Translations under genes and position numbers: made by a program | Source of the DNA: Methanosarcina sp. 2.H.T.1A.6 | GTDB lineage: Archaea; Halobacteriota; Methanosarcinia; Methanosarcinales; Methanosarcinaceae | Length of the DNA: 64,000 nt | Assembly (NCBI RefSeq): GCF_000979455.1 | Contig: NZ_JJOY01000041.1 | Span: 1 to 64,000 of the forward strand | Direction: 5' to 3' | Notes under the pieces: model-generated | What the model was told of the DNA's origin: nothing | The model's input: the letters and a program-made list of their open reading frames with translations, nothing else | The model's database searches: none | Shown here: positions 1 through 64,000 of the stretch, piece by piece | Layout of the letters: the number at the start of each line of letters is the position of its first letter | Position numbering within the stretch: position 1 is the first letter of the stretch

Positions 1-2559
1 ATAGTGCAGGATGTAAATGCCAGCAACGGAGTAATACACGCTATAGATGCAGTCCTTATTCCACCTGAACCTGAGCCGGAACCCGAGCCGGAACCAGAAC
101 CAGGACAAAATCTTACAACGCTGTACAATGATACTGTAAACCTGACGGAAGGAAGCTTTACCTTCATGCCGGAAAACGACACCCAGACCTATACAATTGG
201 CAATCTCACAGACTTCGGAGCTCTCAATGCAGCAGGACTCGACTTTAACGTGTCCGTAATGCAGAACATGCCTGACGGGAATATGACCGATAACGTAACT
301 GACGGGAATATGACCGACAACATGAGTGTGTCATTTGTGCTTGAGGGCATAGAAGGAGTAGAAAACAATAACACTACCGGAGAGATGTGGTTCCTCTACC
401 TCAACGGAATGCCTGCTGAAGGAGACTTCGGCATGAATAATGTAACTGACGGGGACAACCTCAGCTTCTGGTATACAACTGAAGTGGGTGGAGAAGCCGC
501 AATAGAAAATGCAACCTACGTGGCTAACATTACGGTTGCTGTAGAAGAAGGAGAAGTTCCGTCTGAGGAGAAAGATATTATTGAAACCGCAACTCAGGCT
601 GGAAACTTCACGACTCTTCTTGCAGCAATTGGAACTGCAAACCTTACTGACACTCTGAAAGGAGAAGGACCATACACCGTCTTTGCTCCGAATGATGAGG
701 CTTTTAACGCGCTTCCAAACGGAACAGTCGAAGCTCTCCTTAACGACACAAACGCATTGACAAACGTCCTCCTCTACCACGTTGCAGGTGAGAGGCTGAT
801 GGCAGCAGATGTTGTTAACAGGACCAACATTACGACCCTTCAGGGAAGCGAACTCCCGGTAAATGTCACTGAGGAAGGAGTGTTTGTAGGAGACGCAAAG
901 ATAATAGTGCAGGATGTAAATGCCAGCAACGGAGTAATACACGCTATAGATGCGGTCCTTATTCCGCCGGAACCCGAGCCGGAACCCGAACCGGAACCTG
1001 AGCCAGGACTAAATCTGACAGTACTCTATGACGATACTGTAAACCTGACGGAAGGAAACGTCAAGTTCAGGCAAAATGCTTCCCGGAATTATACAATAAG
1101 CAATCTCACAGACTTCGGAGCTCTATATGCAACAGGACTCGACTTTAACGCGTCTTTAATGCAGAACATGACCGAAAATGAGACCAACATGACCAGTGTG
1201 TCGTTCGCACTTGAGGGCATAGGGGGCATAAATAACAATAATCAAACCGGGGAAATGTGGTTTGTCTACATAAATGGGGAGCCGGCTGAAAATGACTTCG
1301 GAATGAACCCGGTAAGTGATGGGGACAACCTCAGCTTCTGGTACACAACTGAAGTGGGTGGAGAAGCTGCAATCGAGAATGCAACCTACGTGACTAACAT
1401 TACGGTCGCCGAAATGAAAGCAAGAGATACCATCATAGAGGCGGCACAGAACCAGACGAGATTAACCGAATTTGTAAACGCAACGCAGGCCGCAAACCTG
1501 ACACAGACCCTGAATGAAACAGGACCTTATACTGTCTGTATTCCAAGTAACGAAGCCTTCGATAAGCTGCCAGCAGAAACCCGTAATGAACTCATGAGCA
1601 ATACAACTCTGCTCAGGGAGGTTCTCTCCTACCACGTAATAAGTGGGAAGTTTACTCGCGAACAGCTTGCCAGCATGAATACCGTTACTAACATTCAGGG
1701 CAATGCACTTCAAATCAATATGGTAGGGGACAATATCACAATACAAAACGTAACTATCACACAGATAATCATTGTAAACAATGGAGTTATCTGTATAATC
1801 GATGAAGTGCTCATCCCTCCGGACAGCGGACTTCCTTCTGATGGAAACCAGACGGATGGAAACCAGACGGATGGAAACCAGACAAATGGAAACCAGACGG
1901 ATGGAAACCAGACAAATGGAAACCAGACGGATGGAAACCAGACAAATGGAAACCAGACAGATGGAGATCAGACCGATGGCAACCAGACGGATGGAAACCA
2001 GACAGATGGAAACCAGACGGATGGAAACCAGACAGATGGAGACCAGACAGGAACCTGGTACTTCTTCTCGATGCCTTTCGAAGCCAACAATACAAGCGTT
2101 GATTATCTGCTTTCAGATGTGAACTATACATCTCTGATTTATTACAATGCTTCAACCAAACTCTTCGAAGATGTCTCAAATATTGAGCCTCTGAAAGGAT
2201 ACTGGATCAATGTTCCCAACGGAACCGAGTTCAATGCTACAGAGCAGTTTACTTCAGTTGAGAAAAAGCTGGTTACTGCTCCACCGAGCTTACAGACCTA
2301 TCCGGGCTGGAACGCGCTGGGTTCACCTGTAAACGAGACTGTCTCTGCGGAAGTTGCATTCACGACCATTGACAGCTCGTATGCAAAAATTGTGGGTCCC
2401 TGGGTGCCGGGCAACAACACTACAGGCTACTACCAGTATGTCGGTTACAATGACTTTAATGGGACATTAGGCGAGAACCAGCTTGGAACAGATGAACTTG
2501 AAATCGAACCATATGAGGGTTACTGGGTCTTTGTGAGAGATGAAAACCTGTATGCCTGA
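1..2559 (+). CDS. FAS1/DUF4430-like repeat surface protein, 5' end cut by window
   Basis: The reading frame is open from base 1, so the start lies upstream; the GTG at position 4 is an internal valine. At least 852 residues are visible. In order: the tail of one FAS1 (fasciclin) domain, a Pro-Glu linker (about residues 23-34), a module resembling DUF4430 (the W-F-Y-x-N-G and G-D-x-L-S-F-W-Y patterns, about 35-180), a full FAS1 domain (about 188-325, with the GPYTVFAPNDEAF core), a second Pro-Glu linker, a second DUF4430-like module, a third FAS1 domain (about 485-605), a DGNQT repeat stalk (about 612-682) and a C-terminal domain rich in W/G/Y (to 851). Many N-x-S/T sequons are present. FAS1 domains are known in adhesive extracellular proteins, so a cell-surface adhesion or envelope role is inferred. 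No C-terminal membrane anchor is visible. Confidence 0.85.
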   Translation: MVQDVNASNGVIHAIDAVLIPPEPEPEPEPEPEPGQNLTTLYNDTVNLTEGSFTFMPENDTQTYTIGNLTDFGALNAAGLDFNVSVMQNMPDGNMTDNVTDGNMTDNMSVSFVLEGIEGVENNNTTGEMWFLYLNGMPAEGDFGMNNVTDGDNLSFWYTTEVGGEAAIENATYVANITVAVEEGEVPSEEKDIIETATQAGNFTTLLAAIGTANLTDTLKGEGPYTVFAPNDEAFNALPNGTVEALLNDTNALTNVLLYHVAGERLMAADVVNRTNITTLQGSELPVNVTEEGVFVGDAKIIVQDVNASNGVIHAIDAVLIPPEPEPEPEPEPEPGLNLTVLYDDTVNLTEGNVKFRQNASRNYTISNLTDFGALYATGLDFNASLMQNMTENETNMTSVSFALEGIGGINNNNQTGEMWFVYINGEPAENDFGMNPVSDGDNLSFWYTTEVGGEAAIENATYVTNITVAEMKARDTIIEAAQNQTRLTEFVNATQAANLTQTLNETGPYTVCIPSNEAFDKLPAETRNELMSNTTLLREVLSYHVISGKFTREQLASMNTVTNIQGNALQINMVGDNITIQNVTITQIIIVNNGVICIIDEVLIPPDSGLPSDGNQTDGNQTDGNQTNGNQTDGNQTNGNQTDGNQTNGNQTDGDQTDGNQTDGNQTDGNQTDGNQTDGDQTGTWYFFSMPFEANNTSVDYLLSDVNYTSLIYYNASTKLFEDVSNIEPLKGYWINVPNGTEFNATEQFTSVEKKLVTAPPSLQTYPGWNALGSPVNETVSAEVAFTTIDSSYAKIVGPWVPGNNTTGYYQYVGYNDFNGTLGENQLGTDELEIEPYEGYWVFVRDENLYA
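1840..2049 (+). repeat. 15-bp coding tandem repeat (DGNQT x14)
   Basis: Fourteen in-frame copies of a 15-bp unit encode D/N-G-N/D-Q-T. Twelve copies carry N-Q-T, a match to the N-glycosylation sequon. The repeat forms the stalk between the last FAS1 domain and the C-terminal domain of the surface protein. Confidence 0.95.
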
Positions 2560-2627
2560 GGAGGTCACCCTGAAAGGTAATGTAAGAGCCCAATGAAAAC
2601 CAGAAAAAACAGACCTTAAAGGAGAAA

Positions 2628-2706
2628 AGAAGGAGATTTCCATTTATGGAAACTTCTTTTTTACTCAAATCTTCTTTTTTACTCAAATCTTCTTTTTTAC
2701 TCAAAT
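2628..2706 (+). terminator. hairpin plus three T-rich 18-bp repeats
   Basis: A hairpin (arms TTTCCAT at 2637-2643 and ATGGAAA at 2646-2652, extended by AGAAG/CTTCT) is followed by a T run. An 18-bp unit containing TTTTTT is repeated exactly three times (2653-2670, 2671-2688, 2689-2706), giving three consecutive U-tracts downstream of the surface protein gene. Archaeal termination depends on U-tracts, so the tandem array is plausibly a reinforced terminator. Confidence 0.65.
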
Positions 2707-2830
2707 TTACTTCTTGTTTTAATTACTTTCCCTTATTCAACATGACCTGTTAACCATTCCAGCTGCTTCAATCCTTTTTGCAGAACTTTATTTACTACAC
2801 CCTTACAGTTCATGTATTTTTTAATCAATA

Positions 2831-2840
2831 TTTATATAAA
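2831..2840 (+). promoter_or_regulatory. TATA box of the MscS gene
   Basis: TTTATATAAA lies about 28 bp upstream of the ATG at 2864, which would place transcription start within a few bases of the start codon (very short leader). Confidence 0.6.
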
Positions 2841-2863
2841 GCTTCCTGCTAAAGGTTGAGGGC

Positions 2864-3973
2864 ATGGATACCCCCGAAACCCTAAATTCATCCCCTTCTT
2901 TTGCAGAAAATATGTCCTATTTTGACAGAATATTAGATCAATCATTCGCCTGGTTCTCGGCTAACTTAGGTACCCTCTTATTCATCATTTTCATAGGCAT
3001 GGGAACCATCCTTGTCGCAAGGACTGTAAACCACCTTATGGAAAGTTACTTTACAAAAGCAAGCGGCAAGCTGCGCATGGACACCACGGCTTTCCGGATG
3101 TTCAGGCACGTTACGGTTGCATCAATCTATTTTATAGGTCTAATTATTATAATATTCAGTATTCCTGACCTGCGCAGTCTTTCTGTAGCCCTCTTTACAG
3201 GGGCAGGGCTTGCCGGTATCGTCATCGGTTTTGCAGCCCAGAGTACGCTGAGCAACATTATTGCAGGCATTTCCCTTGTTATTTTTCAGCCTTTCAGGGT
3301 TGGAGACAGGCTGAATATTATGAACGAATACGGAAAGGTTACGGACCTCAACCTCAGGCATACGGTTATTATAACCTGGGATAACAGGCGCCTTATCATC
3401 CCTAACTCAATAATCAGCAATGAGGCAGTAATCAACTGGACCATAGAAGATCCTGCAGTTATCTGGCCAATAAACGTTGGAATCGGTTATGATTCTGATA
3501 TTAGCCTGGCAAAAAAAATCATGATTGAAGAAGCCCGAAAGCATCCTCTGGTCATGCCTCCCCAGACCATGAAGCACAGTGTTATAAAGCCCAGTTTCCT
3601 GAAACCCGAAACCCTTGCAAACGGATTCATGGACCTGTCCGTGCTGCATACTGTAGACCCGGATTTCAGGGAAAGAGGAGAGGTTAAAGTATACGTGACA
3701 GATCTTGGGGATTTTTCCGTAAATCTCCGCCTGCTGGTCTGGTTTAAGGACAGGAGCGATGCATACAGTTCAGGGTGTGAAATAAGGGAAGCAATTAAAA
3801 GGCGCTTTGACAGTGAAGGTATCGAAATTCCGTATCCTTACAGGACTATCGTGTACAAGACAGATATTCAGAAGGAAAAGTCTCCTGAAAAATCCGCCTC
3901 AGAAGAAAAGAGTAAAATGGAATATGCTCCAAGGAGCAGGCTAACTGATATTGATGATGAAACAGGTCAATAA
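2864..3973 (+). CDS. MscS-family mechanosensitive channel
   Basis: This 369-residue membrane protein belongs to the small-conductance mechanosensitive channel family, which releases solutes on hypo-osmotic shock. Visible are a first hydrophobic segment (about residues 33-56), a second (about 78-102), and the conserved pore-lining third helix (about 106-140) rich in A/G with the pattern GFAAQSTLSNIIAGI, followed by the beta domain start FQPFRVGDRL. The C-terminal cytoplasmic domain ends in a charged, Lys/Glu-rich tail of about 40 residues. The length is normal for a three-helix MscS. The gene stands alone, with its own TATA box, and converges on the paaK operon; the gap between them is an A-rich stretch (about 3972-4018) containing a repeated AATAAAAAAGAG unit. 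Confidence 0.93.
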   Translation: MDTPETLNSSPSFAENMSYFDRILDQSFAWFSANLGTLLFIIFIGMGTILVARTVNHLMESYFTKASGKLRMDTTAFRMFRHVTVASIYFIGLIIIIFSIPDLRSLSVALFTGAGLAGIVIGFAAQSTLSNIIAGISLVIFQPFRVGDRLNIMNEYGKVTDLNLRHTVIITWDNRRLIIPNSIISNEAVINWTIEDPAVIWPINVGIGYDSDISLAKKIMIEEARKHPLVMPPQTMKHSVIKPSFLKPETLANGFMDLSVLHTVDPDFRERGEVKVYVTDLGDFSVNLRLLVWFKDRSDAYSSGCEIREAIKRRFDSEGIEIPYPYRTIVYKTDIQKEKSPEKSASEEKSKMEYAPRSRLTDIDDETGQ

Positions 3974-4054
3974 AAAAGGAAAATAAAAAAGAGAAATAAA
4001 AAAGAGAAATAAATAAAGGGTAATGAAACAGGTAGGTTAAATGATGAAAGGATT

Positions 4055-5362
4055 TTAAAGTTCCCTTTCATCGATTACTCTTTTTGTCTTTTTCATGCTT
4101 CTTGGAAGTTCCCCGAGCTTAACACCCACAATATCCACGCTCACCCCTATAAAGTCCTTGAACGCTTTTCTCAGGGCTTTTTCAGTTTGTTCTTTCTTTA
4201 CAGGATCTTCTGCCCCTTCAATTTCAACTTTGAAGGTCATACTGTCCCTGCCGTTTTTGCGGGTAAGAAGGATCTGATATTCACTGCTGACCCTGGGCAC
4301 CCTGTGGATTATATCCTCGATCTGGCCGGGATAGATGTTTACTGCCTTGATCTTTATGCGGTCATCAGACCTTCCAAGGATCCTGTCAATTCTGGGGAAA
4401 GGGCAGCCGCATTTACAGAGCCCGGGGATTATGCGCGTCAGGTCCCTTGTCCTGTAGCGGATCAGAGGTGCTCCTTCCTTTGCAAGGGTGGTAATTACAA
4501 GTTCCCCGAGAGTACCTTCTGGGAGCTGTTCTCCTGTTATCGGATCAATGATTTCAAAGAGCAGGTAGTCGGACCAGTAGTGCATTCCCTCATGGTAAGA
4601 GCAGTCAAGGGCAATTCCCGGCCCGTAGATTTCGGTCAGCCCGTAGATGTCAAAGGTCTCGATCCCGAGTTCGGTTTCAATCCTGTTGCGCATCTTTTCG
4701 CTCCAGCGTTCGGAACCCACAATTCCGACCCTGAGGTTGATCTGGTCTTTTAAGCCGCGCTTTTCAATTTCTTCAGCAAGCAAAATCGCATAGGAAGAGG
4801 TGCTTGCAAGGGCTGTGGACTTCAGGTCCGTAAGCATCTCAAGCTGTTTTTCGGTGTTTCCCGGACCTGTGGGTATTGCCATCGCTCCAAGGCGCTCGGC
4901 TCCGAGCTGGAACCCTATCCCGGCGGTCCAGAGCCCGTACCCGGGTGTAATCTGAATCCTGTCCTGGTTGGTAAGGCCTGCCAGCATGTAGCAGCGCATC
5001 ACCAGCTCTGCCCAGACATCAACGTCTTTTCGAGTATAGGGAATAATGACAGGCTTGCCAGTTGTCCCGGAGGATGAATGGATCCGGACAATCTCTGAAT
5101 CGGGCACGGTCTGCAGCCCTAGGGGATAGGCATCCCTCAGTTCCTCTTTGTGTGTGAAAGGAAGGAGTTTCAGGTCTTCAAGAGACCTGATATTCTCTAT
5201 ATCCACGTTTGCTTCCTTGAACTTCTTCTGGTAAAATGGGCTTCCTTCAACCACACGTTTAAGCAGTCCCTTCAATTTTGCAAAGGTATCCTCTTCCGAG
5301 AGTTTGGGGTGGTAGAGCTGGACATCCGGATCGAGCTCAGACTCCAAGGATGCTTCATACAT
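4055..5362 (-). CDS. paaK: phenylacetate-CoA ligase (aryl acid-CoA ligase)
   Basis: This 435-residue adenylate-forming enzyme activates aryl acids such as phenylacetate to CoA thioesters using ATP. The AMP-binding P-loop is visible as HSSSGTTGKP (about residues 94-103), followed by the family motif DIYGLTEIYGPG (about 238-249) and the RTRDLT segment (about 306-311). Length matches the PaaK family. It overlaps the end of iorB by 8 bp, and a GGTGA ribosome-binding site sits just upstream of its ATG, so it is the last gene of the iorA-iorB-paaK operon. In methanogens this set is known to link aryl acids, aryl-acetyl-CoA and aryl pyruvates, allowing aromatic amino acids to be made from exogenous aryl acids; that role here is inferred from the gene arrangement. 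Confidence 0.92.
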   Translation of the reverse strand: MYEASLESELDPDVQLYHPKLSEEDTFAKLKGLLKRVVEGSPFYQKKFKEANVDIENIRSLEDLKLLPFTHKEELRDAYPLGLQTVPDSEIVRIHSSSGTTGKPVIIPYTRKDVDVWAELVMRCYMLAGLTNQDRIQITPGYGLWTAGIGFQLGAERLGAMAIPTGPGNTEKQLEMLTDLKSTALASTSSYAILLAEEIEKRGLKDQINLRVGIVGSERWSEKMRNRIETELGIETFDIYGLTEIYGPGIALDCSYHEGMHYWSDYLLFEIIDPITGEQLPEGTLGELVITTLAKEGAPLIRYRTRDLTRIIPGLCKCGCPFPRIDRILGRSDDRIKIKAVNIYPGQIEDIIHRVPRVSSEYQILLTRKNGRDSMTFKVEIEGAEDPVKKEQTEKALRKAFKDFIGVSVDIVGVKLGELPRSMKKTKRVIDEREL

Positions 5363-6032
5363 TTAATTTCACCTTCTGTTCCCCGTCTGGTTGCCCGGGG
5401 ATTAGCTTAATTCTTTCGATCGCACCTTCAAACGCAGCCCTGTTTACAGCCCTGTGTTTTTCAGGAATTTCGGTTTCAAGTACTGCCAGAATAATTTCTC
5501 TTGAAAAAGGCAGCATACCTGTGCCGGCAGCCGCTCCAAGCATTGCAACATTTGCAGCCCTGTATGTGCCTGCTTCTTCTGCAAGCTGTGTAAAATCAAG
5601 GCAAAGTATACCCTGAACATGGGCTTCCAGAAAGGCCAGCAAAGCTGCAGGATCATATTCAGGACTTCCCGGGGGCTTTGATGCAGGGGGTATAGCATGA
5701 GAGTTCACTATAATTTTCCCGTCTTTTTTCAGGAAAGGCAGGTTTCTTACGGTTTCTGCAGGTTCAAGCCCTATAAGCAGGTCTGCCTGTCCTGCAGGGA
5801 TAAGGGAACCCGGGATCTCATCTCCAATCCTGATATGGCTGCTTACCGAACCTTCCCTCTGGGACATGCCTATGGTTTCGGCAGTGCTCACACGGAACCC
5901 GGCTTTCATTGCAGCAAGCGCAAGCATGCGGGAAGCAAGCACAACACCCTGCCCTCCAACGCCTGCAATCAGAATATCATACTTCATTCCTTCACCCTTA
6001 GTTCCTTCACCCTTAGTTCCTTCGTTCTTCAT
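5355..6032 (-). CDS. iorB: indolepyruvate ferredoxin oxidoreductase, beta subunit
   Basis: The beta subunit of the 2-oxoacid:ferredoxin oxidoreductase acts on indolepyruvate and other aryl pyruvates. It carries the gamma-type OFOR domain with the glycine-rich start AGVGGQGVVLASRML. The longest frame starts at 6032 in an ATGA overlap with the iorA stop. Its first 15 residues, however, contain two copies of GTKGEG encoded by a 15-bp DNA repeat. The alternative ATG at 5985-5987 (MKYDILIAG) matches the usual N-terminus of the family and has GGTGA a few bases upstream. The shorter form (5355-5987, 210 residues) may therefore be the real one. Its product pairs with IorA and feeds reduced ferredoxin. 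Confidence 0.9.
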   Translation of the reverse strand: MKNEGTKGEGTKGEGMKYDILIAGVGGQGVVLASRMLALAAMKAGFRVSTAETIGMSQREGSVSSHIRIGDEIPGSLIPAGQADLLIGLEPAETVRNLPFLKKDGKIIVNSHAIPPASKPPGSPEYDPAALLAFLEAHVQGILCLDFTQLAEEAGTYRAANVAMLGAAAGTGMLPFSREIILAVLETEIPEKHRAVNRAAFEGAIERIKLIPGQPDGEQKVKLNV

Positions 6033-7888
6033 TTCTTCACCCCCTCTTCCCTTATGTCTCCCGAAGGACAGATTTGCGCACAGAGCCCGCAGCCGCTGCA
6101 GCTGTCCTGGATGAGAGGCTTATCTTCTCCCGCTGGGAGGAAAATGGCAGGACAACCGAGCTGCTTTACGCAGAACCCACAGCCTGTACAGCTGTCAGGA
6201 TCAATTGCAAAGCGTGTAAAGGGTTTTGTAATCCCGACACATTTTCCTTTGAACACGACCGCGGAAGGACCCTTAAATTCCATGGCTTCCTTTGCCGCCT
6301 CCACGCAATTTTCCAGGCTTCCTGTTTCCACGGTCCTTACAAACTCAACTCCACAGCTCCGGACCACGCCGGCAATGTCAATGGCTTTTGAGGGACTTCC
6401 AAGGGCAGTCACTCCTATTCCGGGATGCGGCTGGTGCCCTGTCATGGCAGTTGTGCGGTTGTCAAGGACTGCAAGGGTAACATCAGCTCCGTTGTAGACA
6501 GCATTTACCACAGCGGGGATGCCTGAATGGAAGAAGGTCGAGTCCCCGATAAAAGCCACCTGCTTTACCTCCGGGTTCGTGCGGGAAAGCCCTCCTGCTA
6601 TACTCATCCCTGCCCCCATGCAGAGGCAGGTGTCTACCATATTGAGAGGATATGCGTTTCCAAGGGTATAACAGCCAATATCCCCGGAAAAAATAGTCTC
6701 GACCTGAGAATCCTTTTTAAGCTGTTTTGCAGCCTGTTTGAATGCGTAAAAAACGGTCCTGTGCATGCAGCCCGCACAGAGGGTAGGAGCCCGGACTGGC
6801 AGAGGCGGAAGCTCCCCTCTCAAAATCGCAGGGGAAGCATGGGAAAGGCTGGCTGTTTCTCCAAGGTCTGCAAGCACTTTGTTGACGCTGTCAATAACAA
6901 TATCAACATTGTATTCCCCGCTCACCGGGAAAAAGCCGTTCTTTTTTCCATATATATCAACAGGCAGGTGAGCCTTTCCGACAAGCTGGAGGGCCTGTTC
7001 TTCAAGGTAGGGGTCAAGTTCTTCGACCACGATCAGTTTTTCGATGCCCTTTAAAAAGGAAAGGGCTGCCTTTTCAGGGAAAGGATACACTGTCCCTACC
7101 CTGAATAGGGTGAAAACCTCTTCAAAGCCCTTTACAGCCTCCTTTACGTAGAGAGCTGAAACCCCTGAGGCTATGATCCCGATTTTTCCGCTTCCAGAAA
7201 CGGAATTGTATGGAAGCCCTGAAAAACGCTCGGAAAGCTGCACCTGTACGTTTTCAAGCCAGGGGTGCCGCTCGGCAGTAAGCCTTGGGAAAATCGTCCA
7301 GCGCCTGTCCTTTGTAAAGCCTTTACAGGAAGCTTCAACCGGCACAGGTTCTGCAGCTGCAACTTCAACATCCCCGCAGCTGTGAGAAACCCGCGTGGTA
7401 GTCCTGAGGATGACAGGAATTTCGAATTCATGCGAAAGCTCAAAAGCCAGTTTTGTAAGCTCGTAAGCTTCCTGCGGGTTTGCAGGGTCAAGGACAGGGA
7501 TATTTGCAAAATGCCCGAACACCCTCGTATCCTGCTCAGTCTGAGAGGAATGAGGCCCCGGATCATCGGCAACAAGCAGGACAAGAGCCCCTTTTACCCC
7601 TATGTAGGTCAGGCTCATCAGGGGGTCGGATGCTACATTTAACCCTACCTGTTTCATGGTCACAAGCACATTTGCCCCGGAATAAGCCGCCCCTACAGCC
7701 GTTTCAAGTGCAACCTTTTCGTTGCTCGACCATTCGGTATAAATCCCGCACCTGTCCGCATACCGGAGAATTGTCTCCAGAGCTTCGGTCGAGGGAGTTC
7801 CCGGATACCCGGTAACTACCTGTACGCCAGCTTCTATCGCTCCAAGTGCAATGGCTTCATTACCCATTAACAGTTTTTTTTCAGTCAA
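6029..7888 (-). CDS. iorA: indolepyruvate ferredoxin oxidoreductase, alpha subunit
   Basis: This 619-residue catalytic subunit converts aryl pyruvates to aryl-acetyl-CoA, with ferredoxin as acceptor, using thiamine pyrophosphate. The N-terminal pyrimidine-binding domain (with GYPGTPS) is followed by the transketolase-C-like region and the TPP-binding domain (GDIGCYTLG and GAGMSIAGG, about residues 405-435). The C-terminus is a two-cluster ferredoxin domain with CTGCGFC (about 565-571) and CSGCGLCAQIC (about 594-604), although the first cluster is atypical (VKQLGCP). Translation probably starts at the TTG at 7886-7888, since MTEKKLLMGNEA aligns with the usual family start; no strong ribosome site is seen. 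It is the first gene of the iorA-iorB-paaK operon. Confidence 0.93.
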   Translation of the reverse strand: MTEKKLLMGNEAIALGAIEAGVQVVTGYPGTPSTEALETILRYADRCGIYTEWSSNEKVALETAVGAAYSGANVLVTMKQVGLNVASDPLMSLTYIGVKGALVLLVADDPGPHSSQTEQDTRVFGHFANIPVLDPANPQEAYELTKLAFELSHEFEIPVILRTTTRVSHSCGDVEVAAAEPVPVEASCKGFTKDRRWTIFPRLTAERHPWLENVQVQLSERFSGLPYNSVSGSGKIGIIASGVSALYVKEAVKGFEEVFTLFRVGTVYPFPEKAALSFLKGIEKLIVVEELDPYLEEQALQLVGKAHLPVDIYGKKNGFFPVSGEYNVDIVIDSVNKVLADLGETASLSHASPAILRGELPPLPVRAPTLCAGCMHRTVFYAFKQAAKQLKKDSQVETIFSGDIGCYTLGNAYPLNMVDTCLCMGAGMSIAGGLSRTNPEVKQVAFIGDSTFFHSGIPAVVNAVYNGADVTLAVLDNRTTAMTGHQPHPGIGVTALGSPSKAIDIAGVVRSCGVEFVRTVETGSLENCVEAAKEAMEFKGPSAVVFKGKCVGITKPFTRFAIDPDSCTGCGFCVKQLGCPAIFLPAGEDKPLIQDSCSGCGLCAQICPSGDIREEGVKK

Positions 7889-8481
7889 ATAAACTCATCT
7901 CGGATCGTAGGAATAATTTAACGAATTGGATAAATTTAGACAAGCCTCAAAGTAATAAAATGAGGTTGAAAACGAACCTGCATTCTCAAATCATCTACCA
8001 AAATTGTTTTGAGAATCCTGGAAAATATATCTGGATATTTCGTCGCCTTTTTACGTAATTGGAATACGACGCACATCTATGTACAACACTGCGGGAAGAA
8101 GTACGTAAAATACGGATATAAAGTTTTTGTTTTATTAGGTTGTAAAATTGATCGAGGTAACCTGATCTGTGAAGTGAAAAAATTAATTAGGATAACCTGA
8201 AAAAGCTTCAAACTAATCAATCAGTATAAAAACAGTTTTGGGAGAAGTTTTGATTCCTGCAGCAGTTCCTCAGCCGATTGCGGGGTATTCGACTGAAATA
8301 AAAATTATGCTGACATAAGCCGCTGTAAGGAATGGGTTTTGTCCGTCAATAATAATTGGATATTTACCCGGAATATTTACATGCCTGTATCCCCCAGCGT
8401 CCTTCATATTATTTTTCGCGTGAGGTATGTATATATTTCTGAGAGATCAAATATAAATAGAACTTTGTAATATTATTTAGT
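7889..8481. other. intergenic region between divergent iorA and the Yip1-like gene
   Basis: This AT-rich stretch of about 590 bp has no convincing gene. An AAATATAAATAG TATA-like box (8449-8460) lies about 25-30 bp before the Yip1-like start, so that mRNA would be nearly leaderless. Short frames in this stretch lack ribosome sites and family resemblance. Confidence 0.5.
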
Positions 8482-9006
8482 ATGACGCGTTTTGATTACA
8501 TCGGAACCTGGAAAGAAGTTATGAAAAGCCCATCTCATTTTTACAGGGAAATGCCAAAGACCGGAGGATACACTGATCCTATCATTTTTGCAGTAATCAA
8601 CATTGCCATATACTCGTTTTTTTACTTGCTTTTTAATCCCGGAGCTTACGATGTCGAAGGATTCGGTTCTATGATGGTATTTGCAGTTGCACTTATGGTA
8701 CCTATTGGAGGTGTTATCGCCCTTCTTCTCGATGCTACACTGCTCCATATTATTCAAAAAACGCTTGGGGGAAAGGGAACTTATGAGGGTACTGCAAGGT
8801 TCGTACTCTATGCCTCGGCTGCGTCCTCCTTCCTCTGGATTCCTCTTGCAGGCGGGATTTTCGGGGTTTACCAGTTATATCTTTACGTTGTAGGCGGCAG
8901 ATTTGTACATGACGTAAGCCTGGAGAGGTCCGCCCTGGCCCTATTTCTGTCCATCTTGCTGGTTATTGTTTTTGCAGTGCTGGTTTCTTTAAGCGGCTTT
9001 GTATGA
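8482..9006 (+). CDS. Yip1-domain membrane protein
   Basis: This 174-residue protein is almost entirely membrane-embedded, with about five hydrophobic segments after an amphipathic start. The beginning (the W-K-E-V-M-K-S-P-S-H-F-Y-R-E pattern followed by a predicted helix) and overall layout match prokaryotic Yip1-family proteins, in which a short cytosolic lead precedes five transmembrane helices. The biochemical role of these archaeal members is unknown. It stands alone with a TATA box close to the ATG. There is a 21-codon frame with a strong ribosome site about 150 bp downstream. Confidence 0.8.
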   Translation: MTRFDYIGTWKEVMKSPSHFYREMPKTGGYTDPIIFAVINIAIYSFFYLLFNPGAYDVEGFGSMMVFAVALMVPIGGVIALLLDATLLHIIQKTLGGKGTYEGTARFVLYASAASSFLWIPLAGGIFGVYQLYLYVVGGRFVHDVSLERSALALFLSILLVIVFAVLVSLSGFV

Positions 9007-9163
9007 TTCGGTAATCTTTTTCTGTGGCGCGACACATCCGGGCACCAGGAACCGCACTTTCGCACGCTCAACAAAGCCAAAATTAAGAAAACTGTCCGTT
9101 AAGCTTTAAGTTCCTAATAAAATCTAAAAGAACTCCAGAAAAGTAATTGTAGGAGGAGGGATC

Positions 9164-9229
9164 ATGAAAGATGTTCATCCAATTTATAGAGATCCCATTA
9201 CATACGAGAGTTTCCCACCACCTATATAA
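9164..9229 (+). CDS. 21-residue micro-ORF with strong ribosome site
   Basis: An ATG at 9164 is preceded by AGGAGGAGGG (9151-9160), one of the strongest Shine-Dalgarno sequences in the window, at good spacing. The frame encodes 21 residues, MKDVHPIYRDPITYESFPPP plus a final isoleucine, and ends at TAA. No family is recognised. It could be a regulatory or structural peptide, or the preserved start of a gene whose body has been deleted. The region upstream (9080-9150) is AT-rich and could hold a promoter. Confidence 0.4.
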   Translation: MKDVHPIYRDPITYESFPPPI

Positions 9230-9312
9230 TATAATGTAACAGTTGTATGCCCCACTTATGAAAATTAAAAGAAGATTTGTTTTTCATATGATAGATTGGT
9301 TTTATCGAACCC

Positions 9313-10011
9313 TCAACTATTATTTTTACCCAGTTTTCTCCCAAACATCACTGCAAACTGATAGTGCTTATATATACAGCTAACATCGCAAAAACCTGCT
9401 TCTTTAAGCCAATCGAGCTGCTGGTCCAAGCTTGAATCCTTATCAAGTTTAACTCTTTCATAACCAGCCAGTATTTCTTCTTCGGGCAAGCCGTTGCTTT
9501 CGATATGCTGTCTCCAGGTTGTCTTATTCAGGTTTTCGATGAAAGGAGTTTCTCCATGTACCTGATCGGCGTTAATAAAAACCCCGTTCTTTTTAAGTAT
9601 GGAGTAGCTTTTTTTGTAGAGCTCCTTTTTCTCTTTGTCTTCCAGGTGATGGATAGATAAGGCTGACACTACCATATCGTATTTTTCCGAGAAATCGTAC
9701 TTTGAATAATCTGCTGCAATGTATTTTACTTTTGAGTAATTTCTGAACCTGTCTTTTGCCATATCCAGCATCTTTTCCGAGATATCAATAAGTGTAAATG
9801 ATGCATCTGGATATCTTTCCATCAGAAAAGCCGATAGAAGTCCTGTTCCGGCACCTATGTCCAGGATACCCGGATTTTTTGCATCTACTGACGCCACGGA
9901 TACCGCGGCTCCATAAAAGTCATCGAAGCAAGGTATAAACTTCCTTCTCTGTTCATCATACTTTTTTGAAATAGCATCAAACTTTCGTTGAATTTCGCCC
10001 ATTTTTTTCAC
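9313..10011 (-). CDS. class I SAM-dependent methyltransferase
   Basis: This 232-residue protein has the Rossmann methyltransferase fold. Motif I is ILDIGAGTGLLSAF (about residues 49-62); the acidic residue binding the ribose is in LIDISEKM (about 75-82); motif IV lies near VVSALSIHHLED (about 112-123). The C-terminal part is helical. The closest layout is that of tRNA cmo5U-type or ubiquinone/menaquinone-type class I enzymes, but the substrate cannot be told from sequence. It is monocistronic and divergent from the small gene at 10203. Confidence 0.85.
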   Translation of the reverse strand: MKKMGEIQRKFDAISKKYDEQRRKFIPCFDDFYGAAVSVASVDAKNPGILDIGAGTGLLSAFLMERYPDASFTLIDISEKMLDMAKDRFRNYSKVKYIAADYSKYDFSEKYDMVVSALSIHHLEDKEKKELYKKSYSILKKNGVFINADQVHGETPFIENLNKTTWRQHIESNGLPEEEILAGYERVKLDKDSSLDQQLDWLKEAGFCDVSCIYKHYQFAVMFGRKLGKNNS

Positions 10012-10202
10012 CAGGTTTTAGCACCGAGGACGGTTTCTTCTTTTCCTTCTTACTGCATACGTCTTTGTACGGCATATGATTAATTCATTATTGACCTGTA
10101 TTCCGTACGACATTTGTTTTCAATATCTCAAAGCTCATTTAGGCAGGTTCTCTCTAAAGCTCAAAAAAGAATCTATTTATATTTCGCAGCATTGTTAGAA
10201 GC

Positions 10203-10448
10203 ATGTATCTTGAAGATGAAGAGGCGGCAAGCGCTGACAAGAGCCGTGAATTTGGCGTATTGGGAGATGTTCTGCGGGAACTGCAAAGGGAAGAAGTGGA
10301 ACAAACTGAGACATGCCTGGTGGAAACCCCAGAAACAAACACGACACAAAAAACGATAGAGATAATGACAGAGATCAATGCAACATTAAAAGAGATCGCA
10401 GAGACTCAAAAGAAAATACTGGAAGAGATTAAAAAGAACAAGACCTGA
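10203..10448 (+). CDS. small acidic coiled-coil protein, unknown function
   Basis: This 81-residue product has an acidic N-terminal half (L-R-E-L-Q-R-E-E-V-E-Q) and a C-terminal heptad-like helix with repeated I/L-x-E-I spacing (residues about 50-80) that looks like a coiled coil. A TTTATATTT box (10176-10184) lies about 25 bp before the ATG, which suggests a leaderless mRNA, a common archaeal arrangement. A frame overlapping at 10114-10359 has a less natural, Trp/Lys/Arg-rich composition and no promoter fit. No family recognised. Confidence 0.55.
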   Translation: MYLEDEEAASADKSREFGVLGDVLRELQREEVEQTETCLVETPETNTTQKTIEIMTEINATLKEIAETQKKILEEIKKNKT

Positions 10449-10613
10449 TAAACTCCAATTGACACTTTCTTTTTTCACTTTAAGCACGGCTTTTATATTT
10501 TCAACTGTTTTTTCTGAGATTTCGATAGTATTCTAACGTATAGACAGAATTTTTTCAGCCGAAATATGGGTATCTCAGACACTGCCTGGGTCTTTCAGAT
10601 ACTGCAGTGAATC

Positions 10614-10660
10614 TCTCAGACACTATCTTCAAGGCTTTTCCTTGCAGTAAAACTCACAAC
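10614..10660 (-). pseudogene. duplicated fragment of the malic enzyme 3' end
   Basis: Read on the minus strand this stretch encodes TARKSLEDSV followed by a stop, nearly the same as the malic enzyme C-terminus AARKNLEDSV plus stop 450 bp away (11074-11118). Similarity fades on both sides. It looks like a relic of a local duplication. Nearby at 10573, 10594 and 10616 the short motif TCAGAYACT recurs. Confidence 0.6.
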
Positions 10661-10808
10661 GGAAGGTCACGCTTGAAATTGAGCCAAAAATTAGACATTT
10701 ATGAGTCCTAAATCCAGAAAAAATCCCTTTTCAGGCTTTTTCTGGTTTTATCTTTAATGCAGCTTCTTGCGGATTTATTGCCTTACATACCCCAGTAATT
10801 TGTCTTGT

Positions 10809-10964
10809 TTATTCTTTCAATTTCATCGGTTCCCCGCAACAGTCCATATCACCGGTACAGCCTATAGCGCAGCGGTCATCTCCGCACTCATTTACTACCT
10901 TAAGTTCGAGCCCGCAGTTCTCACAAATAAGAACCTGACCCTGTTTCAAATTGTTGCAATTCAT
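10809..10964 (-). CDS. 51-residue Cys-rich zinc/iron-binding protein, desulfoferrodoxin-N-like
   Basis: This short gene has an ATG at 10962-10964 preceded by AGAGGTGGT. The product (51 residues) contains MNCNNLKQGQVLICENCG at its start and CCGEPMKL near its end. The CENCG plus CCGEPM pair is the signature of the desulforedoxin/desulfoferrodoxin N-terminal domain (C-x2-C ... C-C-G-x-P-M). Two extra cysteines (positions 28 and 32) lie between the pairs, with a third at 36. Known members bind one Fe(Cys)4 site and work in superoxide or electron-transfer chemistry; here metal binding is inferred. It lies just downstream of malic enzyme on the same strand (109-bp gap) and may be cotranscribed. Confidence 0.75.
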   Translation of the reverse strand: MNCNNLKQGQVLICENCGLELKVVNECGDDRCAIGCTGDMDCCGEPMKLKE

Positions 10965-11073
10965 TCCATACCACCTCTATATTCTTGACAGAAAAAATAT
11001 GTAATTTAGGTTAAAATTGCTTTTGAAACAATAATTCTGAAGATTAGTCTGCGAACTGAAAAATTCGACTCTT

Positions 11074-12369
11074 TCAGACACTATCTTCAAGGTTTTTTCT
11101 TGCGGCACAACTTTCAAATGAAGCATTAGCAACGGCTTTTGCTACCGCGGGCACGACATGCTTCTCAAGGGGGTCCGGTATAATGTGGTCTTCGGAAAGC
11201 TCACCAACGGTCACTACATTTGCAAGGGCATAGGCTGCTGCCATTTCCATTTCAGGCGTTATCCTCCTCGCACAGGTGCCAAGAGCCCCTTTGAAAAGCC
11301 CCGGGAAACTCAGGCAATTATTGAGCTGGTTTGGAAAATCCGACCTGCCGGTAGCAACAATTCTTGCCCCCGCCCGCTTTGCAGCATCGGGCATGATTTC
11401 AGGAACAGGGTTTGCCATTGCCATTACAATAGAATCTTTTGCCATCGAGCGGACCATATCCTCGGTCACGATCCCTCCGACTGAAACCCCGATAAAGAGG
11501 TCAGCCCATGGGAAAGCTTCTTTGAGACCGCCTTTTATTTTTTCAGGGTTTGTAAGCTTTGCAATTTCCTCTTTTATGTGATTCATGCCTTCTTCTCGCC
11601 CCTCGTACACAAGCCCCTTGCTGTCACATGTAAGAATTTTTGCAGGATCTGCGCCTGCCCGGACCAGGAACCTGAAAATTGCAACCCCTGCAGCCCCAAG
11701 CCCTGAAATAACGATTTTTAGCTCTCCAAGCTCCTTTTTCACAATTTTAAGGGCATTCAGAAGCCCGGCAAATACGACAATGGCTGTCCCGTGCTGGTCG
11801 TCATGGATAACAGGAAGGTCAAGCTCTTCCCGCAGCCTTGCTTCTATTTCAAAACAGCGGGGTGCACTGATATCTTCCAGGTTGATGCCTCCGAAAACCG
11901 GAGCCAGGTGTTTTACCGCTTTTATCACCTCTTCGGTGTCCTGGGTATCAAGGCAGATAGGAAAAGCGTCTATGCCGGCAAATTCCTTGAAGATAATCGC
12001 CTTTCCTTCCATAACCGGCAGAGCCGCATATGGCCCGATATTCCCAAGCCCGAGCACTGCTGACCCGTCCGTTACAACAGCAACTGTATTTTTCTTAAGG
12101 GTGTAAAGGTAGACAAGCCCCTGGTTTTCGCTAATTTTCCGGCACGGCTCAGCAACTCCGGGCGTATAGGCAACACTTAGGTCGTGGATTGTACGGAGGC
12201 GCACCTTGCTTGCAACCTCAAGTACACCCTCTAGCCTCCTGTGCATTGCAAGCGATTCCTGATATAATGAAGCGTGAGTGTCACTATCCTTTTCCATACC
12301 CTTTCCGGAACCCTTTTGAGAATCTCCTTCAGAGTTCTTCCCCATATTATCTTCCGGATCTCTTTCCAA
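11074..12369 (-). CDS. NAD(P)-dependent malic enzyme (oxaloacetate-decarboxylating)
   Basis: Malic enzyme decarboxylates malate to pyruvate with reduction of NAD(P). The malic N-terminal domain shows HDLSVAYTPGVAEPC, TDGSAVLGLGNIGP and the metal-binding INLEDISAPRCFEIE; the NAD domain shows DDQHGTA and the Rossmann motif ISGLGAAGVA. Length is 431 residues from the TTG at 12369, somewhat long for the bacterial-type family. The first 24 residues are low-complexity Lys/Gly/Ser/Glu. Start codons at 12345 (ATG, preceded by GGAAGA) or 12297 (ATG of MEKDSDTHASLYQ) are equally credible, so the N-terminus is uncertain. It is divergent from the JAMM protein gene at 12626. Confidence 0.92.
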   Translation of the reverse strand: MERDPEDNMGKNSEGDSQKGSGKGMEKDSDTHASLYQESLAMHRRLEGVLEVASKVRLRTIHDLSVAYTPGVAEPCRKISENQGLVYLYTLKKNTVAVVTDGSAVLGLGNIGPYAALPVMEGKAIIFKEFAGIDAFPICLDTQDTEEVIKAVKHLAPVFGGINLEDISAPRCFEIEARLREELDLPVIHDDQHGTAIVVFAGLLNALKIVKKELGELKIVISGLGAAGVAIFRFLVRAGADPAKILTCDSKGLVYEGREEGMNHIKEEIAKLTNPEKIKGGLKEAFPWADLFIGVSVGGIVTEDMVRSMAKDSIVMAMANPVPEIMPDAAKRAGARIVATGRSDFPNQLNNCLSFPGLFKGALGTCARRITPEMEMAAAYALANVVTVGELSEDHIIPDPLEKHVVPAVAKAVANASFESCAARKNLEDSV

Positions 12370-12625
12370 GCTTAAAACCGAATGAATGTCTTTTATTCCA
12401 AAAACCCCCTGTGCTATATAGCAAACCCTGTGTCCGGAGAAAAAAACCTCCGGAAAAACTGCCTGTAAGAAATATAATGCTACATAATGATTTATCGAAA
12501 TAATAGATAAAACCGATGGGGGAAAATGAACCTGGAATTTTTGTATATTTTATTTCCAGTGATTGCTCAGTTTGCAGATTTCGCTTTCCAGAAAGAGATA
12601 TACCATTTCAGGAGAATTACTCTGT

Positions 12626-13021
12626 ATGCAGATTAAAGGAATTGCCAGTGATACTCTTGATTTTATCCTTGAAGCTAGCAGGTCAATGGCTCCGGAAGAG
12701 TTTGCCGGGCTTTTGCAGGAGAAAGACGGAATAATCACCGAGGTGCTTATCCTGCCAGGAACCGAATCAAGCGACTCAAATGCAGTCCTCAGGCTTTACA
12801 TGATGCCGAATGTAAAAGCTGCAGGCTCGGTCCACAGCCATCCCGGACCCAACCGCAATCCCTCAAAAGCCGACTTACACCTCTTTTCAAAAACCGGAAA
12901 CTTCCATATCATCGTGGGCCGTCCCTACAACAGGCAGAGCTGGACCTGTTATGACAGGGAAGGAAATGTAAGGGAACTTCCCGTCCTTGATGTAGAATTC
13001 GAAGAGGACGAAGAGTTTTGA
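12626..13021 (+). CDS. JAMM/MPN (Mov34-type) metalloprotease-like protein
   Basis: The 131-residue product carries the full JAMM zinc signature: an upstream glutamate in APEEFAGLL (about residues 22-30), then HSHPGPNRNPSKADLHLF (about 71-88), which fits H-x-H-x7-S-x2-D. Archaeal JAMM proteins cleave isopeptide bonds of ubiquitin-like SAMP conjugates; this role is inferred. ATG at 12626 is chosen because MQIKGIASDTLDFI fits the family N-terminus and GGAG lies 11 bases upstream; the frame stays open further upstream. It stands alone, ending at a repeat/hairpin terminator. Confidence 0.85.
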   Translation: MQIKGIASDTLDFILEASRSMAPEEFAGLLQEKDGIITEVLILPGTESSDSNAVLRLYMMPNVKAAGSVHSHPGPNRNPSKADLHLFSKTGNFHIIVGRPYNRQSWTCYDREGNVRELPVLDVEFEEDEEF

Positions 13022-13056
13022 AAAGATAACAGAAGTAAGGCGCGATAAGAAAACCT

Positions 13057-13118
13057 GATGTTAAATACCCCAGATGTTAAATACCCCAGATGTTAAATAC
13101 CCCAGATGTTAAATACCC
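13057..13118 (+). repeat. 16-bp tandem repeat, about 3.9 copies
   Basis: The unit GATGTTAAATACCCCA is repeated head to tail (starts at 13057, 13073, 13089, 13105) directly before a terminator-like hairpin in the 3' region of the JAMM gene. Confidence 0.95.
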
Positions 13119-13141
13119 GCTAAATCTAAAGATTTAACGGG
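13116..13141 (+). terminator. hairpin downstream of the JAMM gene
   Basis: CCCGCTAAATC and GATTTAACGGG form an 11-bp stem with one C-A mismatch (a G-U wobble on the other strand) and a 4-nt loop. It lies at the end of the tandem repeat array. The remaining stretch to 13484 shows no gene; an ATTATTTATGG box near 13347 could drive the next small gene. Confidence 0.5.
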
Positions 13142-13484
13142 TTTCCTGCTGAGAGTTTATGACTGGATATCCCTGCAACACGCAGAAATTATTGATACAG
13201 ATATCAGGAAAACATCAAACTAATATCTCTGCTTGATTCTCCGGAATAACCTTTACTATTTTTTCACTATAAAGCCTGAAAAAGCAGCAATTATCTCCCG
13301 CCTCCGTCTGCTTCTGCCTTGTTCCCTACCAAAAACATTTTATTTACAGATACACATTATTTATGGGATACACCTTGTGCCTTCATTTAAAGGGAGGCGG
13401 TTTTAGCTTAAAGGTTGTATTCAGGAAACGTATCTGGGACTCAAGAACCAGATAGCCTTCACGTATCTGGAGGTAGTAATCCTA

Positions 13485-13658
13485 ATGCCTACATGCCAAG
13501 ACTGCAGATTCTATACGGTTATTGATGAGCTAAAAGGCGAATGTTTCAGCCTCGGATTTGAAGTACGCGGGAAAACCGATTCCAAGAAATGCCCGGAGCG
13601 GGCTTTCAGGCCAAATAAAGGTCCCAATTCGAAAAAAGCCGGAGCGGCAAGGTATTAA
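13485..13658 (+). CDS. 57-residue four-cysteine protein, HiPIP-like small-subunit fold suspected
   Basis: A GGAGGT ribosome site (13469-13474) precedes the ATG at 13485. The 57-residue product starts MPTCQDCRFYTV and has the spacing C-x2-C-x12-C-x15-C (cysteines 4, 7, 20, 36), with KKCPERAF around the last cysteine and a basic tail. This pattern resembles the small [4Fe-4S] HiPIP-like subunits of benzylsuccinate-synthase-type enzymes and related orphan methanogen proteins. That resemblance is by eye, and the partner enzyme is unknown. No glycyl radical enzyme gene is nearby. It is monocistronic and convergent with the 893-residue surface protein gene. Confidence 0.75.
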   Translation: MPTCQDCRFYTVIDELKGECFSLGFEVRGKTDSKKCPERAFRPNKGPNSKKAGAARY

Positions 13659-13962
13659 AATGGATCACGGATCGGGGACGAAAAAATTCTGTTAAATGAG
13701 GTTGAAAATGTAAAAATACATTGATCGAGCCTCCAGCTGGACAAAAAACCGGAAAGCGCAAAAAATCTATTTTCTGCTTGCCGGAATCAAATGAATTTTA
13801 AGTTAAATCTCATTCAATCTTTCCTTTTTATATCTTCTTTTTTACATTTACGTTTCTTTATGTGCTGATATCTATTTGCTGCAATCTGCTATTTCATCCA
13901 GACTTTTCGAGAACTGAATAAATTTCCCCATACCCTTTAATGTTGAACTCATGGTTTTTCAA

Positions 13963-16644
13963 TTAACATGTTTTTATTCCTTCTTCCTCTTCCGAGATAA
14001 CGCACATGTATATATCGGAGTTTCCATTACGAAAATCTGTCCAGACTGTTCTGTCACCGTAGATAGCAGGATTCAACTTATCTGATTCACTGGCAGTCAT
14101 CTGAATTTCTTTAGAAGTGGAAAGATTGCACATATAGAGATCAGGGGTTCCATTGCGATAATCCTTCCACAAAATCCTGTCCCCGTAAATGGCAGACACA
14201 GCACGGGTCTTTATTCGGGTTTCCGTAGAGGTGGAAAGATTGTATATGTAAACCTCAATGTTTCCAGTTCGATTATCGTTCCAGATAATCCTATCCCCGT
14301 AAATTACTGGCTCCCACTGCCATGAGTCATTTGTGGTTATCTGAATTTCAGTGGAAGTGGAGAGATTATACATATAGATATCAGAGTTTCCATTGCGATA
14401 ATCTTCCCATACTATTCTATCGCCATATATGTCAGGATTTGACTTATCTGATTCACTGCTGGTAATCTGAGCCTCCTCGGAGGTAGAGAGATCATATATA
14501 TATATCTCAGCTTTTCCATTACGATAATCAAGCCATACTATTCTATCTTCATAGATAGCAGGACTGCTTGTTGACCCGTTTTTGGTAATCTGAATTTCTT
14601 TTGAGGTAGAAAGATTGTACATATAGATGGTGGTGTTTCCATGACGTTTATCCATCCACACAATCCTGTCCCCATAAATATCAGGCCAACTTTGATCCGA
14701 ACTATTGGCAGTTACTTGAATTTCGTTAGAAGTGGAAATGTCGTACATATAGATATCGTCATTTCCATTGCGATTATCCTGCCACACAACCATATCATTG
14801 TAAATCACAGGCCATTCCTGACCTAATTCATTGGTAGTGATCTGATATTCCGTGAGGGTAAGTTGCCCATCTACACGCCGCACAGGAGATGCCGTTATGG
14901 CAGATAACTTTGAAACGGTTCCTTTCGAATTAATTACAGTCAGGTTAATAATATAAGTTCCAGGAAGAGTATACATATAAACCGCAGTTTTGTTTATGGA
15001 ATCAGTAACACCGTCATTGTTAAAGTCCCATGTCCTTTTTGCTGCATTTTGCGAAATATCGGTAAAAAGGACGGAAAGAGGAACCGGGCCGCTAGTAACA
15101 TTGGAGCTAAAGTCAGTCAGAGGAAGGGTTTTAGCTTCCTGCGCAATAATTTCCTGAGTTTTTGAGGCCGTACCATTTGCATTGCTGACTGTCAGACTAA
15201 CGGTATAAACTCCGGGGGTTATATACTCATAGACCGGATCTTTTTCTGTAGAGTCTGATATTCCGTCATTGTCAAAATCCCAGCTCCACGAAAATGCATA
15301 TCGTGAAAGATCTGTGAACTGGACAGCTAATGGGGCAAGACCCTGCATGCTATTGGTACTGAAGTTTACAACCGGCGGCTTTTGAGGTATGGATATAGAT
15401 GCAAGAGGAAGATAGTCAATTTCACTCCCATTTATGTTATAGGAAGAGTCGCAGATCCAATCCCCGTCTGAATCAGTGCAGATCTCAGAAAAACCGGTCC
15501 CATCAGGTTTTGCCCAGTAATTGCCACCCAGGTAGGGCCCGCCTACAATGTTTCTTCCCGACGTTTTCGTAGTGTTCCAGACAGCGTCATCCATGCTCGG
15601 ATTAGAATATCCGAAATATCTGAAATCTTCGATTTTAGTATTATTTAAGAGGTTAACCGTGTTATTGAAGGAGTTATTATAAATTAGGCTGCGTCCTCCG
15701 CTAGAAGAAGGATCGTCGGTGAACAGATCCAGATAGATCCCACATTCTCTGTTTTGCTCAATTCTGTTGTCAGTTATCAGAGCAATATCTTCAAGTGATA
15801 TACCAATGTCGTTGGTTGAAATTGTATTATTTTTTATTACGTTCCCCGAAGAATAGTAAGAAACACATATCCCTTTAGTATTTGAGGTTAGAGTATTATT
15901 TGTGATCTTGTTACCACTGGAGATAAAACTCGCAGAAATTCCGCAACTGGCATTGGAAATGAAATTATTATTAATAATATTTTCATGAGATTCTGAAAGG
16001 AAAATTCCAGAGCCATCTATAGTATTGCTTATAATCTTGTTCTCCTGAGGACCTGTAAGTGAGAAAAAACTGTTCAAAAGCTTATTATTAGCTATAGTGA
16101 TATTATTCCTACTTCCCCCTGCTCCCATTACATGAATTCCCGAATCAAAAAGTGAATTTTCAGATAATATACAATTATAGCACTCAGCACCAAAATCTAT
16201 GCTCCTTCCCGAAAAGGTATTATTTATAAAAAGAGAATTAGAACAGTCATCAATTGTTGCACCCAACTCCAAAAATTTGTTATTTTTTACAGTGCACCCT
16301 TCTACTTTGGTCAAGCTGGTGACTGTAAACTCGTGTATGCTAAAGCCACTGATAGTAACGTTACTGACACTTACAATATAAGTTTGAACAACGGTATCTT
16401 CAGGGTTTTCAGAGTCCGAAAGAATACTCAGGCCTTCTATTTTTACATTTACACTTTCGTTGTAGATTCCCGGTAAAACAAAAATTATATCCCCTGAAGA
16501 CGAACTGTTTACCGCTTCCTGAATCGAGTTGAAATCTGCCTTCGGGTTATTACCCACAGTGATTTCCTTTGCCGACACAGGGTTGTAAACCGCATTCGCT
16601 ATAAGCGCAATAGCTACAAAAATAATTATTCTGCTTGCTCCCAC
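13963..16644 (-). CDS. secreted NosD-type beta-helix / 2x PKD / 7-blade propeller protein
   Basis: This 893-residue exported protein starts with a signal peptide (basic start, hydrophobic core about residues 5-20, VSAKE cleavage region about 23-27). The domains are a right-handed parallel beta-helix with repeated N-x-I-x-N-N units (about 28-390), PKD domain 1 (about 420-500, WSWDFDNDG), PKD domain 2 (about 505-585, RTWDFNNDG), then seven repeats of about 40 residues with the consensus IYGDRIVWxDxRNGN followed by DIYMYNLSTS (about 605-885). Seven repeats suggest a closed seven-blade propeller. The architecture is typical of Methanosarcina surface proteins; carbohydrate or matrix binding is inferred. 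The C-terminus is short and acidic with no transmembrane anchor. Sequons are numerous. Confidence 0.9.
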   Translation of the reverse strand: MGASRIIIFVAIALIANAVYNPVSAKEITVGNNPKADFNSIQEAVNSSSSGDIIFVLPGIYNESVNVKIEGLSILSDSENPEDTVVQTYIVSVSNVTISGFSIHEFTVTSLTKVEGCTVKNNKFLELGATIDDCSNSLFINNTFSGRSIDFGAECYNCILSENSLFDSGIHVMGAGGSRNNITIANNKLLNSFFSLTGPQENKIISNTIDGSGIFLSESHENIINNNFISNASCGISASFISSGNKITNNTLTSNTKGICVSYYSSGNVIKNNTISTNDIGISLEDIALITDNRIEQNRECGIYLDLFTDDPSSSGGRSLIYNNSFNNTVNLLNNTKIEDFRYFGYSNPSMDDAVWNTTKTSGRNIVGGPYLGGNYWAKPDGTGFSEICTDSDGDWICDSSYNINGSEIDYLPLASISIPQKPPVVNFSTNSMQGLAPLAVQFTDLSRYAFSWSWDFDNDGISDSTEKDPVYEYITPGVYTVSLTVSNANGTASKTQEIIAQEAKTLPLTDFSSNVTSGPVPLSVLFTDISQNAAKRTWDFNNDGVTDSINKTAVYMYTLPGTYIINLTVINSKGTVSKLSAITASPVRRVDGQLTLTEYQITTNELGQEWPVIYNDMVVWQDNRNGNDDIYMYDISTSNEIQVTANSSDQSWPDIYGDRIVWMDKRHGNTTIYMYNLSTSKEIQITKNGSTSSPAIYEDRIVWLDYRNGKAEIYIYDLSTSEEAQITSSESDKSNPDIYGDRIVWEDYRNGNSDIYMYNLSTSTEIQITTNDSWQWEPVIYGDRIIWNDNRTGNIEVYIYNLSTSTETRIKTRAVSAIYGDRILWKDYRNGTPDLYMCNLSTSKEIQMTASESDKLNPAIYGDRTVWTDFRNGNSDIYMCVISEEEEGIKTC

Positions 16645-17191
16645 GAATCCCCACTCCTGCTAAACCTGTTTCAAAGCTCCATTTAATTCTGTTTTGAGAG
16701 CAATATAAGTAGGTGCTGCGAAAAACCCTTTCCTGAGCTTTTGAATTTTGATCGATGAGATTTAGACTATGTAATAAATATAAACAGGACTTCTGTGACT
16801 CAGTACCAAAATCCAGTGATTTTGCATTTTTTGATTGAAATCTTGAATTTCCAAGAAGAATTCAGTCTTCAATAAAACTCAATATTAGAGATCTTTCGGC
16901 ATCAATCAATAGGTTACGTTCAAAGGATTGTGACTATTTTCAAAATTTAGTGATTTTTAATTTTACGCCCATCACTAGATTTTGGCATTGTATCACTTCT
17001 GTTTCAATTATATAAAATCTAATAAATATATGAGGGGGTTGGATTTATTCAGTACCTTACATGGAATTAAATAAATACGCAGAAATAACTATCTATCCGG
17101 AAGTATAATATGAAAAGAGTTCTAAAATAGGGGACAAATTCCCAAAAAAAGGTGCTCTTTCCCCTTACTGCTCGCCTGAAGCCATCAGTTT
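16645..17191. other. AT-rich intergenic region
   Basis: This 547-bp gap lies between the end of the histidine kinase gene and the start of the propeller protein gene, both on the minus strand. It must hold the latter's promoter. Direct near-repeats of the motif CAAAATYYAGTGATTTT occur near 16808 and 16938. No gene is supported. Confidence 0.4.
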
Positions 17192-19420
17192 TCAGCCGTT
17201 TTGCTCTTTCGCACTTAATCCGGCATTGACGTCATATCTTTTATCGCCGTTTATCGGAATTGTGAAAGCAAAGGTACTCCCCTCGCCCGGACTGCTCCTG
17301 AACCAGACATATCCTCCGTGCAGGTGTACAATCTGCTTAACTAAAGAAAGGCCAAGCCCCGTCCCCGGGAATTTTTTGGAGGAAAATGAATCGATCTGGC
17401 TGAAGGGCTTGAAGAGTTTGTGCTGGTCCTCAGCTTTAATACCGATTCCGGTATCTTTAACCGTTATTTCTACCAGGTCTCCTTTTATTCTTGCCCCTAT
17501 TGTTACAGAGCTGTTTTCATGGGAGAACTTGACAGCATTATCAACAAGGTTGTACATTATCTGGGCAAACCTGGCCTCATCCGCACGGATGCTTGTAAGC
17601 TTGCTATCCATATCGATTTCAATTTGAATATTTTTCAGGTATGTGATTGGAGACAGGAGACTTATTATCGTGTTGAGCTTATTAGCAAGTTCAAACTCCT
17701 TATAATCAAGCTCCATTTTTCCGGCTTCTACTTTAGAAAGGTCCAGAATGTCATTGATCAGATTAAGAAGGTGCTTTCCACTCCTTGAAATATTGCCTGC
17801 ATATTTTAACTGCTTTTCATTCAACTCCCCGAAAACCTGTTCATACAGCAGGTCTGAGAACCCTATGATTGAGTTAAGCGGGGTCCTCAGTTCATGGCTC
17901 ACATTTGCCAGGAACTCGCTCTTGGTACGGTTTGCAATTTCTGCTATTTGTTTTTCCTGATAAAGTTTTTCTACTGCTTTCTTTCCAGTAATGTTTCTGC
18001 AGGTCTCCAGGACGCCTACGATCTTGCCGTTACCGTCAGTTACCGGGATTGCCTGAATAAACCAGGTGTTGCCGTCCTCTTCAGTAAATTCCCCTGACTC
18101 TTTATTCCCTGATACAAAGATATCTTCAAGGTACAGATGCTTAACCAGGGGGCTGTTTATACCCAGAGTAGGTTTAAGGCGTTTTCCCGTTGCTTTTTCA
18201 AGGTCCACATGCATATATTCAAGAGCAGCTTTGTTTGCCCAGATGATATTAAGCTGAGGATTTACGAAAATAACCAGCTCGTTCAAAGAATCAAGCAGAA
18301 CCTTCTTTTCGCGTTCCTGAGCCTTTAATTCCTGATGTACCAGGTCGATTTCATTCAGCATCCCGTTTATTTCTCTTGAGAGGCGATAGAGTTCATCGTT
18401 GTCTTTGAGAACCAATCTATTGGAAAGATCTTTTTCCGACCTGACTTTTGTAACGAAGTTGTCAATCTCAACAAGTCTAGATACGAAGAAACTGTCAAGT
18501 GCAAATTTAACTCCGGCCCCTGTCACAAGCCCGGTTAGCAAAAGGAAAAAATACATATAATTCAGGGCTTTTTTTCCATTTAAATAGAGTTCTCTTGGGA
18601 AATCAGCTCTCATAATAAGGGCAGGCTGACCTGAAACGTCCTTTAACTCAAAATAACCTGCTATTTTTTCTTTGCTGATGGGTTCGACAATATTCCTGTC
18701 CGGAAACTCCGAAAAGTTTTTAAATTTCATTTGAATCTCAGGGGGAATCTCCTGATCAGTTCTGTACATTAAAATGGAAGAGCAGGTAGTTTGATTGAAA
18801 TAATCAAGAAGATCACTGTCAAAGTACCTCCCGAAAATCAAAGTGCCCTTCATAGGCCCCTGATACTTTGTCGTAAGGATTGGATGGCAGGCAATAAACA
18901 TGGGGCCTTCGTCCAGCAAAACACAACTGCTTATATTGTCGTTTTCTGATTTTGTGAGAAGGGTACCTTCTTCTACCAGTTTAAGAAGCTTTTCTGGGAC
19001 CGGTCTTTCTTCTCCAGAATTAATGTCTATCGATTTTGCATAGACCAGTTTCCCGGAATCATTCACATAAAGCATCACATTAACTTTGAGTTCTACAAGA
19101 GTCTCGTTCTGAAGGTCTGCATTTATATAATCCTGGTTTCCATCTTCGATAAAACGGTAAGTATCATCCCAGCAGGCCCAGTCCTGAACCATGTTATCAA
19201 GATAACTCTGTTCGGTAGAGACCACATTCTGTACCTTTTCAACATTATTCAATGTATCAGCCTGTTCAAACTCCAAAAAATTAGAAAGCTGCATATTATA
19301 GGTAAATGTAAATGTAGCAATTAAAACGGTAAAAATTAAAATTGTTATTATGAAAATTTTTTTACTGATATCTATTCCAGACACCCCAGAGACTAGAGAT
19401 AAAGAAAAGCTAAAGAGCAA
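17192..19420 (-). CDS. CHASE4-HAMP-PAS sensor histidine kinase
   Basis: This 742-residue membrane kinase has a transmembrane segment near residues 20-40, an extracytoplasmic CHASE4 sensor (about 60-285; DWACWDDTY is the family hallmark), a second transmembrane helix (about 290-310), a HAMP linker (about 310-365), a PAS domain (about 370-480), a HisKA domain with FLANVSHELRTPLNSIIGFS (phosphoacceptor His about 510) and a HATPase domain with NLVDNAVKFS, DTGIGI and GTGLGLSL (about 620-725). It senses an external signal and autophosphorylates. No response regulator gene is adjacent, as is common in Methanosarcina. The annotated start is 19420; a downstream start at MQLSNFLEF would remove the first membrane helix and is less likely. 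Confidence 0.93.
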   Translation of the reverse strand: MLFSFSLSLVSGVSGIDISKKIFIITILIFTVLIATFTFTYNMQLSNFLEFEQADTLNNVEKVQNVVSTEQSYLDNMVQDWACWDDTYRFIEDGNQDYINADLQNETLVELKVNVMLYVNDSGKLVYAKSIDINSGEERPVPEKLLKLVEEGTLLTKSENDNISSCVLLDEGPMFIACHPILTTKYQGPMKGTLIFGRYFDSDLLDYFNQTTCSSILMYRTDQEIPPEIQMKFKNFSEFPDRNIVEPISKEKIAGYFELKDVSGQPALIMRADFPRELYLNGKKALNYMYFFLLLTGLVTGAGVKFALDSFFVSRLVEIDNFVTKVRSEKDLSNRLVLKDNDELYRLSREINGMLNEIDLVHQELKAQEREKKVLLDSLNELVIFVNPQLNIIWANKAALEYMHVDLEKATGKRLKPTLGINSPLVKHLYLEDIFVSGNKESGEFTEEDGNTWFIQAIPVTDGNGKIVGVLETCRNITGKKAVEKLYQEKQIAEIANRTKSEFLANVSHELRTPLNSIIGFSDLLYEQVFGELNEKQLKYAGNISRSGKHLLNLINDILDLSKVEAGKMELDYKEFELANKLNTIISLLSPITYLKNIQIEIDMDSKLTSIRADEARFAQIMYNLVDNAVKFSHENSSVTIGARIKGDLVEITVKDTGIGIKAEDQHKLFKPFSQIDSFSSKKFPGTGLGLSLVKQIVHLHGGYVWFRSSPGEGSTFAFTIPINGDKRYDVNAGLSAKEQNG

Positions 19421-19777
19421 TATAATGTATACATTAAAAAGGTGAGAGAAGTATATAAGAGTAGGGAGACATTGAAAAGAAATGTAAAACTGAGTAACAC
19501 TTATCCGTCTAATTAAACTTATTAATTATATATAAAAAATTAGAATGAATCTAACTAGACATTTATAAAAAATTAAATATATTACAGGTGAAATCCACAC
19601 CGTCCCCAATCATAGATTTTGGATCCCTGATTTACACACTTATTTTGAGAAAACTGGGCATAAAAAGCAGTTGCAGGCATATTCCTTGTCTTACCCCTGT
19701 TTGTGCCTGTTATCTGGTAAATCCGGGTATATACCCACTAGAGACGCAATTCTGGCGACTGAGCGCCGGTTGACAAG
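19421..19777. other. intergenic region, no gene seen
   Basis: The stretch contains an AT-rich promoter-like zone for the kinase (19430-19570) and then the 3' flank of pcc1. No feature with good support was found. Confidence 0.4.
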
Positions 19778-20023
19778 TTATGCTTCAGATGTGACTTCAA
19801 GGACTTCCTGAGCGATCTGGATAAGCCTGAACCAGGTGTTCAGGGCAGAACGCAGGGAAACTGCATCGTCGGCTTTAACCGTAAGTACAAGGCAATTTGC
19901 ACCTTCAAGGGACAGCCCTATTCTTGACCTTTCAGAGAAGTTATCATTAAGCTCTGGAAGGACAGCCTGATAGATCTGTTCAACAGTTTCGGTTTCAAAT
20001 GTAAACTCTGCGGAAAGTTTCAA
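19778..20023 (-). CDS. pcc1: KEOPS complex subunit Pcc1
   Basis: This 81-residue protein matches the Pcc1 family: a beta-strand start (KLSAEFTFE), a helix covering residues about 14-25, then RSRIGLSLEGANCLVLTVKA and the long C-terminal helix DDAVSLRSALNTWFRLI. Pcc1 dimerises and links Kae1 copies in the KEOPS complex, which makes the t6A37 modification of tRNA. It is the most distal recognised gene of the superoperon on this strand; the preceding gap of 226 bp separates it from the Brix gene. Confidence 0.9.
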   Translation of the reverse strand: MKLSAEFTFETETVEQIYQAVLPELNDNFSERSRIGLSLEGANCLVLTVKADDAVSLRSALNTWFRLIQIAQEVLEVTSEA

Positions 20024-20249
20024 AGAACTCCTCCTGGGAAGAATCCGGGTCTAAAAATCTTAACTCTTAAACTGGCTATGGATTCTAACTTTATCTTTAA
20101 AAGGTTTATTCTGAAAACTTAACTCTTAAATCCGGGTAAGGAATCAGGAAAGTTGATATTAAAATTTACTCCTGAAAATAGACTGAAATTCCTCAGAAAA
20201 CCTGAAATTCCAGAAAATTCAGAAAAAAGGGTTGAAAAAGGGTGTCCGG

Positions 20250-20723
20250 TCAGTACTTTTTGAAACCTTTGACAGTAAGTTTAAAAAGGGACTTCCCGCT
20301 GCCCATGAAATCGACCTCTTTTTCTCCTGCCGCCATCAATGTGGAGCGGGGAGGAAGCTGATCGACCTTATCACTTTCGACCCTGTTGAAATGGAAAAAA
20401 GACTCAAATACGTCCGCAATCTCTCCCTGACCTGTAAGCACCGGTTCAACATCCGGAAACCAGTAAGAATCGATTTCCTCAGAATACCAGTCCGAAAACC
20501 TGAGGGAAAAAAGAAGCTTCCCTGCATCATCATAAAAGCCGAGTTCCCCGGGATTTCCGTGGTACTCTCCTACAACTATGAGAGGCCCGCCCTCTGCAAA
20601 CTCCAGAAGTTCCTGCATTCCCATCTTGCCGCGGGAAATGCTCCTGCCGGCAATAAAGCGCGAAAGAAGCTTGCAAAGCGTCCGGGTCTTTGCAGAAGGT
20701 TTACGAGAAGAAGTAACTAACAT
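20250..20723 (-). CDS. Brix-domain ribosome biogenesis protein
   Basis: This 157-residue archaeal Brix/IMP4-like protein begins with [20 protein letters not shown], matching the IMP4-type start LxTSSRxPS. Its family acts in maturation of rRNA and the large ribosomal subunit. The start at 20723 is only five bases from the rpoP stop, so translation is likely coupled. Its product is slightly shorter than eukaryotic Brix domains but usual for archaeal members. Confidence 0.85.
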
Positions 20724-20728
20724 ACTTC

Positions 20729-20866
20729 TTACTCGGCCTTGATGCGTTTGATGGTTGTAGGACGCTCTTTAACCAGGATCCGGTGTCCGCAATACGGGCA
20801 CCTGATTCCTGTGTACTCGTAGTCAATTTCCACTTTCTGTTTACATCGAGTGCACTTATAACCCAT
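20729..20866 (-). CDS. rpoP: DNA-directed RNA polymerase subunit P
   Basis: This 45-residue protein starts [17 protein letters not shown] and contains [14 protein letters not shown]. The two pairs, CTRC (5-8) and CPYC (23-26), form the zinc ribbon of archaeal RNA polymerase subunit P (eukaryotic Rpb12). A GTGAGGTTGT sequence precedes the ATG. It sits between L37Ae and Brix, its conserved place in archaeal superoperons. Confidence 0.93.
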
Positions 20867-20895
20867 ACAACCTCACATCCCTGAAAATTGTTTGT

Positions 20896-21192
<297 letters not shown>

Positions 21193-21212
21193 TTAAAATG
21201 TATTTAATCAAA

Positions 21213-21273
21213 GTGATAGAGCCCTTAACCGATCTATGGACTGTTAGCCCAGAGACCCGGGTTCTTCTATCAC
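21213..21273 (-). ncRNA. 61-nt stem-loop element between rrp42 and rpl37ae
   Basis: On the minus strand (direction of the operon transcript) an outer 8-bp stem (GTGATAGA with TCTATCAC) encloses a second stem made of AACC/GGTT joined, across a 2-nt bulge, to GGTCTCTGG/CCATAGATC (one mismatch, one wobble), capped by the 9-nt loop GCTAACAGT. The structure lies about 30 bases upstream of L37Ae and about 65 bases after the rrp42 stop. Its function is not known. It could be an mRNA leader, a processing site or a small RNA. Confidence 0.5.
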
Positions 21274-21339
21274 CTTAATACGTGCACTTAGACCGTAATA
21301 CTGGCATTTAATATTTATAATTAATTAATCCGGCCTGAT

Positions 21340-22140
21340 TTATTCACTTTTTGCAAGCCCTTTCAGGTAGAGTTCCCTGATTTCGGCTGCCTTTTCAAGT
21401 GCCAGGTCTATTGCCTCGAACAGTTCTGCCTCGGAAAGTGGGGCAGAACCCATTTTCTGCATGCCTGCTACAGATCCGTCCGAACTGGAAACTATGGTCA
21501 GTTTTGTTTCGCAAACTGCCTCCTCGTCAAGGGAGGGGTCAACCATCAGTTTTGAGCCGACCTTTGCAAGAGTTATACCAACAGGCATTTCTTTCATTGC
21601 AAGGGGCACGTTCTCGCCCAGTCCCTGTTGTTCGTTCGGGACGACTGTGGTCATAAGGGCTGCAATTGCAGCAAGACAGGATGCATCAATGATATTTCCG
21701 TCATTGTTCAGGATATGGACATCTATAAAGACAATCCATACGGATTCTCCCACCGTTATGCAAAGCTTCTTTATATCAATTGCGCCTGATTCCCGGATTC
21801 CCCTGTCAACGACCCTTGCCATTTCGATTGCTTCTTCTCTTGGAGGCCCGGGCTCATATTCGGGAGAAGCTATCGGGTTAAGCTCAAGGTTGGTAATAAT
21901 CACTCCTTCATCCTGAGAGTCTGGAAATGGAGTTCCTTTCTGAAGCTTCACACCTACAAGAACCTGGGTGTTCCCAAGGGTAACCTTTGCAGACCCTTCA
22001 GCTTTGGAAATAATGTTTGTTTCGAGCTTGAGCTCCCTGAAATCTTTAAACCCGCGCCAGTCCTGACGCTTTCCTTTGACCATCAGGCTGTAAATATAGT
22101 CCTTCTTAAGTGTGGCTATGATTTCACTCATCTTTTTCAC
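21340..22140 (-). CDS. rrp42: exosome complex protein Rrp42
   Basis: This 266-residue RNase PH-fold subunit is the catalytically inactive partner of Rrp41 in the hexameric ring of the archaeal exosome, which degrades and tails RNA. Visible features are KRQDWRGFKDFRELKLE at the start, EGSAKVTLGNTQVLVGVK (about residues 47-64) and the PSLDEEAVCETKLTI region (about 203-217). The start overlaps the rrp41 end by 17 bp, so translation of the two subunits is coupled, fitting their 1:1 assembly. Confidence 0.95.
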   Translation of the reverse strand: MKKMSEIIATLKKDYIYSLMVKGKRQDWRGFKDFRELKLETNIISKAEGSAKVTLGNTQVLVGVKLQKGTPFPDSQDEGVIITNLELNPIASPEYEPGPPREEAIEMARVVDRGIRESGAIDIKKLCITVGESVWIVFIDVHILNNDGNIIDASCLAAIAALMTTVVPNEQQGLGENVPLAMKEMPVGITLAKVGSKLMVDPSLDEEAVCETKLTIVSSSDGSVAGMQKMGSAPLSEAELFEAIDLALEKAAEIRELYLKGLAKSE

Positions 22141-23578
22141 CTCTGTTTCCGGCTTCAGAGGGGTCTTTTACTACCTTCCAGGGACCTTCGGATTTTTCTT
22201 CTTCAGGCTCTTCTTCTGCCTCTACTGCTTCAGTGGAAGCTTCCCCGGTTTCAACCTTGGGTTCGACCTCTGTTTCAGGCTCAATAGTTTCTTCTGAGGC
22301 AGCTTCGGTTTCCTCAACTTCGGATTCTTCTTCAAGGGAGGATTCTTCTTCGACAAATTCCTCAGCTTCAGGCTCGAGTCCGATTTCCTCTTCGGCTTCT
22401 ATGGAGACAGATTCTTTCTCAAGCCTGGCTTCAATTTCGTCAAACTCTTTGAGTTCAGGAGTACCTTCAAAAGAAGCTTCAAACTCATCTTCGTCTTCAA
22501 GAGCTTCTTCTAAATCGTCCTCTAAATCGTCCTCTAAATCGTCTTCAGATTCAGCCTCAAATTCTTCCTCTTCGGCCTCATCTTCGTCTTCAAGATCCTC
22601 GTCTTCCTCTTCGGCTTCGAACTCTTCGGCTTCGAACTCTTCTTCAATCTCTTCATCGAGTTCTTCATCGAAGTCAGGGATTACCTCACTGGAAAGGACA
22701 TCAGCTGCAGATGGTTCTTCTGATGCCTCTGCTCCTAATTCTTCAGTTTCCTTAACAGCCTCTTCAACAACTGCTGCTTCCTGAACAGCCTCGGGGGCAG
22801 GTACGGACTCTTCTTTTTCGCCTTCCTTTTCAGTTCCTGCAGCTTCTTCCTCGGTATCCTCAACAGGAGTCGCAAACTTCTTTCTAAGGACTGCCTGCTG
22901 GATTTCAAGGATCTCCTTGCAACCTTTCTTTACGAGCTCCATACCTTTCTTAATCTCTTCCGGAGTAAGGTGCCCATCCATCTGGACAAGAGTAATTTCC
23001 CCGTCCTGGGTCATTGCTACAGGGAAGTCAGCGTCTCCGTAGTTGTCCTCATCCTTATTGAGGTCAAGCACAATCTGCCCGTCAACCTTTCCGAAAGCAC
23101 AGGAGGTAATAAGGCCCTTCATGGGGATTCCGGCATCTGCAAGAGCTATACTTGAAGCATTAATTGCTGCCGTCCTTGTCCCTGCATCGGCCTGAAGCAC
23201 TTCCACGAAAATATCAATTGCTGTCTTCGGAAAGAGTTCAGCCATAATCACAGGTTCGAAAGCTTCCCTGGAAACCTTTGAGATTTCGATGCTCCGCCTG
23301 CTGGGTCCCGGACGAGCACGGTCTTCCACGGAGAATGATGCCATATTATACCTGTAACGGATAACTGCCGAATCTGCGCGCTGGCTGCGGCGGGGATGAG
23401 CTTCACGGGGTCCGAACACGCCTACCAGGATCTTATTCCTGCCCCATTCAAGATAACATGAACCGTCGGCTCGCGAAAGCACGCCGATCTCAATTTTCAT
23501 GGGCCTTATCTCATCCGCACGTCTCCCGTCAAGGCGCAGCCCATCGTCAGTGATTAATTTATCAGGTTTATCACTCAT
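22124..23578 (-). CDS. rrp41: exosome exonuclease Rrp41 with long acidic C-terminal tail
   Basis: The first ~245 residues are a normal Rrp41, the catalytic phosphorolytic subunit of the exosome: DGRRADEIRPMKIEIGVL, the RNA-binding arginines of RARPGPSRRSIEIS (about residues 87-100), and the phosphate/catalytic region with the DADFPVAMT strand (about 183-191). Rrp41 is usually about 240-250 residues. Here a further ~240-residue tail follows, very rich in Glu and Asp with Ala/Ser/Val (runs such as EEFEAEEFEAEEEDEDLEDE), ending in a small basic-aromatic stretch with GPWKVVKD. On the DNA the tail reads as irregular GAA/GAG/GAC repeats with an imperfect 12-bp repeat for DDLE. It overlaps rrp42. 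The role of the tail is unknown. Confidence 0.95.
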   Translation of the reverse strand: MSDKPDKLITDDGLRLDGRRADEIRPMKIEIGVLSRADGSCYLEWGRNKILVGVFGPREAHPRRSQRADSAVIRYRYNMASFSVEDRARPGPSRRSIEISKVSREAFEPVIMAELFPKTAIDIFVEVLQADAGTRTAAINASSIALADAGIPMKGLITSCAFGKVDGQIVLDLNKDEDNYGDADFPVAMTQDGEITLVQMDGHLTPEEIKKGMELVKKGCKEILEIQQAVLRKKFATPVEDTEEEAAGTEKEGEKEESVPAPEAVQEAAVVEEAVKETEELGAEASEEPSAADVLSSEVIPDFDEELDEEIEEEFEAEEFEAEEEDEDLEDEDEAEEEEFEAESEDDLEDDLEDDLEEALEDEDEFEASFEGTPELKEFDEIEARLEKESVSIEAEEEIGLEPEAEEFVEEESSLEEESEVEETEAASEETIEPETEVEPKVETGEASTEAVEAEEEPEEEKSEGPWKVVKDPSEAGNRGEKDE

Positions 23579-23656
23579 ACTTTAATCTCCAAACAACTCC
23601 TAAACCAAAATACTCTAGAGAAGCTTACCTAAAATCTTCTTGACTCCATCCGGAAT

Positions 23657-24439
23657 TTAATTCGTCGGGTCCAGCAGTACATCGATCTTCCTGTATATAT
23701 CTTCGGAGTGATCGTCCTTTCCTGCAGTCGCACCTTTCTTCTCATTTTGAAAAAACGTAACAGGCTTGGACTCTTTCTGTCTAATCCGTTCATTTTTCAA
23801 AAAATTGTAGATCCGGTCTGTCAATCCGGAACGCTGGGCTTCAACTTCGATTTTCCGGAGAGCCTTACTCAAAAGCTCTACATCCTCGTCCTTTCCATCG
23901 ATCCATATTCTGCCGTTCTGGCCTACGAAAATGCTGCAGTTTGTTTCTTTCTTCAGCATGGAGATCATGGAACCGCCGTGTCCTATTACACGGGGGACTT
24001 TTACAGGCTCAACTTCGACAATCTGGCCTGTTTTGAGTTTATGAAGGCTCGGGTCCCTCAGGGCAAGCTCGATTTTCATGGAGCTGTCTACATCTTTTAC
24101 CCTGAGAATTGCAGAGTCGCCTACATTCATAATTTCAGGCATTTCCCGGGATTCGACTCTTCTCGGATATTCGGATACATGGAGCAGACCGTCATAAGGA
24201 GCTCCAATATTCAGTATCCAGTTGGATGGAGTAACCACAATAACGATCCCTATCACCACATCATTCACTGAGGGGATGTAAGCTCCCGCAAGTGGGATCA
24301 CTCCAACTTTATCCTCTTTGAGGTTTTCAATACCGCAAAACGAAGAATAGATCTTGTTGTTCTTGATATACGTCCCGTATCCGGCTTTTTTCATTTCCTC
24401 GGATAGCAGGTCACCAGGGATCACTATTTTTTTATCCAT
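23657..24439 (-). CDS. rrp4: exosome complex RNA-binding protein Rrp4
   Basis: Rrp4 is the S1/KH cap subunit of the archaeal exosome, binding RNA and directing it into the Rrp41/Rrp42 ring. The 260-residue protein shows the N-terminal domain (VIPGDLLSEE, about residues 6-15), an S1 domain (about 60-135; WILNIGAPYDGLLHVSE) and a KH domain (about 145-205; VPRVIGHGGSMISMLKKET contains the GxxG loop). The C-terminal tail is charged. It lies 78 bp upstream of rrp41 and 11 bp downstream of the SBDS gene. Confidence 0.95.
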   Translation of the reverse strand: MDKKIVIPGDLLSEEMKKAGYGTYIKNNKIYSSFCGIENLKEDKVGVIPLAGAYIPSVNDVVIGIVIVVTPSNWILNIGAPYDGLLHVSEYPRRVESREMPEIMNVGDSAILRVKDVDSSMKIELALRDPSLHKLKTGQIVEVEPVKVPRVIGHGGSMISMLKKETNCSIFVGQNGRIWIDGKDEDVELLSKALRKIEVEAQRSGLTDRIYNFLKNERIRQKESKPVTFFQNEKKGATAGKDDHSEDIYRKIDVLLDPTN

Positions 24440-24450
24440 CCAACATCCTC

Positions 24451-25143
24451 TTATAAAAGTTTAGTCTGAGCCTCTCCCTTCGTGAGATGATTTATAAGAG
24501 CGTAAAAATCAGTCTGGACTCCCGCAGGAATCCGCACTACTGCAACCCATGAGCCGTCACGCTGCCATTCTTCCTTCGTAATGCTTCCGGCTTTGGAAAT
24601 ATCTCCGTATGCTTTGGGAGCATATTCGGGAGGGATTTTCACAGCAATATTGATTTCTTCAAAGCGTATCGGGATAAGCGGGCGAATGGCTTTCATTGCA
24701 ATAGCTACCAGCTGATCTACGCTTTTTAAAGGGTCTATGTGCACCTTTGCCTCTTCCATCGCTCTTTCTATTCGTGCGGGAGGATGCGGTGCTCTAGTCT
24801 GAGGGTTTATAGCATTTCTGGAAATGGTATAGATAACCTTTTTCTTTTTCTCTTCAAGAATTCGTTTTCTCTGATCGACGGTAAGTTGAAGCTCTCCGCT
24901 CTTCAGGATCACGGCAGCAATCTTAAAGGGATCGGTTGTCTCAAAAGAGTTGATTATATCAGACTCTGCTGCCCGGTCCCCTCTGTTTGCATCTTCGAAG
25001 ATAGTTTCAACTGCCAGAATGTCTTCGAGGTTTACTTCCTCTCCTCGCTTATAGGCCAGAGCCCCTTCGGGCTCGACCAGGACTTCGAAATGTTTACTGC
25101 CTCTTTTAAGCCGGGCAGTCACTGCCTCGTCCAGGGACACCAT
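24451..25143 (-). CDS. ribosome assembly factor SBDS
   Basis: This 230-residue protein is the archaeal Shwachman-Bodian-Diamond syndrome homologue, which helps release the anti-association factor aIF6 from the large subunit. Three domains are visible: the FYSH domain (MVSLDEAVTARLKRG and GSKHFEVLV, about residues 1-90), the central helical domain with KKKVIYTISRNAINPQT (about 95-170), and a ferredoxin-like C-terminal domain (about 170-230). It is placed between psmA and rrp4 as in many Euryarchaeota. Confidence 0.95.
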   Translation of the reverse strand: MVSLDEAVTARLKRGSKHFEVLVEPEGALAYKRGEEVNLEDILAVETIFEDANRGDRAAESDIINSFETTDPFKIAAVILKSGELQLTVDQRKRILEEKKKKVIYTISRNAINPQTRAPHPPARIERAMEEAKVHIDPLKSVDQLVAIAMKAIRPLIPIRFEEINIAVKIPPEYAPKAYGDISKAGSITKEEWQRDGSWVAVVRIPAGVQTDFYALINHLTKGEAQTKLL

Positions 25144-25221
25144 TTTCGAATACCTTCTCTAAAATGTAAGTTTGAGATTCAGAAATTCTCTGATAACTCG
25201 TTCTTTAAATATTTATAGGTT

Positions 25222-25971
25222 TTATTCTTTGTTTTCAGTTCCCTTGTGTTTCTCAAGGATCTGCTGAACGTAGTTCTCAACTTCCTCAGGACTCAGTTTT
25301 CGGAATTTCTTGTCCTGAAGGGATACAACACCCACTTCAAGGGTTCCGGCATCGAACTTGCCTTCAGCTGCTTTATAGAGTGCATCCATCCCAAGGAGGA
25401 TAGAAGCTTCAATATTCATATCTTCCCTGTAGTCTGCCTCAAAAACCTCAACAACTGCATTTCTGCCTGCACCTATGGCTGTTGCCTTGTACTCGAGGAG
25501 AGCCCCGCTGGGGTCGGTCTCAAAGAGCCTTGGCTTGTTGTCGTCCACGCCGGCAATCAGGAGTGCAGTTCCGTAGGGACGAACTCCTCCGTACTGGGTA
25601 TAGGTCTGCTTGTGATCACAGATTTTCTTGGAGATAACCTCCACACCTATGAGTTCATCATAAGAAACCCTGTTTACCTGGGCTTCTACACGAGCCCTGT
25701 CAACAAGGGAGCGGGCGTCTGCCACGAGCCCTGAGGTTGCGGCTCCTATGTGGTCGTCAATCTGGAATATTTTTTCGATTGATGCGGCTTCCACAAGCCT
25801 GCTTGTTATTCGCTTGTCAACAAGCAGCACTACCCCATCAGCCGCCTTGATTCCTACGGCTGTTGTTCCCCTTTTGACCGCTTCGCGGGCATACTCTACC
25901 TGGAAAAGTCTTCCGTCAGGGCTGAAAACCGTAATTGCCCTGTCATAACCCATCTGTGGTGCCATCTGCAT
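25222..25971 (-). CDS. psmA: proteasome alpha subunit
   Basis: This 249-residue alpha-type proteasome subunit forms the outer gate rings of the 20S particle. The N-terminal [20 protein letters not shown] (about residues 9-28) is the proteasome alpha signature and the gating segment. Further motifs are [16 protein letters not shown] and [12 protein letters not shown]. An AAGGAGAT ribosome site precedes the ATG. It opens the second transcriptional block of the superoperon, followed by SBDS 78 bp downstream. Confidence 0.97.
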
Positions 25972-27073
25972 ATTCCGTATCTCCTTGCCTTAATATATGT
26001 TCCATATTGTTTCAATTTTCCCGGCCAGAAACCGGTCATTTTTCCTAAAGGATTTCAAATCCGCAGAATCGTCAACTAAACCACCGCATGCCCAAAAAAG
26101 GCTTTGGTCAGTAAACGTTATTTAACCTGTGCGGATATCCCGAAAGCTCAGGAGCTTAAAGTCCCCGACCCAGTGTTCAGGTAAGGAAACCGATTATTGA
26201 TTCCCTATAACGTATTTCTTCCTTATTAGAGTTTTTAGCCTTTTACACGGGACTTTCAATCCTGACAGAGTTTTTTCCTGATGAAACCAGCGGAAAATAT
26301 CCCGGTTACAGGGAGTTTAAAGGCACTTTTACCCTGCAAAGCACGTTTTCCAGACATAACCCGGATTCACGCACTCCAGTAAACTTTTTAACAGAGTATT
26401 AAGGTCCATTCCAATGTTAACTATGTCCGTTAATAAAGTGTATTTACTCAGTTATAATGTTTGTGAGAGCCCGGGGCTTTTCCGGCGTTTAAATCCAGAT
26501 TTGGAACCTGTAAGGAAGAATTTACCTCCTGCAGGATTCTACCCCCGAAACGCAGAGATGCCTCCAATCCAGGCTCTCAGACAACTCATGAGTAAATTAC
26601 CAGGAGTCGCCTCAAAGCTGCTTTTCTGTCAATCAGTTCTGCCAATCAATATTATACTTTGTTACACTAATACTCATTCATTATAGCATATATTAGACAG
26701 CTTATTCGGCCGTTACTGAAGTTCACAACGGAAAGTTTCAGCCTGAAGTATTCCGCAGACATCCTTAAGACTGGCTGATACCTGCAGACTTCTGTCAATG
26801 CTGTAAGGCAGATATCCAGTTTTTACTTCATATAAATAAGACCGGATATAAACGAGACCACATATAAACCCTCTGAAAACCCGGATCTCAGCTCTGACAT
26901 TCCTGAGTCTCAGGTCAAGCTTTCCAGAACCTTAACTTTAGCTCTTCAAGGCCCTGATTCCATGTTATCAGAAGCTTAATTACAGCTTTTCAGAAGCTTA
27001 ATTACAGCTTTTCAGAAGCTTAATTACAGCTTCAGGATTTGACTTTACCTTTCCGGAAGCCGATCCCGAATCC
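25972..27073. other. 1.1-kb non-coding gap inside the superoperon
   Basis: In many Euryarchaeota the RNase P genes are followed closely by psmA. Here 1.1 kb separates them. No frame has both a ribosome site and protein-like composition. The gap contains AAGCTCAGGAGCTT (about 26144-26157, a small hairpin), a tandem repeat at 26969-27034 and AT-rich promoter-like DNA upstream of psmA. An undetected RNA gene cannot be excluded. Confidence 0.45.
26969..27034 (+). repeat. 22-bp tandem repeat x3
   Basis: Three adjacent 22-bp copies beginning CAGAAGCTTAATTACAGC (starts at 26969, 26991, 27013) lie about 40 bp after the end of the Pop5 gene. The first two are identical; the third differs at its last two bases. 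Confidence 0.95.
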
Positions 27074-27436
27074 TTATTCCTGTATTTCAGGCTCAAAGGG
27101 CCTGTAATCCTGTAGAAACTTTTCAGTAGCGCCTTTAACAGTGCCTGACGCTCCCAGCACATGAAGAGTTGCCCTTTTCCCGTTAATCCGGGTCAGCGCA
27201 GCCAGGGAGGCTCTCGTTTCTTTTACTCTGGTATGGGAGCACTGGAGAATTCCGATTCCGCCTTCAAATCCCAGCACCTTAATATCACAGTCGCTGGTTG
27301 TAACATCTCCGATCAGCGATGAAGCAGAGGAAATAACTTCCCTTACGATATCGTTTCTGCTTGCAGGCTCTTCAGAGATCAGTTCAAAAGCAAGATAGCG
27401 CTTTCTAGCGCGGAGCGAAGGAAGCAGGCGTTTCAA
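27074..27436 (-). CDS. rnp2: RNase P protein Pop5/Rpp14
   Basis: This 120-residue protein component of archaeal RNase P cooperates with Rpp30 to support the catalytic RNA in tRNA 5' maturation. The start MKRLLPSLRARKRYLAFEL is the family N-terminus, and the strand-helix region continues to GFEGGIGILQCSH (about residues 72-84). It overlaps the rnp3 stop in ATGA fashion, so the two partner subunits are made by coupled translation. Confidence 0.92.
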   Translation of the reverse strand: MKRLLPSLRARKRYLAFELISEEPASRNDIVREVISSASSLIGDVTTSDCDIKVLGFEGGIGILQCSHTRVKETRASLAALTRINGKRATLHVLGASGTVKGATEKFLQDYRPFEPEIQE

Positions 27437-28144
27437 AAGAGATCATCTCCCTCAAGAACTTCAATACCATCCCTTACATATCCAGGACCGGGGCGGTTCT
27501 TTGTGATAATTCTTTCCGGAACAATGCTTATGGCATCAAGAGCCTCATCTTCTTCAAGTCCGCAGACCTCAGCAAGGGCAAGAGTTTCCATTGGGGAACG
27601 CAGGTCAAAGCAGGACATAGCATCACTGCAAAGGACAAGGGATACCTCGTATTTTCGGGTAAGCTCAAGGTTTGCCTTAAGGTCGGACAACAAACGGACT
27701 CGCCTTGAACCCCGGGAATGAAGAATAGGTCTAAGGGTGATACCTATTGCAACTCCATTTTCTGCAGCTGCTTTTGCCAGTACCTGGTTTAACCCGCTGC
27801 TCCTGTCAAAAGCCGGGTGGTTTAGAATGTCTACCCTGGGGTTTTCGAGCGCAGCCCTGTTGACTGCTTCGGACCCTCCGTGCACAATCAGGACATCCAT
27901 TGAATTCCTGAATTTTCCGATCAAACTGTGTAATTTAGAAGGGTTTTCTTCCACAAGCTCAATTCCCCTGAAGACCTCAAAACCCTCTATTGAAGGCAGT
28001 ACTGGCTTTTTATCAGGGAGTTTATCGGAATGGTTAGCAAGGGCAATCCCGTCGTATCCGAAATGCCGGGCAAGGGAAACCAGTTCCGGAGCAGTATGGT
28101 CCCCGTCCGGAGCTGCATGAACGCAAAAATCATAAAACTTCGGT

Positions 28145-28152
<8 letters not shown>
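27433..28152 (-). CDS. rnp3: RNase P protein Rpp30
   Basis: This 239-residue TIM-barrel-like (PHP-related) protein subunit of RNase P contains FYDFCVHAAPDGDHT at the start and DGIALANHSDK (about residues 34-44), DILNHPAFDRSSGL (about 109-122) and LVLCSDAMSCFDLRSP (about 172-187). It forms the catalytic-domain pair with Pop5. It overlaps the preceding gene by 8 bp and the following one by 4 bp. Confidence 0.93.
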
Positions 28153-29435
<1,283 letters not shown>

Positions 29436-29531
29436 GTGGAAGTTCTTGTAATATTCGGAAACAACTTCTACTTTAGATACGATTCAGTTTCCCGATGTTG
29501 CGTGGAAGTTCTTGCAATGTTCGGAAACAAC
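29436..29531 (+). repeat. pair of 30-bp direct repeats
   Basis: Copies at 29436-29465 and 29502-29531 agree at 28 of 30 positions and begin GTGGAAGTTCTTG. The spacing is 66 bp start to start. Both lie upstream of the acyltransferase promoter. Confidence 0.9.
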
Positions 29532-29567
29532 GTACACACAATGAGAATTAACAAAATATTATTATAT

Positions 29568-29584
29568 TGTAAACACTGTTTACA
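29568..29584 (+). promoter_or_regulatory. perfect 17-bp palindrome at the acyltransferase promoter
   Basis: TGTAAACA-C-TGTTTACA is a perfect inverted repeat. It abuts the TATA-like ATATTATTATATT (29556-29568) and lies 12 bp before the ATG at 29597, where a repressor would block transcription start. The bound factor is unknown. Confidence 0.65.
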
Positions 29585-29596
29585 TTCCGGGTTAAT

Positions 29597-30778
29597 ATGA
29601 GGCTTCACTGGATTGACGCTTTAAAAGGAATTGGGATTATGCTTGTAGTGTTTGCGCACCACAGTTTACCTGTAGCGCTTGATACTTACATATTTTCTTT
29701 TCACATGCCGCTCTTCTTTTTTATTTCCGGTCTGCTGTTTGACTTTGAGAAATATGCAGGATCGGCTGCAAATTTTGTAAAGGGGAGATTCAGGTCTCTT
29801 ATTGTGCCTTACTTTTCTTTTGCACTACTCACTGGCCTGTTTTACTTTTTGCTGGATGCAGGATTTCAGCCCGGAGTCACGAATATTGAGTTTTTCGAAA
29901 ACAGTACTCTTTACGGCATCTATTCCATTCTGTACGCACTTGGCCCCCTCATCTCTTATAATCCGCCTCTCTGGTTCCTGAGCTGCCTATTCGTAACCGA
30001 GATTCTCTTTTACGGGTTTGCAAAGAAGTATTACAGGGAACCGCGAAAACTTGTACTCTGGCTTATTGCAGCCGGTATCGTCGGGTATCTTTATGCGGTT
30101 TATGCACCTTCCAGGCTGTTCTGGAACGCTGATGTAGCTATCTCTGCCGTGGTCTTTTACGGAGCCGGAAATTTATTTAAAAAAATCACAGAGCCGGAAA
30201 AAGAGTCTGGATCTGGCTCAAGCCTTAATTCAGGCTCAGGGCTGAGTGCAGGTTTGAGTCAGAATGCAGATTTGAGTCTGAGCTCAAGTTCGAGCCTTAA
30301 TTCGGGTTCGGGGTTCAGAGAAAAGTTCGTCCGGGCTGAGAAGGTTTTCCCTGTGGTTTTTGTCCTTCTGAACCTGCTGTATCTTGGATACCTCCTGGAG
30401 TTCCCTACAACCGATAAGGTCAACATGAACGTGCTGAAATACGGAGGCTTCTTCTCGTATTATCTTCTTGCTTTCTCAGGGATCTTTGCCTTTGTTTATC
30501 TATTCAAAAAAATCGGAAGTTCAAGAATCCTGGAATATTACGGAAGAAATAGCCTGATTGTGCTTGCGCTCCATTTTCCTATAAAGGATGTCCTGACAAA
30601 ACTGGCACTTCTGAGTTTCGGGGTCGAGCTTGAGTATTTCTATTACAATGTGACTTTTGCTCTGAGCTTAACCGTGCTGAATCTTATTTGCCTGGTACCT
30701 GTGATCTTCATCATTAACAACTATTTTCCCTTCATACTGGGGAAAAAGAAATCTTCGAAGGCTTTGAAAGCTTCCTGA
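29597..30778 (+). CDS. acyltransferase-3 family membrane protein
   Basis: This 393-residue polytopic protein of the acyltransferase-3 family transfers acyl (usually acetyl) groups to surface sugars or lipids. RLHWIDALKGIGIMLVVFAHH at residues 2-22 carries the family histidine, and the helix with FHMPLFFFISG (about 36-46) is typical of fucose-4-O-acetylase-like members. About ten hydrophobic segments are visible. An unusual Ser/Gly/Leu/Asn-rich insertion of about 40 residues (about 203-240) sits between two membrane helices. The gene has its own palindromic promoter site, and its stop codon lies in the terminator hairpin. Confidence 0.88.
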   Translation: MRLHWIDALKGIGIMLVVFAHHSLPVALDTYIFSFHMPLFFFISGLLFDFEKYAGSAANFVKGRFRSLIVPYFSFALLTGLFYFLLDAGFQPGVTNIEFFENSTLYGIYSILYALGPLISYNPPLWFLSCLFVTEILFYGFAKKYYREPRKLVLWLIAAGIVGYLYAVYAPSRLFWNADVAISAVVFYGAGNLFKKITEPEKESGSGSSLNSGSGLSAGLSQNADLSLSSSSSLNSGSGFREKFVRAEKVFPVVFVLLNLLYLGYLLEFPTTDKVNMNVLKYGGFFSYYLLAFSGIFAFVYLFKKIGSSRILEYYGRNSLIVLALHFPIKDVLTKLALLSFGVELEYFYYNVTFALSLTVLNLICLVPVIFIINNYFPFILGKKKSSKALKAS

Positions 30779-30793
30779 CCAGGTTCAGGAAGC
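30770..30793 (+). terminator. hairpin overlapping the acyltransferase stop codon
   Basis: GCTTCCTGA (30770-30778) and TCAGGAAGC (30785-30793) pair perfectly over 9 bp with a 6-nt loop. The TGA stop codon is inside the left arm. Short T-rich stretches follow only loosely. Confidence 0.5.
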
Positions 30794-30923
30794 CTGTAAA
30801 TTAATAAAGCTGATCTGTCGATTCTGAAAAATAGTAAATATCTTCAGCCGAAGACTTTAAGATCTTAATGACCTTCGGAGAAGATTAATATTTTAAAATT
30901 AATACAGAGTTGGAGGAATATGG

Positions 30924-32795
30924 TTGCGGCTTTCAAAAGGTTCTATTGAACCTGGTTCTGTTGGACCTGTTAAAAAAACAAGTATTAAGTCTGCTTTTAA
31001 TCCTGCGGCATTGAAGATAACTATTCTTTTGCTGGTCCTTCTCTGCTTGGTACCCTCAGCCAGTGCAAGAGACTACGCGCTGGAAGAAGCAGCAACGAAT
31101 ATAACTATTGATCCCAGCGGCTTAGTCCACGTTGAAGAATCGATATCCTACACATTTGAAGGGAATTATCAAGAAGTTTTTAGAATACTCGAGGTGTCCC
31201 CCGGAGAATCCATCCGGAATATCCAGGGATATTGTTCAGAAGAAGCATGTAACTTCAGAGTTGAACAGACTTCCGAAGGCTACGAGTTGATAGGTGAGCT
31301 TCCGACCCCCACTCCGGAAAAAGTGACCTTTTTTATTTCCTACGACCATTATGGCGCAGTCAAGGTCCACAGCGATGTTTCCGAATTTCATTATAAGCTG
31401 TGGGGCGAAGAATGGGAGAAAACTCTGGGAAGCTTGAAGGGAAGCATTACGCTCCCTGTGGAAAACGAAAGTGATGTCCAGTACTGGATTCATCCGACCG
31501 GTTATACGCAGGCTGCGGGTGTAGAACAGAATGTGCTCAATTTACAGACATCCGAAATTCCCTCAAATAAATGGTATGAGATCAGAGTTGTTTTCCCAAG
31601 AATTGAATCTCCCAATTCCAGCCTGGTCCAGGTAGACAATGAAGCGGGCCTTGAAAAAATAAAATCCATTGAGAATGAATATGAAATGAAAGGCTGGATC
31701 TTAAAGGGCCTTTATAATCTGGCAATTGTATTTGCGATCTTTGCCCTGGCATTTCCCTTCATCATTTATTTCAGGTATGGGAGAGAGCCAAAAATAGATT
31801 ATGAGGCAATATATGAGAGAGAACCTCCTACTGATTCCAGCCCTGCCGTAGTTAATGCCATAATGCAGGGGAATATAGGTACTCCTACAATGGACGGGTT
31901 TACAGCCACGGTCATGAACCTTGCTAACCTTGGTTATATTACTCTCCGCACTGTAAAATCAGAAGAAAGCAGGGCATTGGGCCTGTTCAAATCCGAATCT
32001 GAAAACATTTTAATTGAACTCGTCAGTCCGGACTCCTCCGAGATAGCTAATGGAAAGCTCCCAATATTGGAAGATTTCGAAAAAGATGTGTTCAATTTAT
32101 TGAAAAAACATGCTACCGAAAATAAGGTTTCCTGGGATAAACTGAAAAAGGAACTTGGAAAGGGAACCGATTTCTATCAATTTGTGCTGGCCTGGAATAA
32201 AAAAGTTGAAAAGCATATTGTAGTTGAGAAACTCTTCCGGTCCACAGGGAACACATATATGGGTATTTTCGGTGTGGCAACTATAATAGCGGCAGTTGTT
32301 TATTTTGTTGTAATTTCCAAATATTTCCCTTCAGAATCCTTTCCTCTTGCATCAAATGTGAATATACTGGTGGCTTTAGTTGTATTCTTCGGGATAATTA
32401 TGATAATTTTCTCCGGGACGTTCGAAAAGGTAATGGGCCACTGGACCCCTGAAGGAAAGCTCTATTATGAACGCTGGGATAACTTTAGAAAATATCTCAC
32501 CGATTTTTCTGCTCTCAAAGAGCATCCGCCGGAATCAATAAAGATCTGGGACTCTTACCTGGTGTATGCAACTGCTCTGGGAGTCGCAGAAGAAGTCCTT
32601 AAAAACATGTCTTTAGTTGTTCCTGATGAACAGCTGAAATACAGTCACTTCTACTATGTACAACACAGTTACAGCCAGTTCGGGTCCGGTTTTGGGAGTG
32701 CCTATTCGGCATCAGCTCCATCTTCAAGCGGAAGTGGAGGCGGTGTCGGCGGCGTGGGCGGCGGCTCAGGTGGCGGCGGCGGTGGTGCAAGATGA
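30924..32795 (+). CDS. DUF2207 membrane protein
   Basis: This 623-residue protein has a signal/first membrane segment (about residues 32-46), an external DUF2207 beta domain (about 50-235; LEEAATNITIDPSGLVHVEE is typical), a membrane helix (about 258-282), a cytoplasmic part with DGFTATVMNLANLGYI (about 328-343), two more membrane helices (about 445-500) and a Gly/Ser-rich C-terminus with GGGSGGGGGG. The start is taken as the TTG at 30924, eight bases after GGAGG; an out-of-frame ATG at 30919 gives only nine codons. DUF2207 proteins commonly pair with LemA, as here. Function is unknown; a role in envelope stress is inferred from the pairing. Confidence 0.88.
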   Translation: MRLSKGSIEPGSVGPVKKTSIKSAFNPAALKITILLLVLLCLVPSASARDYALEEAATNITIDPSGLVHVEESISYTFEGNYQEVFRILEVSPGESIRNIQGYCSEEACNFRVEQTSEGYELIGELPTPTPEKVTFFISYDHYGAVKVHSDVSEFHYKLWGEEWEKTLGSLKGSITLPVENESDVQYWIHPTGYTQAAGVEQNVLNLQTSEIPSNKWYEIRVVFPRIESPNSSLVQVDNEAGLEKIKSIENEYEMKGWILKGLYNLAIVFAIFALAFPFIIYFRYGREPKIDYEAIYEREPPTDSSPAVVNAIMQGNIGTPTMDGFTATVMNLANLGYITLRTVKSEESRALGLFKSESENILIELVSPDSSEIANGKLPILEDFEKDVFNLLKKHATENKVSWDKLKKELGKGTDFYQFVLAWNKKVEKHIVVEKLFRSTGNTYMGIFGVATIIAAVVYFVVISKYFPSESFPLASNVNILVALVVFFGIIMIIFSGTFEKVMGHWTPEGKLYYERWDNFRKYLTDFSALKEHPPESIKIWDSYLVYATALGVAEEVLKNMSLVVPDEQLKYSHFYYVQHSYSQFGSGFGSAYSASAPSSSGSGGGVGGVGGGSGGGGGGAR

Positions 32796-32834
32796 TGCCG
32801 TGTAAATGCCAGGTAAAGTACTTTTGATAAGGAG

Positions 32835-33395
32835 ATGGTGATCTATATGATAGTAGAAATTATGGTAATAGTAGTAATAATTCTGGGTTTGCTCTTCGTT
32901 ATAATTTACAATGACCTTATAAAGCAAAGAAACCGGGTAGAAAATTCCTGGGCTCAGATAGAAGTCCAGCTGAAAAGGCGTTATGACCTCATCCCCAACC
33001 TGATAGAAACGGTGAAAGGGTATGCGAAACACGAAAAAACCCTTTTGGAAAACATTACAAAAGCAAGGGCTGCAGTAATGTCTGCAAATAATGTAAATGA
33101 AACTGCAGAAGCATCCAATTACCTCTCATCTACTCTGAAATCCCTTTTTGCAGTTGCAGAAAACTATCCGGACCTGAAGGCCAACCAGAACTTCATGCAG
33201 CTCCAGAAAGACCTCATGGAGACCGAAAACAAAATTGCCTATGCAAGACAATTTTATAATGATACCGTTATGAAATATAATATCAGTATTCAGACAATCC
33301 CTAGAAATATTGTTGCATCTTTGATGGGATTCAAGAAAAAAGATCTATTTGAAACCCTGCAAGCCGAAAGGGAAGTTCCTAAGGTCGAGTTCTAA
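32835..33395 (+). CDS. lemA: LemA family protein
   Basis: This 186-residue protein has an N-terminal membrane helix (about residues 5-25) followed by the conserved [20 protein letters not shown] and [18 protein letters not shown] segments, then a long helical bundle. LemA proteins are membrane-anchored helical proteins of unknown precise function. The ATG at 32847 is preferred, because GGAGATGGTGAT lies just upstream; the ATG at 32835 is almost inside that site. It forms a two-gene unit with the DUF2207 gene (39-bp gap) and ends at a strong hairpin. Confidence 0.92.
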
Positions 33396-33403
33396 TAATG
33401 TAC

Positions 33404-33427
33404 ACTGGTTCAGGTTACTGAACCAGT
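33404..33427 (+). terminator. perfect 10-bp hairpin after lemA
   Basis: ACTGGTTCAG (33404-33413) and CTGAACCAGT (33418-33427) pair perfectly around GTTA, nine bases after the stop codon region, followed by T-rich DNA. Confidence 0.6.
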
Positions 33428-33880
33428 TTACTAATTTTCGATTACTTTTACTTGCTGTTTTTTGTTTGTTTGTTTGTTTGTTATCAGCTTCACCGGCATT
33501 TTAATCTGTTAGGTTCTTACACGTATCCCGGTCTTTTCATTTTCTGGTTTTTAGAAACGACATGATATAGCTAATATTGTTACGACGAGGCAGAGTTCTG
33601 GATTCAAAAATTTGAATTAAGAAGAGAAACGAAGAATCTTAAAAGTGCAGGTGGTATGCAGTCAATAGGTTAATATTATCCAAGGGCAAGCTGGAACGGC
33701 ATCTTTCATATCTTTTGTCCCGCGCCGCTCCCCCGCCTGGGCCGTTGGGCTTCGATCAAATTAAAGCGTAATCTTCATCCGCACTGGGAAAATTAGATCT
33801 CAAAATATCAACCCTCCGTAGTGGATTAACAGAGTATAAGGTATAATAAAAATTGGAAAAATAAAAAGTGGAGCCGAAAA
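33428..33880. other. intergenic region with TTTG microsatellite
   Basis: The stretch holds a TTTG repeat (33458-33481), a short unusually GC-rich block (33720-33750) and AT-rich DNA with ATAATAAAAATTGG upstream of the helicase. No gene is supported. Confidence 0.5.
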
Positions 33881-36619
33881 ATGGAGATTTCCCGCCTGCT
33901 GAATGAAATAAAAGCTTCCAGCCGATATGAAAACCAGATAGTTCATATTGAAGAAAAACCTGCAAGGGACGCCCTTTATTCACCTCTTGAGCTGAAGGAG
34001 CAGGTAAAAACTGCCCTTTCAGGCATTGGAATCGAATCTTTATACTCCCATCAGGCTGAAGCGATCGAAAAGATCCGGGAAGGAAAAGACATAGTGCTCT
34101 GCACAAGCACGGCAAGCGGAAAGTCCCTTACTTACATGATCCCTATTTTTGAAACTGTCATGAAAGACCCTGAGGCTACTGCCCTTTATATATCTCCCCT
34201 CAATGCCCTTGTAAACGACCAGTTAAAAGCCTTCCTTGAATTTGAAGGGGCACTGAATTCCGGAGCAGGCATAGCCCGTTATACTGGCGCCCTGACTGCA
34301 GCCCAGAAGAGAGAAATCAGGGAAGGGCAGACTAATATTGTTTTCACAAACCCTGAAATGGTACACATGAGCTTCCTTGCCTGGCACCATCTCTGGAGAC
34401 GCTTTTTTTCAAACCTCAAATTCATTGTTGTTGACGAGAGCCATTACTACAGGGGAGTTATAGGAAGTAATATGGCAAACGTGCTCCGAAGGCTTCTCCG
34501 GACTGCCGAACACTATGGAGCTTCCCCGCAGTTTATCTGCTGTTCGGCAACTATAGGCAACCCGAAAGAGCATACCGAAACCCTGCTGGGAAGGGAAGCA
34601 GAAGTAGTTGAGAATAACGGCTCTTCACACGGCCCCCAGAAATTTGTGTTCTGGAACCCCCCTCTTTACCTGAATGGAAGGGGGAGTACAGTCAGAAAAA
34701 GCAGTTTTTCCGAAACCTCAACCCTTTTTACGCGGGCAGTCCAGGCGGGGCTCCAGACCCTTGCATTTACGCGGTCAAGGCAGGGAGTGGAGCGCATGTA
34801 TAAGAGCTGCAGGGAACTTTTGAGGGAACGCGGCCTCGCTTCCGCTGTCTGTTCTTACAGGAGCGGCTATTTTGACAGGGAGAGGGAAGAGATCGAAAAG
34901 AAAATGAATTCGGGAGAACTCAGGGGCGTCATTTCCACAAATGCCCTTGAACTCGGGATAGATATAGGAGGGCTTGATGCCTGCATTCTTGACGGCTATC
35001 CAGGCACGGTTATGAGCGCAAGGCAGCAGGCAGGCAGGGCAGGCAGGAGCGGAAACGAAAGCCTTGTCCTTATGGTAGCCGGCACAAATGCCCTTGACCA
35101 GTATTATATGAGAAACCCGGACGACTTTTTTGCAAGAAGCAGCGAAAATGCAGTACTTAACCCTAAAAACCCCTATATCCTTGCAGGGCACCTGCTCTGC
35201 GCAGCAAAAGAAATTCCTCTCAGGGTATCCGATGAAAAGTACTTTGGGAAAGGGTATCCAAGAGTTGTTGAGCTTCTGGAAGCCGAAGGGCTGCTTGCAG
35301 GCAGTGACCTGAAGTATTCCACTGACCCTTTCCCTTACAAACAAGTCTCCCTGAGAGGGATAGATAATAATACTTACTCTCTTCTTGCTTTTGAAGGGGA
35401 AAAGAGCTTTCCTATTGAAAAGGACATAGAGGAGACCCTGGCTTTCCGGGAGTGCCATCCGGGTGCGGTCTACATACACAGGGGAGAACCTTTCTACATA
35501 AACAGGGTCGACCACGAGAAAAAGGAAATCCATGCCGTAAAGACGCACGACAACTACTACACAAAACCCATGATAGATTCCTCGGTCTTGGTGCGGGAGA
35601 CATATGCGGTAAAACCTCTCCGGCACGCTCCCGAGGTGGAGGTGGGGCTTGGAGACGTGGAGGTAACGGACACGATCATAGGGTACAGGAAAATCCGGAC
35701 CCACAGCGACGAGACCATGAGTGCCCATGACCTTGAGATGCCTCCGATAACCCTTCAGACAGTTGCTCTCTGGCTTAAACTCCCAAACAGGCTGCAGGAG
35801 CTGATCGAAGAGCACAAGCTCGATTTTGCAGGCGGGATCCATGCTGTTGAGCATGCGATGATTTCCATGTACCCTCTGCACCTGCTTGTGGACAGGAGCG
35901 ATGTGGGAGGGGTTTCAACTCCTTCCCATCCCGACCTCGGAGGCAAAAGCGGGATCTTCATCTACGACGGGCACAGGGGAGGAGTCGGGTACGCTGAAAA
36001 AGGCTATGACCTGATTGAAGAGGTCCTCGACGGCACCTTAAAAGCCATTGAAAGCTGCCCCTGCGAAAGCGGCTGCCCTGGCTGTATCCAGTCCCCCAAG
36101 TGCGGAAACAACAACGAACCCCTTGACAAGCACGCTGCAGTCATGCTTCTGCACGAACTCCTGGGAAAAGCCCCCTACATCCCCCCTGAGAAAAAAGAAA
36201 GGCACCTCTCTGAAGCCATAGCCCTGAGGCAGATCCCGGAAAAAAAGGACTCAGGGGATGCCCTTGACAGGGTCAGGAGGCAGCTCAGGCGGGAGACCAT
36301 AAAACAGGATCCGCAGGAAGGACAGGAGAAAAAGGAAAAGACCTTCATTGCCACGGACGAAAATGGGGGAATGCTTGGAGTCATCTCGGCTCCTTCCCCG
36401 GAAAAGGCTGCAGCAAAAACCTTTCACCACAAACTCGCAGGGCAAAAGGAAGCTACGAGAGAAAAGCCCATTGATATCCGGGTCAGGGACCTTGGGGCAG
36501 GCAGCGACTACCACTTCAAGGTCTGGACCGAGCTTTTCAAAAGCACAGAAAATGGCGCATCTGATACGGAAGAACAGAAAAAGGCTGTGAGGAAACTGGT
36601 TATTAGAAGAATGAACTGA
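33881..36619 (+). CDS. DExH helicase with DUF1998 domain and C-terminal MC1-like domain
   Basis: This 912-residue superfamily-2 helicase of the MrfA/YprA group (DUF1998) couples ATP hydrolysis to DNA unwinding. Motif I is CTSTASGKS (about residues 74-82), motif II VVDESHYY (about 184-191), motif III CCSATIG (about 221-227) and motif VI QQAGRAGRSG (about 383-392). The DUF1998 region ends in the four-cysteine cluster CESGCPGCIQSPKCG (about 728-742). The tail is unusual: about residues 820-885 resemble archaeal chromosomal protein MC1 (FIATDENGGMLGV aligned with the MC1 strand FVLRDEDGNEHGV, then IDIRVRDLGAGSDYHFKVW). If correct, the helicase carries its own DNA-bending domain. The gene is monocistronic. 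Confidence 0.93.
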   Translation: MEISRLLNEIKASSRYENQIVHIEEKPARDALYSPLELKEQVKTALSGIGIESLYSHQAEAIEKIREGKDIVLCTSTASGKSLTYMIPIFETVMKDPEATALYISPLNALVNDQLKAFLEFEGALNSGAGIARYTGALTAAQKREIREGQTNIVFTNPEMVHMSFLAWHHLWRRFFSNLKFIVVDESHYYRGVIGSNMANVLRRLLRTAEHYGASPQFICCSATIGNPKEHTETLLGREAEVVENNGSSHGPQKFVFWNPPLYLNGRGSTVRKSSFSETSTLFTRAVQAGLQTLAFTRSRQGVERMYKSCRELLRERGLASAVCSYRSGYFDREREEIEKKMNSGELRGVISTNALELGIDIGGLDACILDGYPGTVMSARQQAGRAGRSGNESLVLMVAGTNALDQYYMRNPDDFFARSSENAVLNPKNPYILAGHLLCAAKEIPLRVSDEKYFGKGYPRVVELLEAEGLLAGSDLKYSTDPFPYKQVSLRGIDNNTYSLLAFEGEKSFPIEKDIEETLAFRECHPGAVYIHRGEPFYINRVDHEKKEIHAVKTHDNYYTKPMIDSSVLVRETYAVKPLRHAPEVEVGLGDVEVTDTIIGYRKIRTHSDETMSAHDLEMPPITLQTVALWLKLPNRLQELIEEHKLDFAGGIHAVEHAMISMYPLHLLVDRSDVGGVSTPSHPDLGGKSGIFIYDGHRGGVGYAEKGYDLIEEVLDGTLKAIESCPCESGCPGCIQSPKCGNNNEPLDKHAAVMLLHELLGKAPYIPPEKKERHLSEAIALRQIPEKKDSGDALDRVRRQLRRETIKQDPQEGQEKKEKTFIATDENGGMLGVISAPSPEKAAAKTFHHKLAGQKEATREKPIDIRVRDLGAGSDYHFKVWTELFKSTENGASDTEEQKKAVRKLVIRRMN

Positions 36620-36829
36620 GGAAAGGAATAATTTTCAGACTCTTTGACCTTCCTCATTTCAGGCCAAATTTCAAATAAGATTTCATCAACCCTCTGCCTC
36701 TTATCAATATTAATGACCTGAACTAACATCCCGGACTGTTAGCTGATAACTTAAAATCTCCATTCGGATTATTTTTAATTGCATGTTTATTACAGTTCCG
36801 GTGGGCCCTGATTAACCGTATATACTATT

Positions 36830-36893
36830 CAGAAAATCTCCGATTTCCTGAGATCCCGAGGTGCGACTCGGGTAGCGCAACTCGGGCGATAGA
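36830..36893. repeat. partial copy of a dispersed intergenic repeat
   Basis: CAGAAAATCTCCGATTTCCT followed by GAGATCCCGAGG and CTCGGG motifs matches sequence at 45782-45830 and 46208-46245. It lies downstream of the helicase gene. Confidence 0.7.
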
Positions 36894-37036
36894 AGATATT
36901 TCAAAGAGACTTTGGGACAAGCATATACTTTTTACATATATTTTAGTGGATGGCTGAAAGTTTTTTATATTGAGAGTTACATATAGTTAGGTAGTGGGAA
37001 AGAATATTAAAATAGTGGGAAAAGGAGGAGGATTAT

Positions 37037-37120
37037 TTGCAAAAGTTGTTTTTTCTGATGGTGTTTACCTGCCTATTTATGGCCTTTATGCTTGCACTTT
37101 CGTTCGTCAATTTCCAGTGA
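37037..37120 (+). CDS. 27-residue single-helix membrane peptide
   Basis: A TTG start at 37037 follows GGAGGAGGATTAT, a near-perfect ribosome site. The 27 codons encode MQKLFFLMVFTCLFMAFMLA plus LSFVNFQ, an uninterrupted hydrophobic helix with a basic residue near the start. TATA-like boxes lie at 36932-36945 and near 36963. It could be a small membrane regulator or a leader peptide. No family is recognised; the quality of the ribosome site is the main support. Confidence 0.5.
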   Translation: MQKLFFLMVFTCLFMAFMLALSFVNFQ

Positions 37121-37336
37121 TTGATCAGTACACTGGTAACCACTGGTAACTGAAATATGAACATAAAGCCTGTCAATGGAAGGGTCTCAGCGTAGATACT
37201 GTCCTGAATCCTGTGGAATGCTTGAAGAAAGTAACCTGCGGGTACTCACGGGCACAACTTCTACATCCCGAATACGGCATGATACGGCTTTTTGCCGAAG
37301 AATCTCGAGACTATATTCATCGGAGGCAGGTGTAGC

Positions 37337-37465
37337 ATGGAGGTGGGTGTAAATATAAACAGGAAATATAATAATATGCTAAAAACGGTGGGGAATTTAC
37401 AGAATTTCGTAAAGAAATTTATATTCAAAATCTTAAAGAAATTCACAGGTTATTCCGGTGCTTAA
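37337..37465 (+). CDS. possible 42-residue basic peptide
   Basis: An ATG at 37337 follows GGAGGCAGGTG. The product is Lys/Phe-rich and amphipathic (NFVKKFIFKILKKF). It ends 26 bp before the FAD dehydrogenase start. No homologue is recognised, and a frame on the other strand also spans it, so support is weak. Confidence 0.3.
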   Translation: MEVGVNINRKYNNMLKTVGNLQNFVKKFIFKILKKFTGYSGA

Positions 37466-37491
37466 CGTTCAAAACTCCAGGGGAGTTACCC

Positions 37492-38928
37492 ATGGGTGAC
37501 GAAAACCAGGCTGTAGAAAAAGAAAAGATAGACTCTGCATATGATGTCATAATCATAGGGGCAGGGCCAGCGGGGATGTTTGCAGCTTACGAGCTTGCAG
37601 CCGGGAAGCTGAAAATTCTTGTTATTGATATGGGCAGGGACATTGATAAACGCCTGTGCCCCATGAAAACCCAGAGCTACTGCATGCACTGCACTCCATG
37701 TGAGATCATGTGCGGGGTTGGGGGCTGCGGGACGTTTTCTGACGGGACCCTGAACCTGCGGCCTGACATAGGAGGAGACCTTGCAGCCCTGACCGGAGAC
37801 CAGACAGAGGCCTGGAAACTGGTGGAAAGGGTTGATAAAGTTTTCCTTAAATTCGGAGCGCCTCAGGGTGCCCTCCTTACCGAAGGCCCGGAAATAGAGG
37901 AGTTAAAACGCAGGGCTGCCTCGGTCGGAGCCCGGTTTATAGAGATAAAGCAGCGGCATATAGGTTCGGACAATGCTCCTGTAGTCATAGGATGCTTCAA
38001 ACAGGACCTTGTTGATAAAGGTGTGGATTTCCTGATTGAGACCGAAGTCCAGGACCTGCTTGTTGAAGGCGGAACGTGCAAAGGAGTTATACTCTCAGGC
38101 GGAAGAGTTGTCCGTGCGCGTTACGTGCTCCTGTCGCCTGGAAGAAGGGGCTGCAACTGGGTCTCGGAAATGATTGAAAAACATGATCTTGAAGCCCGTT
38201 ACGGAGGGATTGACATAGGAGTCAGGGTGGAAGTCCCTGCAATTATTATGGACCCTGTAACGAAAATCAACCGGGATCCCAAGTTCCATATACAGAGCCG
38301 CCGCTATGATGACTTTGTCAGGACTTTCTGCACCAACATGCGCGGTTTTGTCGTAAAGGAAGAATATGAAGACTTTATTGCAACCAACGGCCATTCGATG
38401 GCAAACACGGAATCCGAAAACACCAATTTCGCTTTCCTCGTCCATATCGAACTGACCGAGCCCATGGAAAACACAACCAAATACGCCCGTTCAATCGCAA
38501 AACTCGCAACAACGATCGGCGGAGGAAAACCTGTCCTCCAGCGCATGGGCGACCTCAGGCGCGGACGCCGTTCTACAAAAGAGCGCCTTGCCAAAAACCT
38601 GGTTATAAACACATTAAAAGATGTCACACCCGGCGATATCTCAATGGCTCTCCCGCACAGGATAGTCATGGACATAATCGAAGGCCTTGAGACTTTAAAC
38701 GAGATCATTCCCGGCGTTGCCTCGGACTCAACCCTGCTTTACGCCCCTGAAGTCAAGTTCTACGCCATGCATCTGAAAGTCGACCGCCAGATGGAAACCA
38801 GTATCATAAACCTCTTTGCAGCAGGAGACGGAGCAGGGCTCTCAAGGGACATAGTCAATGCCGCTGCAACCGGAATCATGGCTGCAGAAGGGATTATAAA
38901 AAAGGTAAAGGAAGATCAAAAAAGGTAA
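37492..38928 (+). CDS. FAD-dependent dehydrogenase (COG2509 family)
   Basis: This 478-residue NAD(P)/FAD-dependent oxidoreductase has the N-terminal dinucleotide motif VIIGAGPAGMFAAYELA (about residues 20-36), followed by a cysteine-rich segment with MHCTPCEIMCGVGGCG (about 64-79), and a C-terminal FAD-binding end NLFAAGDGAGLSRDIV (about 442-457). The family is uncharacterised, though it is broadly conserved in anaerobes. The cysteine cluster could hold a disulfide or an iron-sulfur site. A short 20-bp duplication (AAAAGGTAACAGAA repeated) surrounds the stop codon at 38926-38953. Confidence 0.9.
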   Translation: MGDENQAVEKEKIDSAYDVIIIGAGPAGMFAAYELAAGKLKILVIDMGRDIDKRLCPMKTQSYCMHCTPCEIMCGVGGCGTFSDGTLNLRPDIGGDLAALTGDQTEAWKLVERVDKVFLKFGAPQGALLTEGPEIEELKRRAASVGARFIEIKQRHIGSDNAPVVIGCFKQDLVDKGVDFLIETEVQDLLVEGGTCKGVILSGGRVVRARYVLLSPGRRGCNWVSEMIEKHDLEARYGGIDIGVRVEVPAIIMDPVTKINRDPKFHIQSRRYDDFVRTFCTNMRGFVVKEEYEDFIATNGHSMANTESENTNFAFLVHIELTEPMENTTKYARSIAKLATTIGGGKPVLQRMGDLRRGRRSTKERLAKNLVINTLKDVTPGDISMALPHRIVMDIIEGLETLNEIIPGVASDSTLLYAPEVKFYAMHLKVDRQMETSIINLFAAGDGAGLSRDIVNAAATGIMAAEGIIKKVKEDQKR

Positions 38929-38981
38929 CAGAAAATCAAAAAAGGTAACAGAAGACACAAAAACAAATTGTAGATTCTAAG

Positions 38982-39511
38982 GATTGAAAAATGACTAAGA
39001 AAATATTTTAGTTTTTGTTTTGTTATAATTTTGCTTTAAAAGAGGTTGCGTTCCCATCTCAAAAACCTGGAAATTCCGAAAGGAGTTAAAAGATTTAACT
39101 TTTTAACTTTTTGTTTGGGAAGAGTGTTGAGGTATTTGACTTGGGGGGTGAGAGTTTTTCGTTTTTTAATTTTAGTGTGGGGTAAATCTTTTTGGAGTAG
39201 GTGTTTGTTTGCTAGTGGGGTGTTCAATTGATGAGAACGCAATTCATACTATGCATCTGGGGTATATATTATTTTTAATGTATAATCGCGACGCAGTAAT
39301 GTAATCATTAGTGAATTAGAATAATTCAGGGGCAAATAATCTAATGTTAGGTCAGTAATATAACAGACTCTAAAATAACAATATCTAAAAATTAAAAAAT
39401 TGATCAACAGTGATCATACCTGCAAGAATTTCAAAAATACACGAAATTTAATAGTAAAAGTAGGAACGGCACTGAAAATTACTTACCTTCTAACGTGATA
39501 AGATTGAAAAA
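38982..39511. repeat. copy 1 of a ~530-bp tandem duplication
   Basis: The unit starts GATTGAAAAATGACTAA and ends just before the same sequence at 39512. The first ~330 bp are about 95% alike between copies; the middle ~110 bp are diverged; the last ~80 bp are recognisably alike again (CTGCAAGAATT ... GAAAATTACTTACC). No gene is present. Confidence 0.85.
39046..39242. mobile_element. 197-bp MITE-like element, copy 1
   Basis: The ends TTGCGTTCCCATC (39046-39058) and GATGAGAACGCAA (39230-39242) are inverted repeats with one mismatch. The interior is short, rich in G and T on the plus strand, and contains no transposase. Both strands contain small frames beginning MRSH because of the inverted ends. 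Confidence 0.6.
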
Positions 39512-40046
39512 TGACTAAAAAAATATTTTAGTTTTTGTTTTATTAGTTTTTGTTTTATTAGTTTTTGTTTTGTTATTATTTTGCTTTAAAAGAGGTTGCG
39601 TTCCCATCTCAAAAACCTGGGAAATTCCGAAAGGAGTAAAAAGATTTAACTTTTTAACTTTTGTTTGGGAAGAGGGTTGAGGTATTTGACTTGTGGGGTG
39701 AGAGTTTTTCGTTTTTTAATTTTAGTGTGGGGTAAATCTTTTTGGAGTAGGTGTTTGTTTGCTAGTGGGGTGTTCAATTGATGAGAACGCAATTCATACT
39801 ATGCATCTGGAGTATATATTATTTTTAATGTATAATCGCGACGCAGGAATATAATCATTAGAGAACCCGGATAACTGTTAGTTTGATAGTTTAATGTTAA
39901 TCGTTAGTATAATCTAATTTAAAAGTCACAAAAAAAGGTAAAAGGGTGCTGAAAAGTCGTCATGCCTGCAAGAATTGAAAAAACACAAGAGATTTAATAG
40001 TTAAAGTAGTGAACTACACTGAAAATTACTTACCGTTTAATGTGAT
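39512..40046. repeat. copy 2 of the ~530-bp tandem duplication
   Basis: This second copy begins GATTGAAAAATGACTAA and contains a local triplication of TAGTTTTTGTTTTAT-like sequence (39529-39572). It ends next to the type I restriction fragment. Confidence 0.85.
39596..39792. mobile_element. 197-bp MITE-like element, copy 2
   Basis: This copy is the same length as copy 1 and has identical terminal repeats. Two compensating single-base indels and several substitutions lie between the ends. They break the small reading frames, so those frames are not conserved. Confidence 0.6.
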
Positions 40047-40071
40047 TGTGAATTCTGCAGGATGACTGTAA

Positions 40072-40290
40072 ATGGAAGAAGCCGATAAAAAAAAGATGAG
40101 TGAACGGGATATCTGCTCGAAATTTATCACACCTGCGATCAAACAGGCTAACTGGGTAGACCGCCAAATCCGGGAAGAGGTGAAACTTACAAACGGCAGG
40201 ATCATTGCAAGTCTATTCCAAAACCAAACCATGCACATAAAAGAATTCGCTCCCGAAAAAGCCTGTTGTGCCAACCAAACAGAAACCTAA
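40072..40290 (+). pseudogene. fragment of type I restriction enzyme subunit R (N-terminus)
   Basis: The frame MSERDICSKFITPAIKQANW followed by QIREEVKLTNGRII matches the N-terminus of HsdR (usual consensus SERDICTKFITPAL, then QIREEV.FTDGRI). Similarity stops after about 45 residues. A whole HsdR has about 800-1000 residues, so only the extreme start remains. It is followed at once by an HsdM fragment. Confidence 0.75.
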
Positions 40291-40302
40291 CAAGCCTGAA
40301 AA

Positions 40303-40446
40303 ATCAAAGTCGAAGATATAATCACCAGCAACTACAACCTCAACATTAAAAACCCCAACACAATGGAAAACGATCACGGTGACCCTGAAGAACTTCTTGC
40401 TGAATACAAAGCCCTGCTCGACGAAATATCAGATAACGGGACATGA
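40303..40446 (+). pseudogene. fragment of type I DNA methylase HsdM (C-terminus)
   Basis: The frame IKVEDIITSNYNLNIKNPN and GDPEELLAEYKALLDEI followed by TGA matches the HsdM C-terminus. A stop codon lies in frame just upstream (40297-40299) and no start codon is available. The rest of hsdM is gone. Confidence 0.75.
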
Positions 40447-40511
40447 CTTCAGGAAGAACTTATAAATGCTTTTATCTATAATTAAACTTTATAATAGAGT
40501 GAGGTTTAGAT

Positions 40512-41177
40512 ATGGGATATTTTTGTTCGGTTTGCAAATCAGATATAACGGATGCAGAATTCAATTATTCAATGGACAGATACGAGCAAGCTCTATGCAG
40601 GCAGCATCAGAAAGAAGTTACCAATCATCAACCTTCGGAAACTTCCAAAGCTCCGCCATACTCATCAAATCCTGATCAATCAGTCAATTTTTCCAAAAGG
40701 GATAGCAATTTTGTGGAAAATATGATCAAAGGAAGAATTGCTGAAACTCTTATCGAAGAATTATTCCTCTCCCTCAATTATTCAGTCTTCAGATACGGCA
40801 TGGAAAACACCGTTCCCGGAATCATGAAACTTCTCAGGGGCGTCCGAAGTGACGTTGCCACAAACATCCGCAGGATGCCCGACTTTGTAATCCAGAACAA
40901 CAAAAATGGGGAAGTCTTCTTCATAGAAGTCAAATTCCGAAAAGATGAAGTATTCACCTCTGAAGACCTGGACAAAGACTACCCCTATGAAAACTGCTAC
41001 TTCGTCGTCGTCTCAAAGAAACACATCAAATGCATAACCTACGAAGAACTTAGAACCGGAGAGGCAGTAACCCCAACTTCCAAAAACTACCTTGGCAACA
41101 GAAAAGAATTCGAACTTGACAAGGACGTAATCATCCAGTTCTGCGACTTTGCAGTCAAATTCTTCTCAGTCGTCTAA
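40512..41177 (+). CDS. zinc-finger / PD-(D/E)XK nuclease-like protein
   Basis: This 221-residue protein starts with a putative zinc site (CSVC at 5-8, then C and H in LCRQHQ about 28-33), a Ser/Pro-rich linker (about 38-60) and a PD-(D/E)XK-like core: GRIAETLIEELFLSLNYSVF (helix with Glu, about 76-95), RRMPDFVIQ (Asp about 123), FFIEVKFRK (Glu/Lys about 138-140). A GTGAGG ribosome site and a TATA-like TATAATTAAAC lie upstream of the ATG. It looks intact while the type I genes on either side are broken. It could be a solitary restriction or repair nuclease or part of a decayed type I locus. No exact family is recognised. Confidence 0.75.
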   Translation: MGYFCSVCKSDITDAEFNYSMDRYEQALCRQHQKEVTNHQPSETSKAPPYSSNPDQSVNFSKRDSNFVENMIKGRIAETLIEELFLSLNYSVFRYGMENTVPGIMKLLRGVRSDVATNIRRMPDFVIQNNKNGEVFFIEVKFRKDEVFTSEDLDKDYPYENCYFVVVSKKHIKCITYEELRTGEAVTPTSKNYLGNRKEFELDKDVIIQFCDFAVKFFSVV

Positions 41178-41263
41178 AAACCAATAATAGGCTTAAAAAT
41201 GAATCAAGAAACCCTTTTTAAAAACTTTAATTTTTTGTGAGACTCCAAATGTAATCGCAATGC

Positions 41264-41455
41264 GTGGGAACTATTTTTACAGTAGGGGTTCTCCATCTCC
41301 TCAATGAACAAAAGCACATCGTTGAGAAAGTCGAGCAGCTCATGGGTTTGTGTGATGAACTCGAATTAAAACTGAGAAAGACGCGGGGAGATAGCGGGAA
41401 ACTTATGGGAACGGTTGTTCGGGGTTTGTTAGAGGGAGCTGTTGTAGAAATATAA
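41264..41455 (+). pseudogene. fragment of type I specificity subunit HsdS (C-terminus)
   Basis: The frame has NEQKHIVEKVEQLMGLCDEL then ELKLRKTRGDSGKLMGTVVR and LLEGAVVEI, which matches the C-terminal conserved helix of HsdS (normal P-L-P-E-Q-x-R-I-V then LMALCDELE). Only about 60 residues remain. Confidence 0.75.
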
Positions 41456-41846
41456 AAAAGAAGTTATGAAAAATCTCCCCCGAAAAACCATATTCACTAT
41501 CTCGACCCTGTCTTTTCACCGAGCGCAGCTCGGGCAATCCGAAAAAGCACAAAAGAAGACAGATTTTTAGCACATAGAATTCTACGGATATCTAATTCAC
41601 TGGTAATTCCATATTTACATTTTTTACTTATCATAGTATTCTGAAATTGATTAATGCCTTATTCACGAGCAACAATAGAGAGCAGATTTAATTTATAGCT
41701 CTTCTAAATCAATTCTTTTGGACATATACTAATATTTAGTTATATAGATTATTTATTAATAAATATTTTTTAACAACAGGCTTATCTTATCCCAGTATGG
41801 AATTAGATATAATCCAGAAAAGGGTTAGTGTAATAGTAAACAGGTC
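41456..41846. repeat. upstream region of zinc-ribbon gene 1, duplicated at 42720-43088
   Basis: Landmarks shared with 42720-43088, in order: CGAAAAACCATATTCA/GGAAAACCATATTCA, GCAGCTCGGGC/GCCAGCTCGGGC, CACATAGAAT, and ATTTAGYTATATAGATT. A third, shorter trace occurs near 44360. The region must hold the promoter of gene 1. Confidence 0.7.
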
Positions 41847-42605
41847 ATGAGCACATTGGGAAATAATATCAAGCGTCTGGGATTCCCACAAGGGAAACAC
41901 AAAAGATGTTTAGAGAACTCTTGCTATGAACTGAACACCTACACTGAGACGTTAACAATTACCTCAAAAGGAGAAATTAGGTCATTTTATTGGAAAGACA
42001 AAGCGCCTCAATTGATTGAAAAGTGGGGGGAAGAAAAAGCAAGACGTTTTGGAATACTTTTCGCGTATTTATTCGTGACTACATTTTTCATACTGATTCT
42101 GGTTTATGCCCTCCTGGACCTCTTCGAATTTTTAGAGAATGCATTCTGGTGTTTTGTTCTGGCAGCAGTTGGGGCGATTATTTACTTTGGCAGCCTTTCA
42201 CGTCAATATACAGATGCAGCAGCTTATCACAAAAGTTCAAGATGCAAAAAATGTAATCGAGATTTTGCACTTGAAGAATTTAAAGATCCTCTTATTACGG
42301 AAGTAAGCACTCTCGACAAATATAAGATAGCGAGGACAAAGTACTGGAAATGTAAGTTCTGTGGAACTGAAGATTACAGGACAGAAGAACTCGATTATAA
42401 TAACCACAAAGGTAAAAAAAGTAAACAGAAGGAAGATACCTGTAGAATATGCGAGAAAGAGTTTGCAATGTCGGAATATAGGGACCCAGATGTGAAAAAA
42501 GTAGACAATGTAGAAACAACAGTCAGGCACTATAAATGTTCAAATTGTGGCTTTCAGGAAATTACAATAGAGAAGGGGATTATAGAGGAAATAAATATCC
42601 AATGA
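41847..42605 (+). CDS. membrane protein with two C-terminal zinc ribbons (paralogue 1)
   Basis: This 252-residue protein of unknown function has a soluble start (about residues 1-65, containing GFPQGKHKRCLENSCYEL), two membrane helices (about 68-90 and 97-115), then two tandem zinc ribbons. Ribbon 1 is CKKCNRDFALEEF (about 132-144) with CKFC (about 169-172); ribbon 2 is CRICEKEFAMSEYRDPDV (about 198-215) with CSNC (about 231-234). The shared pattern C-x2-C-x3-F-A-x2-E-x2-D/P ... K-C-x2-C-G suggests the ribbons arose by internal duplication. It is paralogous to the next gene (same order, same spacing). The lead segment up to the helices is also conserved. A regulatory or membrane-sensing role is a guess. 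Confidence 0.75.
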   Translation: MSTLGNNIKRLGFPQGKHKRCLENSCYELNTYTETLTITSKGEIRSFYWKDKAPQLIEKWGEEKARRFGILFAYLFVTTFFILILVYALLDLFEFLENAFWCFVLAAVGAIIYFGSLSRQYTDAAAYHKSSRCKKCNRDFALEEFKDPLITEVSTLDKYKIARTKYWKCKFCGTEDYRTEELDYNNHKGKKSKQKEDTCRICEKEFAMSEYRDPDVKKVDNVETTVRHYKCSNCGFQEITIEKGIIEEINIQ

Positions 42606-43088
42606 AGTAAAGAATTTAATAATAACTCCGCAGTTGTTTCTTCCTAAAGTTAAAAAAGCAGGGTAGATGTGAAACACTAATGGGGATAGTTTTCAAGGGT
42701 TAGTTTATGAGGACACTGCAGAAATATAAAATATAGTTCTGGAAATCTTTCCGGAAAACCATATTCATATGTCTTTCACAGGGTGCCAGCTCGGGCCAGT
42801 CTGAAAAAAACATAAAAGAAGAAGGATTTTCAGCACATAGAATCCCGTACTTACTTTTTTATTTGTTGTGGCATTCTAGATTTATTTTATGTAATTATTC
42901 GCTACAACCAGAAAAAATATATTTGCCACTAGTTTTAACATTAATTTCTTTGAATACACACCAGTATTTAGCTATATAGATTTGGAGGTAATAATTATTA
43001 CTTAACAAAAGGATTATCTTATTCTGAGATATACATAAATATAATCAGGGAAAAAAGGCTAGATAATTGGAAACTGGTCACTGATATT
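42606..43088. other. intergenic: second copy of the zinc-ribbon upstream region
   Basis: From 42720 the sequence follows the same order of short conserved blocks as 41456-41846, which indicates that the gene and its upstream region were duplicated together. No gene lies here. Confidence 0.65.
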
Positions 43089-43808
43089 TTGAGCATCCAT
43101 AAATATGTAGAATTTCCAGTAGGCGTAAACAAAAAATGCATAGATGATGTTTGTTACGAACTGGACAGAGAAACAGATAGATTGACAATAAGCTTGGAAG
43201 GCGATTTTAATAGTTTTCCTGATAAACTAGCTCCTTATCTTGTCAACCGATTTGGTTTAGGGATGACAAAACTCATAAAAATATTGACTATGTATTCATC
43301 CATTTTACTGTTCTTCCTGTTAATTTTAGAAATGATTTTAGAAAAAAATAGCTCGCTTTCACCGACCATGCTTTTCTTTGCAAGCTTGACATTTTTTGTC
43401 ATTTCTTCATATATGTCTGAAATCGAGAATTACTATAACATTTCCAAATGTAAGAAATGTGGTAGAGATTTTGCTTACGAGGAAATTAAAAAACCTCTTA
43501 TCAAAATGGTAAGTACTTACGACAAATTTGAAAAAACAATAACAAGGTACATGAAATGCAGGTACTGCAATAATAAAGATATCAAGACAGAAATCGACTA
43601 CAAAAATTCTAAATCCAAATCAAAAAAGGTTAATAAAAATAGAAAAACCTGTAAAGGATGCGGAAGAAAGCTTGCTTTAGCAGAATACAGGTACCCTGAT
43701 GTGCATCAGGAGTATTATAACGCTTTTAGAACAATCAAACACTATAAATGTACAAGTTGTGGGTATATGGAAATCAGCATAAAGTACGATTACATCGCTA
43801 CAAGCTGA
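43089..43808 (+). CDS. membrane protein with two C-terminal zinc ribbons (paralogue 2)
   Basis: This 239-residue paralogue of the 41847 gene has the same organisation: lead region FPVGVNKKCIDDVCYELD (about residues 9-26), two hydrophobic segments (about 62-85 and 92-112), ribbon 1 CKKCGRDFAYEEI (about 120-132) with CRYC (about 157-160), and ribbon 2 CKGCGRKLALAEYRYPDV (about 187-204) with CTSC (about 220-223). The start is a TTG at 43089, aligned with the ATG of paralogue 1. No conventional ribosome site is seen. A HepT fragment follows on the other strand 12 bp downstream. Confidence 0.72.
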   Translation: MSIHKYVEFPVGVNKKCIDDVCYELDRETDRLTISLEGDFNSFPDKLAPYLVNRFGLGMTKLIKILTMYSSILLFFLLILEMILEKNSSLSPTMLFFASLTFFVISSYMSEIENYYNISKCKKCGRDFAYEEIKKPLIKMVSTYDKFEKTITRYMKCRYCNNKDIKTEIDYKNSKSKSKKVNKNRKTCKGCGRKLALAEYRYPDVHQEYYNAFRTIKHYKCTSCGYMEISIKYDYIATS

Positions 43809-43820
43809 ATAAAAATTGGA

Positions 43821-44039
43821 TTAACAATTTTCGATTTCACCGAGAAGTTTCTCTATTAATGGTTTTACGGAAGGGATGTCATCTTTTATTGTGCTCCAGA
43901 CGACTTCAAGGTCAACCCCGAAATAACCGTGAATCATTTTATCACGGGCTCCAGTCATTTTTCTCCACGGAACTTCAGAATGCTCCTTCTTCAAGGATTC
44001 TAGCAAATTTTTTGTTGCTTCGCCTATTATTTCAATAGC
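43821..44039 (-). pseudogene. HepT-type HEPN toxin, 5' truncated
   Basis: The frame contains AIEIIGEATKNLLESLKKEH, VPWRKMTGARDKMIHGYFGV and VVWSTIKDDIPSVKPLIE, the C-terminal half of HepT (HEPN, DUF86). The catalytic R-x4-H motif is present as RDKMIH. The N-terminal helices are missing. The remaining frame runs directly into the mntA fragment without a proper start. Confidence 0.8.
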
Positions 44040-44236
44040 CCAGGCTTCTTCTCGAATTGAACCAGAATGTCAAGGTCACTATCCTCAGTTTGTTCTCCAC
44101 GGATATAAGACCCAAAAATCCCAAGATAGCTTACACTATATTTCTCTCTTAATTCGGGTAGATGTTGCCTTAATATTTTGATAAAATACTCTGCGTCTTT
44201 TAGCTCTGAGAAGGCATTGTTTCCGAAGGTCTCCAC
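44027..44236 (-). pseudogene. MntA-type nucleotidyltransferase antitoxin, 3' truncated
   Basis: This frame starts METFGNNAFSELKDAEYFIK and has the polymerase-beta-type core GIFGSYIRGEQTEDSDLDIL, matching MntA antitoxins that AMPylate HepT. After LVQFEKKPG it runs into the HepT sequence in another frame and stops. Normal MntA has about 95-100 residues; here 69 remain. A deletion joined it to hepT. Confidence 0.8.
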
Positions 44237-44421
44237 TTATTTCCACAGAAATTTTATTTTAACACTTAATTTCTCACTAACGAGAATATATGTACGTATC
44301 TATTTGTCATTTTCTCCAATTTGCATTATTAAAAAAGCATCTACGGAAATATTGACCGGATGCGAGCCTGGGCCTTTCCGAAAAAAAAATCCAAAAAGCA
44401 TGATCAATAAACCGAACCCCT

Positions 44422-44880
44422 TCAGGGAACATATGCGGATATTGCGCTCTTTGTTTCCATATATTTATGCCCACAATACCTGCACCTGTAATAGCTGGTA
44501 ATTTTTATTGTTTGTGACCAGTCATCATATACCACTGGTTTTCGGGTTTGCACATAAGCAAATTCTCTCCCGCATTTTTTACATATCCTTGAGAGGTAGT
44601 AATCTCTTGCTTGATAGAAAATAGCTGCAAGTAAAAGGAAAGGGATACCCAGAAAGAAGGTTATTCTTGATTGTAGCTCGCTGCCGATAATAAATAATGC
44701 AATGCCCACTCCAGCAGATACTATGCAGAAAAAAAGAAGATTTGGTTCCCCATATCTAAAAATCAGATATGAAGAGGTTTTTGCTTCAAAGGATGGGCTT
44801 TCAATATATGGCTTGTGACAGTCCGATAATGCCTCTTTAGCGTTATCAACCTTCGAAGAAGCAGATTTTTCTCCAAACAT
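44422..44880 (-). CDS. membrane protein with one zinc ribbon (paralogue 3)
   Basis: This 152-residue protein has a Ser-rich start, two membrane helices (about residues 48-66 and 74-92), then one zinc ribbon, CKKCGREFAYVQTRKP (about 105-120) with CRYC (about 133-136). The ribbon resembles ribbon 1 of the two plus-strand paralogues (CKKCGRDFAY). It forms a minus-strand pair with a similar gene at 44922. Unknown function; about half the size of paralogues 1 and 2. AAATGGAGAG lies before the ATG and may serve as ribosome site. Confidence 0.72.
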   Translation of the reverse strand: MFGEKSASSKVDNAKEALSDCHKPYIESPSFEAKTSSYLIFRYGEPNLLFFCIVSAGVGIALFIIGSELQSRITFFLGIPFLLLAAIFYQARDYYLSRICKKCGREFAYVQTRKPVVYDDWSQTIKITSYYRCRYCGHKYMETKSAISAYVP

Positions 44881-44921
44881 ATGCTCTCCATTTCACTAAT
44901 TTCAACCGCAAATATATCTCA

Positions 44922-45380
44922 TCACTGAAGTCCTGGAGTTACATCCTTTTTTTCCACACACTCCTGTCCACAGTACTTGCATTTGAAATAATCATAACTA
45001 TCTACACTATGTACCTCAGTCGCAATTTCTGTATCCCGAGTCTTCACATAAGCAAATTCTTTTCCGCATCTTTTACATTTTCTGGAGAGATAATATTCCC
45101 TCAAAATAAAAAACCAGCAACCAAGAATCAGAAAGAGAGAACCCAGAAGGAATACTTGAGAGCCCTCTTTAATCAAACCGTAAATGAGTATAATAGCACC
45201 TGCTATCAAGAAAACCATACTTATAATGTAAACACGGTATTCTCCGAACTTCAAAATGAAAGATTCTGAGATAGCCCCTGTAACAGACATATTCTCAACA
45301 TAAGGATTATTGCAGGCATTTTCTCGAGTTTTTTCAGATCCACTGTTCCCCTTTGAAGGTGCAAATTTGTCCCCCAACAA
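44922..45380 (-). CDS. membrane protein with one zinc ribbon (paralogue 4)
   Basis: This 152-residue paralogue of the preceding gene has a similar first part (M-x-G-x-K then S-K), two membrane helices (about residues 48-68 and 74-92), and the ribbon CKRCGKEFAYVKTRDTE (about 104-120) with CKYC (about 135-138). AAGGAGGC lies before the ATG as a strong ribosome site. The two single-ribbon genes are 41 bp apart on the same strand and probably cotranscribed (44922 first). Function unknown. Confidence 0.75.
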   Translation of the reverse strand: MLGDKFAPSKGNSGSEKTRENACNNPYVENMSVTGAISESFILKFGEYRVYIISMVFLIAGAIILIYGLIKEGSQVFLLGSLFLILGCWFFILREYYLSRKCKRCGKEFAYVKTRDTEIATEVHSVDSYDYFKCKYCGQECVEKKDVTPGLQ

Positions 45381-45724
45381 ATAGCCTCCTTACTCGCATA
45401 TTACACCTGAGCTTATTTTTCTATACATCATCAAGGAACATAAATATTCCCACCAAGCGCAATTTAGGGTTCTTTCAAAAAACAGAAGCAAGAAGCAAGA
45501 AATTGAGCACGCTGAATTCAGCGAATTTAATTTATTATCTGAAAACCTGCACAAGATCACTTTGAAATTTTATTTACTTATTTGATACTAAGGAAAAGCC
45601 GCACTGCGCGCGTACAAGATTCGTTAAAAATGCTAGTGATGTTGCTTCAGTTCAGAAAAGATCACTTATCTAGAGAGAGTTACTACAGAAAAGTAAAAAA
45701 AGTTATGAATCTTCGCCAAAAGTT

Positions 45725-45830
45725 AGTCCTCTTGAACGCAGCGAAAAGGACCGCGTACTGTTGCGATTACATCGCAACTCCCAGAAAATCTTCGATTTAC
45801 TGTGATCCCAAAGCGCAATTCGGGTGGCGA
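45725..45830. repeat. dispersed intergenic repeat, copy A
   Basis: It starts TAGTCCTCTTGAACGCAGCG, continues with TGTTGCGATTACATCGCAAC and CAGAAAATCTTCGATTT and ends near AAGCGCAATTCGGG. TTGCGATTACATCGCAA inside it is a near-perfect hairpin. It matches copies at 46148 and 46273 and a partial copy at 36830. Confidence 0.8.
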
Positions 45831-46147
45831 AAAGCAGGAAGCGAAACAAAGATGGAAAAGAGAATTGAAAAAACATCTGTAATATGGGGATTGGGCATCT
45901 GGATATTGGGGAGTTGGGGGGTATGGGGGGTTATTAAAAAGAGTTAAAAACAAGTCTTTAATGACCTTTCCAGATGCCCAGTATTTTAGTAGATTTAATG
46001 ATATATATAGTTAAAGATTAGTCGTTTATTCGTGAAGTACCATCAAGGCAACTGTATGTGATTTGCAGGCAAACGAATTAAACTAAAAATAGAACCAGAG
46101 TTGTTCAAAGTCCTCTTGAACAAAGCTCACTGCGAGAAACTATAAAT

Positions 46148-46245
46148 TAGCCCCCTTGAGCAAAGCGAAAAGGGCGGCGTACTGTTGCGATTACATCACA
46201 ACTCCTAGAAAATCTCCGATTTCCTGAGGTCCCGAGGCGCAATTA
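46148..46245. repeat. dispersed intergenic repeat, copy B
   Basis: It starts AGCCCCCTTGAGCAAAGCG and follows copy A with substitutions, including TGTTGCGATTACATCACAAC and CTCCGATTTCCTGAGGTCCC. Confidence 0.8.
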
Positions 46246-46272
46246 GAGAAATACAGCCTGTAATTTTGTAGC

Positions 46273-46330
46273 TTAGTCCTCTTGAGCGCAGCGAAAAGGA
46301 CACCGTGCTCCCGAAGCGGAACTCGGGAAG
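46273..46330. repeat. dispersed intergenic repeat, copy C (partial)
   Basis: It starts TAGTCCTCTTGAGCGCAGCG and ends at CCCGAAGCGGAACTCGGG; the middle of the unit is missing. Confidence 0.75.
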
Positions 46331-46422
46331 GACAACAGGAACATTGAGTGCAAAGGAATTTAATTTTGAAGCTTCATTTTTCCGGGATCTGTTTAATAGA
46401 GATATTTGATCATGGATTTCTT

Positions 46423-47097
46423 TCAGGTTACCAGTTCAGATTGGTCAAACTCATGATCTTTTATCCCTTTTTCACTTATCCTTTGCCTGAGCAGGTCAAG
46501 CACTTCTTCATCCGAGACATCATACCAGTTTTCATAAACCTGGGCAACAGCCCTGAAATAGACAGGTATATCGAGTACTACGAGTTCGTCGGCTTCTTTT
46601 GCTATCGCGTCTGCTGCCTCTCTTCCGGCCACAGGCACAGCAACTACAATTTTTCCTGCCTTCCGGGCTCTGCAGAGTTTAATGGCTACCCGCATGGTAG
46701 AACCCATAGCAATCCCGTCATCGACAAGGATTATTGTTCTTCTTGAAAGTTTAGGTAGGGGATTTCCTCCTCTGAAAGCATTTACGCGCCTTTCGACCTC
46801 AGCAATCTGTTCCTGTTTGATCTTTTCAATAGTTTCCCTGGCGAACCAGTAGCCGGCATTTTTTATAATAAAGGTACTCCCGTTCTCGGCTATTGCCCCG
46901 AATCCGGCTTCAGGGTTGTCAGGAAAAGGCAGTTTCCTTACAATAATAAGGGAGAAATCAGCTCCCAGCTTCCTTGAAACCTGCAGTCCCACTTCCACTC
47001 CCCCGCGCGGAATAGCAAGGATCAGAGGGTTTTCAGGCCTGTACCTTTCAAGAGCTTGAGCCAGTTTCTCTCCTGCATCTTTACGGTTTTTGAACAT
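46423..47097 (-). CDS. phosphoribosyltransferase (COG1926 family)
   Basis: This 224-residue PRTase-fold protein has LAIPRGGVEVGLQVSRKL (about residues 27-44), RKLPFPDNPEAGFGAIAENG (about 55-74) and the PRPP-binding motif IILVDDGIAMGSTMRVA (about 121-137). The family is widely conserved in archaea and bacteria; the acceptor substrate is not known. An AGGAGGAAG ribosome site precedes the ATG. It follows the 237-residue SDR gene on the same strand, 57 bp apart, and may share a transcript. Confidence 0.88.
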   Translation of the reverse strand: MFKNRKDAGEKLAQALERYRPENPLILAIPRGGVEVGLQVSRKLGADFSLIIVRKLPFPDNPEAGFGAIAENGSTFIIKNAGYWFARETIEKIKQEQIAEVERRVNAFRGGNPLPKLSRRTIILVDDGIAMGSTMRVAIKLCRARKAGKIVVAVPVAGREAADAIAKEADELVVLDIPVYFRAVAQVYENWYDVSDEEVLDLLRQRISEKGIKDHEFDQSELVT

Positions 47098-47154
47098 ACT
47101 TCCTCCTCAGCTTCCCCCTTAACTTCCTGAGTTTGTCCCTCTTTTAATACCCCA

Positions 47155-47868
47155 TTAAAAAACAACCCTTACAGGTGGGCTGTAGACCTCAACTGAAGAG
47201 CCTGATGGGAGGGTCGTTTCCGGCAGGCAGAGGGCCAGTACCTGCTTTGCAACATCTTCCGGTTTGAGAGTCGGCACATCGGAGTATATGGAGTGGTACA
47301 TCCGGGTGTCCACACCTGCAGGGCAGACTGCATATACCTGCAGCCCTCCTCCCACCTCGTAGGCAAGGGCTTCGGTTAGGCCTATTATCGCAAATTTCGA
47401 GGCGCAGTAAACCGAAAGCTTAGGAACCCCACGTTTTCCTTCCTCTGAAGCTATGTTGATGATCCGGCCGTTCCCCCGCTTCAGCAACTGGGGCAGAGCA
47501 TACTTTGTGCAGTAAAAAATCCCCTTCACGTTTGTGTCCATTATTTCATCATATTCCTCTGTCGAGGTTTCCACAAGGTACTTACTGTATGCTACTCCGG
47601 CATTATTCACCAGAATGTCAATCCTCCCAAAGGCATTTACTGCCTTTGAAATAAGGTCCTTAACGTCTCTTTCTACCCTGAGATCGGTCTTTACTGCAAG
47701 AGCCCTTCCTCCTTTTCTCTCAACCAACCGGGCAGTTTCCCTAATCTCTTTCCCGGTTCTTGCAGCAATTACAACATCGGCTCCTTCTCCTGCCAGCGCC
47801 AGGCAGATGGCCCTTCCAATTCCTCTTCCCCCACCGGTTACAATAGCTGTCTGACCTTTCAGTTTCAT
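47155..47868 (-). CDS. SDR-family oxidoreductase, copy 1
   Basis: This 237-residue classical short-chain dehydrogenase has the cofactor motif TGGGRGIGRA (about residues 10-19), NNAGVA (about 87-92), the catalytic Ser region INIASEEGKRG and the active-site YCASKFA (Tyr and Lys, about 152-158). It resembles 3-oxoacyl-ACP/sugar-type SDRs; its substrate is unknown. It is about 60% alike by eye to the SDR at 48243. Start MKLKGQTAIVTGG fits the family. Confidence 0.9.
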   Translation of the reverse strand: MKLKGQTAIVTGGGRGIGRAICLALAGEGADVVIAARTGKEIRETARLVERKGGRALAVKTDLRVERDVKDLISKAVNAFGRIDILVNNAGVAYSKYLVETSTEEYDEIMDTNVKGIFYCTKYALPQLLKRGNGRIINIASEEGKRGVPKLSVYCASKFAIIGLTEALAYEVGGGLQVYAVCPAGVDTRMYHSIYSDVPTLKPEDVAKQVLALCLPETTLPSGSSVEVYSPPVRVVF

Positions 47869-48002
47869 AGAAGTCCCTTTATTAATTCTTTAGCAGGATG
47901 AAGGATATATCTTTGGAAGCATAGTTTCTGAGAAAGAGTTCTGAAAAGGAAATCATCAAGCTTAGCCCTGTTCAGGCTAAAAATTCGGACGGAAAACTGA
48001 AC

Positions 48003-48121
48003 CAGATGTAAAACTGGATCAGATGTAAAACTGAACCAGATGTAAAACTGAACCAGATGTAAAACTGAACCAGATGTAAAACTGGATCAGATGTAAAACT
48101 GGATCAGAAGTAAAGCTTAAC
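48003..48121 (+). repeat. 17-bp tandem repeat x7 between the two SDR genes
   Basis: Seven copies of CAGATGTAAAACTGAAC or its variant ending TGGAT lie head to tail in the 374-bp gap between the SDR genes. The rest of the gap shows no gene. Confidence 0.95.
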
Positions 48122-48242
48122 CTGAGCAAATATCCGCCAACAAAGTCATAAAGAGGGAGGAAAAAGACAATTCAGGCGGATTCTCCCTTGCATGCCTTTT
48201 CGGTTATCCGTAAAACCAATGTTTCCCATCCTTTATAGCCTA

Positions 48243-48956
48243 TCAGAGCAGCGGGACCGGCGGGGCATAGACCTCGATGACCGAGCCGGAAATTATGTTT
48301 GACTCCGGGAGAGCCAGTTCCAGGACTTTTTCAGCAACGTGGTCCGGTTTGAGCACAGGCTTGTCCCTGAACATGGAATGGTACATCTCCGAGTCCACTG
48401 CCCCCGGGCAGACGGAATAGACCATCACCCTTCCGCTCAACTCGGAAGCCAGGGCTTCGGTCATTCCGTTTACCGCAAACTTCGAGGCACAGTAGACGGA
48501 AAGGTCTGAAAGCCCGTGCTTGCCTGCGCCTGAGGAGATATTAATTATCTTGCCGTTTTCGCTCTTTTCAAGATAAGGCACAGCGTATTTCGTGCAGAGG
48601 AAAGTCCCCTTAACATTTGTATCCATCATCTCGTCGTATTCTTCAATTGAGGTCTCCTCTATGTGGTTCATGTGTACGACCCCTGCATTGTTGACGAGGA
48701 TATCAATCCTCCCACACTTCTCGATGGCCTTCAGGATCATACCCTCAACATCCGCTTCAGATCTCACATCTGCCTGGATCTCAAGGGATCTGCTCCCTAT
48801 GTTTTTGACCATTCTTGCGGTTTCTTCGATTTCTTCCCTGTGCCTTGCCACAATGACAATATTTGCTCCCTCTTTTGCCAGCGACAGGCAGACCGCCCTC
48901 CCGATCCCTCTGCCTCCTCCAGTTACGATTGCTGTTTGGCCTTTTAAGCTCATCAT
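48243..48956 (-). CDS. SDR-family oxidoreductase, copy 2
   Basis: This 237-residue paralogue of the neighbouring SDR shows the same landmarks: SLKGQTAIVTGGGRGIGRA, NNAGVVH and YCASKFAVNGM, with the serine in INISSGAG. The longest frame runs from 49061, but the first 35 residues are not family-like. AGGTGA lies five bases before the ATG at 48956, giving MMSLKGQTAIV. The Tyr-x3-Lys pair is intact, so it should be active. Substrate unknown. Confidence 0.9.
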   Translation of the reverse strand: MMSLKGQTAIVTGGGRGIGRAVCLSLAKEGANIVIVARHREEIEETARMVKNIGSRSLEIQADVRSEADVEGMILKAIEKCGRIDILVNNAGVVHMNHIEETSIEEYDEMMDTNVKGTFLCTKYAVPYLEKSENGKIINISSGAGKHGLSDLSVYCASKFAVNGMTEALASELSGRVMVYSVCPGAVDSEMYHSMFRDKPVLKPDHVAEKVLELALPESNIISGSVIEVYAPPVPLL

Positions 48957-49262
48957 CGGTATCACCTGTACTTGAACAGTTTTATCCAGTAATTTTTTAT
49001 TTAATCTCAAATTTAATAATCGGATCGGAGGACGCATATACTTTTGGAAACATAGTTCCATAATAGGGTTCAGGAATAAATATCTCTTTCAAACTTAATT
49101 TCTTGCGACATGTTCTTTCATACCTGGTTTCAGGTTCTTTTTCTATTGATTAACTTGCCTTCCTTGAAAAAAAGCACTGATTTCTCCGGAGCCCTGGCTG
49201 AGTTCCTGATGGCAGGAAGATGAAAGTTAGAACTGCCGGTTTATTCCAGATATTCTTCAGGT

Positions 49263-49523
49263 TCACTCCAGATATTCGCCGTCCAGATAGCAATACTTCC
49301 AGTCTTCTCCGGGCTGGAAAGACTGAATTATGGGGTGTCCGGTCTCCTGAAAGTGTTTTGTTGCATGCTTGTTTTTTGACATGTCACAGCACCCCACGTG
49401 CCCGCAGATAAGACATATCCTCAAATGAACCCACCTGTCTCCGCTTTTCAGGCATTCCCCACAACCCTTTGAGCCCGGTTCTACATCTTCTATTTGTATC
49501 AAATCTTTGTGTTCACAAACCAT
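49263..49523 (-). CDS. UBP-type zinc finger protein
   Basis: This 86-residue single-domain protein matches the ZnF-UBP fold: CEHKDLI at the start, GCGECLKSGDRWVHLRICL and GHVGCCDMSKNKHATKHFQE with the conserved Cys/His ligands. In eukaryotes this domain binds the free C-terminus of ubiquitin; in archaea its partner is unknown, possibly a SAMP-like protein. It follows the ABC permease gene on the same strand (34-bp gap). Confidence 0.88.
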   Translation of the reverse strand: MVCEHKDLIQIEDVEPGSKGCGECLKSGDRWVHLRICLICGHVGCCDMSKNKHATKHFQETGHPIIQSFQPGEDWKYCYLDGEYLE

Positions 49524-49557
49524 GGTTTTCCTTCAATTCAATTTCTTAAAACGTGAA

Positions 49558-50394
49558 TCATGTGACAGTCACCTTGCTAAACCTCCACCTTGCAATAAGA
49601 AACATTATTCCTGCAAAAGCCAGCAGGGCAAAGAAGGAGACAAGGATATCGCTCTGGGTGTAAGTATAACGGATTCCTATCGCAGAAAAGTCGCTCCCTA
49701 TTGCAAAATACCTGATCCCGCTGACCAGATGGGTAAGGGGATTGATTGTGGACAGGGCCCGAAGCAGTGGAGGAAAAGAACTTACAGGATAGAGAGCATT
49801 GCTCGTGAAAAAGAAGGGCATGGTAAGCAGGGTTATCACTGCCTGCATTCCTTCCGGGCTTTCCATGCTTATGGCGATTGCAGCCGAGAGGAAGAGAAAG
49901 CCCAGAGAAAATATCCCGACAAAGAGCATGATCCCGAGCAGGGAAACTAGAAGCTGCATCGGGCTGTAGCCTTCAAAAAACTGGACCCCGAGCAAAATCC
50001 CGAACCCCATAATAACGGAGGCCTGGATAAAGGACTTGGTCATGCCTGAAAGCCCTATCCCTATAATGATGTGGATTCTCGGAAGCGGGCTTGAAAGAGT
50101 TTCCCGCATAAGCCCCCAGTTTTTGTCAAAGAGCAGCACGGTCCCCCCGAAGAGGCTTGTAAAAAGCGTGGTCATGGCAATGACGCCTGCCCCTATGAAG
50201 GTAAGGTAGTTAACAGACCTGACCCCGGGAAAGACAGGGAGAGTTGCAGTCACCCGATCAAAGTTGTTGGACATCGCAATTCCGAAAAACGCAAGCCAGA
50301 GAGCCGGCTGGACAAGAGACGCAAACAGGAGGGTCCTGAACCTGACAAACCTGAGCATATCCCGCCAGTAGATGGTAAGAAACCCCGTGTGCAT
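49558..50394 (-). CDS. ABC-2 type transporter permease
   Basis: This 278-residue integral membrane protein has six hydrophobic segments, consistent with the ABC-2 exporter permease family (DrrB-like). MLRFVRFRTLLFASLVQPALW at the start and LLTMPFFFTSNALYPVSSFP (about residues 188-207) match family landmarks. It pairs with the ATPase just upstream (3-bp gap). The substrate is unknown; family members export drugs or surface lipids and sugars. Confidence 0.9.
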   Translation of the reverse strand: MHTGFLTIYWRDMLRFVRFRTLLFASLVQPALWLAFFGIAMSNNFDRVTATLPVFPGVRSVNYLTFIGAGVIAMTTLFTSLFGGTVLLFDKNWGLMRETLSSPLPRIHIIIGIGLSGMTKSFIQASVIMGFGILLGVQFFEGYSPMQLLVSLLGIMLFVGIFSLGFLFLSAAIAISMESPEGMQAVITLLTMPFFFTSNALYPVSSFPPLLRALSTINPLTHLVSGIRYFAIGSDFSAIGIRYTYTQSDILVSFFALLAFAGIMFLIARWRFSKVTVT

Positions 50395-50397
50395 CTT

Positions 50398-51390
50398 TTA
50401 ACGCCTCCCTGCCCGCACGATTGCCACCGACCCCTTCTCTGCTCCCTCGTCCCTGAACTCCCTGCCGGTGTAGTGGACAAAAACATCATCCATTGAAGGT
50501 TTTTTGAGGTTTACGGCCTTAACCCTGATCCCCCCGTTTCGAAGTAGATCCATGATCTCAGGCAGCAGATAGGTGCCGTCTACATTGACCATGACAACTA
50601 TTCCCTTTGATTTTTCCCTGATCCCTTTTACACTGGAAAGCCCTTTGAGCAAACCTGAAGCAGCAGCATTGTCACTGCTTTCCAGGTAGATAAGGTCCTG
50701 TCCAAGGGCGTTTTTTAACTCCCAGGACTTGCCTGTGACGATAATTTTTCCGTGGTCTATGATGCTTATCCTGTCGCTGAGCTGGTCGGCTTCGTCCATA
50801 TAATGGGTTGTCAGGAAAATGGTTGTGCCCTGCCGGTTGATATCCTTCACATATTCCCAGATCCTTATCCGGGTCTGAGGGTCAAGCCCGAGTGTAGGCT
50901 CGTCCATGAAAAGCACTTTTGGCCGGGTCATAAGCCCCCTTGCAATCTCAAGCCTGCGTTTCATCCCACCGCTGAGGTGCCTTGTCAGAGTATCCCGCTT
51001 TCCTTCAAGTTCGACCAGTTTAATAAGCTCTTCAATCCGTTCCTGCCTTGCAGTTTTCGGCATGGAATAGAGCCTTCCGTGGTACTCCAGGATCTCACGC
51101 ACAGTCATGTCCCGATCAAGGGTCAGCTCCTGAAAAACGATGCCTATGGATTCCCTCACCTTTTCAGGCTCTTTTTCCACGTCATAGCCGGCAACCTTTG
51201 CTGTCCCCTTCTGGATCATCAGCAGGGTGGTGAGGATATTGATTACAGTACTCTTCCCAGCCCCGTTTGGCCCGAGAAAAGAGAAAATCTCGCCTTCCTG
51301 AACAGTAAAACTGATGTTATCGACGGCTTTTACGTCGCCGAAGGAATATTCAAGGTCATTTACCTCGATGATGCTGCCTTCCAGTGTCAG
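50398..51390 (-). CDS. ABC transporter ATP-binding protein (DrrA-like), no conventional start codon
   Basis: The frame contains a complete ATPase: Walker A LGPNGAGKST, signature RHLSGGMKRRLE, Walker B KVLFMDEPTLGLDP and the switch histidine in FLTTHYMDEAD. The first ATG in frame (51219) lies after Walker A and cannot be the start. Upstream of Walker A the frame is open back to a TAA at 51427-51429, but has no ATG, GTG or TTG. Candidates are the CTG codons at 51390 and 51384 or the ATC at 51372, where family members would have ATG (IIEVNDLEYSF). GGAAGG lies just upstream of that ATC. A C-terminal DrrA-type extension is present. It heads the exporter operon. Confidence 0.9.
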   Translation of the reverse strand: MTLEGSIIEVNDLEYSFGDVKAVDNISFTVQEGEIFSFLGPNGAGKSTVINILTTLLMIQKGTAKVAGYDVEKEPEKVRESIGIVFQELTLDRDMTVREILEYHGRLYSMPKTARQERIEELIKLVELEGKRDTLTRHLSGGMKRRLEIARGLMTRPKVLFMDEPTLGLDPQTRIRIWEYVKDINRQGTTIFLTTHYMDEADQLSDRISIIDHGKIIVTGKSWELKNALGQDLIYLESSDNAAASGLLKGLSSVKGIREKSKGIVVMVNVDGTYLLPEIMDLLRNGGIRVKAVNLKKPSMDDVFVHYTGREFRDEGAEKGSVAIVRAGRR

Positions 51391-51759
51391 GACCCCTATC
51401 CCTTTTCCTAAGGAGATTCGACCTTAAGCGATAAATAGATACTTTACTTCCGGGATGGCATTTTCCAGAAGTCCAGTTAAAGTGATCTAAAAAAGTTTTA
51501 AAATATATTTGAAGGAAAACCTGTTTTGAGCCGAAAGACCCTGGTTATGAACCATAAGTAGCTTAATCCCAATAAAGAGTCAGGATCTACTTGTCTCATA
51601 CCCAGGGCACTCACCGCCCGCTTTGTGGGCGGCCTTTTGAGAAAAGCAGATTTCTGATAAATGATTGTAAAAAAGTTCCAGGCCGCAAAGCAGCCAGGCT
51701 TTTTTTTCTGCGAAGGACGTCTCTATTCTTAAGGCCTTCATTTTCCAGAGATAAATAAC
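51391..51759. other. intergenic region upstream of the ABC operon
   Basis: On the minus strand TATTTATC (about 51430-51440) and CAAATATATTTTAAA (about 51500-51515) are TATA-like. A GC-rich palindrome (CCGCCC at 51614-51619 with GGGCGG at 51627-51632) and the terminator at 51678-51709 are the only other features. Confidence 0.5.
51678..51709. terminator. bidirectional hairpin/T-run after the ATP-grasp gene
   Basis: CCAGGCCGCAAAGCAGCCAGG forms an imperfect hairpin, with a T8 run on the plus-strand side and a T6 run on the minus-strand side. It lies about 50 bp after the stop of the minus-strand ATP-grasp gene. Confidence 0.65.
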
Positions 51760-52929
51760 TTAATTCCCTATAATATACTCCTTCAAATCCGATTTCAGAA
51801 TCCTTTCGATTTCTCCCCAATTGCTGTCCCTGGTTTCGGTAAACATGTACCCGAAGAAGCCGTACTTCTCATGGTCGGCTTTCCTGAGTTCCAGGGGCTT
51901 TTCAAGGTCCGAAAGCAATTTTTCATAATCAAAAGCCTTTATTTCATTCAAATTCAAATCTACCGGCTTGTTCAGCATCACAAGGCAGAAGCTCTTTCCC
52001 TCCCTGCCTTCGAGAATCCTTTTCCAGTCCGGTTCAAGCTGCCTAAGGAAGTACCTGTAAGTGTTAATCCCATATGCAAAATAGGCGAGATCTGTTGTAC
52101 ACCAGCCGGCAAAACGCATGGGGTTCACCTCAATGGGCTGGATTCTCCTGTCGTTACCTATCCGCAGCTCGATATGGAGGGGGAAATTCTTAAGCCCTGC
52201 CAGTTTCCCTATTTCCTTCAAAAGGTCTTCCACAGCTTCCCGATAAGTTTCTATAACCGATTTTGAAGTAAAGTATACCCTGTCGCTAACATCGTTTTCC
52301 GAAGAGAAAATGTGCTTGAAGATGTTCACGACTACCGGCTTTCCTGCACTGTTGAAGTAAGCATCAACCGCAAACTCTTCTCCTTCGATATTTTCTTCGA
52401 TAATAAACTTCCCGGTATCAAGAACCTGCACCGGATAGCGTCCCTTAATTTCCTCGACTTCGGCTTTTATGCGCTGAAGGACTGAAAACCATTCCCCATC
52501 AGTTGAAACCTTATACACCCCAAGGCTGAAAAAGCCTACAGAGGGCTTTATGATGAAGGGCTTTTTGATATCCTCAACCCGGATCTCATCCAGCTTTTCA
52601 AAATCAACGCCCTGGAAATAGAAGTCAGGATATATCCTTTCCAGCAGTTCTCTGAATTTGATTTTGTTCTTGAAAAGTTCAATTTTTGCAGGCAGCCCTG
52701 TAAAATCCAAATTTTCAGAAATCCAGCCAAGGGAGTTTTCGGAGTTGGAATAAAGGGAACATTCACCCTTTTCTTTTATTAATTTTATAAACTCAGCTTC
52801 TTCAAGGAGCCTCAGCTCTTTTTTGGCATTTATTTCGGTTGCCATTTCATTTTTTAAAACAGGAATCTGCATCTCTGCAGCAGTATCTTTTAAAAATTCG
52901 GAGACGTAGGGGTGGTCGAGAATTATCAT
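51760..52929 (-). CDS. ATP-grasp domain protein
   Basis: This 389-residue ATP-grasp enzyme, probably a carboxylate-amine or carboxylate-thiol type ligase, has a lysine in KPFIIKPSVGFFSLGVYKV (about residues 122-140), the loop FIIEENIEGEEFAVDAYF (about 170-187) and a metal-binding end HIELRIGNDRRIQPIEVNPM (about 248-267). Substrate unknown. It is downstream of a flippase gene on the same strand and near a glycosyltransferase, so surface polymer synthesis is a reasonable guess. A fragment of a close paralogue lies at 55609. Confidence 0.85.
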   Translation of the reverse strand: MIILDHPYVSEFLKDTAAEMQIPVLKNEMATEINAKKELRLLEEAEFIKLIKEKGECSLYSNSENSLGWISENLDFTGLPAKIELFKNKIKFRELLERIYPDFYFQGVDFEKLDEIRVEDIKKPFIIKPSVGFFSLGVYKVSTDGEWFSVLQRIKAEVEEIKGRYPVQVLDTGKFIIEENIEGEEFAVDAYFNSAGKPVVVNIFKHIFSSENDVSDRVYFTSKSVIETYREAVEDLLKEIGKLAGLKNFPLHIELRIGNDRRIQPIEVNPMRFAGWCTTDLAYFAYGINTYRYFLRQLEPDWKRILEGREGKSFCLVMLNKPVDLNLNEIKAFDYEKLLSDLEKPLELRKADHEKYGFFGYMFTETRDSNWGEIERILKSDLKEYIIGN

Positions 52930-53038
52930 TTTTCTAACCTTTTTATGGTCTATCGGCCTGAAACCTGAATTCAGATAATAAGAGATAGGTTAGTAATATT
53001 TATTTTGGCGCTATTAGAAATCCCTTCATCTTTTTGTA

Positions 53039-54469
53039 TCAGGATGTGGTGCGGGAAATAAGTTTTAAGAGAATGTTTTTGTCATCGGAGTCTATCCAGC
53101 CGGTGAAATAAAGGACTGCAGCAAAAACCGGGATGGAAGCAGCGCTGAGGATAAGGATATCCATATATGGCCTGAACAGGATAATGAATAGAGATATCAC
53201 GCCTGCTCCTATAAGGGGAGAAACGGCTCCTTTGAGCGGGTTTTCGTGTAAAAGGTTCTTATGAATCCAGAAAATCCCAAAAATCATTGACCCGAATACT
53301 GAAAATACAGTCGCGATAGCAGCACCTACGTAGCCATTTGAAGGGATCAGTATCAGGTTTAAAATTACGTTTAGAAATGCGGCTAATATGGCTGTCTTTG
53401 AGATTATTTGCTGATTCCCGCTCGAAACGCATGTGGAACTGATAAGAACACTTATGAACGTGATAGCTGTTGCCCAGATAAGGATTTGCAGCGCAATTAC
53501 TGATTTCTGATATTCGGGCCCGTAAAAGGTCAGAATGATTTTCTCCGAAGTAAAGGTTACCAGGACTGCAATCAGCAGACCTGCTGCAAAAAGGTACTTA
53601 AAAGTCCTGGCATATGCAAAACTGAATGAATCAAAAGAATCCTTAAAATATTTTGACATCAAAGGAAATGTGGAAGTTGTAAACGCTGTCGGAAGGAAAA
53701 CAAGCGCATCCGTAAGGCGATATGCAGCAGAATAAAACCCGACTTCAGCATCTCCCCGTAAAAAGGAGAGCATAAGGACATCAATCCTGAAATATACAAC
53801 AGTAAAGACCGAGGCGACTGCAATCGGAATAGCTTCTTTTAATAGCTGTTTTATTAAAGAGAGATCAACATCGAAGGATACTTTAACTAATTTTTTTGAG
53901 AAAATGATCATCAATAAATTATGTATAAGGGTGGCTGAAACCGAGGCAAAGATAAAAACATTAAGTGTCGAATGATTTGCAACAGCCAGAAAAATAAAAG
54001 TAAGAAGAAAGACCCTGCTGATCAGGTTGAAAAATAAAGAGTATTCCATTCTCAATTTTGCTTCATATATAGTTCCGTAGGCTCCGGTTCCGCTGATAAG
54101 CAGTCCGAGAGACACTATATACAATGCATTTTTTGTGGAGGGAGGGAAATTTATGATATTTATAATAATAAAAGCTAAGGTTAATGCTACGAACGCAAGG
54201 AAGAATTTTATTATCGTCCCGTTGCCGATCAGTTTCCCTGCTTTTTCGGGATATTTTGCAGCCTCCCTTACAAGTATTTGATGGACTCCCAGGTCAGGGA
54301 TGAAACTGAAAAAATAGATAAAAGCAAAAGCAAAACAATATATTCCGTAGTCCTCGGGGCCCAGGTAACGGGCAATGTATAACATGGCGAAGAAACTGAG
54401 AATGTTTGTTGTTATGCCGTTAAGAAACAAAAACCCGCTATTTCTCGCAAGGTATTTAATAGTCTGCAT
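53039..54469 (-). CDS. oligosaccharide flippase (PST/MATE family)
   Basis: This 476-residue polytopic protein has twelve or more hydrophobic segments. It begins with RNSGFLFLNGITTNILSFFA, then YIARYLGPEDYGIYCFAFAF, both typical of Wzx/RfbX-like polysaccharide exporters (polysaccharide biosynthesis protein). It would flip lipid-linked oligosaccharides across the membrane for glycan or S-layer glycosylation. It is upstream of the ATP-grasp gene and divergent from the glycosyltransferase. Confidence 0.9.
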   Translation of the reverse strand: MQTIKYLARNSGFLFLNGITTNILSFFAMLYIARYLGPEDYGIYCFAFAFIYFFSFIPDLGVHQILVREAAKYPEKAGKLIGNGTIIKFFLAFVALTLAFIIINIINFPPSTKNALYIVSLGLLISGTGAYGTIYEAKLRMEYSLFFNLISRVFLLTFIFLAVANHSTLNVFIFASVSATLIHNLLMIIFSKKLVKVSFDVDLSLIKQLLKEAIPIAVASVFTVVYFRIDVLMLSFLRGDAEVGFYSAAYRLTDALVFLPTAFTTSTFPLMSKYFKDSFDSFSFAYARTFKYLFAAGLLIAVLVTFTSEKIILTFYGPEYQKSVIALQILIWATAITFISVLISSTCVSSGNQQIISKTAILAAFLNVILNLILIPSNGYVGAAIATVFSVFGSMIFGIFWIHKNLLHENPLKGAVSPLIGAGVISLFIILFRPYMDILILSAASIPVFAAVLYFTGWIDSDDKNILLKLISRTTS

Positions 54470-54662
54470 AAAAATATCTATAAGGACAATGTGACAAAGG
54501 AATATAACTTTATTGTTGAACTTATTCTGAAGCCATTATTAAAGTGTGCACAAAAGAATACATCTTCCGGAATAAAATTCGTTGGAAACTGGTGAAACTC
54601 CTTAATACGGCAACTATATATCCTTGCAAATTTCTTTAGTTGTTGGGGAGAGTGAATTATTT

Positions 54663-55553
54663 GTGTATGTTTTGATAACGCCTGTTAAGGATGAAGAAAA
54701 GAATCTTCATGAGGTAATCGAGTCCGTAATTTCCCAGACTGTAAAACCTGTTCTCTGGTTGATTATTGATGATGGAAGTACTGACAATTCTCCAAAAATA
54801 ATACACAGCTTTGTGTCCAAACATGCCTGGATAAAAACTATACGTTTGCCGCCTCATCCGAGAGACATAATTTTTCACGTATCTTATGTATATAAATCCG
54901 GATTTGATTTTATTGTAAAATATTGCGGCAGACATAAAATCCGATATAGTTTTATTGCTTCAATGGATGCGGATACAGTACTGGAAAAAGAATACTTTGA
55001 AAAGATATTGCATAAATTTGAATCCAGCAATAAGTTAGGTATTGCAAGTGGAGGACTATACCATGAAATTGATGGAAAATTAAAGCTGTCCGGACAGGCT
55101 GAAAACTTCCCATCAGGCACCGGAAGAGTCTGGTCAAAAGAATGCTTTTTTGATACTGACGGTTTTTCATTAGAACCTTCTGCGGATTCAATCTCAAATA
55201 TAAAAGCCATAATGAGGGGCTGGCAGATTCAAAGATTTAACGAAATACAGATGGTAGAAAAAAGATTAACAGGCAGTGCAGAAGGTTTGTGGAAGGGATA
55301 CAAATACAACGGATACATGGCTTACTATCTAAATAAAAATCCAATCTTAATATTACTGAATGTGTTTAACTACACCCTGAAAAAACCACACTATACCGGA
55401 ATAGCCTTTTTACTGGGATATATAAGGCCCTTTATTAAACGCGAAGAAAGAATAAAAGACAGGGAAATCCGGGAATATTACTGGACTTCGAGGTTAGTCG
55501 AATACAAGAATTTAGTAATTGGCAGACTCAAATCCCTGGTTTCCACAACTTAA
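54663..55553 (+). CDS. glycosyltransferase family 2
   Basis: This GT2/GT-A enzyme has YVLITPVKDEEKNLHEVIESV at the start, the first aspartate motif IDDGSTDNS (about residues 37-45) and the metal-binding DADTVLE (about 102-108). The likely start is the GTG at 54663 after GGGGAG (297 residues); the frame is open upstream to a TTG at 54624. The enzyme lacks obvious membrane helices except a weak one near the C-terminus. It probably adds a sugar in the surface polysaccharide pathway served by the divergent flippase. Confidence 0.88.
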   Translation: MYVLITPVKDEEKNLHEVIESVISQTVKPVLWLIIDDGSTDNSPKIIHSFVSKHAWIKTIRLPPHPRDIIFHVSYVYKSGFDFIVKYCGRHKIRYSFIASMDADTVLEKEYFEKILHKFESSNKLGIASGGLYHEIDGKLKLSGQAENFPSGTGRVWSKECFFDTDGFSLEPSADSISNIKAIMRGWQIQRFNEIQMVEKRLTGSAEGLWKGYKYNGYMAYYLNKNPILILLNVFNYTLKKPHYTGIAFLLGYIRPFIKREERIKDREIREYYWTSRLVEYKNLVIGRLKSLVSTT

Positions 55554-55608
55554 TAATACTTTTTTTCGGAAGAATTTCCGTTAAAAACGAGATTTTAAAA
55601 TATTTTCT

Positions 55609-55778
55609 TCAAGCTCCAACTGATGGAATTTTGGAACTTATAAACTTGTTTTCTTCAAGAATCGTAAGCCCTTTTTCGGCCTTCAGTCCGGCTACTGTTT
55701 CGTTTCTCAAAATAGGAATTTGCAGTTCTGCATCAGTGTCTTTTAAAAATTCAGAGACGTAGGGTAGAGGATTAACAT
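55609..55778 (-). pseudogene. N-terminal fragment of an ATP-grasp paralogue
   Basis: Its frame PYVSEFLKDTDAELQIPILR, then NETVAGLKAEKGLTILEE matches the start of the ATP-grasp protein at 52929 (PYVSEFLKDTAAEMQIPVLK). The original ATG is at 55776-55778, but a short deletion shifts the frame within six codons. Similarity ends after about 50 residues. Even the bases before the ATG are alike (GGTTCGAAAA against GGTTAGAAAA). Confidence 0.8.
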
Positions 55779-55880
55779 TTTTCGAACCTTTCCTATGGTT
55801 GTCCATATAATAATGAGAATTGTTCAACCAATCAAGAATAAATTTAACTCGATATTAGCTCCATAGTATGGAGTGAAAAT

Positions 55881-56243
55881 ATGAAAATCCTGAAAACCCT
55901 CTCCCGCCTCTACATTCCCGACCTAAATCCAGCCCTCGAATTCTACGAAGAACTACTTGGCACCCCCGCAACCATGCGTTTTAAGATCCCTCAAATCGGC
56001 CTGGAACTGGCTCAGGTAGGAGACATTTTGCTAATAGCCGGCTCGGATGAAGCTCTGAAACCTTTCAGAAGCACGCAGGCTACATTTCTTGTTGATTCCC
56101 TCGATGATTCCAGGGCTTATCTGGAAGAAAAAGGAGCAGAAATTATCCGGGGGCCGGTGAAGGTTCCGACCGGCAGGAATATGACAGTAAGACATCCGGA
56201 CGGGGCGGTAGTAGAGTATGTGGAACACTCAAAATCCCCGTGA
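55881..56243 (+). CDS. VOC (glyoxalase/bleomycin-resistance) family protein
   Basis: This 120-residue single-domain protein starts MKILKTLSRLYIPDLNPALE with FYEELLG, followed by strands and the closing GRNMTVRHPDGAVVEYVEH, the usual VOC layout. His/Glu metal ligands are only partly apparent (final Glu in VVEYVEH). Substrate unknown. Monocistronic, with no strong ribosome site. Confidence 0.85.
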   Translation: MKILKTLSRLYIPDLNPALEFYEELLGTPATMRFKIPQIGLELAQVGDILLIAGSDEALKPFRSTQATFLVDSLDDSRAYLEEKGAEIIRGPVKVPTGRNMTVRHPDGAVVEYVEHSKSP

Positions 56244-56443
56244 AAGAAGTTCGATCAATTCAAGCGGCAAAATCTGTAAAATCGCTGTTTAAAGTTTAAA
56301 AATTGATTTCTATTGTAGTGGGAGGAAAACTTCCTGCCGTTAAAATTGACCTGTTTATATATAATAACCCATATGATTTTATTTTAAGCTCCCAGTAACT
56401 TTACTATAGTTTACTGATGGAGACTCCTTGAAGGGGATAGTAT

Positions 56444-57370
56444 ATGAACAGTAATGTCAAAAATCTACGTTTTCCGCCTCTGCCCATTGAAGAATGGGAA
56501 GATACGAAGAACACGCTGCACCTGTTTCTGCAGATCGTGGGGAAAATAAGGCTCGGGTTGTTTCCGAAAAAGAACCACTGGTGGCACGTGCCTTTTTATG
56601 TCTCGGTGCGCGGGCTTACGACCGGGCCAATTCCTTACAGGGGCATAACTTTTGAGATGGAGTTTGATTTCAAGAACCATGTTTTAAGGATCGAAACAAA
56701 TGAGTGGGCTTCCAGGACCATTCCCCTGAAGGGACTTTCCGTGGCTGAGTTTTATGAAAATGTGTTTTCATGCCTGAAAGACCTCGGGATTACTGCAGAG
56801 ATCAGGGCGGTCCCTTATGACGTACCTGCCATAAGCACCAAGCCTTTTGCAACGGATGAAACGCATGCGACATATGATGAAGAGTATGTGAAGAGGTTCT
56901 GGCAGGTCCTTGTACAGGTCGATTCGATCTTTCAGGTTTTCAGGGGCCGGTTTATAGGGAAAAGTTCTCCTGTGGCTTTCTTCTGGCACCACGTTGACCT
57001 CTCTCTTTCCCGGTTTTCGGGTAGAGCTGTCCCTGTGAGAGAGGGAGCAGGTGTAGTTGAACGTGAATCTTCTTCGCATGAGATAATCGGCTTCGGATTC
57101 TGGGCAGGGGACCCGAATGTAAGGGAGCCGGCTTTTTACGCTTTTATGCACCCGCAGCCCGAAGGGCTTATGGACGAGCCGCTGAGCCCTAAAGAAGCTT
57201 TTTGGAGTCCTGAATCCGGGCTTGCCCTTCTCATGTATAACAGCATCAGGGAAGCGGAGGCTCCTGAGCAGAAGGTGCTGGATTTCCTGGAAAGCGTGTA
57301 TCAGGCAGGGGCAAAAAAGGCTAACTGGGATATAGAGGCTTTCAGGCTCCCTTCATATGAAAAAACTTGA
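56444..57370 (+). CDS. DUF5996 family protein
   Basis: This 308-residue soluble protein matches the DUF5996 pattern: LPIEEWEDTKNTLHLFLQIV (residues 13-32), KNHWWHVPFYVSVRGLTTGP (about 43-62), FWHHVDLSLSRFSGR (about 185-199) and GFGFWAGDPN (about 222-231). No function is known. The DNA is more GC-rich than its flanks and the gene is well preserved. A short frame starts within its last five codons. Confidence 0.85.
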   Translation: MNSNVKNLRFPPLPIEEWEDTKNTLHLFLQIVGKIRLGLFPKKNHWWHVPFYVSVRGLTTGPIPYRGITFEMEFDFKNHVLRIETNEWASRTIPLKGLSVAEFYENVFSCLKDLGITAEIRAVPYDVPAISTKPFATDETHATYDEEYVKRFWQVLVQVDSIFQVFRGRFIGKSSPVAFFWHHVDLSLSRFSGRAVPVREGAGVVERESSSHEIIGFGFWAGDPNVREPAFYAFMHPQPEGLMDEPLSPKEAFWSPESGLALLMYNSIREAEAPEQKVLDFLESVYQAGAKKANWDIEAFRLPSYEKT

Positions 57371-57500
57371 AAAGCACCTTAATGAGCGACCTAAAGAGCT
57401 GCCTGATATACTTGAAAGGTGGAAAGAACTGAAACCTGAGTTAAAAATTAAAGAGTTTCCAGGCTTTTTGCCGGATTATCTCTTCAGTTTTTTCCCTTAA
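57357..57500 (+). CDS. possible 47-residue protein overlapping the DUF5996 end
   Basis: An ATG at 57357 overlaps the end of the DUF5996 gene by 14 bp in another frame. The product, MKKLEKHLNERPKELPDILE, then WKELKPELKIKEF and a Phe-rich end, is Lys/Glu-rich and protein-like. Translation could be coupled to DUF5996. No homologue recognised; could be chance. Confidence 0.35.
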   Translation: MKKLEKHLNERPKELPDILERWKELKPELKIKEFPGFLPDYLFSFFP

Positions 57501-57646
57501 CTTCTCTTTAGTTTCCTTTTTCTATTGACTTTTTGTTTAAGAAAAACCAAATCCTAAAAGTAGCCGCAAAGAGAGTGGCAAAAAACCTGAAGGTTAAGAA
57601 GGTCATAAAGTAACGACTCTTGAAATGGTTAGTATCCTTGCTCCTT

Positions 57647-60466
57647 TTACGCTGCTGTAAACCTTATAGTGAATTCCGTTCCGTTGTCTATTTTCAGTTC
57701 AAATCCACCTTCTAACTGGTCTACAAGGGTAGTTACCAGTTGTATGCCAAGACCTTCGGAATTTTCCAGATCAAAACTTTCAGGCATACCTATTCCGTTA
57801 TCTGATATTGTCAGAATAAAACTGGTGCCCTTTAAGCCCTCATTATTGCTTCCTGCTCTATTGTCTTTGCTTTCCTGGGAGTCTTCTCTACAAAGTTTGA
57901 TTTGAATTATCCCATTATCTCTGTCGGCAAATGCATGTTTGAGAGAGTTTGAAACAAGTTCGTTGATGATTATACCTAATGGGACTGCAGTATCCATATC
58001 AAGGAAAATGTTTTCTTCCAGATTCATATTTAAGCTTGTACTGGCATTTCCAAGCCTGTATGTCTGGAAAAGATTCTTAGTGAGTTCCTCAACATATGAC
58101 GAAAAGTTCAGTGTATCGAGCCCTCCACCTTTGTACAGTTCCTCATGGATAAGAGCCATTGATATTACTCTGTCCTGACTTTCCCTGAAGGCTTCCAGGA
58201 CTTCCAAACCCTTTACACATTCTCTGTTGTTGAATTTTTCAGCCTGGAGATCCAGCAGGGAGGAGATTACCTGCAGGTTATTCTTGATCCGATGGTGAAT
58301 TTCTTTTTTACGGGCAGTTTCGATATTCGAAAGGAACTTTTCTGTCTCTTTTCTTTCGGTCACATCATAAATCGTACCCTGATAGAATTCCGGCTTTCCA
58401 TCCTTTCCCTGAATTTTCTGGTAGATTTCATTAACCCATCTGATTCTTCCATCCCTGTGCTTTATACGAAATTCGGTTTCTTCGTAACCAATGGATTGAG
58501 AACTTTGAATCTTTTCCTCTTCTTTGAGAACGAAAGACAGGTCTTCCGGATGGATTATGTCTTTCCACTTAATCCAGGACATAAACTCTTCTTCGCTATA
58601 CCCGGTGATCTCTTCAACAGCACCATGCAGAAATAGAGGAACAAAGTTTTCATCAAGCTGGAAAGCAATCCCATGGAAATTCTGTATGAAAGAGCGGTAT
58701 TTCCTCTCACTCGCTTCAACGTTTTTTATTGCAAGTTTCCATTCCGTAATATTTTTAATAACTCCTATGGCTCTGTATACCTTTCCGTCGTCACTTTTTA
58801 GCCAGACTCCATAGTTTTCGGCATAGAGGTAGTTGCCATCTTTTTTTCTGAACCTGAATTCTACCTGAAATTTTTTATCTTCCTCAAAAGACTTCATCAG
58901 GTTCTCAAGCAGTTCCATCCTGTCTTCAGGATGCACATGTTCTATCCAAACCGATTTATCTAAATTCTCTAACTCTTCCGGATCGTACCCTGTTACTTCC
59001 CGTATAGCTCCTGCCCAGCTGACTTCATGTGTTTCGAGATCGAAATCGAATATAACCTGCCCGGTCTGTTCGGCTGCTGTACGATATCGTTCTTCACTTT
59101 CTTGAAGTTTTTTACTGGCAAGTTTTTTCTCTGAAATATCTTTCAGTACTCCTATAGTCCCGTAAGGCTGACCCTCATAATCCGTAAGCCAGACTCCATT
59201 ATTTTCTATATAAATGCAAGTTCCATCTTTTTTTCTCAACCTTAATTCTTCCTTAAATCTGCCTCCGGTATTTCTCACACTCTGAAATTTCTCATCCCCT
59301 CGATTCATATCTGTGGGATGGATATTTTTAATCCAGACTTCCTTGCCAAGCTTATGGATTTCTTCAAAACTATACCCTGTAACTTCTTCTATGGCACCTG
59401 CCCAGCTGCTCTTATCTGTTCTTAAATCGTACTCATATACCACCTGTCCTGTCTGCTCTGTGGCAATCCTGTATCTTTCCTCGTTTTTCCGAAGTTTTTC
59501 TTCTGCTATTTTACTTTTGGTTATATCTCTAGCAATAACCGAGATATCGGTCAGCTTTCCGGATGCATCAAAAACCGGAGAAATAGTTAGTGAGACATTT
59601 ATTATCCTACCATCCTTTCTTAACCGTAGAGTCTCATAATTGTGGATTTTATCTCCCTGTTTAATCAGTTCAGCCAATTCTTCTGTTTCTTCAACTAATA
59701 TGGATGGCTCCAGAATGGATATGGGCTTTCCCAGAACTTCTCCAGATGAATAACCATAAATTTGCTCTGCACCTTTATTCCAGCTGGTAATGATGCCATC
59801 AAGGGATTTGATTATAATGGCATCGTTCGAATATTCCACAATATTCGCCAGATTCTGAATTTTCTCTTCTGCTTTCTTGCGCCTGGAGCTTTCTATCTGT
59901 TCCCATTTTCCTTCCCTTTTGATCAAAGCAAATTGGTGGTTGATGACCACATCGATGATCTCAGCTACGTTGCACCAGTCGAGAGGATATGTACAGAGAG
60001 CAATCATCCGGTAATTGCCAATGACATCGTTTACCTGTTCCTCATAATCATCAAAATCACTCCAATCCTTTTTTTTCAGCCGGAAAGAATTTCCCAACCT
60101 CAGACCGTCATAGCCATTAGTCAGGGCCTGGTTGAGTTTTTCAACCCAGCCATTTAAGACTCTCTCCGAATCGAAATTGCCCTCTTTTAAATACCAGTAA
60201 GTGTAGGGAAAAATTTCTATTTGCCCTCGCTCCAGATAAACATCAAAATCAGGAACAGCCCTTCTAAGGGCTTCTTTTGCCTCTTCTACTTCCGAGGGTT
60301 GTGATACGATCCACATACAAAATTCGTTATTTTCCAGCCCGGCCTTGAAATATGGGGCCAGTGTGTCCACCAAATCTTCTTTTGTCTGGTAAAATTGACA
60401 GAAATGGGTTCCCCAGGACACGTCTCCAATAATATCAATGCCAGATTTTCTCAGGCTTTCTCTCAT
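57647..60466 (-). CDS. MEDS / multi-PAS sensor histidine kinase (HisKA_2)
   Basis: This 939-residue soluble kinase starts with a MEDS domain (about residues 15-185; GDVSWGTHFCQFYQTKEDL is the hallmark of methanogen/DcmR sensory domains), followed by four PAS/PAC units (about 205-325, 326-450, 455-575, 580-705), each with a D-x-T/S end, then a HisKA_2 dimerisation domain with KEIHHRIKNNLQVISSLLDL (about 717-736; phosphoacceptor His), and a HATPase domain with NELVSNSLKHAF, DNGIGMP and LGIQLV (about 820-935). It has no membrane helix. MEDS domains are proposed to sense hydrocarbon-derived or methyl substrates. The start fits MRESLRKSGIDIIGD. Confidence 0.93.
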   Translation of the reverse strand: MRESLRKSGIDIIGDVSWGTHFCQFYQTKEDLVDTLAPYFKAGLENNEFCMWIVSQPSEVEEAKEALRRAVPDFDVYLERGQIEIFPYTYWYLKEGNFDSERVLNGWVEKLNQALTNGYDGLRLGNSFRLKKKDWSDFDDYEEQVNDVIGNYRMIALCTYPLDWCNVAEIIDVVINHQFALIKREGKWEQIESSRRKKAEEKIQNLANIVEYSNDAIIIKSLDGIITSWNKGAEQIYGYSSGEVLGKPISILEPSILVEETEELAELIKQGDKIHNYETLRLRKDGRIINVSLTISPVFDASGKLTDISVIARDITKSKIAEEKLRKNEERYRIATEQTGQVVYEYDLRTDKSSWAGAIEEVTGYSFEEIHKLGKEVWIKNIHPTDMNRGDEKFQSVRNTGGRFKEELRLRKKDGTCIYIENNGVWLTDYEGQPYGTIGVLKDISEKKLASKKLQESEERYRTAAEQTGQVIFDFDLETHEVSWAGAIREVTGYDPEELENLDKSVWIEHVHPEDRMELLENLMKSFEEDKKFQVEFRFRKKDGNYLYAENYGVWLKSDDGKVYRAIGVIKNITEWKLAIKNVEASERKYRSFIQNFHGIAFQLDENFVPLFLHGAVEEITGYSEEEFMSWIKWKDIIHPEDLSFVLKEEEKIQSSQSIGYEETEFRIKHRDGRIRWVNEIYQKIQGKDGKPEFYQGTIYDVTERKETEKFLSNIETARKKEIHHRIKNNLQVISSLLDLQAEKFNNRECVKGLEVLEAFRESQDRVISMALIHEELYKGGGLDTLNFSSYVEELTKNLFQTYRLGNASTSLNMNLEENIFLDMDTAVPLGIIINELVSNSLKHAFADRDNGIIQIKLCREDSQESKDNRAGSNNEGLKGTSFILTISDNGIGMPESFDLENSEGLGIQLVTTLVDQLEGGFELKIDNGTEFTIRFTAA

Positions 60467-60902
60467 TTTACACCTTCTCCGACTTGAGGATGTAAAGGCA
60501 AAAATTTCGTTTTCTCATGGTATGTGTGCCCTGCCTCCCCTCTCCACGTTTCACAATTTCGGCTCTTCGCTGTTTTGGGTTTTGGGAGTCAGTTACCGAA
60601 AACCGTAAGCATAAGAATCTCTCTACTTTTTTCCAAACACGGGTGGAGTGTGCTTGTTTTTTCAGATTTGATCAACGACTCACCCTCCCGATCCTATTTT
60701 GTATATTATAGTTCTCGCAATAAAAAACAACACTTCATAAACTGAACAAAGTGCATTCAGTTTATGTTTAAAGTGTATTTCGTAAGTTTACTCTTTTAAC
60801 ATATAATAGTTCATTCATAAGATTAGAAGTTACGCACTTGTGATGAAAAAACAAGCACGTGAAACCTTACCAAGAACATTATTAGTTAGACTCTTTGGTG
60901 TC
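60467..60902. other. intergenic region
   Basis: This holds the promoter of the MEDS kinase, a terminator-like hairpin at 60736-60766 and no gene with a ribosome site. Confidence 0.45.
60736..60766 (-). terminator. perfect 11-bp hairpin with downstream U-tract (minus strand)
   Basis: CATAAACTGAA (60736-60746) and TTCAGTTTATG (60756-60766) pair fully around a 9-nt loop. On the minus strand it is followed within about 8 bases by GTTGTTTTTTATT, fitting a terminator for the small gene at 60903. Confidence 0.65.
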
Positions 60903-61088
60903 TCATGCAACTGGTTTTTGGTTCAACTGCGTAAGTCCTAAAGATTTTAATGAGCCGATCCCAAAATTCAAAATTTGCTTCTTTGGATCTAGTATTTTAA
61001 GTGACCAATCGAGCTTACGATCATGAAAACAATCCTGAATAATTATGATGATAAGAATAAAAATGGATTTTTGGATCAGCTCAATCAT
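60903..61088 (-). CDS. 61-residue putative membrane protein
   Basis: AGAGGTGA lies six bases before the ATG at 61088, a good ribosome site, with TTATAT further upstream. The product starts MIELIQKSIFILIIIIIQDC, a short membrane helix, and continues with a basic soluble tail (DWSLKILDPKKQI). A terminator-like hairpin lies about 140 bp downstream. No family recognised. The ribosome site and terminator make it a likely real gene. Confidence 0.5.
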   Translation of the reverse strand: MIELIQKSIFILIIIIIQDCFHDRKLDWSLKILDPKKQILNFGIGSLKSLGLTQLNQKPVA

Positions 61089-61254
61089 TTATAGTCACCT
61101 CTGCATATAACGCAACATTCTTATACCTGGTATATGGCAACTACCCAACGCACCAAAAAACAGCCTATTGATGTTGATTTGGAGTTTTCAAAAACATGTA
61201 ATTGCCAACTCCTGCAAAACTGAAAAACATAATAAATAGACAACAAGTAAAGAG

Positions 61255-61280
61255 AATGGGCTCCCAAAAATTTGCCCATT
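61255..61280 (-). terminator. 7-bp hairpin after the CheB/CheR gene
   Basis: AATGGGC (61255-61261) and GCCCATT (61274-61280) can pair around a 12-nt loop, followed on the minus strand by CTCTTTACTTG. It lies just after the second stop codon at 61296. Confidence 0.4.
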
Positions 61281-61295
61281 AAATCTTAACTTGAT

Positions 61296-61442
61296 CTAAT
61301 GCACCCGCAGCTCGTGGGGTACCTGTTTCGCCATCTTCAAAGACAGCGAATCCAGATTTTCCGGCACCTGAGTTGTTTTTATTAGGGCTATCTCCTCCAC
61401 TCTCTTGTGAAGGTCAGCCACCGGCCCGAACAGGTCCCTTTT
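61296..61442 (-). pseudogene. in-frame 48-codon extension after the CheB/CheR stop
   Basis: Directly after the TAA the same frame continues for 48 codons without interruption to a TAG. It encodes KRDLFGPVADLHKRVEEIAL, then PENLDSLSLKMAKQVPHEL and RVH, with the same GC-rich codon use as the gene. This looks like an original C-terminus cut off by a nonsense change. Confidence 0.5.
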
Positions 61443-64000
61443 TTAGTCGTGGTCTTCCTTCTTCGTATTTTCTGGTTTGATTTCCCTCTCCGTAGTTGCA
61501 ATGGCATATACCTCCCCGGCTTCATTCACCAATGAGGTGGCGGTCAGCCACACATCCATTATCCGGCCGTCTTTGGTGAGCCGCTGTGTGCGGTAAGGTT
61601 CCAGAACTTCAGTGTGGATAAGCTTCTTCAGTGTGCCCAACTCTTCTTCTTTCCGGTTCACCGGAATCAGGCTGCTAATATTCATCGTCAGTGCCTCGGC
61701 TTCTCTCCAGCCGTAAATCTTCTCAGCCCTCGGATTCCATGCCAGGATGCGACCTTCCATATCCTGCAACGTTATAGCATCGCCCGCGTCGTGCACTACC
61801 ACTGCCAGGCGGCGTATGGTCTCGGATTCCTTCAGAATCTCCCTTGCCCGCTTCATCTCGGTAATATCAGTAAAGGTAATCACCGCTCCCTTGATTACGT
61901 TTTCAAGTGTGCGATAGGGCCGGATGCGCAGCAGGTACCACGAGCCCTCCCGGGCCTGGACTTCAATATCTTTGGGTACTAGGCTGTCCAGCACCTCCTT
62001 TATATCTTCTATCAAACGGGCATAGCCCAACAGGTTTGAGACAATGTGCCCAACCGGCCGTCCCACATCGGTCGGAATCAGATTGATTACCTGTGTAACG
62101 GCAGGAGTGAAGCGCAGGATGCGCAGTTGATGGTCCACAAAAATAGTACCTATACCCGTGCCGGCTAACAGGTTGTTCATATCGTTAATTGCCTGCGACA
62201 GATCGGACACCTTTTTTTCCAGTTCGGTATTGACCGTAGCCAATTCCTCGTTGACTGACTGCAGTTCTTCCTTGGAAGTCTCCAGCTCCTCGTTGGTGGA
62301 TTGCAGTTCCTCGTTGATTGACTGCATCTCTTCGTTGGAGGATTTGAGTTCTTCATTGGAGGTCTCCAGTTCTTCATTGGAAGCTTTGAGATGTTCTTCC
62401 TTAATCTGCAGTTCCCGCTTCAGCTCTAAGATGCGCGCGTCACCTACCATTGCGCTCTCAAAGGCGCTTTCCCCGGCACCTATGGCGGTGGTCTTCCCGG
62501 TTTTGCTCTGCTCCCCCTCCGGCGGTTTTTCAAAGGTGACCAGAAACAGGTTTGGCCCGGTGGCGGCGGCAGGGTCTGACGCCACAGGTCGTAGTGCCAG
62601 ATTGACTGTAGTGAAGTCACCATTGGTTTTGACCCGCAACCCGGGGTGGAATACCGGCTCTTTATTGACCGCGGCTTTGTACAGGTCCGTGGCCAACTCC
62701 TGCCGCAATCCCTCGCGAGCCATCTTCAGGATATTCAGGCCAGCCTCACCAGGAGCCGGTTCCAGGTACATGCCGGTACGGCCATGAAGATAGAGGATGT
62801 CACCTCGCTGGTTGACGAGCACACCGACCGGAGCGTAATGTTGCAGCATCGTCTGTTCGGTCAGCTCGCGCAGCTGAGGTTTGCTTTCGCTAGGAGCCTT
62901 GCCGGATGGTCTTTGGATCTCCCTGCTTTCCGGTCTTGATGGCATAAGTGTCCCTATGGGAGGGCGTCCACTGCTAACATCCTTTTTGCGATACAGCTTC
63001 GACTTGCGGTCCAGCGTGTCAAAAAAGTTATCGAACTCACCCACGGTCTCGGAGGGACCAAGGAAGAGAAATCCGCCCGGGTTCAATGCGTAGTGGAAGA
63101 GGGGGATGAGCTTCTTCTGCAGTTCCCTGTCCATATATATCAGCAAGTTGCGACAGCTGAGCAGGTCAAGTTTGGAGAACGGTGGGTCTTTGATAATGTC
63201 CTGCTCAGAAAAAACAATCATGTCACGGATACTTTTCCGAATGCAGTAGCTGCCGCTTGAATCCTGGGTAAAGAAGCGCTCCAGCCTTTCCGGTGAGATA
63301 TCGATGGAGATGCTGGCGGGATAGACGCCGCTGCGGGCTTCTCCGATGGCCCGGCTGTCAATATCGGTTGCAAAGATTTGTACCTTGAATATTTGCTTCA
63401 ACATTTCCATCTGCTCCTGGAGCAGGATGCCGATAGAATAGGCCTCCTCACCTGTGGAGCAGCCGGGCACCCAGATCCGTATCGTTGAATCCGGGTGCTT
63501 GTCGGTAAAGAGATGCGGGATGACTTTCTCCAGGAGTGCCTCGAACGCCGTTGGATTGCGGAAGAAACTGGTGACGCCGATTAAAAGGTCGTGAAAGAGT
63601 GCCTTCACTTCGGCAGGTTTTTGCTCTAAATAACGCACATACTCATCTACACTCTTGATATTCTGGATGGCCATACGCCGATCGATGCGGCGGCTGATGG
63701 TGTTCTGCTTGTAATGGGAAAAATCGTGGCCGTTCTGGGCGCGCAGCAGGTTGAATATCTTTTTCATCGCGTCTTCGGCCTTGAGGACCGCATGGGGTCT
63801 TTTTCCAAAGGCCTGGGTGACATAGGTAATGAGCTGGGCCGGCATCTCGGCAGGCTCCAGGATGTAGTCTACCAGGCCTGTGGCAATGGCGCTGCGCGGC
63901 ATGCCGTCGTACTCGCTGGATTTGGGGGTCTGCGCCATCAACATGCCGCCCTCGGCCTTGATCGCACGCATTCCCAGTGTGCCGTCGCTGCCGGTACCCG
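61443..64000 (-). CDS. CheB-CheR-PAS fusion protein, start beyond window
   Basis: The frame is open to the window end, so the start lies past 64000. Visible are the end of a CheB methylesterase domain (GTGSDGTLGMRAIKAEGGM, near the window edge), a CheR N-terminal domain (LLRAQNGHDFSHYKQNTISR), the CheR SAM-binding domain (RIWVPGCSTGEEAYSIGI, about residues 165-182 from the first ATG at 63971), SKLDLLSCRNLLIYM (about 265-279), a Glu/Ser-rich coiled coil built from SNEELE repeats (about 525-595), and two PAS domains (about 600-710 and 715-830). This architecture is common in bacteria. The DNA is clearly more GC-rich than the rest of the window. No kinase domain is present. It ends at TAA (61443-61445), but 48 more codons continue in frame to TAG at 61296. 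Confidence 0.92.
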   Translation of the reverse strand, partial: GTGSDGTLGMRAIKAEGGMLMAQTPKSSEYDGMPRSAIATGLVDYILEPAEMPAQLITYVTQAFGKRPHAVLKAEDAMKKIFNLLRAQNGHDFSHYKQNTISRRIDRRMAIQNIKSVDEYVRYLEQKPAEVKALFHDLLIGVTSFFRNPTAFEALLEKVIPHLFTDKHPDSTIRIWVPGCSTGEEAYSIGILLQEQMEMLKQIFKVQIFATDIDSRAIGEARSGVYPASISIDISPERLERFFTQDSSGSYCIRKSIRDMIVFSEQDIIKDPPFSKLDLLSCRNLLIYMDRELQKKLIPLFHYALNPGGFLFLGPSETVGEFDNFFDTLDRKSKLYRKKDVSSGRPPIGTLMPSRPESREIQRPSGKAPSESKPQLRELTEQTMLQHYAPVGVLVNQRGDILYLHGRTGMYLEPAPGEAGLNILKMAREGLRQELATDLYKAAVNKEPVFHPGLRVKTNGDFTTVNLALRPVASDPAAATGPNLFLVTFEKPPEGEQSKTGKTTAIGAGESAFESAMVGDARILELKRELQIKEEHLKASNEELETSNEELKSSNEEMQSINEELQSTNEELETSKEELQSVNEELATVNTELEKKVSDLSQAINDMNNLLAGTGIGTIFVDHQLRILRFTPAVTQVINLIPTDVGRPVGHIVSNLLGYARLIEDIKEVLDSLVPKDIEVQAREGSWYLLRIRPYRTLENVIKGAVITFTDITEMKRAREILKESETIRRLAVVVHDAGDAITLQDMEGRILAWNPRAEKIYGWREAEALTMNISSLIPVNRKEEELGTLKKLIHTEVLEPYRTQRLTKDGRIMDVWLTATSLVNEAGEVYAIATTEREIKPENTKKEDHD

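Follow-up and report, generated by a model that had tools for sequence, protein, structure and literature searches.

A long bulged hairpin lies between rrp42 and the gene for ribosomal protein eL43 (L37Ae) in the 64,000-nucleotide stretch of Methanosarcina sp. 2.H.T.1A.6 analyzed here (contig NZ_JJOY01000041.1, positions 1 to 64,000; hereafter, the window). The hairpin is real and is on the minus strand, which is the coding strand of the operon. We tentatively favor the interpretation that transcription of L37Ae starts separately and that the hairpin structures the 5′ leader of the resulting mRNA, where it would protect the 5′ end or insulate the message. The feature spans 21207..21279 and was delimited by folding, consensus folds, flanking controls, pair counts, and a tree-aware null.

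The gene encoding eL43 (20896..21180, minus strand; 94 aa) was recognized by the Pfam domain PF01780 (Ribosomal_L37ae; E of 2.5e-32), and the gene upstream of the leader (21340..22140, minus strand) was recognized by its RNase_PH and RNase_PH_C domains, with the label Rrp42 rather than Rrp41 based on gene order. These domains bear out the location given in an earlier note on this DNA, prepared from the sequence alone, which had set the element between rrp42 and L37Ae in an exosome-ribosomal protein operon. Along the minus strand, genes for a proteasome subunit, SBDS, Rrp4, and two exosome proteins of the RNase PH type precede eL43; after it come a short frame that we read as rpoP, an open reading frame (ORF) that had no Pfam match, and Pcc1. 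The unmatched ORF (20250-20723, minus strand; no Pfam match at an E of 0.001) occupies the usual Brix/IMP4 position. The short frame next after eL43 (20729..20866, minus strand), read from the sequence below the length limit of the ORF list, we take to be rpoP (Rpo12) on the strength of the usual operon order and of the rpl37Ae-rpoP order in PMC10450193. The protein in the Rrp41 position (22124-23578, minus strand; 484 aa) has RNase PH domains that end at residue 215, beyond which it carries a long, acidic, and repetitive tail.

The minus strand of the 61-nt segment at 21273-21213 folds at -23.2 kcal/mol, with 1/200 shuffles as stable (z of -3.0), although one z near -3, singled out visually within 64 kb, would be weak proof on its own. 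In this fold, 8 bp and one further pair form the outer stem; beyond an internal loop, 14 pairs make up the bulged inner stem, which is capped by a 3-nt loop. The earlier note had drawn the same arms, 8-bp outer stem, and internal loop, with an inner stem of 13 bp and a 9-nt loop. In the full-leader fold, the outer stem reaches 14 bp (21279-21207) and is designated P1 (21279-21266 paired with 21220-21207); the internal loop and inner bulged stem follow. This 72-nt form is more extreme, with a z of -4.5 and 0/200 shuffles as stable, and the leader sequence was matched once in the genome it comes from. The plus strand of the 61-nt segment is weaker (-16.5; 11/200 shuffles as stable). A superficial likeness to a tRNA on the plus strand had also been noted, and a tRNA-like reading was rejected, as the minus strand folds better as a single sequence, in the mean of 27 hairpins, and in both alignments, while ARAGORN returned 0 tRNAs in the window and the best fold is a single long hairpin.

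We consider the hairpin more than chance because of comparative evidence across Methanosarcina leaders. The eL43 gene and its leader were located in 29 of 30 Methanosarcina genomes, and the 29 aligned leaders fall into three layers: the upstream block is almost invariant, the middle changes fast, and GGAGTT is invariant. The middle divides into group A (10 loci, including that of the window), group B (17 loci), and two divergent leaders (L028 and L029). The divergent pair was excluded from hairpin counts, and alignable versions of the hairpin were kept from 27/29 leaders. RNAalifold applied to a sequence-only alignment of all 29 leaders recovered only 3 pairs because groups A and B do not align by sequence, and the groups were therefore analyzed separately. 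When aligned apart by sequence, both yield consensus hairpins of one plan, with an outer stem of approximately GUGAU/AUCAC, then a GAACC/GGUUC-type stem, and a variable top.

Relative to column shuffles, the consensus fold had a z of -4.2 in group A (10 sequences), -6.3 and -7.1 in group B (13 and 17 sequences, respectively), and -4.1 and -3.9 in two subsets of group A, and 0/300 shuffles matched the consensus fold in each of these five alignments. In a flanking-control test that omitted L030 and L022, the hairpin scored -4.8 and -7.4 in two alignments (antisense, -3.7 and -5.4), compared to -1.8 to 1.4 for 16 segments from the promoter, eL43, and rrp42. Single sequences gave a mean z over 27 hairpins of -2.4 for sense and -1.8 for antisense, with sense values below -2 in 16/27 and above -2 in 11/27, and the prediction for the outer stem exceeded 0.5 in just 18/27 full leaders.

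Sequence identity within the hairpin is 73%, versus 80 to 98% in its flanks, and in group B, changes are twice as frequent in unpaired columns as in paired columns (2.31 versus 1.14 changes). Judged by these two measures, selection keeps pairing rather than letters. In the sequence-only alignment A2 (13 sequences; L018, L021, L024, and L026 omitted), 90.7% of cells were paired and two-sided change occurred in 6/24 pairs versus 2.8 in shuffles (reached by 8/500), with further pair types not clearly raised (75/500 shuffles). An alignment fitted to a covariance model (22 matches, 21 distinct), and thus biased toward structure, had 91.2% of cells paired and 9 two-sided pairs versus 5.0 (1/500), together with a weaker pair-type count (24/500). 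By most measures, compensatory changes were in excess of tree-aware nulls. In group B (14 sequences), summed mutual information was reached in 4/1000 simulations, two-sided types in 23/1000, and cells paired in 1/1000; the corresponding values for group A (8 sequences; L002 and L030 omitted) were 0/1000, 71/1000, and 21/1000, all of them odds that flatter the structure because the structures tested were folded from the same alignments. Arm swapping supports pairing between groups and within group B, not within group A, with swaps between groups costing energy (own, -25.1; swapped, -20.8 and -18.2) and swaps within group A costing nothing (swapped, -24.5; own, -24.3). Given these cost-free swaps, and since a hairpin's own arm was its best partner in only 3/27 cases, we describe the pairing signal in Methanosarcina hairpins as good, not overwhelming.

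The hairpin is not required everywhere, because L028, L029, and the genus designated g4 are without a stable version; L028 and L029 have no such fold and no excess stability (z of -0.8 and -0.4). These absences, the poor prediction of the outer stem in one third of sequences, and confinement to one genus would all be expected if the hairpin were incidental, with the promoter alone mattering and the leader RNA functionless. We regard that explanation as very improbable because independent alignments, checked against flanking controls, carry a structure signal and because covariation surpasses tree-aware nulls by most measures.

Upstream of the hairpin lies a conserved block (21286..21331, minus strand), delimited by sequence conservation, which we infer to be an internal promoter of eL43 and annotate as its putative core promoter. 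The block is better conserved than the hairpin across Methanosarcina and, with as many as 3 mismatches allowed, occurs once in its own genome. It contains TATAAATA (TATA; 21319-21312, minus strand), present in 26/28 of the Methanosarcina leaders that could be read and at each of the 6 loci from two other genera, and then GCC.GTATTACGGTCTAAG. Passages of PMC5378194 describe promoter elements approximately 19 to 22 nt from the start, as well as internal starts in the exosome operon, in Methanolobus psychrophilus. Following that spacing, we place the start near ACGGTCTAAG (21296-21287, minus strand), a putative start segment chosen by its distance from TATAAATA, and transcription probably begins within it. 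A conserved internal promoter would explain the apparent puzzle of a ribosomal protein gene located behind exosome genes. The block also contains a potential leader peptide (frame ATGCCAGTATTACGG..., MPVLRSK...), which was rejected since spacing breaks the frame in 11/28 readable leaders.

Among the roles offered in the earlier note, a promoter-linked leader fits best because the hairpin is immediately preceded by this TATA-containing block, which is strongly conserved. The same block bears on whether the hairpin might instead be a processing signal, at which a nuclease cut in the long exosome-operon transcript would make the 5′ end of the L37Ae mRNA or the 3′ end of the rrp42 mRNA. The hairpin does lie between genes of different expected expression, and there is no strong coding-strand terminator after rrp42, so read-through into the hairpin is plausible. 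However, a processing site would not need an upstream TATA-containing block that is far better conserved than itself, and no known processing motif was identified (bulge-helix-bulge by eye only), and we consider processing to be improbable.

Under the promoter-linked interpretation that we favor, RNA polymerase would start at the TATA-containing block, which precedes the L37Ae start codon by approximately 130 nt and lies inside the exosome superoperon. The long bulged hairpin would form in the nascent RNA within approximately 10 to 25 nt of the 5′ terminus and would not include the Shine-Dalgarno sequence. The hairpin might then shield the 5′ end of an abundant ribosomal protein mRNA from 5′-to-3′ decay or, alternatively, insulate the ribosome-binding region from upstream RNA. 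Together, promoter and hairpin would let L37Ae be produced independently of the exosome genes. Since pairing is kept while letters drift, the hairpin is most likely a sequence-tolerant structural element. Bacterial mRNAs carry stabilizing stem-loops at their 5′ ends, such as that of E. coli ompA, and the hairpin described here resembles them in its proximity to the putative 5′ end and in that letters may vary with pairing kept, although archaeal decay enzymes differ.

The Shine-Dalgarno sequence of eL43, AAGGAG (21189..21194, minus strand), was assigned from sequence and lies outside the hairpin; GGAGTT is identical in the 29 aligned leaders, and the 3′ end of 16S rRNA is GGATCACCTCCT. We rejected occlusion of this site in Methanosarcina since it is not consistently covered, with unpaired probabilities of 0.17 to 0.76 (mean, 0.56). 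An intrinsic terminator or attenuator was likewise rejected, as the coding strand has no stem followed by a T run and the sole terminator-like site, versus 0.9 expected, is on the plus strand inside rrp42. Mimicry of rRNA by sequence was at the level of chance when four hairpins were compared to their own 16S and 23S rRNAs (47 to 167 of 200 shuffles as good). Inspection of the alignments revealed no conserved unpaired sequence common to groups A and B. A search by eye of the 29-leader alignment showed no ACA at a fixed position after the stem, which argues against an H/ACA guide. The lack of a terminator, of Shine-Dalgarno cover, of rRNA likeness, and of conserved unpaired letters, together with the column rates in group B, favors a structural role over a ligand-specific one.

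The same results bear on an autoregulatory leader, in which free L37Ae would bind the hairpin and lower translation or stability when ribosomes are saturated. According to passages of PMC7247131, covarying structured RNA before a ribosomal protein gene is the basis for proposing such leaders, and here covarying structure was found directly upstream of eL43, within Methanosarcina only. Archaeal precedents are described for eL15 (in passages of PMC7247131) and L7Ae (in passages of PMC5539422), and the known eL15 leader, RF03144, is in the same superoperon of the window. Against autoregulation stand the absence of unpaired sequence shared by groups A and B, the chance-level matches to 16S and 23S rRNA, the lack of both a sense-strand terminator and consistent Shine-Dalgarno occlusion, and the restriction of the hairpin to Methanosarcina. 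We therefore rank a structural role first, still tentatively, and L37Ae feedback second, as possible but doubtful. The more specific proposal that the hairpin is an L37Ae feedback sensor, and the first leader reported for this zinc-ribbon ribosomal protein, seems to us unlikely. If feedback were true, one archaeal superoperon would hold two separate ribosomal protein leaders, eL15 and eL43, both trimming ribosomal output while the genes located between and beyond them, for exosome, proteasome, RNase P, and RNA polymerase components, stayed constant.

To our knowledge, few structured leaders are known in archaea. The eL15 leader matches RF03144 at 29252-29201 (minus strand), directly 5′ of rpl15e and upstream of eL43 within one cluster, at 46.9 bits (cutoff, 33.7), and this is the only RF03144 match in the window. 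Like the eL43 leader, it sits between an AT-rich promoter-like region and the start codon of a ribosomal protein gene, but the two differ in fold and sequence, and the eL15 leader has conserved internal-loop letters. Identity with RF03144 was rejected, as no covariance match was found at 21100-21400 at an E of up to 10. More generally, Rfam gave nothing near the gathering score at the hairpin site, where four matches were at chance level (E of 1.4 to 7.7), and no match in 7 related loci at an E of up to 1. The archaeal L7Ae k-turn leader, as described in passages of PMC5539422, is similarly located in the 5′ leader of an archaeal ribosomal protein mRNA, but it belongs to a different gene, and no k-turn with tandem G-A pairs was recognized by eye in the eL43 leader alignment. 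Archaeal leaders named in PMC7247131 are those of eL15, S15 (two), and L4, with no L37/eL43 in the main text, and the main text of PMC2864571 mentions neither L37 nor Methanosarcina. No eL43 leader appeared among the open-licence papers listed.

The nearest comparison by gene content is the rpl37Ae-rpoP operon of Methanococcus maripaludis, for which passages of PMC10450193 report two internal starts, an internal terminator, and 14.3 times as much Rpl37Ae as RpoP protein, along with rpl37Ae transcript levels above those of rpoP in Methanosarcina acetivorans. The gene pair is the same, as is the need to set L37Ae apart from its neighbors; however, the device tested there was a U-tract terminator after rpl37Ae, and those passages make no mention of a structured leader. 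In Methanosarcina, which is genetically tractable, the eL43 leader offers a small case, open to testing, of how one ribosomal gene is separated from operon neighbors whose products are required in other amounts.

We asked how far hairpin and block extend. A covariance model built from group B (R1) found 22 of 29 Methanosarcina leaders at an E of up to 10. It matched the window weakly at 21279-21208 (E of 0.16), and it matched L115, a Methanosarcina locus outside the training set but a close relative of a training locus, at an E of 6e-23. In a whole-genome search with 150 candidates scored per genome, R1 gave 17 matches in 17 of 30 genomes, and all 17 lay before eL43 by coordinates; at this scale, group A genomes, including that of the window, had no R1 match. 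The check proposed in the earlier note was covariation across Methanosarcinales; covariation was seen within Methanosarcina, but conservation across the order was not found, as R1 matched 0/11 loci of other genera and the block was absent from 36 of 42 other family loci, the remaining 6 coming from 2 genera. Among 80 named loci, the block was present in 22, all titled or matched as Methanosarcina or Methanosarcinaceae, and 1 was unreadable.

The two genera outside Methanosarcina that retain the block differ in what follows it. In genus g4, no stable hairpin lies behind the block (z of -0.6 to 0.1). In genus g5 (L060, L061, L066, and L067), an unrelated hairpin of 13 bp comes immediately after the block in 4/4 loci (z of -6.1 to -7.8), as expected if structure, not sequence, matters. 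By its position relative to the block, the g5 transcript would begin with this 13-bp hairpin. The Shine-Dalgarno region of g5 is partly paired by prediction (unpaired probability of 0.06 to 0.53 in 4 loci), and occlusion may occur there. Such rapid hairpin turnover, with an unrelated g5 hairpin behind the same block, would be useful in telling structural roles of leaders apart from ligand-binding ones.

A further feature of the outer stem concerns the ribosome. The 5′ arm of P1 in the window carries GGUGAU (21266-21273, minus strand), which is complementary to the 16S 3′ end, and GTGAT is present in 18 of 27 hairpin 5′ arms. The P1 stem might hide a Shine-Dalgarno-like site, or the complementarity might be due to chance.

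Follow-up and report, generated by a model that had tools for sequence, protein, structure and literature searches.

Why does an archaeal genome keep four related and intact genes for zinc-ribbon membrane proteins in a place where the neighbouring restriction and toxin-antitoxin genes have decayed to fragments? The question is raised by a contig of Methanosarcina sp. 2.H.T.1A.6 (NZ_JJOY01000041.1), of which we analysed positions 1 to 64,000 (hereafter the window, i.e., the whole stretch of DNA at its full length of 64,000 nucleotides). A first-pass annotation had read the four genes as a candidate undescribed system, amplified locally within an island of defence relics and potentially serving in conflict or stress. 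The genes, P1 to P4, are as follows.

41847-42605, plus strand: P1, 252 aa; N-terminal beta domain, two membrane helices, two Cys4 ribbons
43089-43808, plus strand: P2, 239 aa, TTG start; architecture as P1
44422-44880, minus strand: P3, 152 aa; two membrane helices, one Cys4 ribbon
44922-45380, minus strand: P4, 152 aa, TTG start; two membrane helices, one Cys4 ribbon

The four ORFs are open, intact, and mutually homologous, and two hydrophobic helices lie N-terminal to the ribbons in each (4/4), which bears out the first-pass description, including its count of two ribbons in the plus-strand and one in the minus-strand proteins. Ribbon motifs deviate in minor ways (e.g., CKKCNRDFAL in P1 and CKRCGKEFAY in P4), while the four cysteines of the first ribbon are invariant in an alignment of 26 diverse family members, and in 49 two-ribbon members the conservation extends to both ribbons. 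The structure model of P2 is confident (mean pLDDT 89.5) and places four N-terminal strands (residues 3-37) before helices 43-84 and 91-119, followed by two three-stranded ribbons; that of P4 is moderate (pLDDT 74.9). Positive charge is higher in the flanks of the helical hairpin than in the short loop inside it, a distribution that suits the predicted placement of both hairpin ends on the cytosolic side, and the Cys4 ribbons, by analogy, probably bind zinc.

As had been proposed, none of the libraries searched describes the family: P1-P4 are not covered by any family of Pfam, NCBIfam, or PADLOC, and all of their listed matches to Pfam and NCBIfam zinc-ribbon families fall below cut-off. The CxxC...CxxC spacing is shared with Pfam DZR, the HypA metal-binding region, the Cas12f1-like TNB, and C1, but these generic matches are weak and limited to the ribbon, leaving the membrane hairpin and N-terminal beta domain uncovered. 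An MqsA-type zinc-ribbon antitoxin (TIGR03830) was considered and rejected, the scores being 15.2 and 14.0 bits against a cut-off of 61.8 and confined to the ribbon region, where membership also requires a C-terminal HTH. The best PDB sequence match was to a generic ribbon (E 0.025), Foldseek gave no match at E < 0.001 and no confident fold match in PDB and BFVD, and no family relatives were found in viral, plasmid, and phage collections. Among single-ribbon relatives (L070, L079, and L110), a candidate amyloid-type signalling motif was likewise set aside, with only a sub-threshold Hexapep match in Pfam and nothing relevant in the literature searched on it. Rfam returned a single match in the window, an eL15 leader at 29201-29252, and no RNA within the block.

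How widely the family extends was assessed with a profile built from 26 members. Membership was taken to require an invariant CxxC...CxxC after a two-helix hairpin and a profile E-value < 1e-20. P1-P4 all belong by this definition, and their homology is not due to chance because their E-values in the genus-wide search run from 1e-79 (P1) and 5e-79 (P2) to 4e-33 (P3) and 2e-29 (P4). Profile matches occur in 28 of 31 Methanosarcina genomes, a few of them weak or fragmentary. A single genome has as many as eight copies, and this one has eight real ones. Outside Methanosarcina, matches were found in one further genus of the same taxonomic family (the sister genus g7) and sporadically elsewhere, other phylum-wide matches being mostly weak, short, and limited to the ribbon. 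The family is lineage-specific (Methanosarcina and close relatives), and it is old rather than the product of recent expansion.

Most members are vertically inherited at fixed chromosomal loci beside metabolic genes. The 17 members of group A adjoin either hcp and PEP carboxylase or an FAD oxidoreductase (here at 37492), recur at one or the other of these places in many species, and share neighbours with other group members in 14 cases. Group B (nine members, eight with common neighbours) adjoins YgjP, hydantoinases, and other conserved neighbours, and group C adjoins aroA/gatB, with common neighbours in all six members across two genera; the identities of hcp, PEP carboxylase, YgjP, hydantoinase, EPSP synthase, and GatB were confirmed with Pfam. 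In the sister genus g7, the gene order is two hydantoinase genes, YgjP, a single-ribbon member, a second member, and hcp, and therefore groups A and B are perhaps separated parts of one ancestral locus, which this order suggests. For the family as a whole, members lie largely in conserved non-defence contexts (14/17, 8/9, and 6/6 in groups A, B, and C), which is largely the outcome that the first-pass annotation had named as refuting its reading.

The window itself places P1-P4 in a different kind of neighbourhood, whose features are listed here with three direct repeats that we term hsdS-tail repeats, i.e., the last hsdS codons plus about 200 bp of downstream DNA.

37492-38928, plus strand: FAD-dependent oxidoreductase (Pfam), the single-copy genus-core anchor of the locus
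40072-40209, plus strand: hsdR remnant, residues 1-46 of 762, 83% identity to the HsdR L044
40512-41177, plus strand: orphan VRR-NUC nuclease gene, intact (PF08774, 24.0 bits vs cut-off 23.8)
41273-41452, plus strand: hsdS coding remnant, last 61 codons, 75% to HsdS residues 510-570
41336-41628, plus strand: hsdS-tail repeat 1 (E 5e-82), overlapping the hsdS coding remnant
42661-42860, plus strand: hsdS-tail repeat 2, degenerate (E 6e-26)
43824-44039, minus strand: HepT remnant, residues 47-118 of 118
44030-44206, minus strand: MntA remnant, residues 5-63 of 102
45446-45604, plus strand: hsdS-tail repeat 3, distal part only (E 1e-9; 71% over 124 columns), closing the block

The FAD oxidoreductase is single-copy in 26 of the 31 genomes and is 84-95% identical to its counterparts in other species; on the same side of it, within about 20 kb, family members occur in this genome and in seven others (G004, G007, G009, G012, G018, G020, and G022). 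Directly before P1, the hsdR remnant, the VRR-NUC gene, and the hsdS remnant keep the order seen in the intact type I locus that G020 and G022 have, where the VRR-NUC gene lies directly before hsdS; the VRR-NUC protein of the window is 85% identical to the G020 copy across all 221 residues, and the HsdR used for comparison, L044, is itself intact (Pfam HSDR_N/ResIII/EcoEI_R_C). An intact type I system consists of hsdR, hsdM, and hsdS, and the locus holds just hsdR and hsdS fragments, with no N6_Mtase match listed on the contig. The MntA and HepT remnants between P2 and P3 score above the Pfam cut-offs for NTP_transf_2 and HepT-like; the pair is that of the MntA-HepT type VII toxin-antitoxin (PMC7641770), but both genes are truncated in the window. 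The defence-relic island and the broken pair between P2 and P3 had therefore been read correctly from the start. P1-P4 have remained intact and constrained while these neighbours decayed, which argues that their activity is independent of the restriction system and of the toxin-antitoxin pair.

The tail repeats divide the block, which they bound at 41336 and 45604, into a segment with P1 (between repeats 1 and 2) and a segment with P2, the MntA-HepT remnant, P3, and P4 (between repeats 2 and 3). This layout, which is more surprising than the zinc-ribbon genes themselves, recurs in other genomes, e.g., as hsdS, tail, HepT-MntA, tail, family member, Fic, and tail in G020, and as tail, P2 orthologue, and tail in G012. 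Tails delimit HepT-MntA in G008, G020, G023, and G011, Fic in G020, G007, and G011, ParE-type pairs in G022, an AAA ATPase in G020, and family members in G003, G012, G020, and G026 as well as in the sister-genus genome G373. Besides restriction genes and that one AAA ATPase, the Pfam-recognised cargo is toxin-antitoxin or Fic-type. Four relatives (G010, G023, G006, and G029) have a tail near the same FAD oxidoreductase with no family member nearby, and therefore cargo varies at this locus. A tail search of 1.2 Mb of reversed control sequence gave no match. Type I restriction loci with Fic or toxin-antitoxin cargo resemble this layout in having hsdR, hsdS, and a VRR-NUC gene with toxin-antitoxin modules beside them, but here copies of the hsdS 3' end separate the cargo and a membrane zinc-ribbon family is included. 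An integron-like mobile gene-cassette array would be expected to have a dedicated recombinase and defined recombination sites; the repeats seen here duplicate the hsdS 3' end in direct orientation. No description of cargo separated by hsdS 3'-end copies was found in the literature searched. Counting against an array reading of the window is tail repeat 3, in which only the distal half is represented.

Proximity tests were devised post hoc, after the pattern was seen, and their Poisson P values, based on per-genome densities, are made too small by shared ancestry. With that reading, of the 25 tail sites found genus-wide, 11 have a family member no more than 5 kb away (0.13 expected, P 6e-18), counts that are not independent, as 7 of the 11 represent one ancestral locus, that of the FAD oxidoreductase. 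Away from it, the figure is 4 of 14 tail sites (0.06 expected, P 7e-7). HepT accompanies 7 of 25 tail sites (0.38 expected, P 2e-7). Among 50 family loci, 6 have HepT at a distance of 5 kb or less (0.53 expected, P 2e-5), three of the six being one common locus. Family members thus occur together with defence and toxin-antitoxin modules more often than chance would give, but most of the family sits beside metabolic genes.

The upstream DNA of P1 and P2 is alike, as the first-pass annotation had noted, and the likeness has two sources: the hsdS-tail repeat, which is more distal, and an element of some 130 bp close to the promoter, seen as a 114-nt direct repeat.

41708-41821, plus strand: promoter-proximal element of P1, 114 nt, 70% to 42940-43053
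42940-43053, plus strand: promoter-proximal element of P2

The same element is found in front of P2 orthologues, whose genomic places are unrelated, and in front of a single G027 copy that belongs to group A. Its being kept together with the genes suggests specific regulation. A single promoter element for all groups across the genus was considered and rejected, the element being restricted to the P1/P2 clade and that one G027 copy.

We consider it fairly probable that P1-P4 belong to an old, undescribed membrane zinc-ribbon family of mostly fixed loci, some members of which were recruited as passengers of hsdS-tail arrays. The proteins would begin with a short N-terminal region, folded in P1/P2 as a small beta domain, and continue into a membrane hairpin and one or two cytosolic ribbons. 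A few lineages (including P1/P2 and, here, P3/P4) sit in a gene-variable array, of which the window holds a decayed version. The computations support homology, predicted architecture, purifying selection, the loci, and the repeat array, whereas zinc binding, topology, and partner binding are inferences from them. As for function, the hairpin would keep the ribbons, with their metal, on the cytosolic side of the membrane, where contact with a protein or nucleic-acid partner, or a response to metal or redox state, could take place, and extra copies could diversify ribbon binding. That the proteins form such a membrane-tethered module, sensing metal or redox state or holding a partner, is a tentative proposal by analogy, in which, taken alone, we have low confidence.

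The two tandem pairs and the upstream DNA that P1 and P2 have in common would also fit the local amplification first suggested, if it were recent and driven by selection in conflict or stress, but the age of the genes makes this highly improbable. P1 and P2 are 40% identical with dS of about 2.6, and P3 and P4 are 33% identical with dS of about 2.0, values near saturation that therefore give only a minimum age for the two splits. In the tree, P1 and P2 are sister lineages, each with orthologues in other species (a G027 protein at 61% identity for P1, five proteins at 57-70% for P2), and P3 and P4 are sisters (support 100/87) nested in a single-ribbon clade to which proteins of G022 and of the sister genus also belong; both splits predate the orthologue groups of other species, and part of the common upstream DNA is the hsdS-tail repeat, which occurs also without these genes. 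Every pair tested shows purifying selection (dN/dS 0.15-0.36). The genes could also be neutral passengers, i.e., old members that happened to lie at the FAD-oxidoreductase locus before it became an insertion hot spot for a type I restriction locus and toxin-antitoxin modules, with no functional link. The predominance of this one locus among member-bearing tail sites (7/11) and the presence of group A copies there or at hcp in many species speak for such an origin; the four positive sites elsewhere (e.g., the G012 array with its P2 orthologue and a member within tails in G026) and the member between tails in the sister-genus genome G373 speak against it, and we regard it as possible though rather unlikely.

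That the array-borne copies act in conflict remains a serious rival reading, as the other recognised array cargo is mostly toxin-antitoxin or Fic-type. In its most specific form, P1/P2-type proteins would be SLATT/PycTM-like effectors whose ribbons sense infection and whose hairpin perturbs or permeabilises the membrane, as functional cargo of a defence array. Like those defence membrane effectors, P1-P4 have two membrane helices; P2 and P1 match the PADLOC models RTasSLATT and PycTM weakly (7.8e-5 and 0.0043), the same arrays hold HepT-MntA, Fic, and ParE-type modules, HepT is enriched near family loci, and P2 is patchy (6 of 31 genomes, in differing genomic places). But the match does not extend family-wide, since SLATT models match 2 and PycTM models 1 of 49 members and no SLATT Pfam model is among the listed matches of the family, and SLATT/PycTM systems differ further in that no nucleotide-signalling, reverse-transcriptase, or other dedicated partner gene was recognised beside P1-P4 in the window. 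The metabolic surroundings of most members and the survival of P1-P4 amid decayed restriction and toxin-antitoxin genes weigh against it as well, and we judge it doubtful. The broader conflict role that had been proposed thus keeps its excess of co-occurrence with defence and toxin-antitoxin genes, while losing ground on the intactness of P1-P4 and on the lack of relatives in the phage, plasmid, and viral collections searched.

A more far-reaching reading is a modular defence array in which hsdS serves as the landing site, the duplicated tail marks the boundary of each unit, and the zinc-ribbon proteins are a recurring and undescribed conflict module, a model that we think unlikely as a whole, if worth stating. 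Its units would be type I restriction genes, HepT-MntA, Fic, ParE-type pairs, and the membrane zinc-ribbon family. Should the array reading be true, Methanosarcina accumulates restriction and toxin-antitoxin modules at the hsdS end with tails marking the units, and the tail could act as an easily searched sequence tag by which further defence modules might be discovered in this major methanogen group. The undescribed, lineage-specific membrane zinc-ribbon family is itself well suited to clean genetic work, the archaeal genus being tractable. Tail units occur as well in tandem, with 3.1 copies of a 484-bp unit in G008.

Many Methanosarcina genomes have restriction genes, toxin-antitoxin genes and genes for membrane zinc-ribbon proteins set apart from one another by direct repeats of the 3' end of hsdS, the type I specificity gene. 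In the compared genome G008 these repeats are arranged as tandem units of 484 bp.

hsdS-tail arrays in the window and in loci from compared genomes
41336-45604, window
7517-12390, L137
2505-9912, L067
5858-8985, L140
7372-10279, L082

Immediately outside the zinc-ribbon block, 45720-46309 holds more direct repeats, all short: a 101-nt repeat at 84% and a 37-nt repeat present three times. The VRR-NUC gene (40512-41177) is an intact orphan, surrounded by decayed hsdR and hsdS. The promoter-proximal element of the two-ribbon genes P1 (41708-41821) and P2 (42940-43053) is also kept before P2 orthologues and one copy in the compared genome G027, in differing genomic places.

Single-ribbon relatives in four compared loci carry N-terminal stretches rich in asparagine and glycine, possibly beta-solenoids; the L110 relative has a sub-threshold Hexapep match.

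Single-ribbon relatives with Asn/Gly-rich N-terminal stretches
8922-9488, L070
8522-9487, L079
8345-9004, L110
7927-8484, L111

Two further features were recorded in the window.

29201-29252, leader RNA of ribosomal protein eL15 (Rfam RF03144), located upstream of the gene for L15e
33881-36619, large helicase whose domains include MZB (MrfA) and an HRQ1-type winged helix

The helicase, which matches many defence helicase models non-specifically, probably acts in repair.
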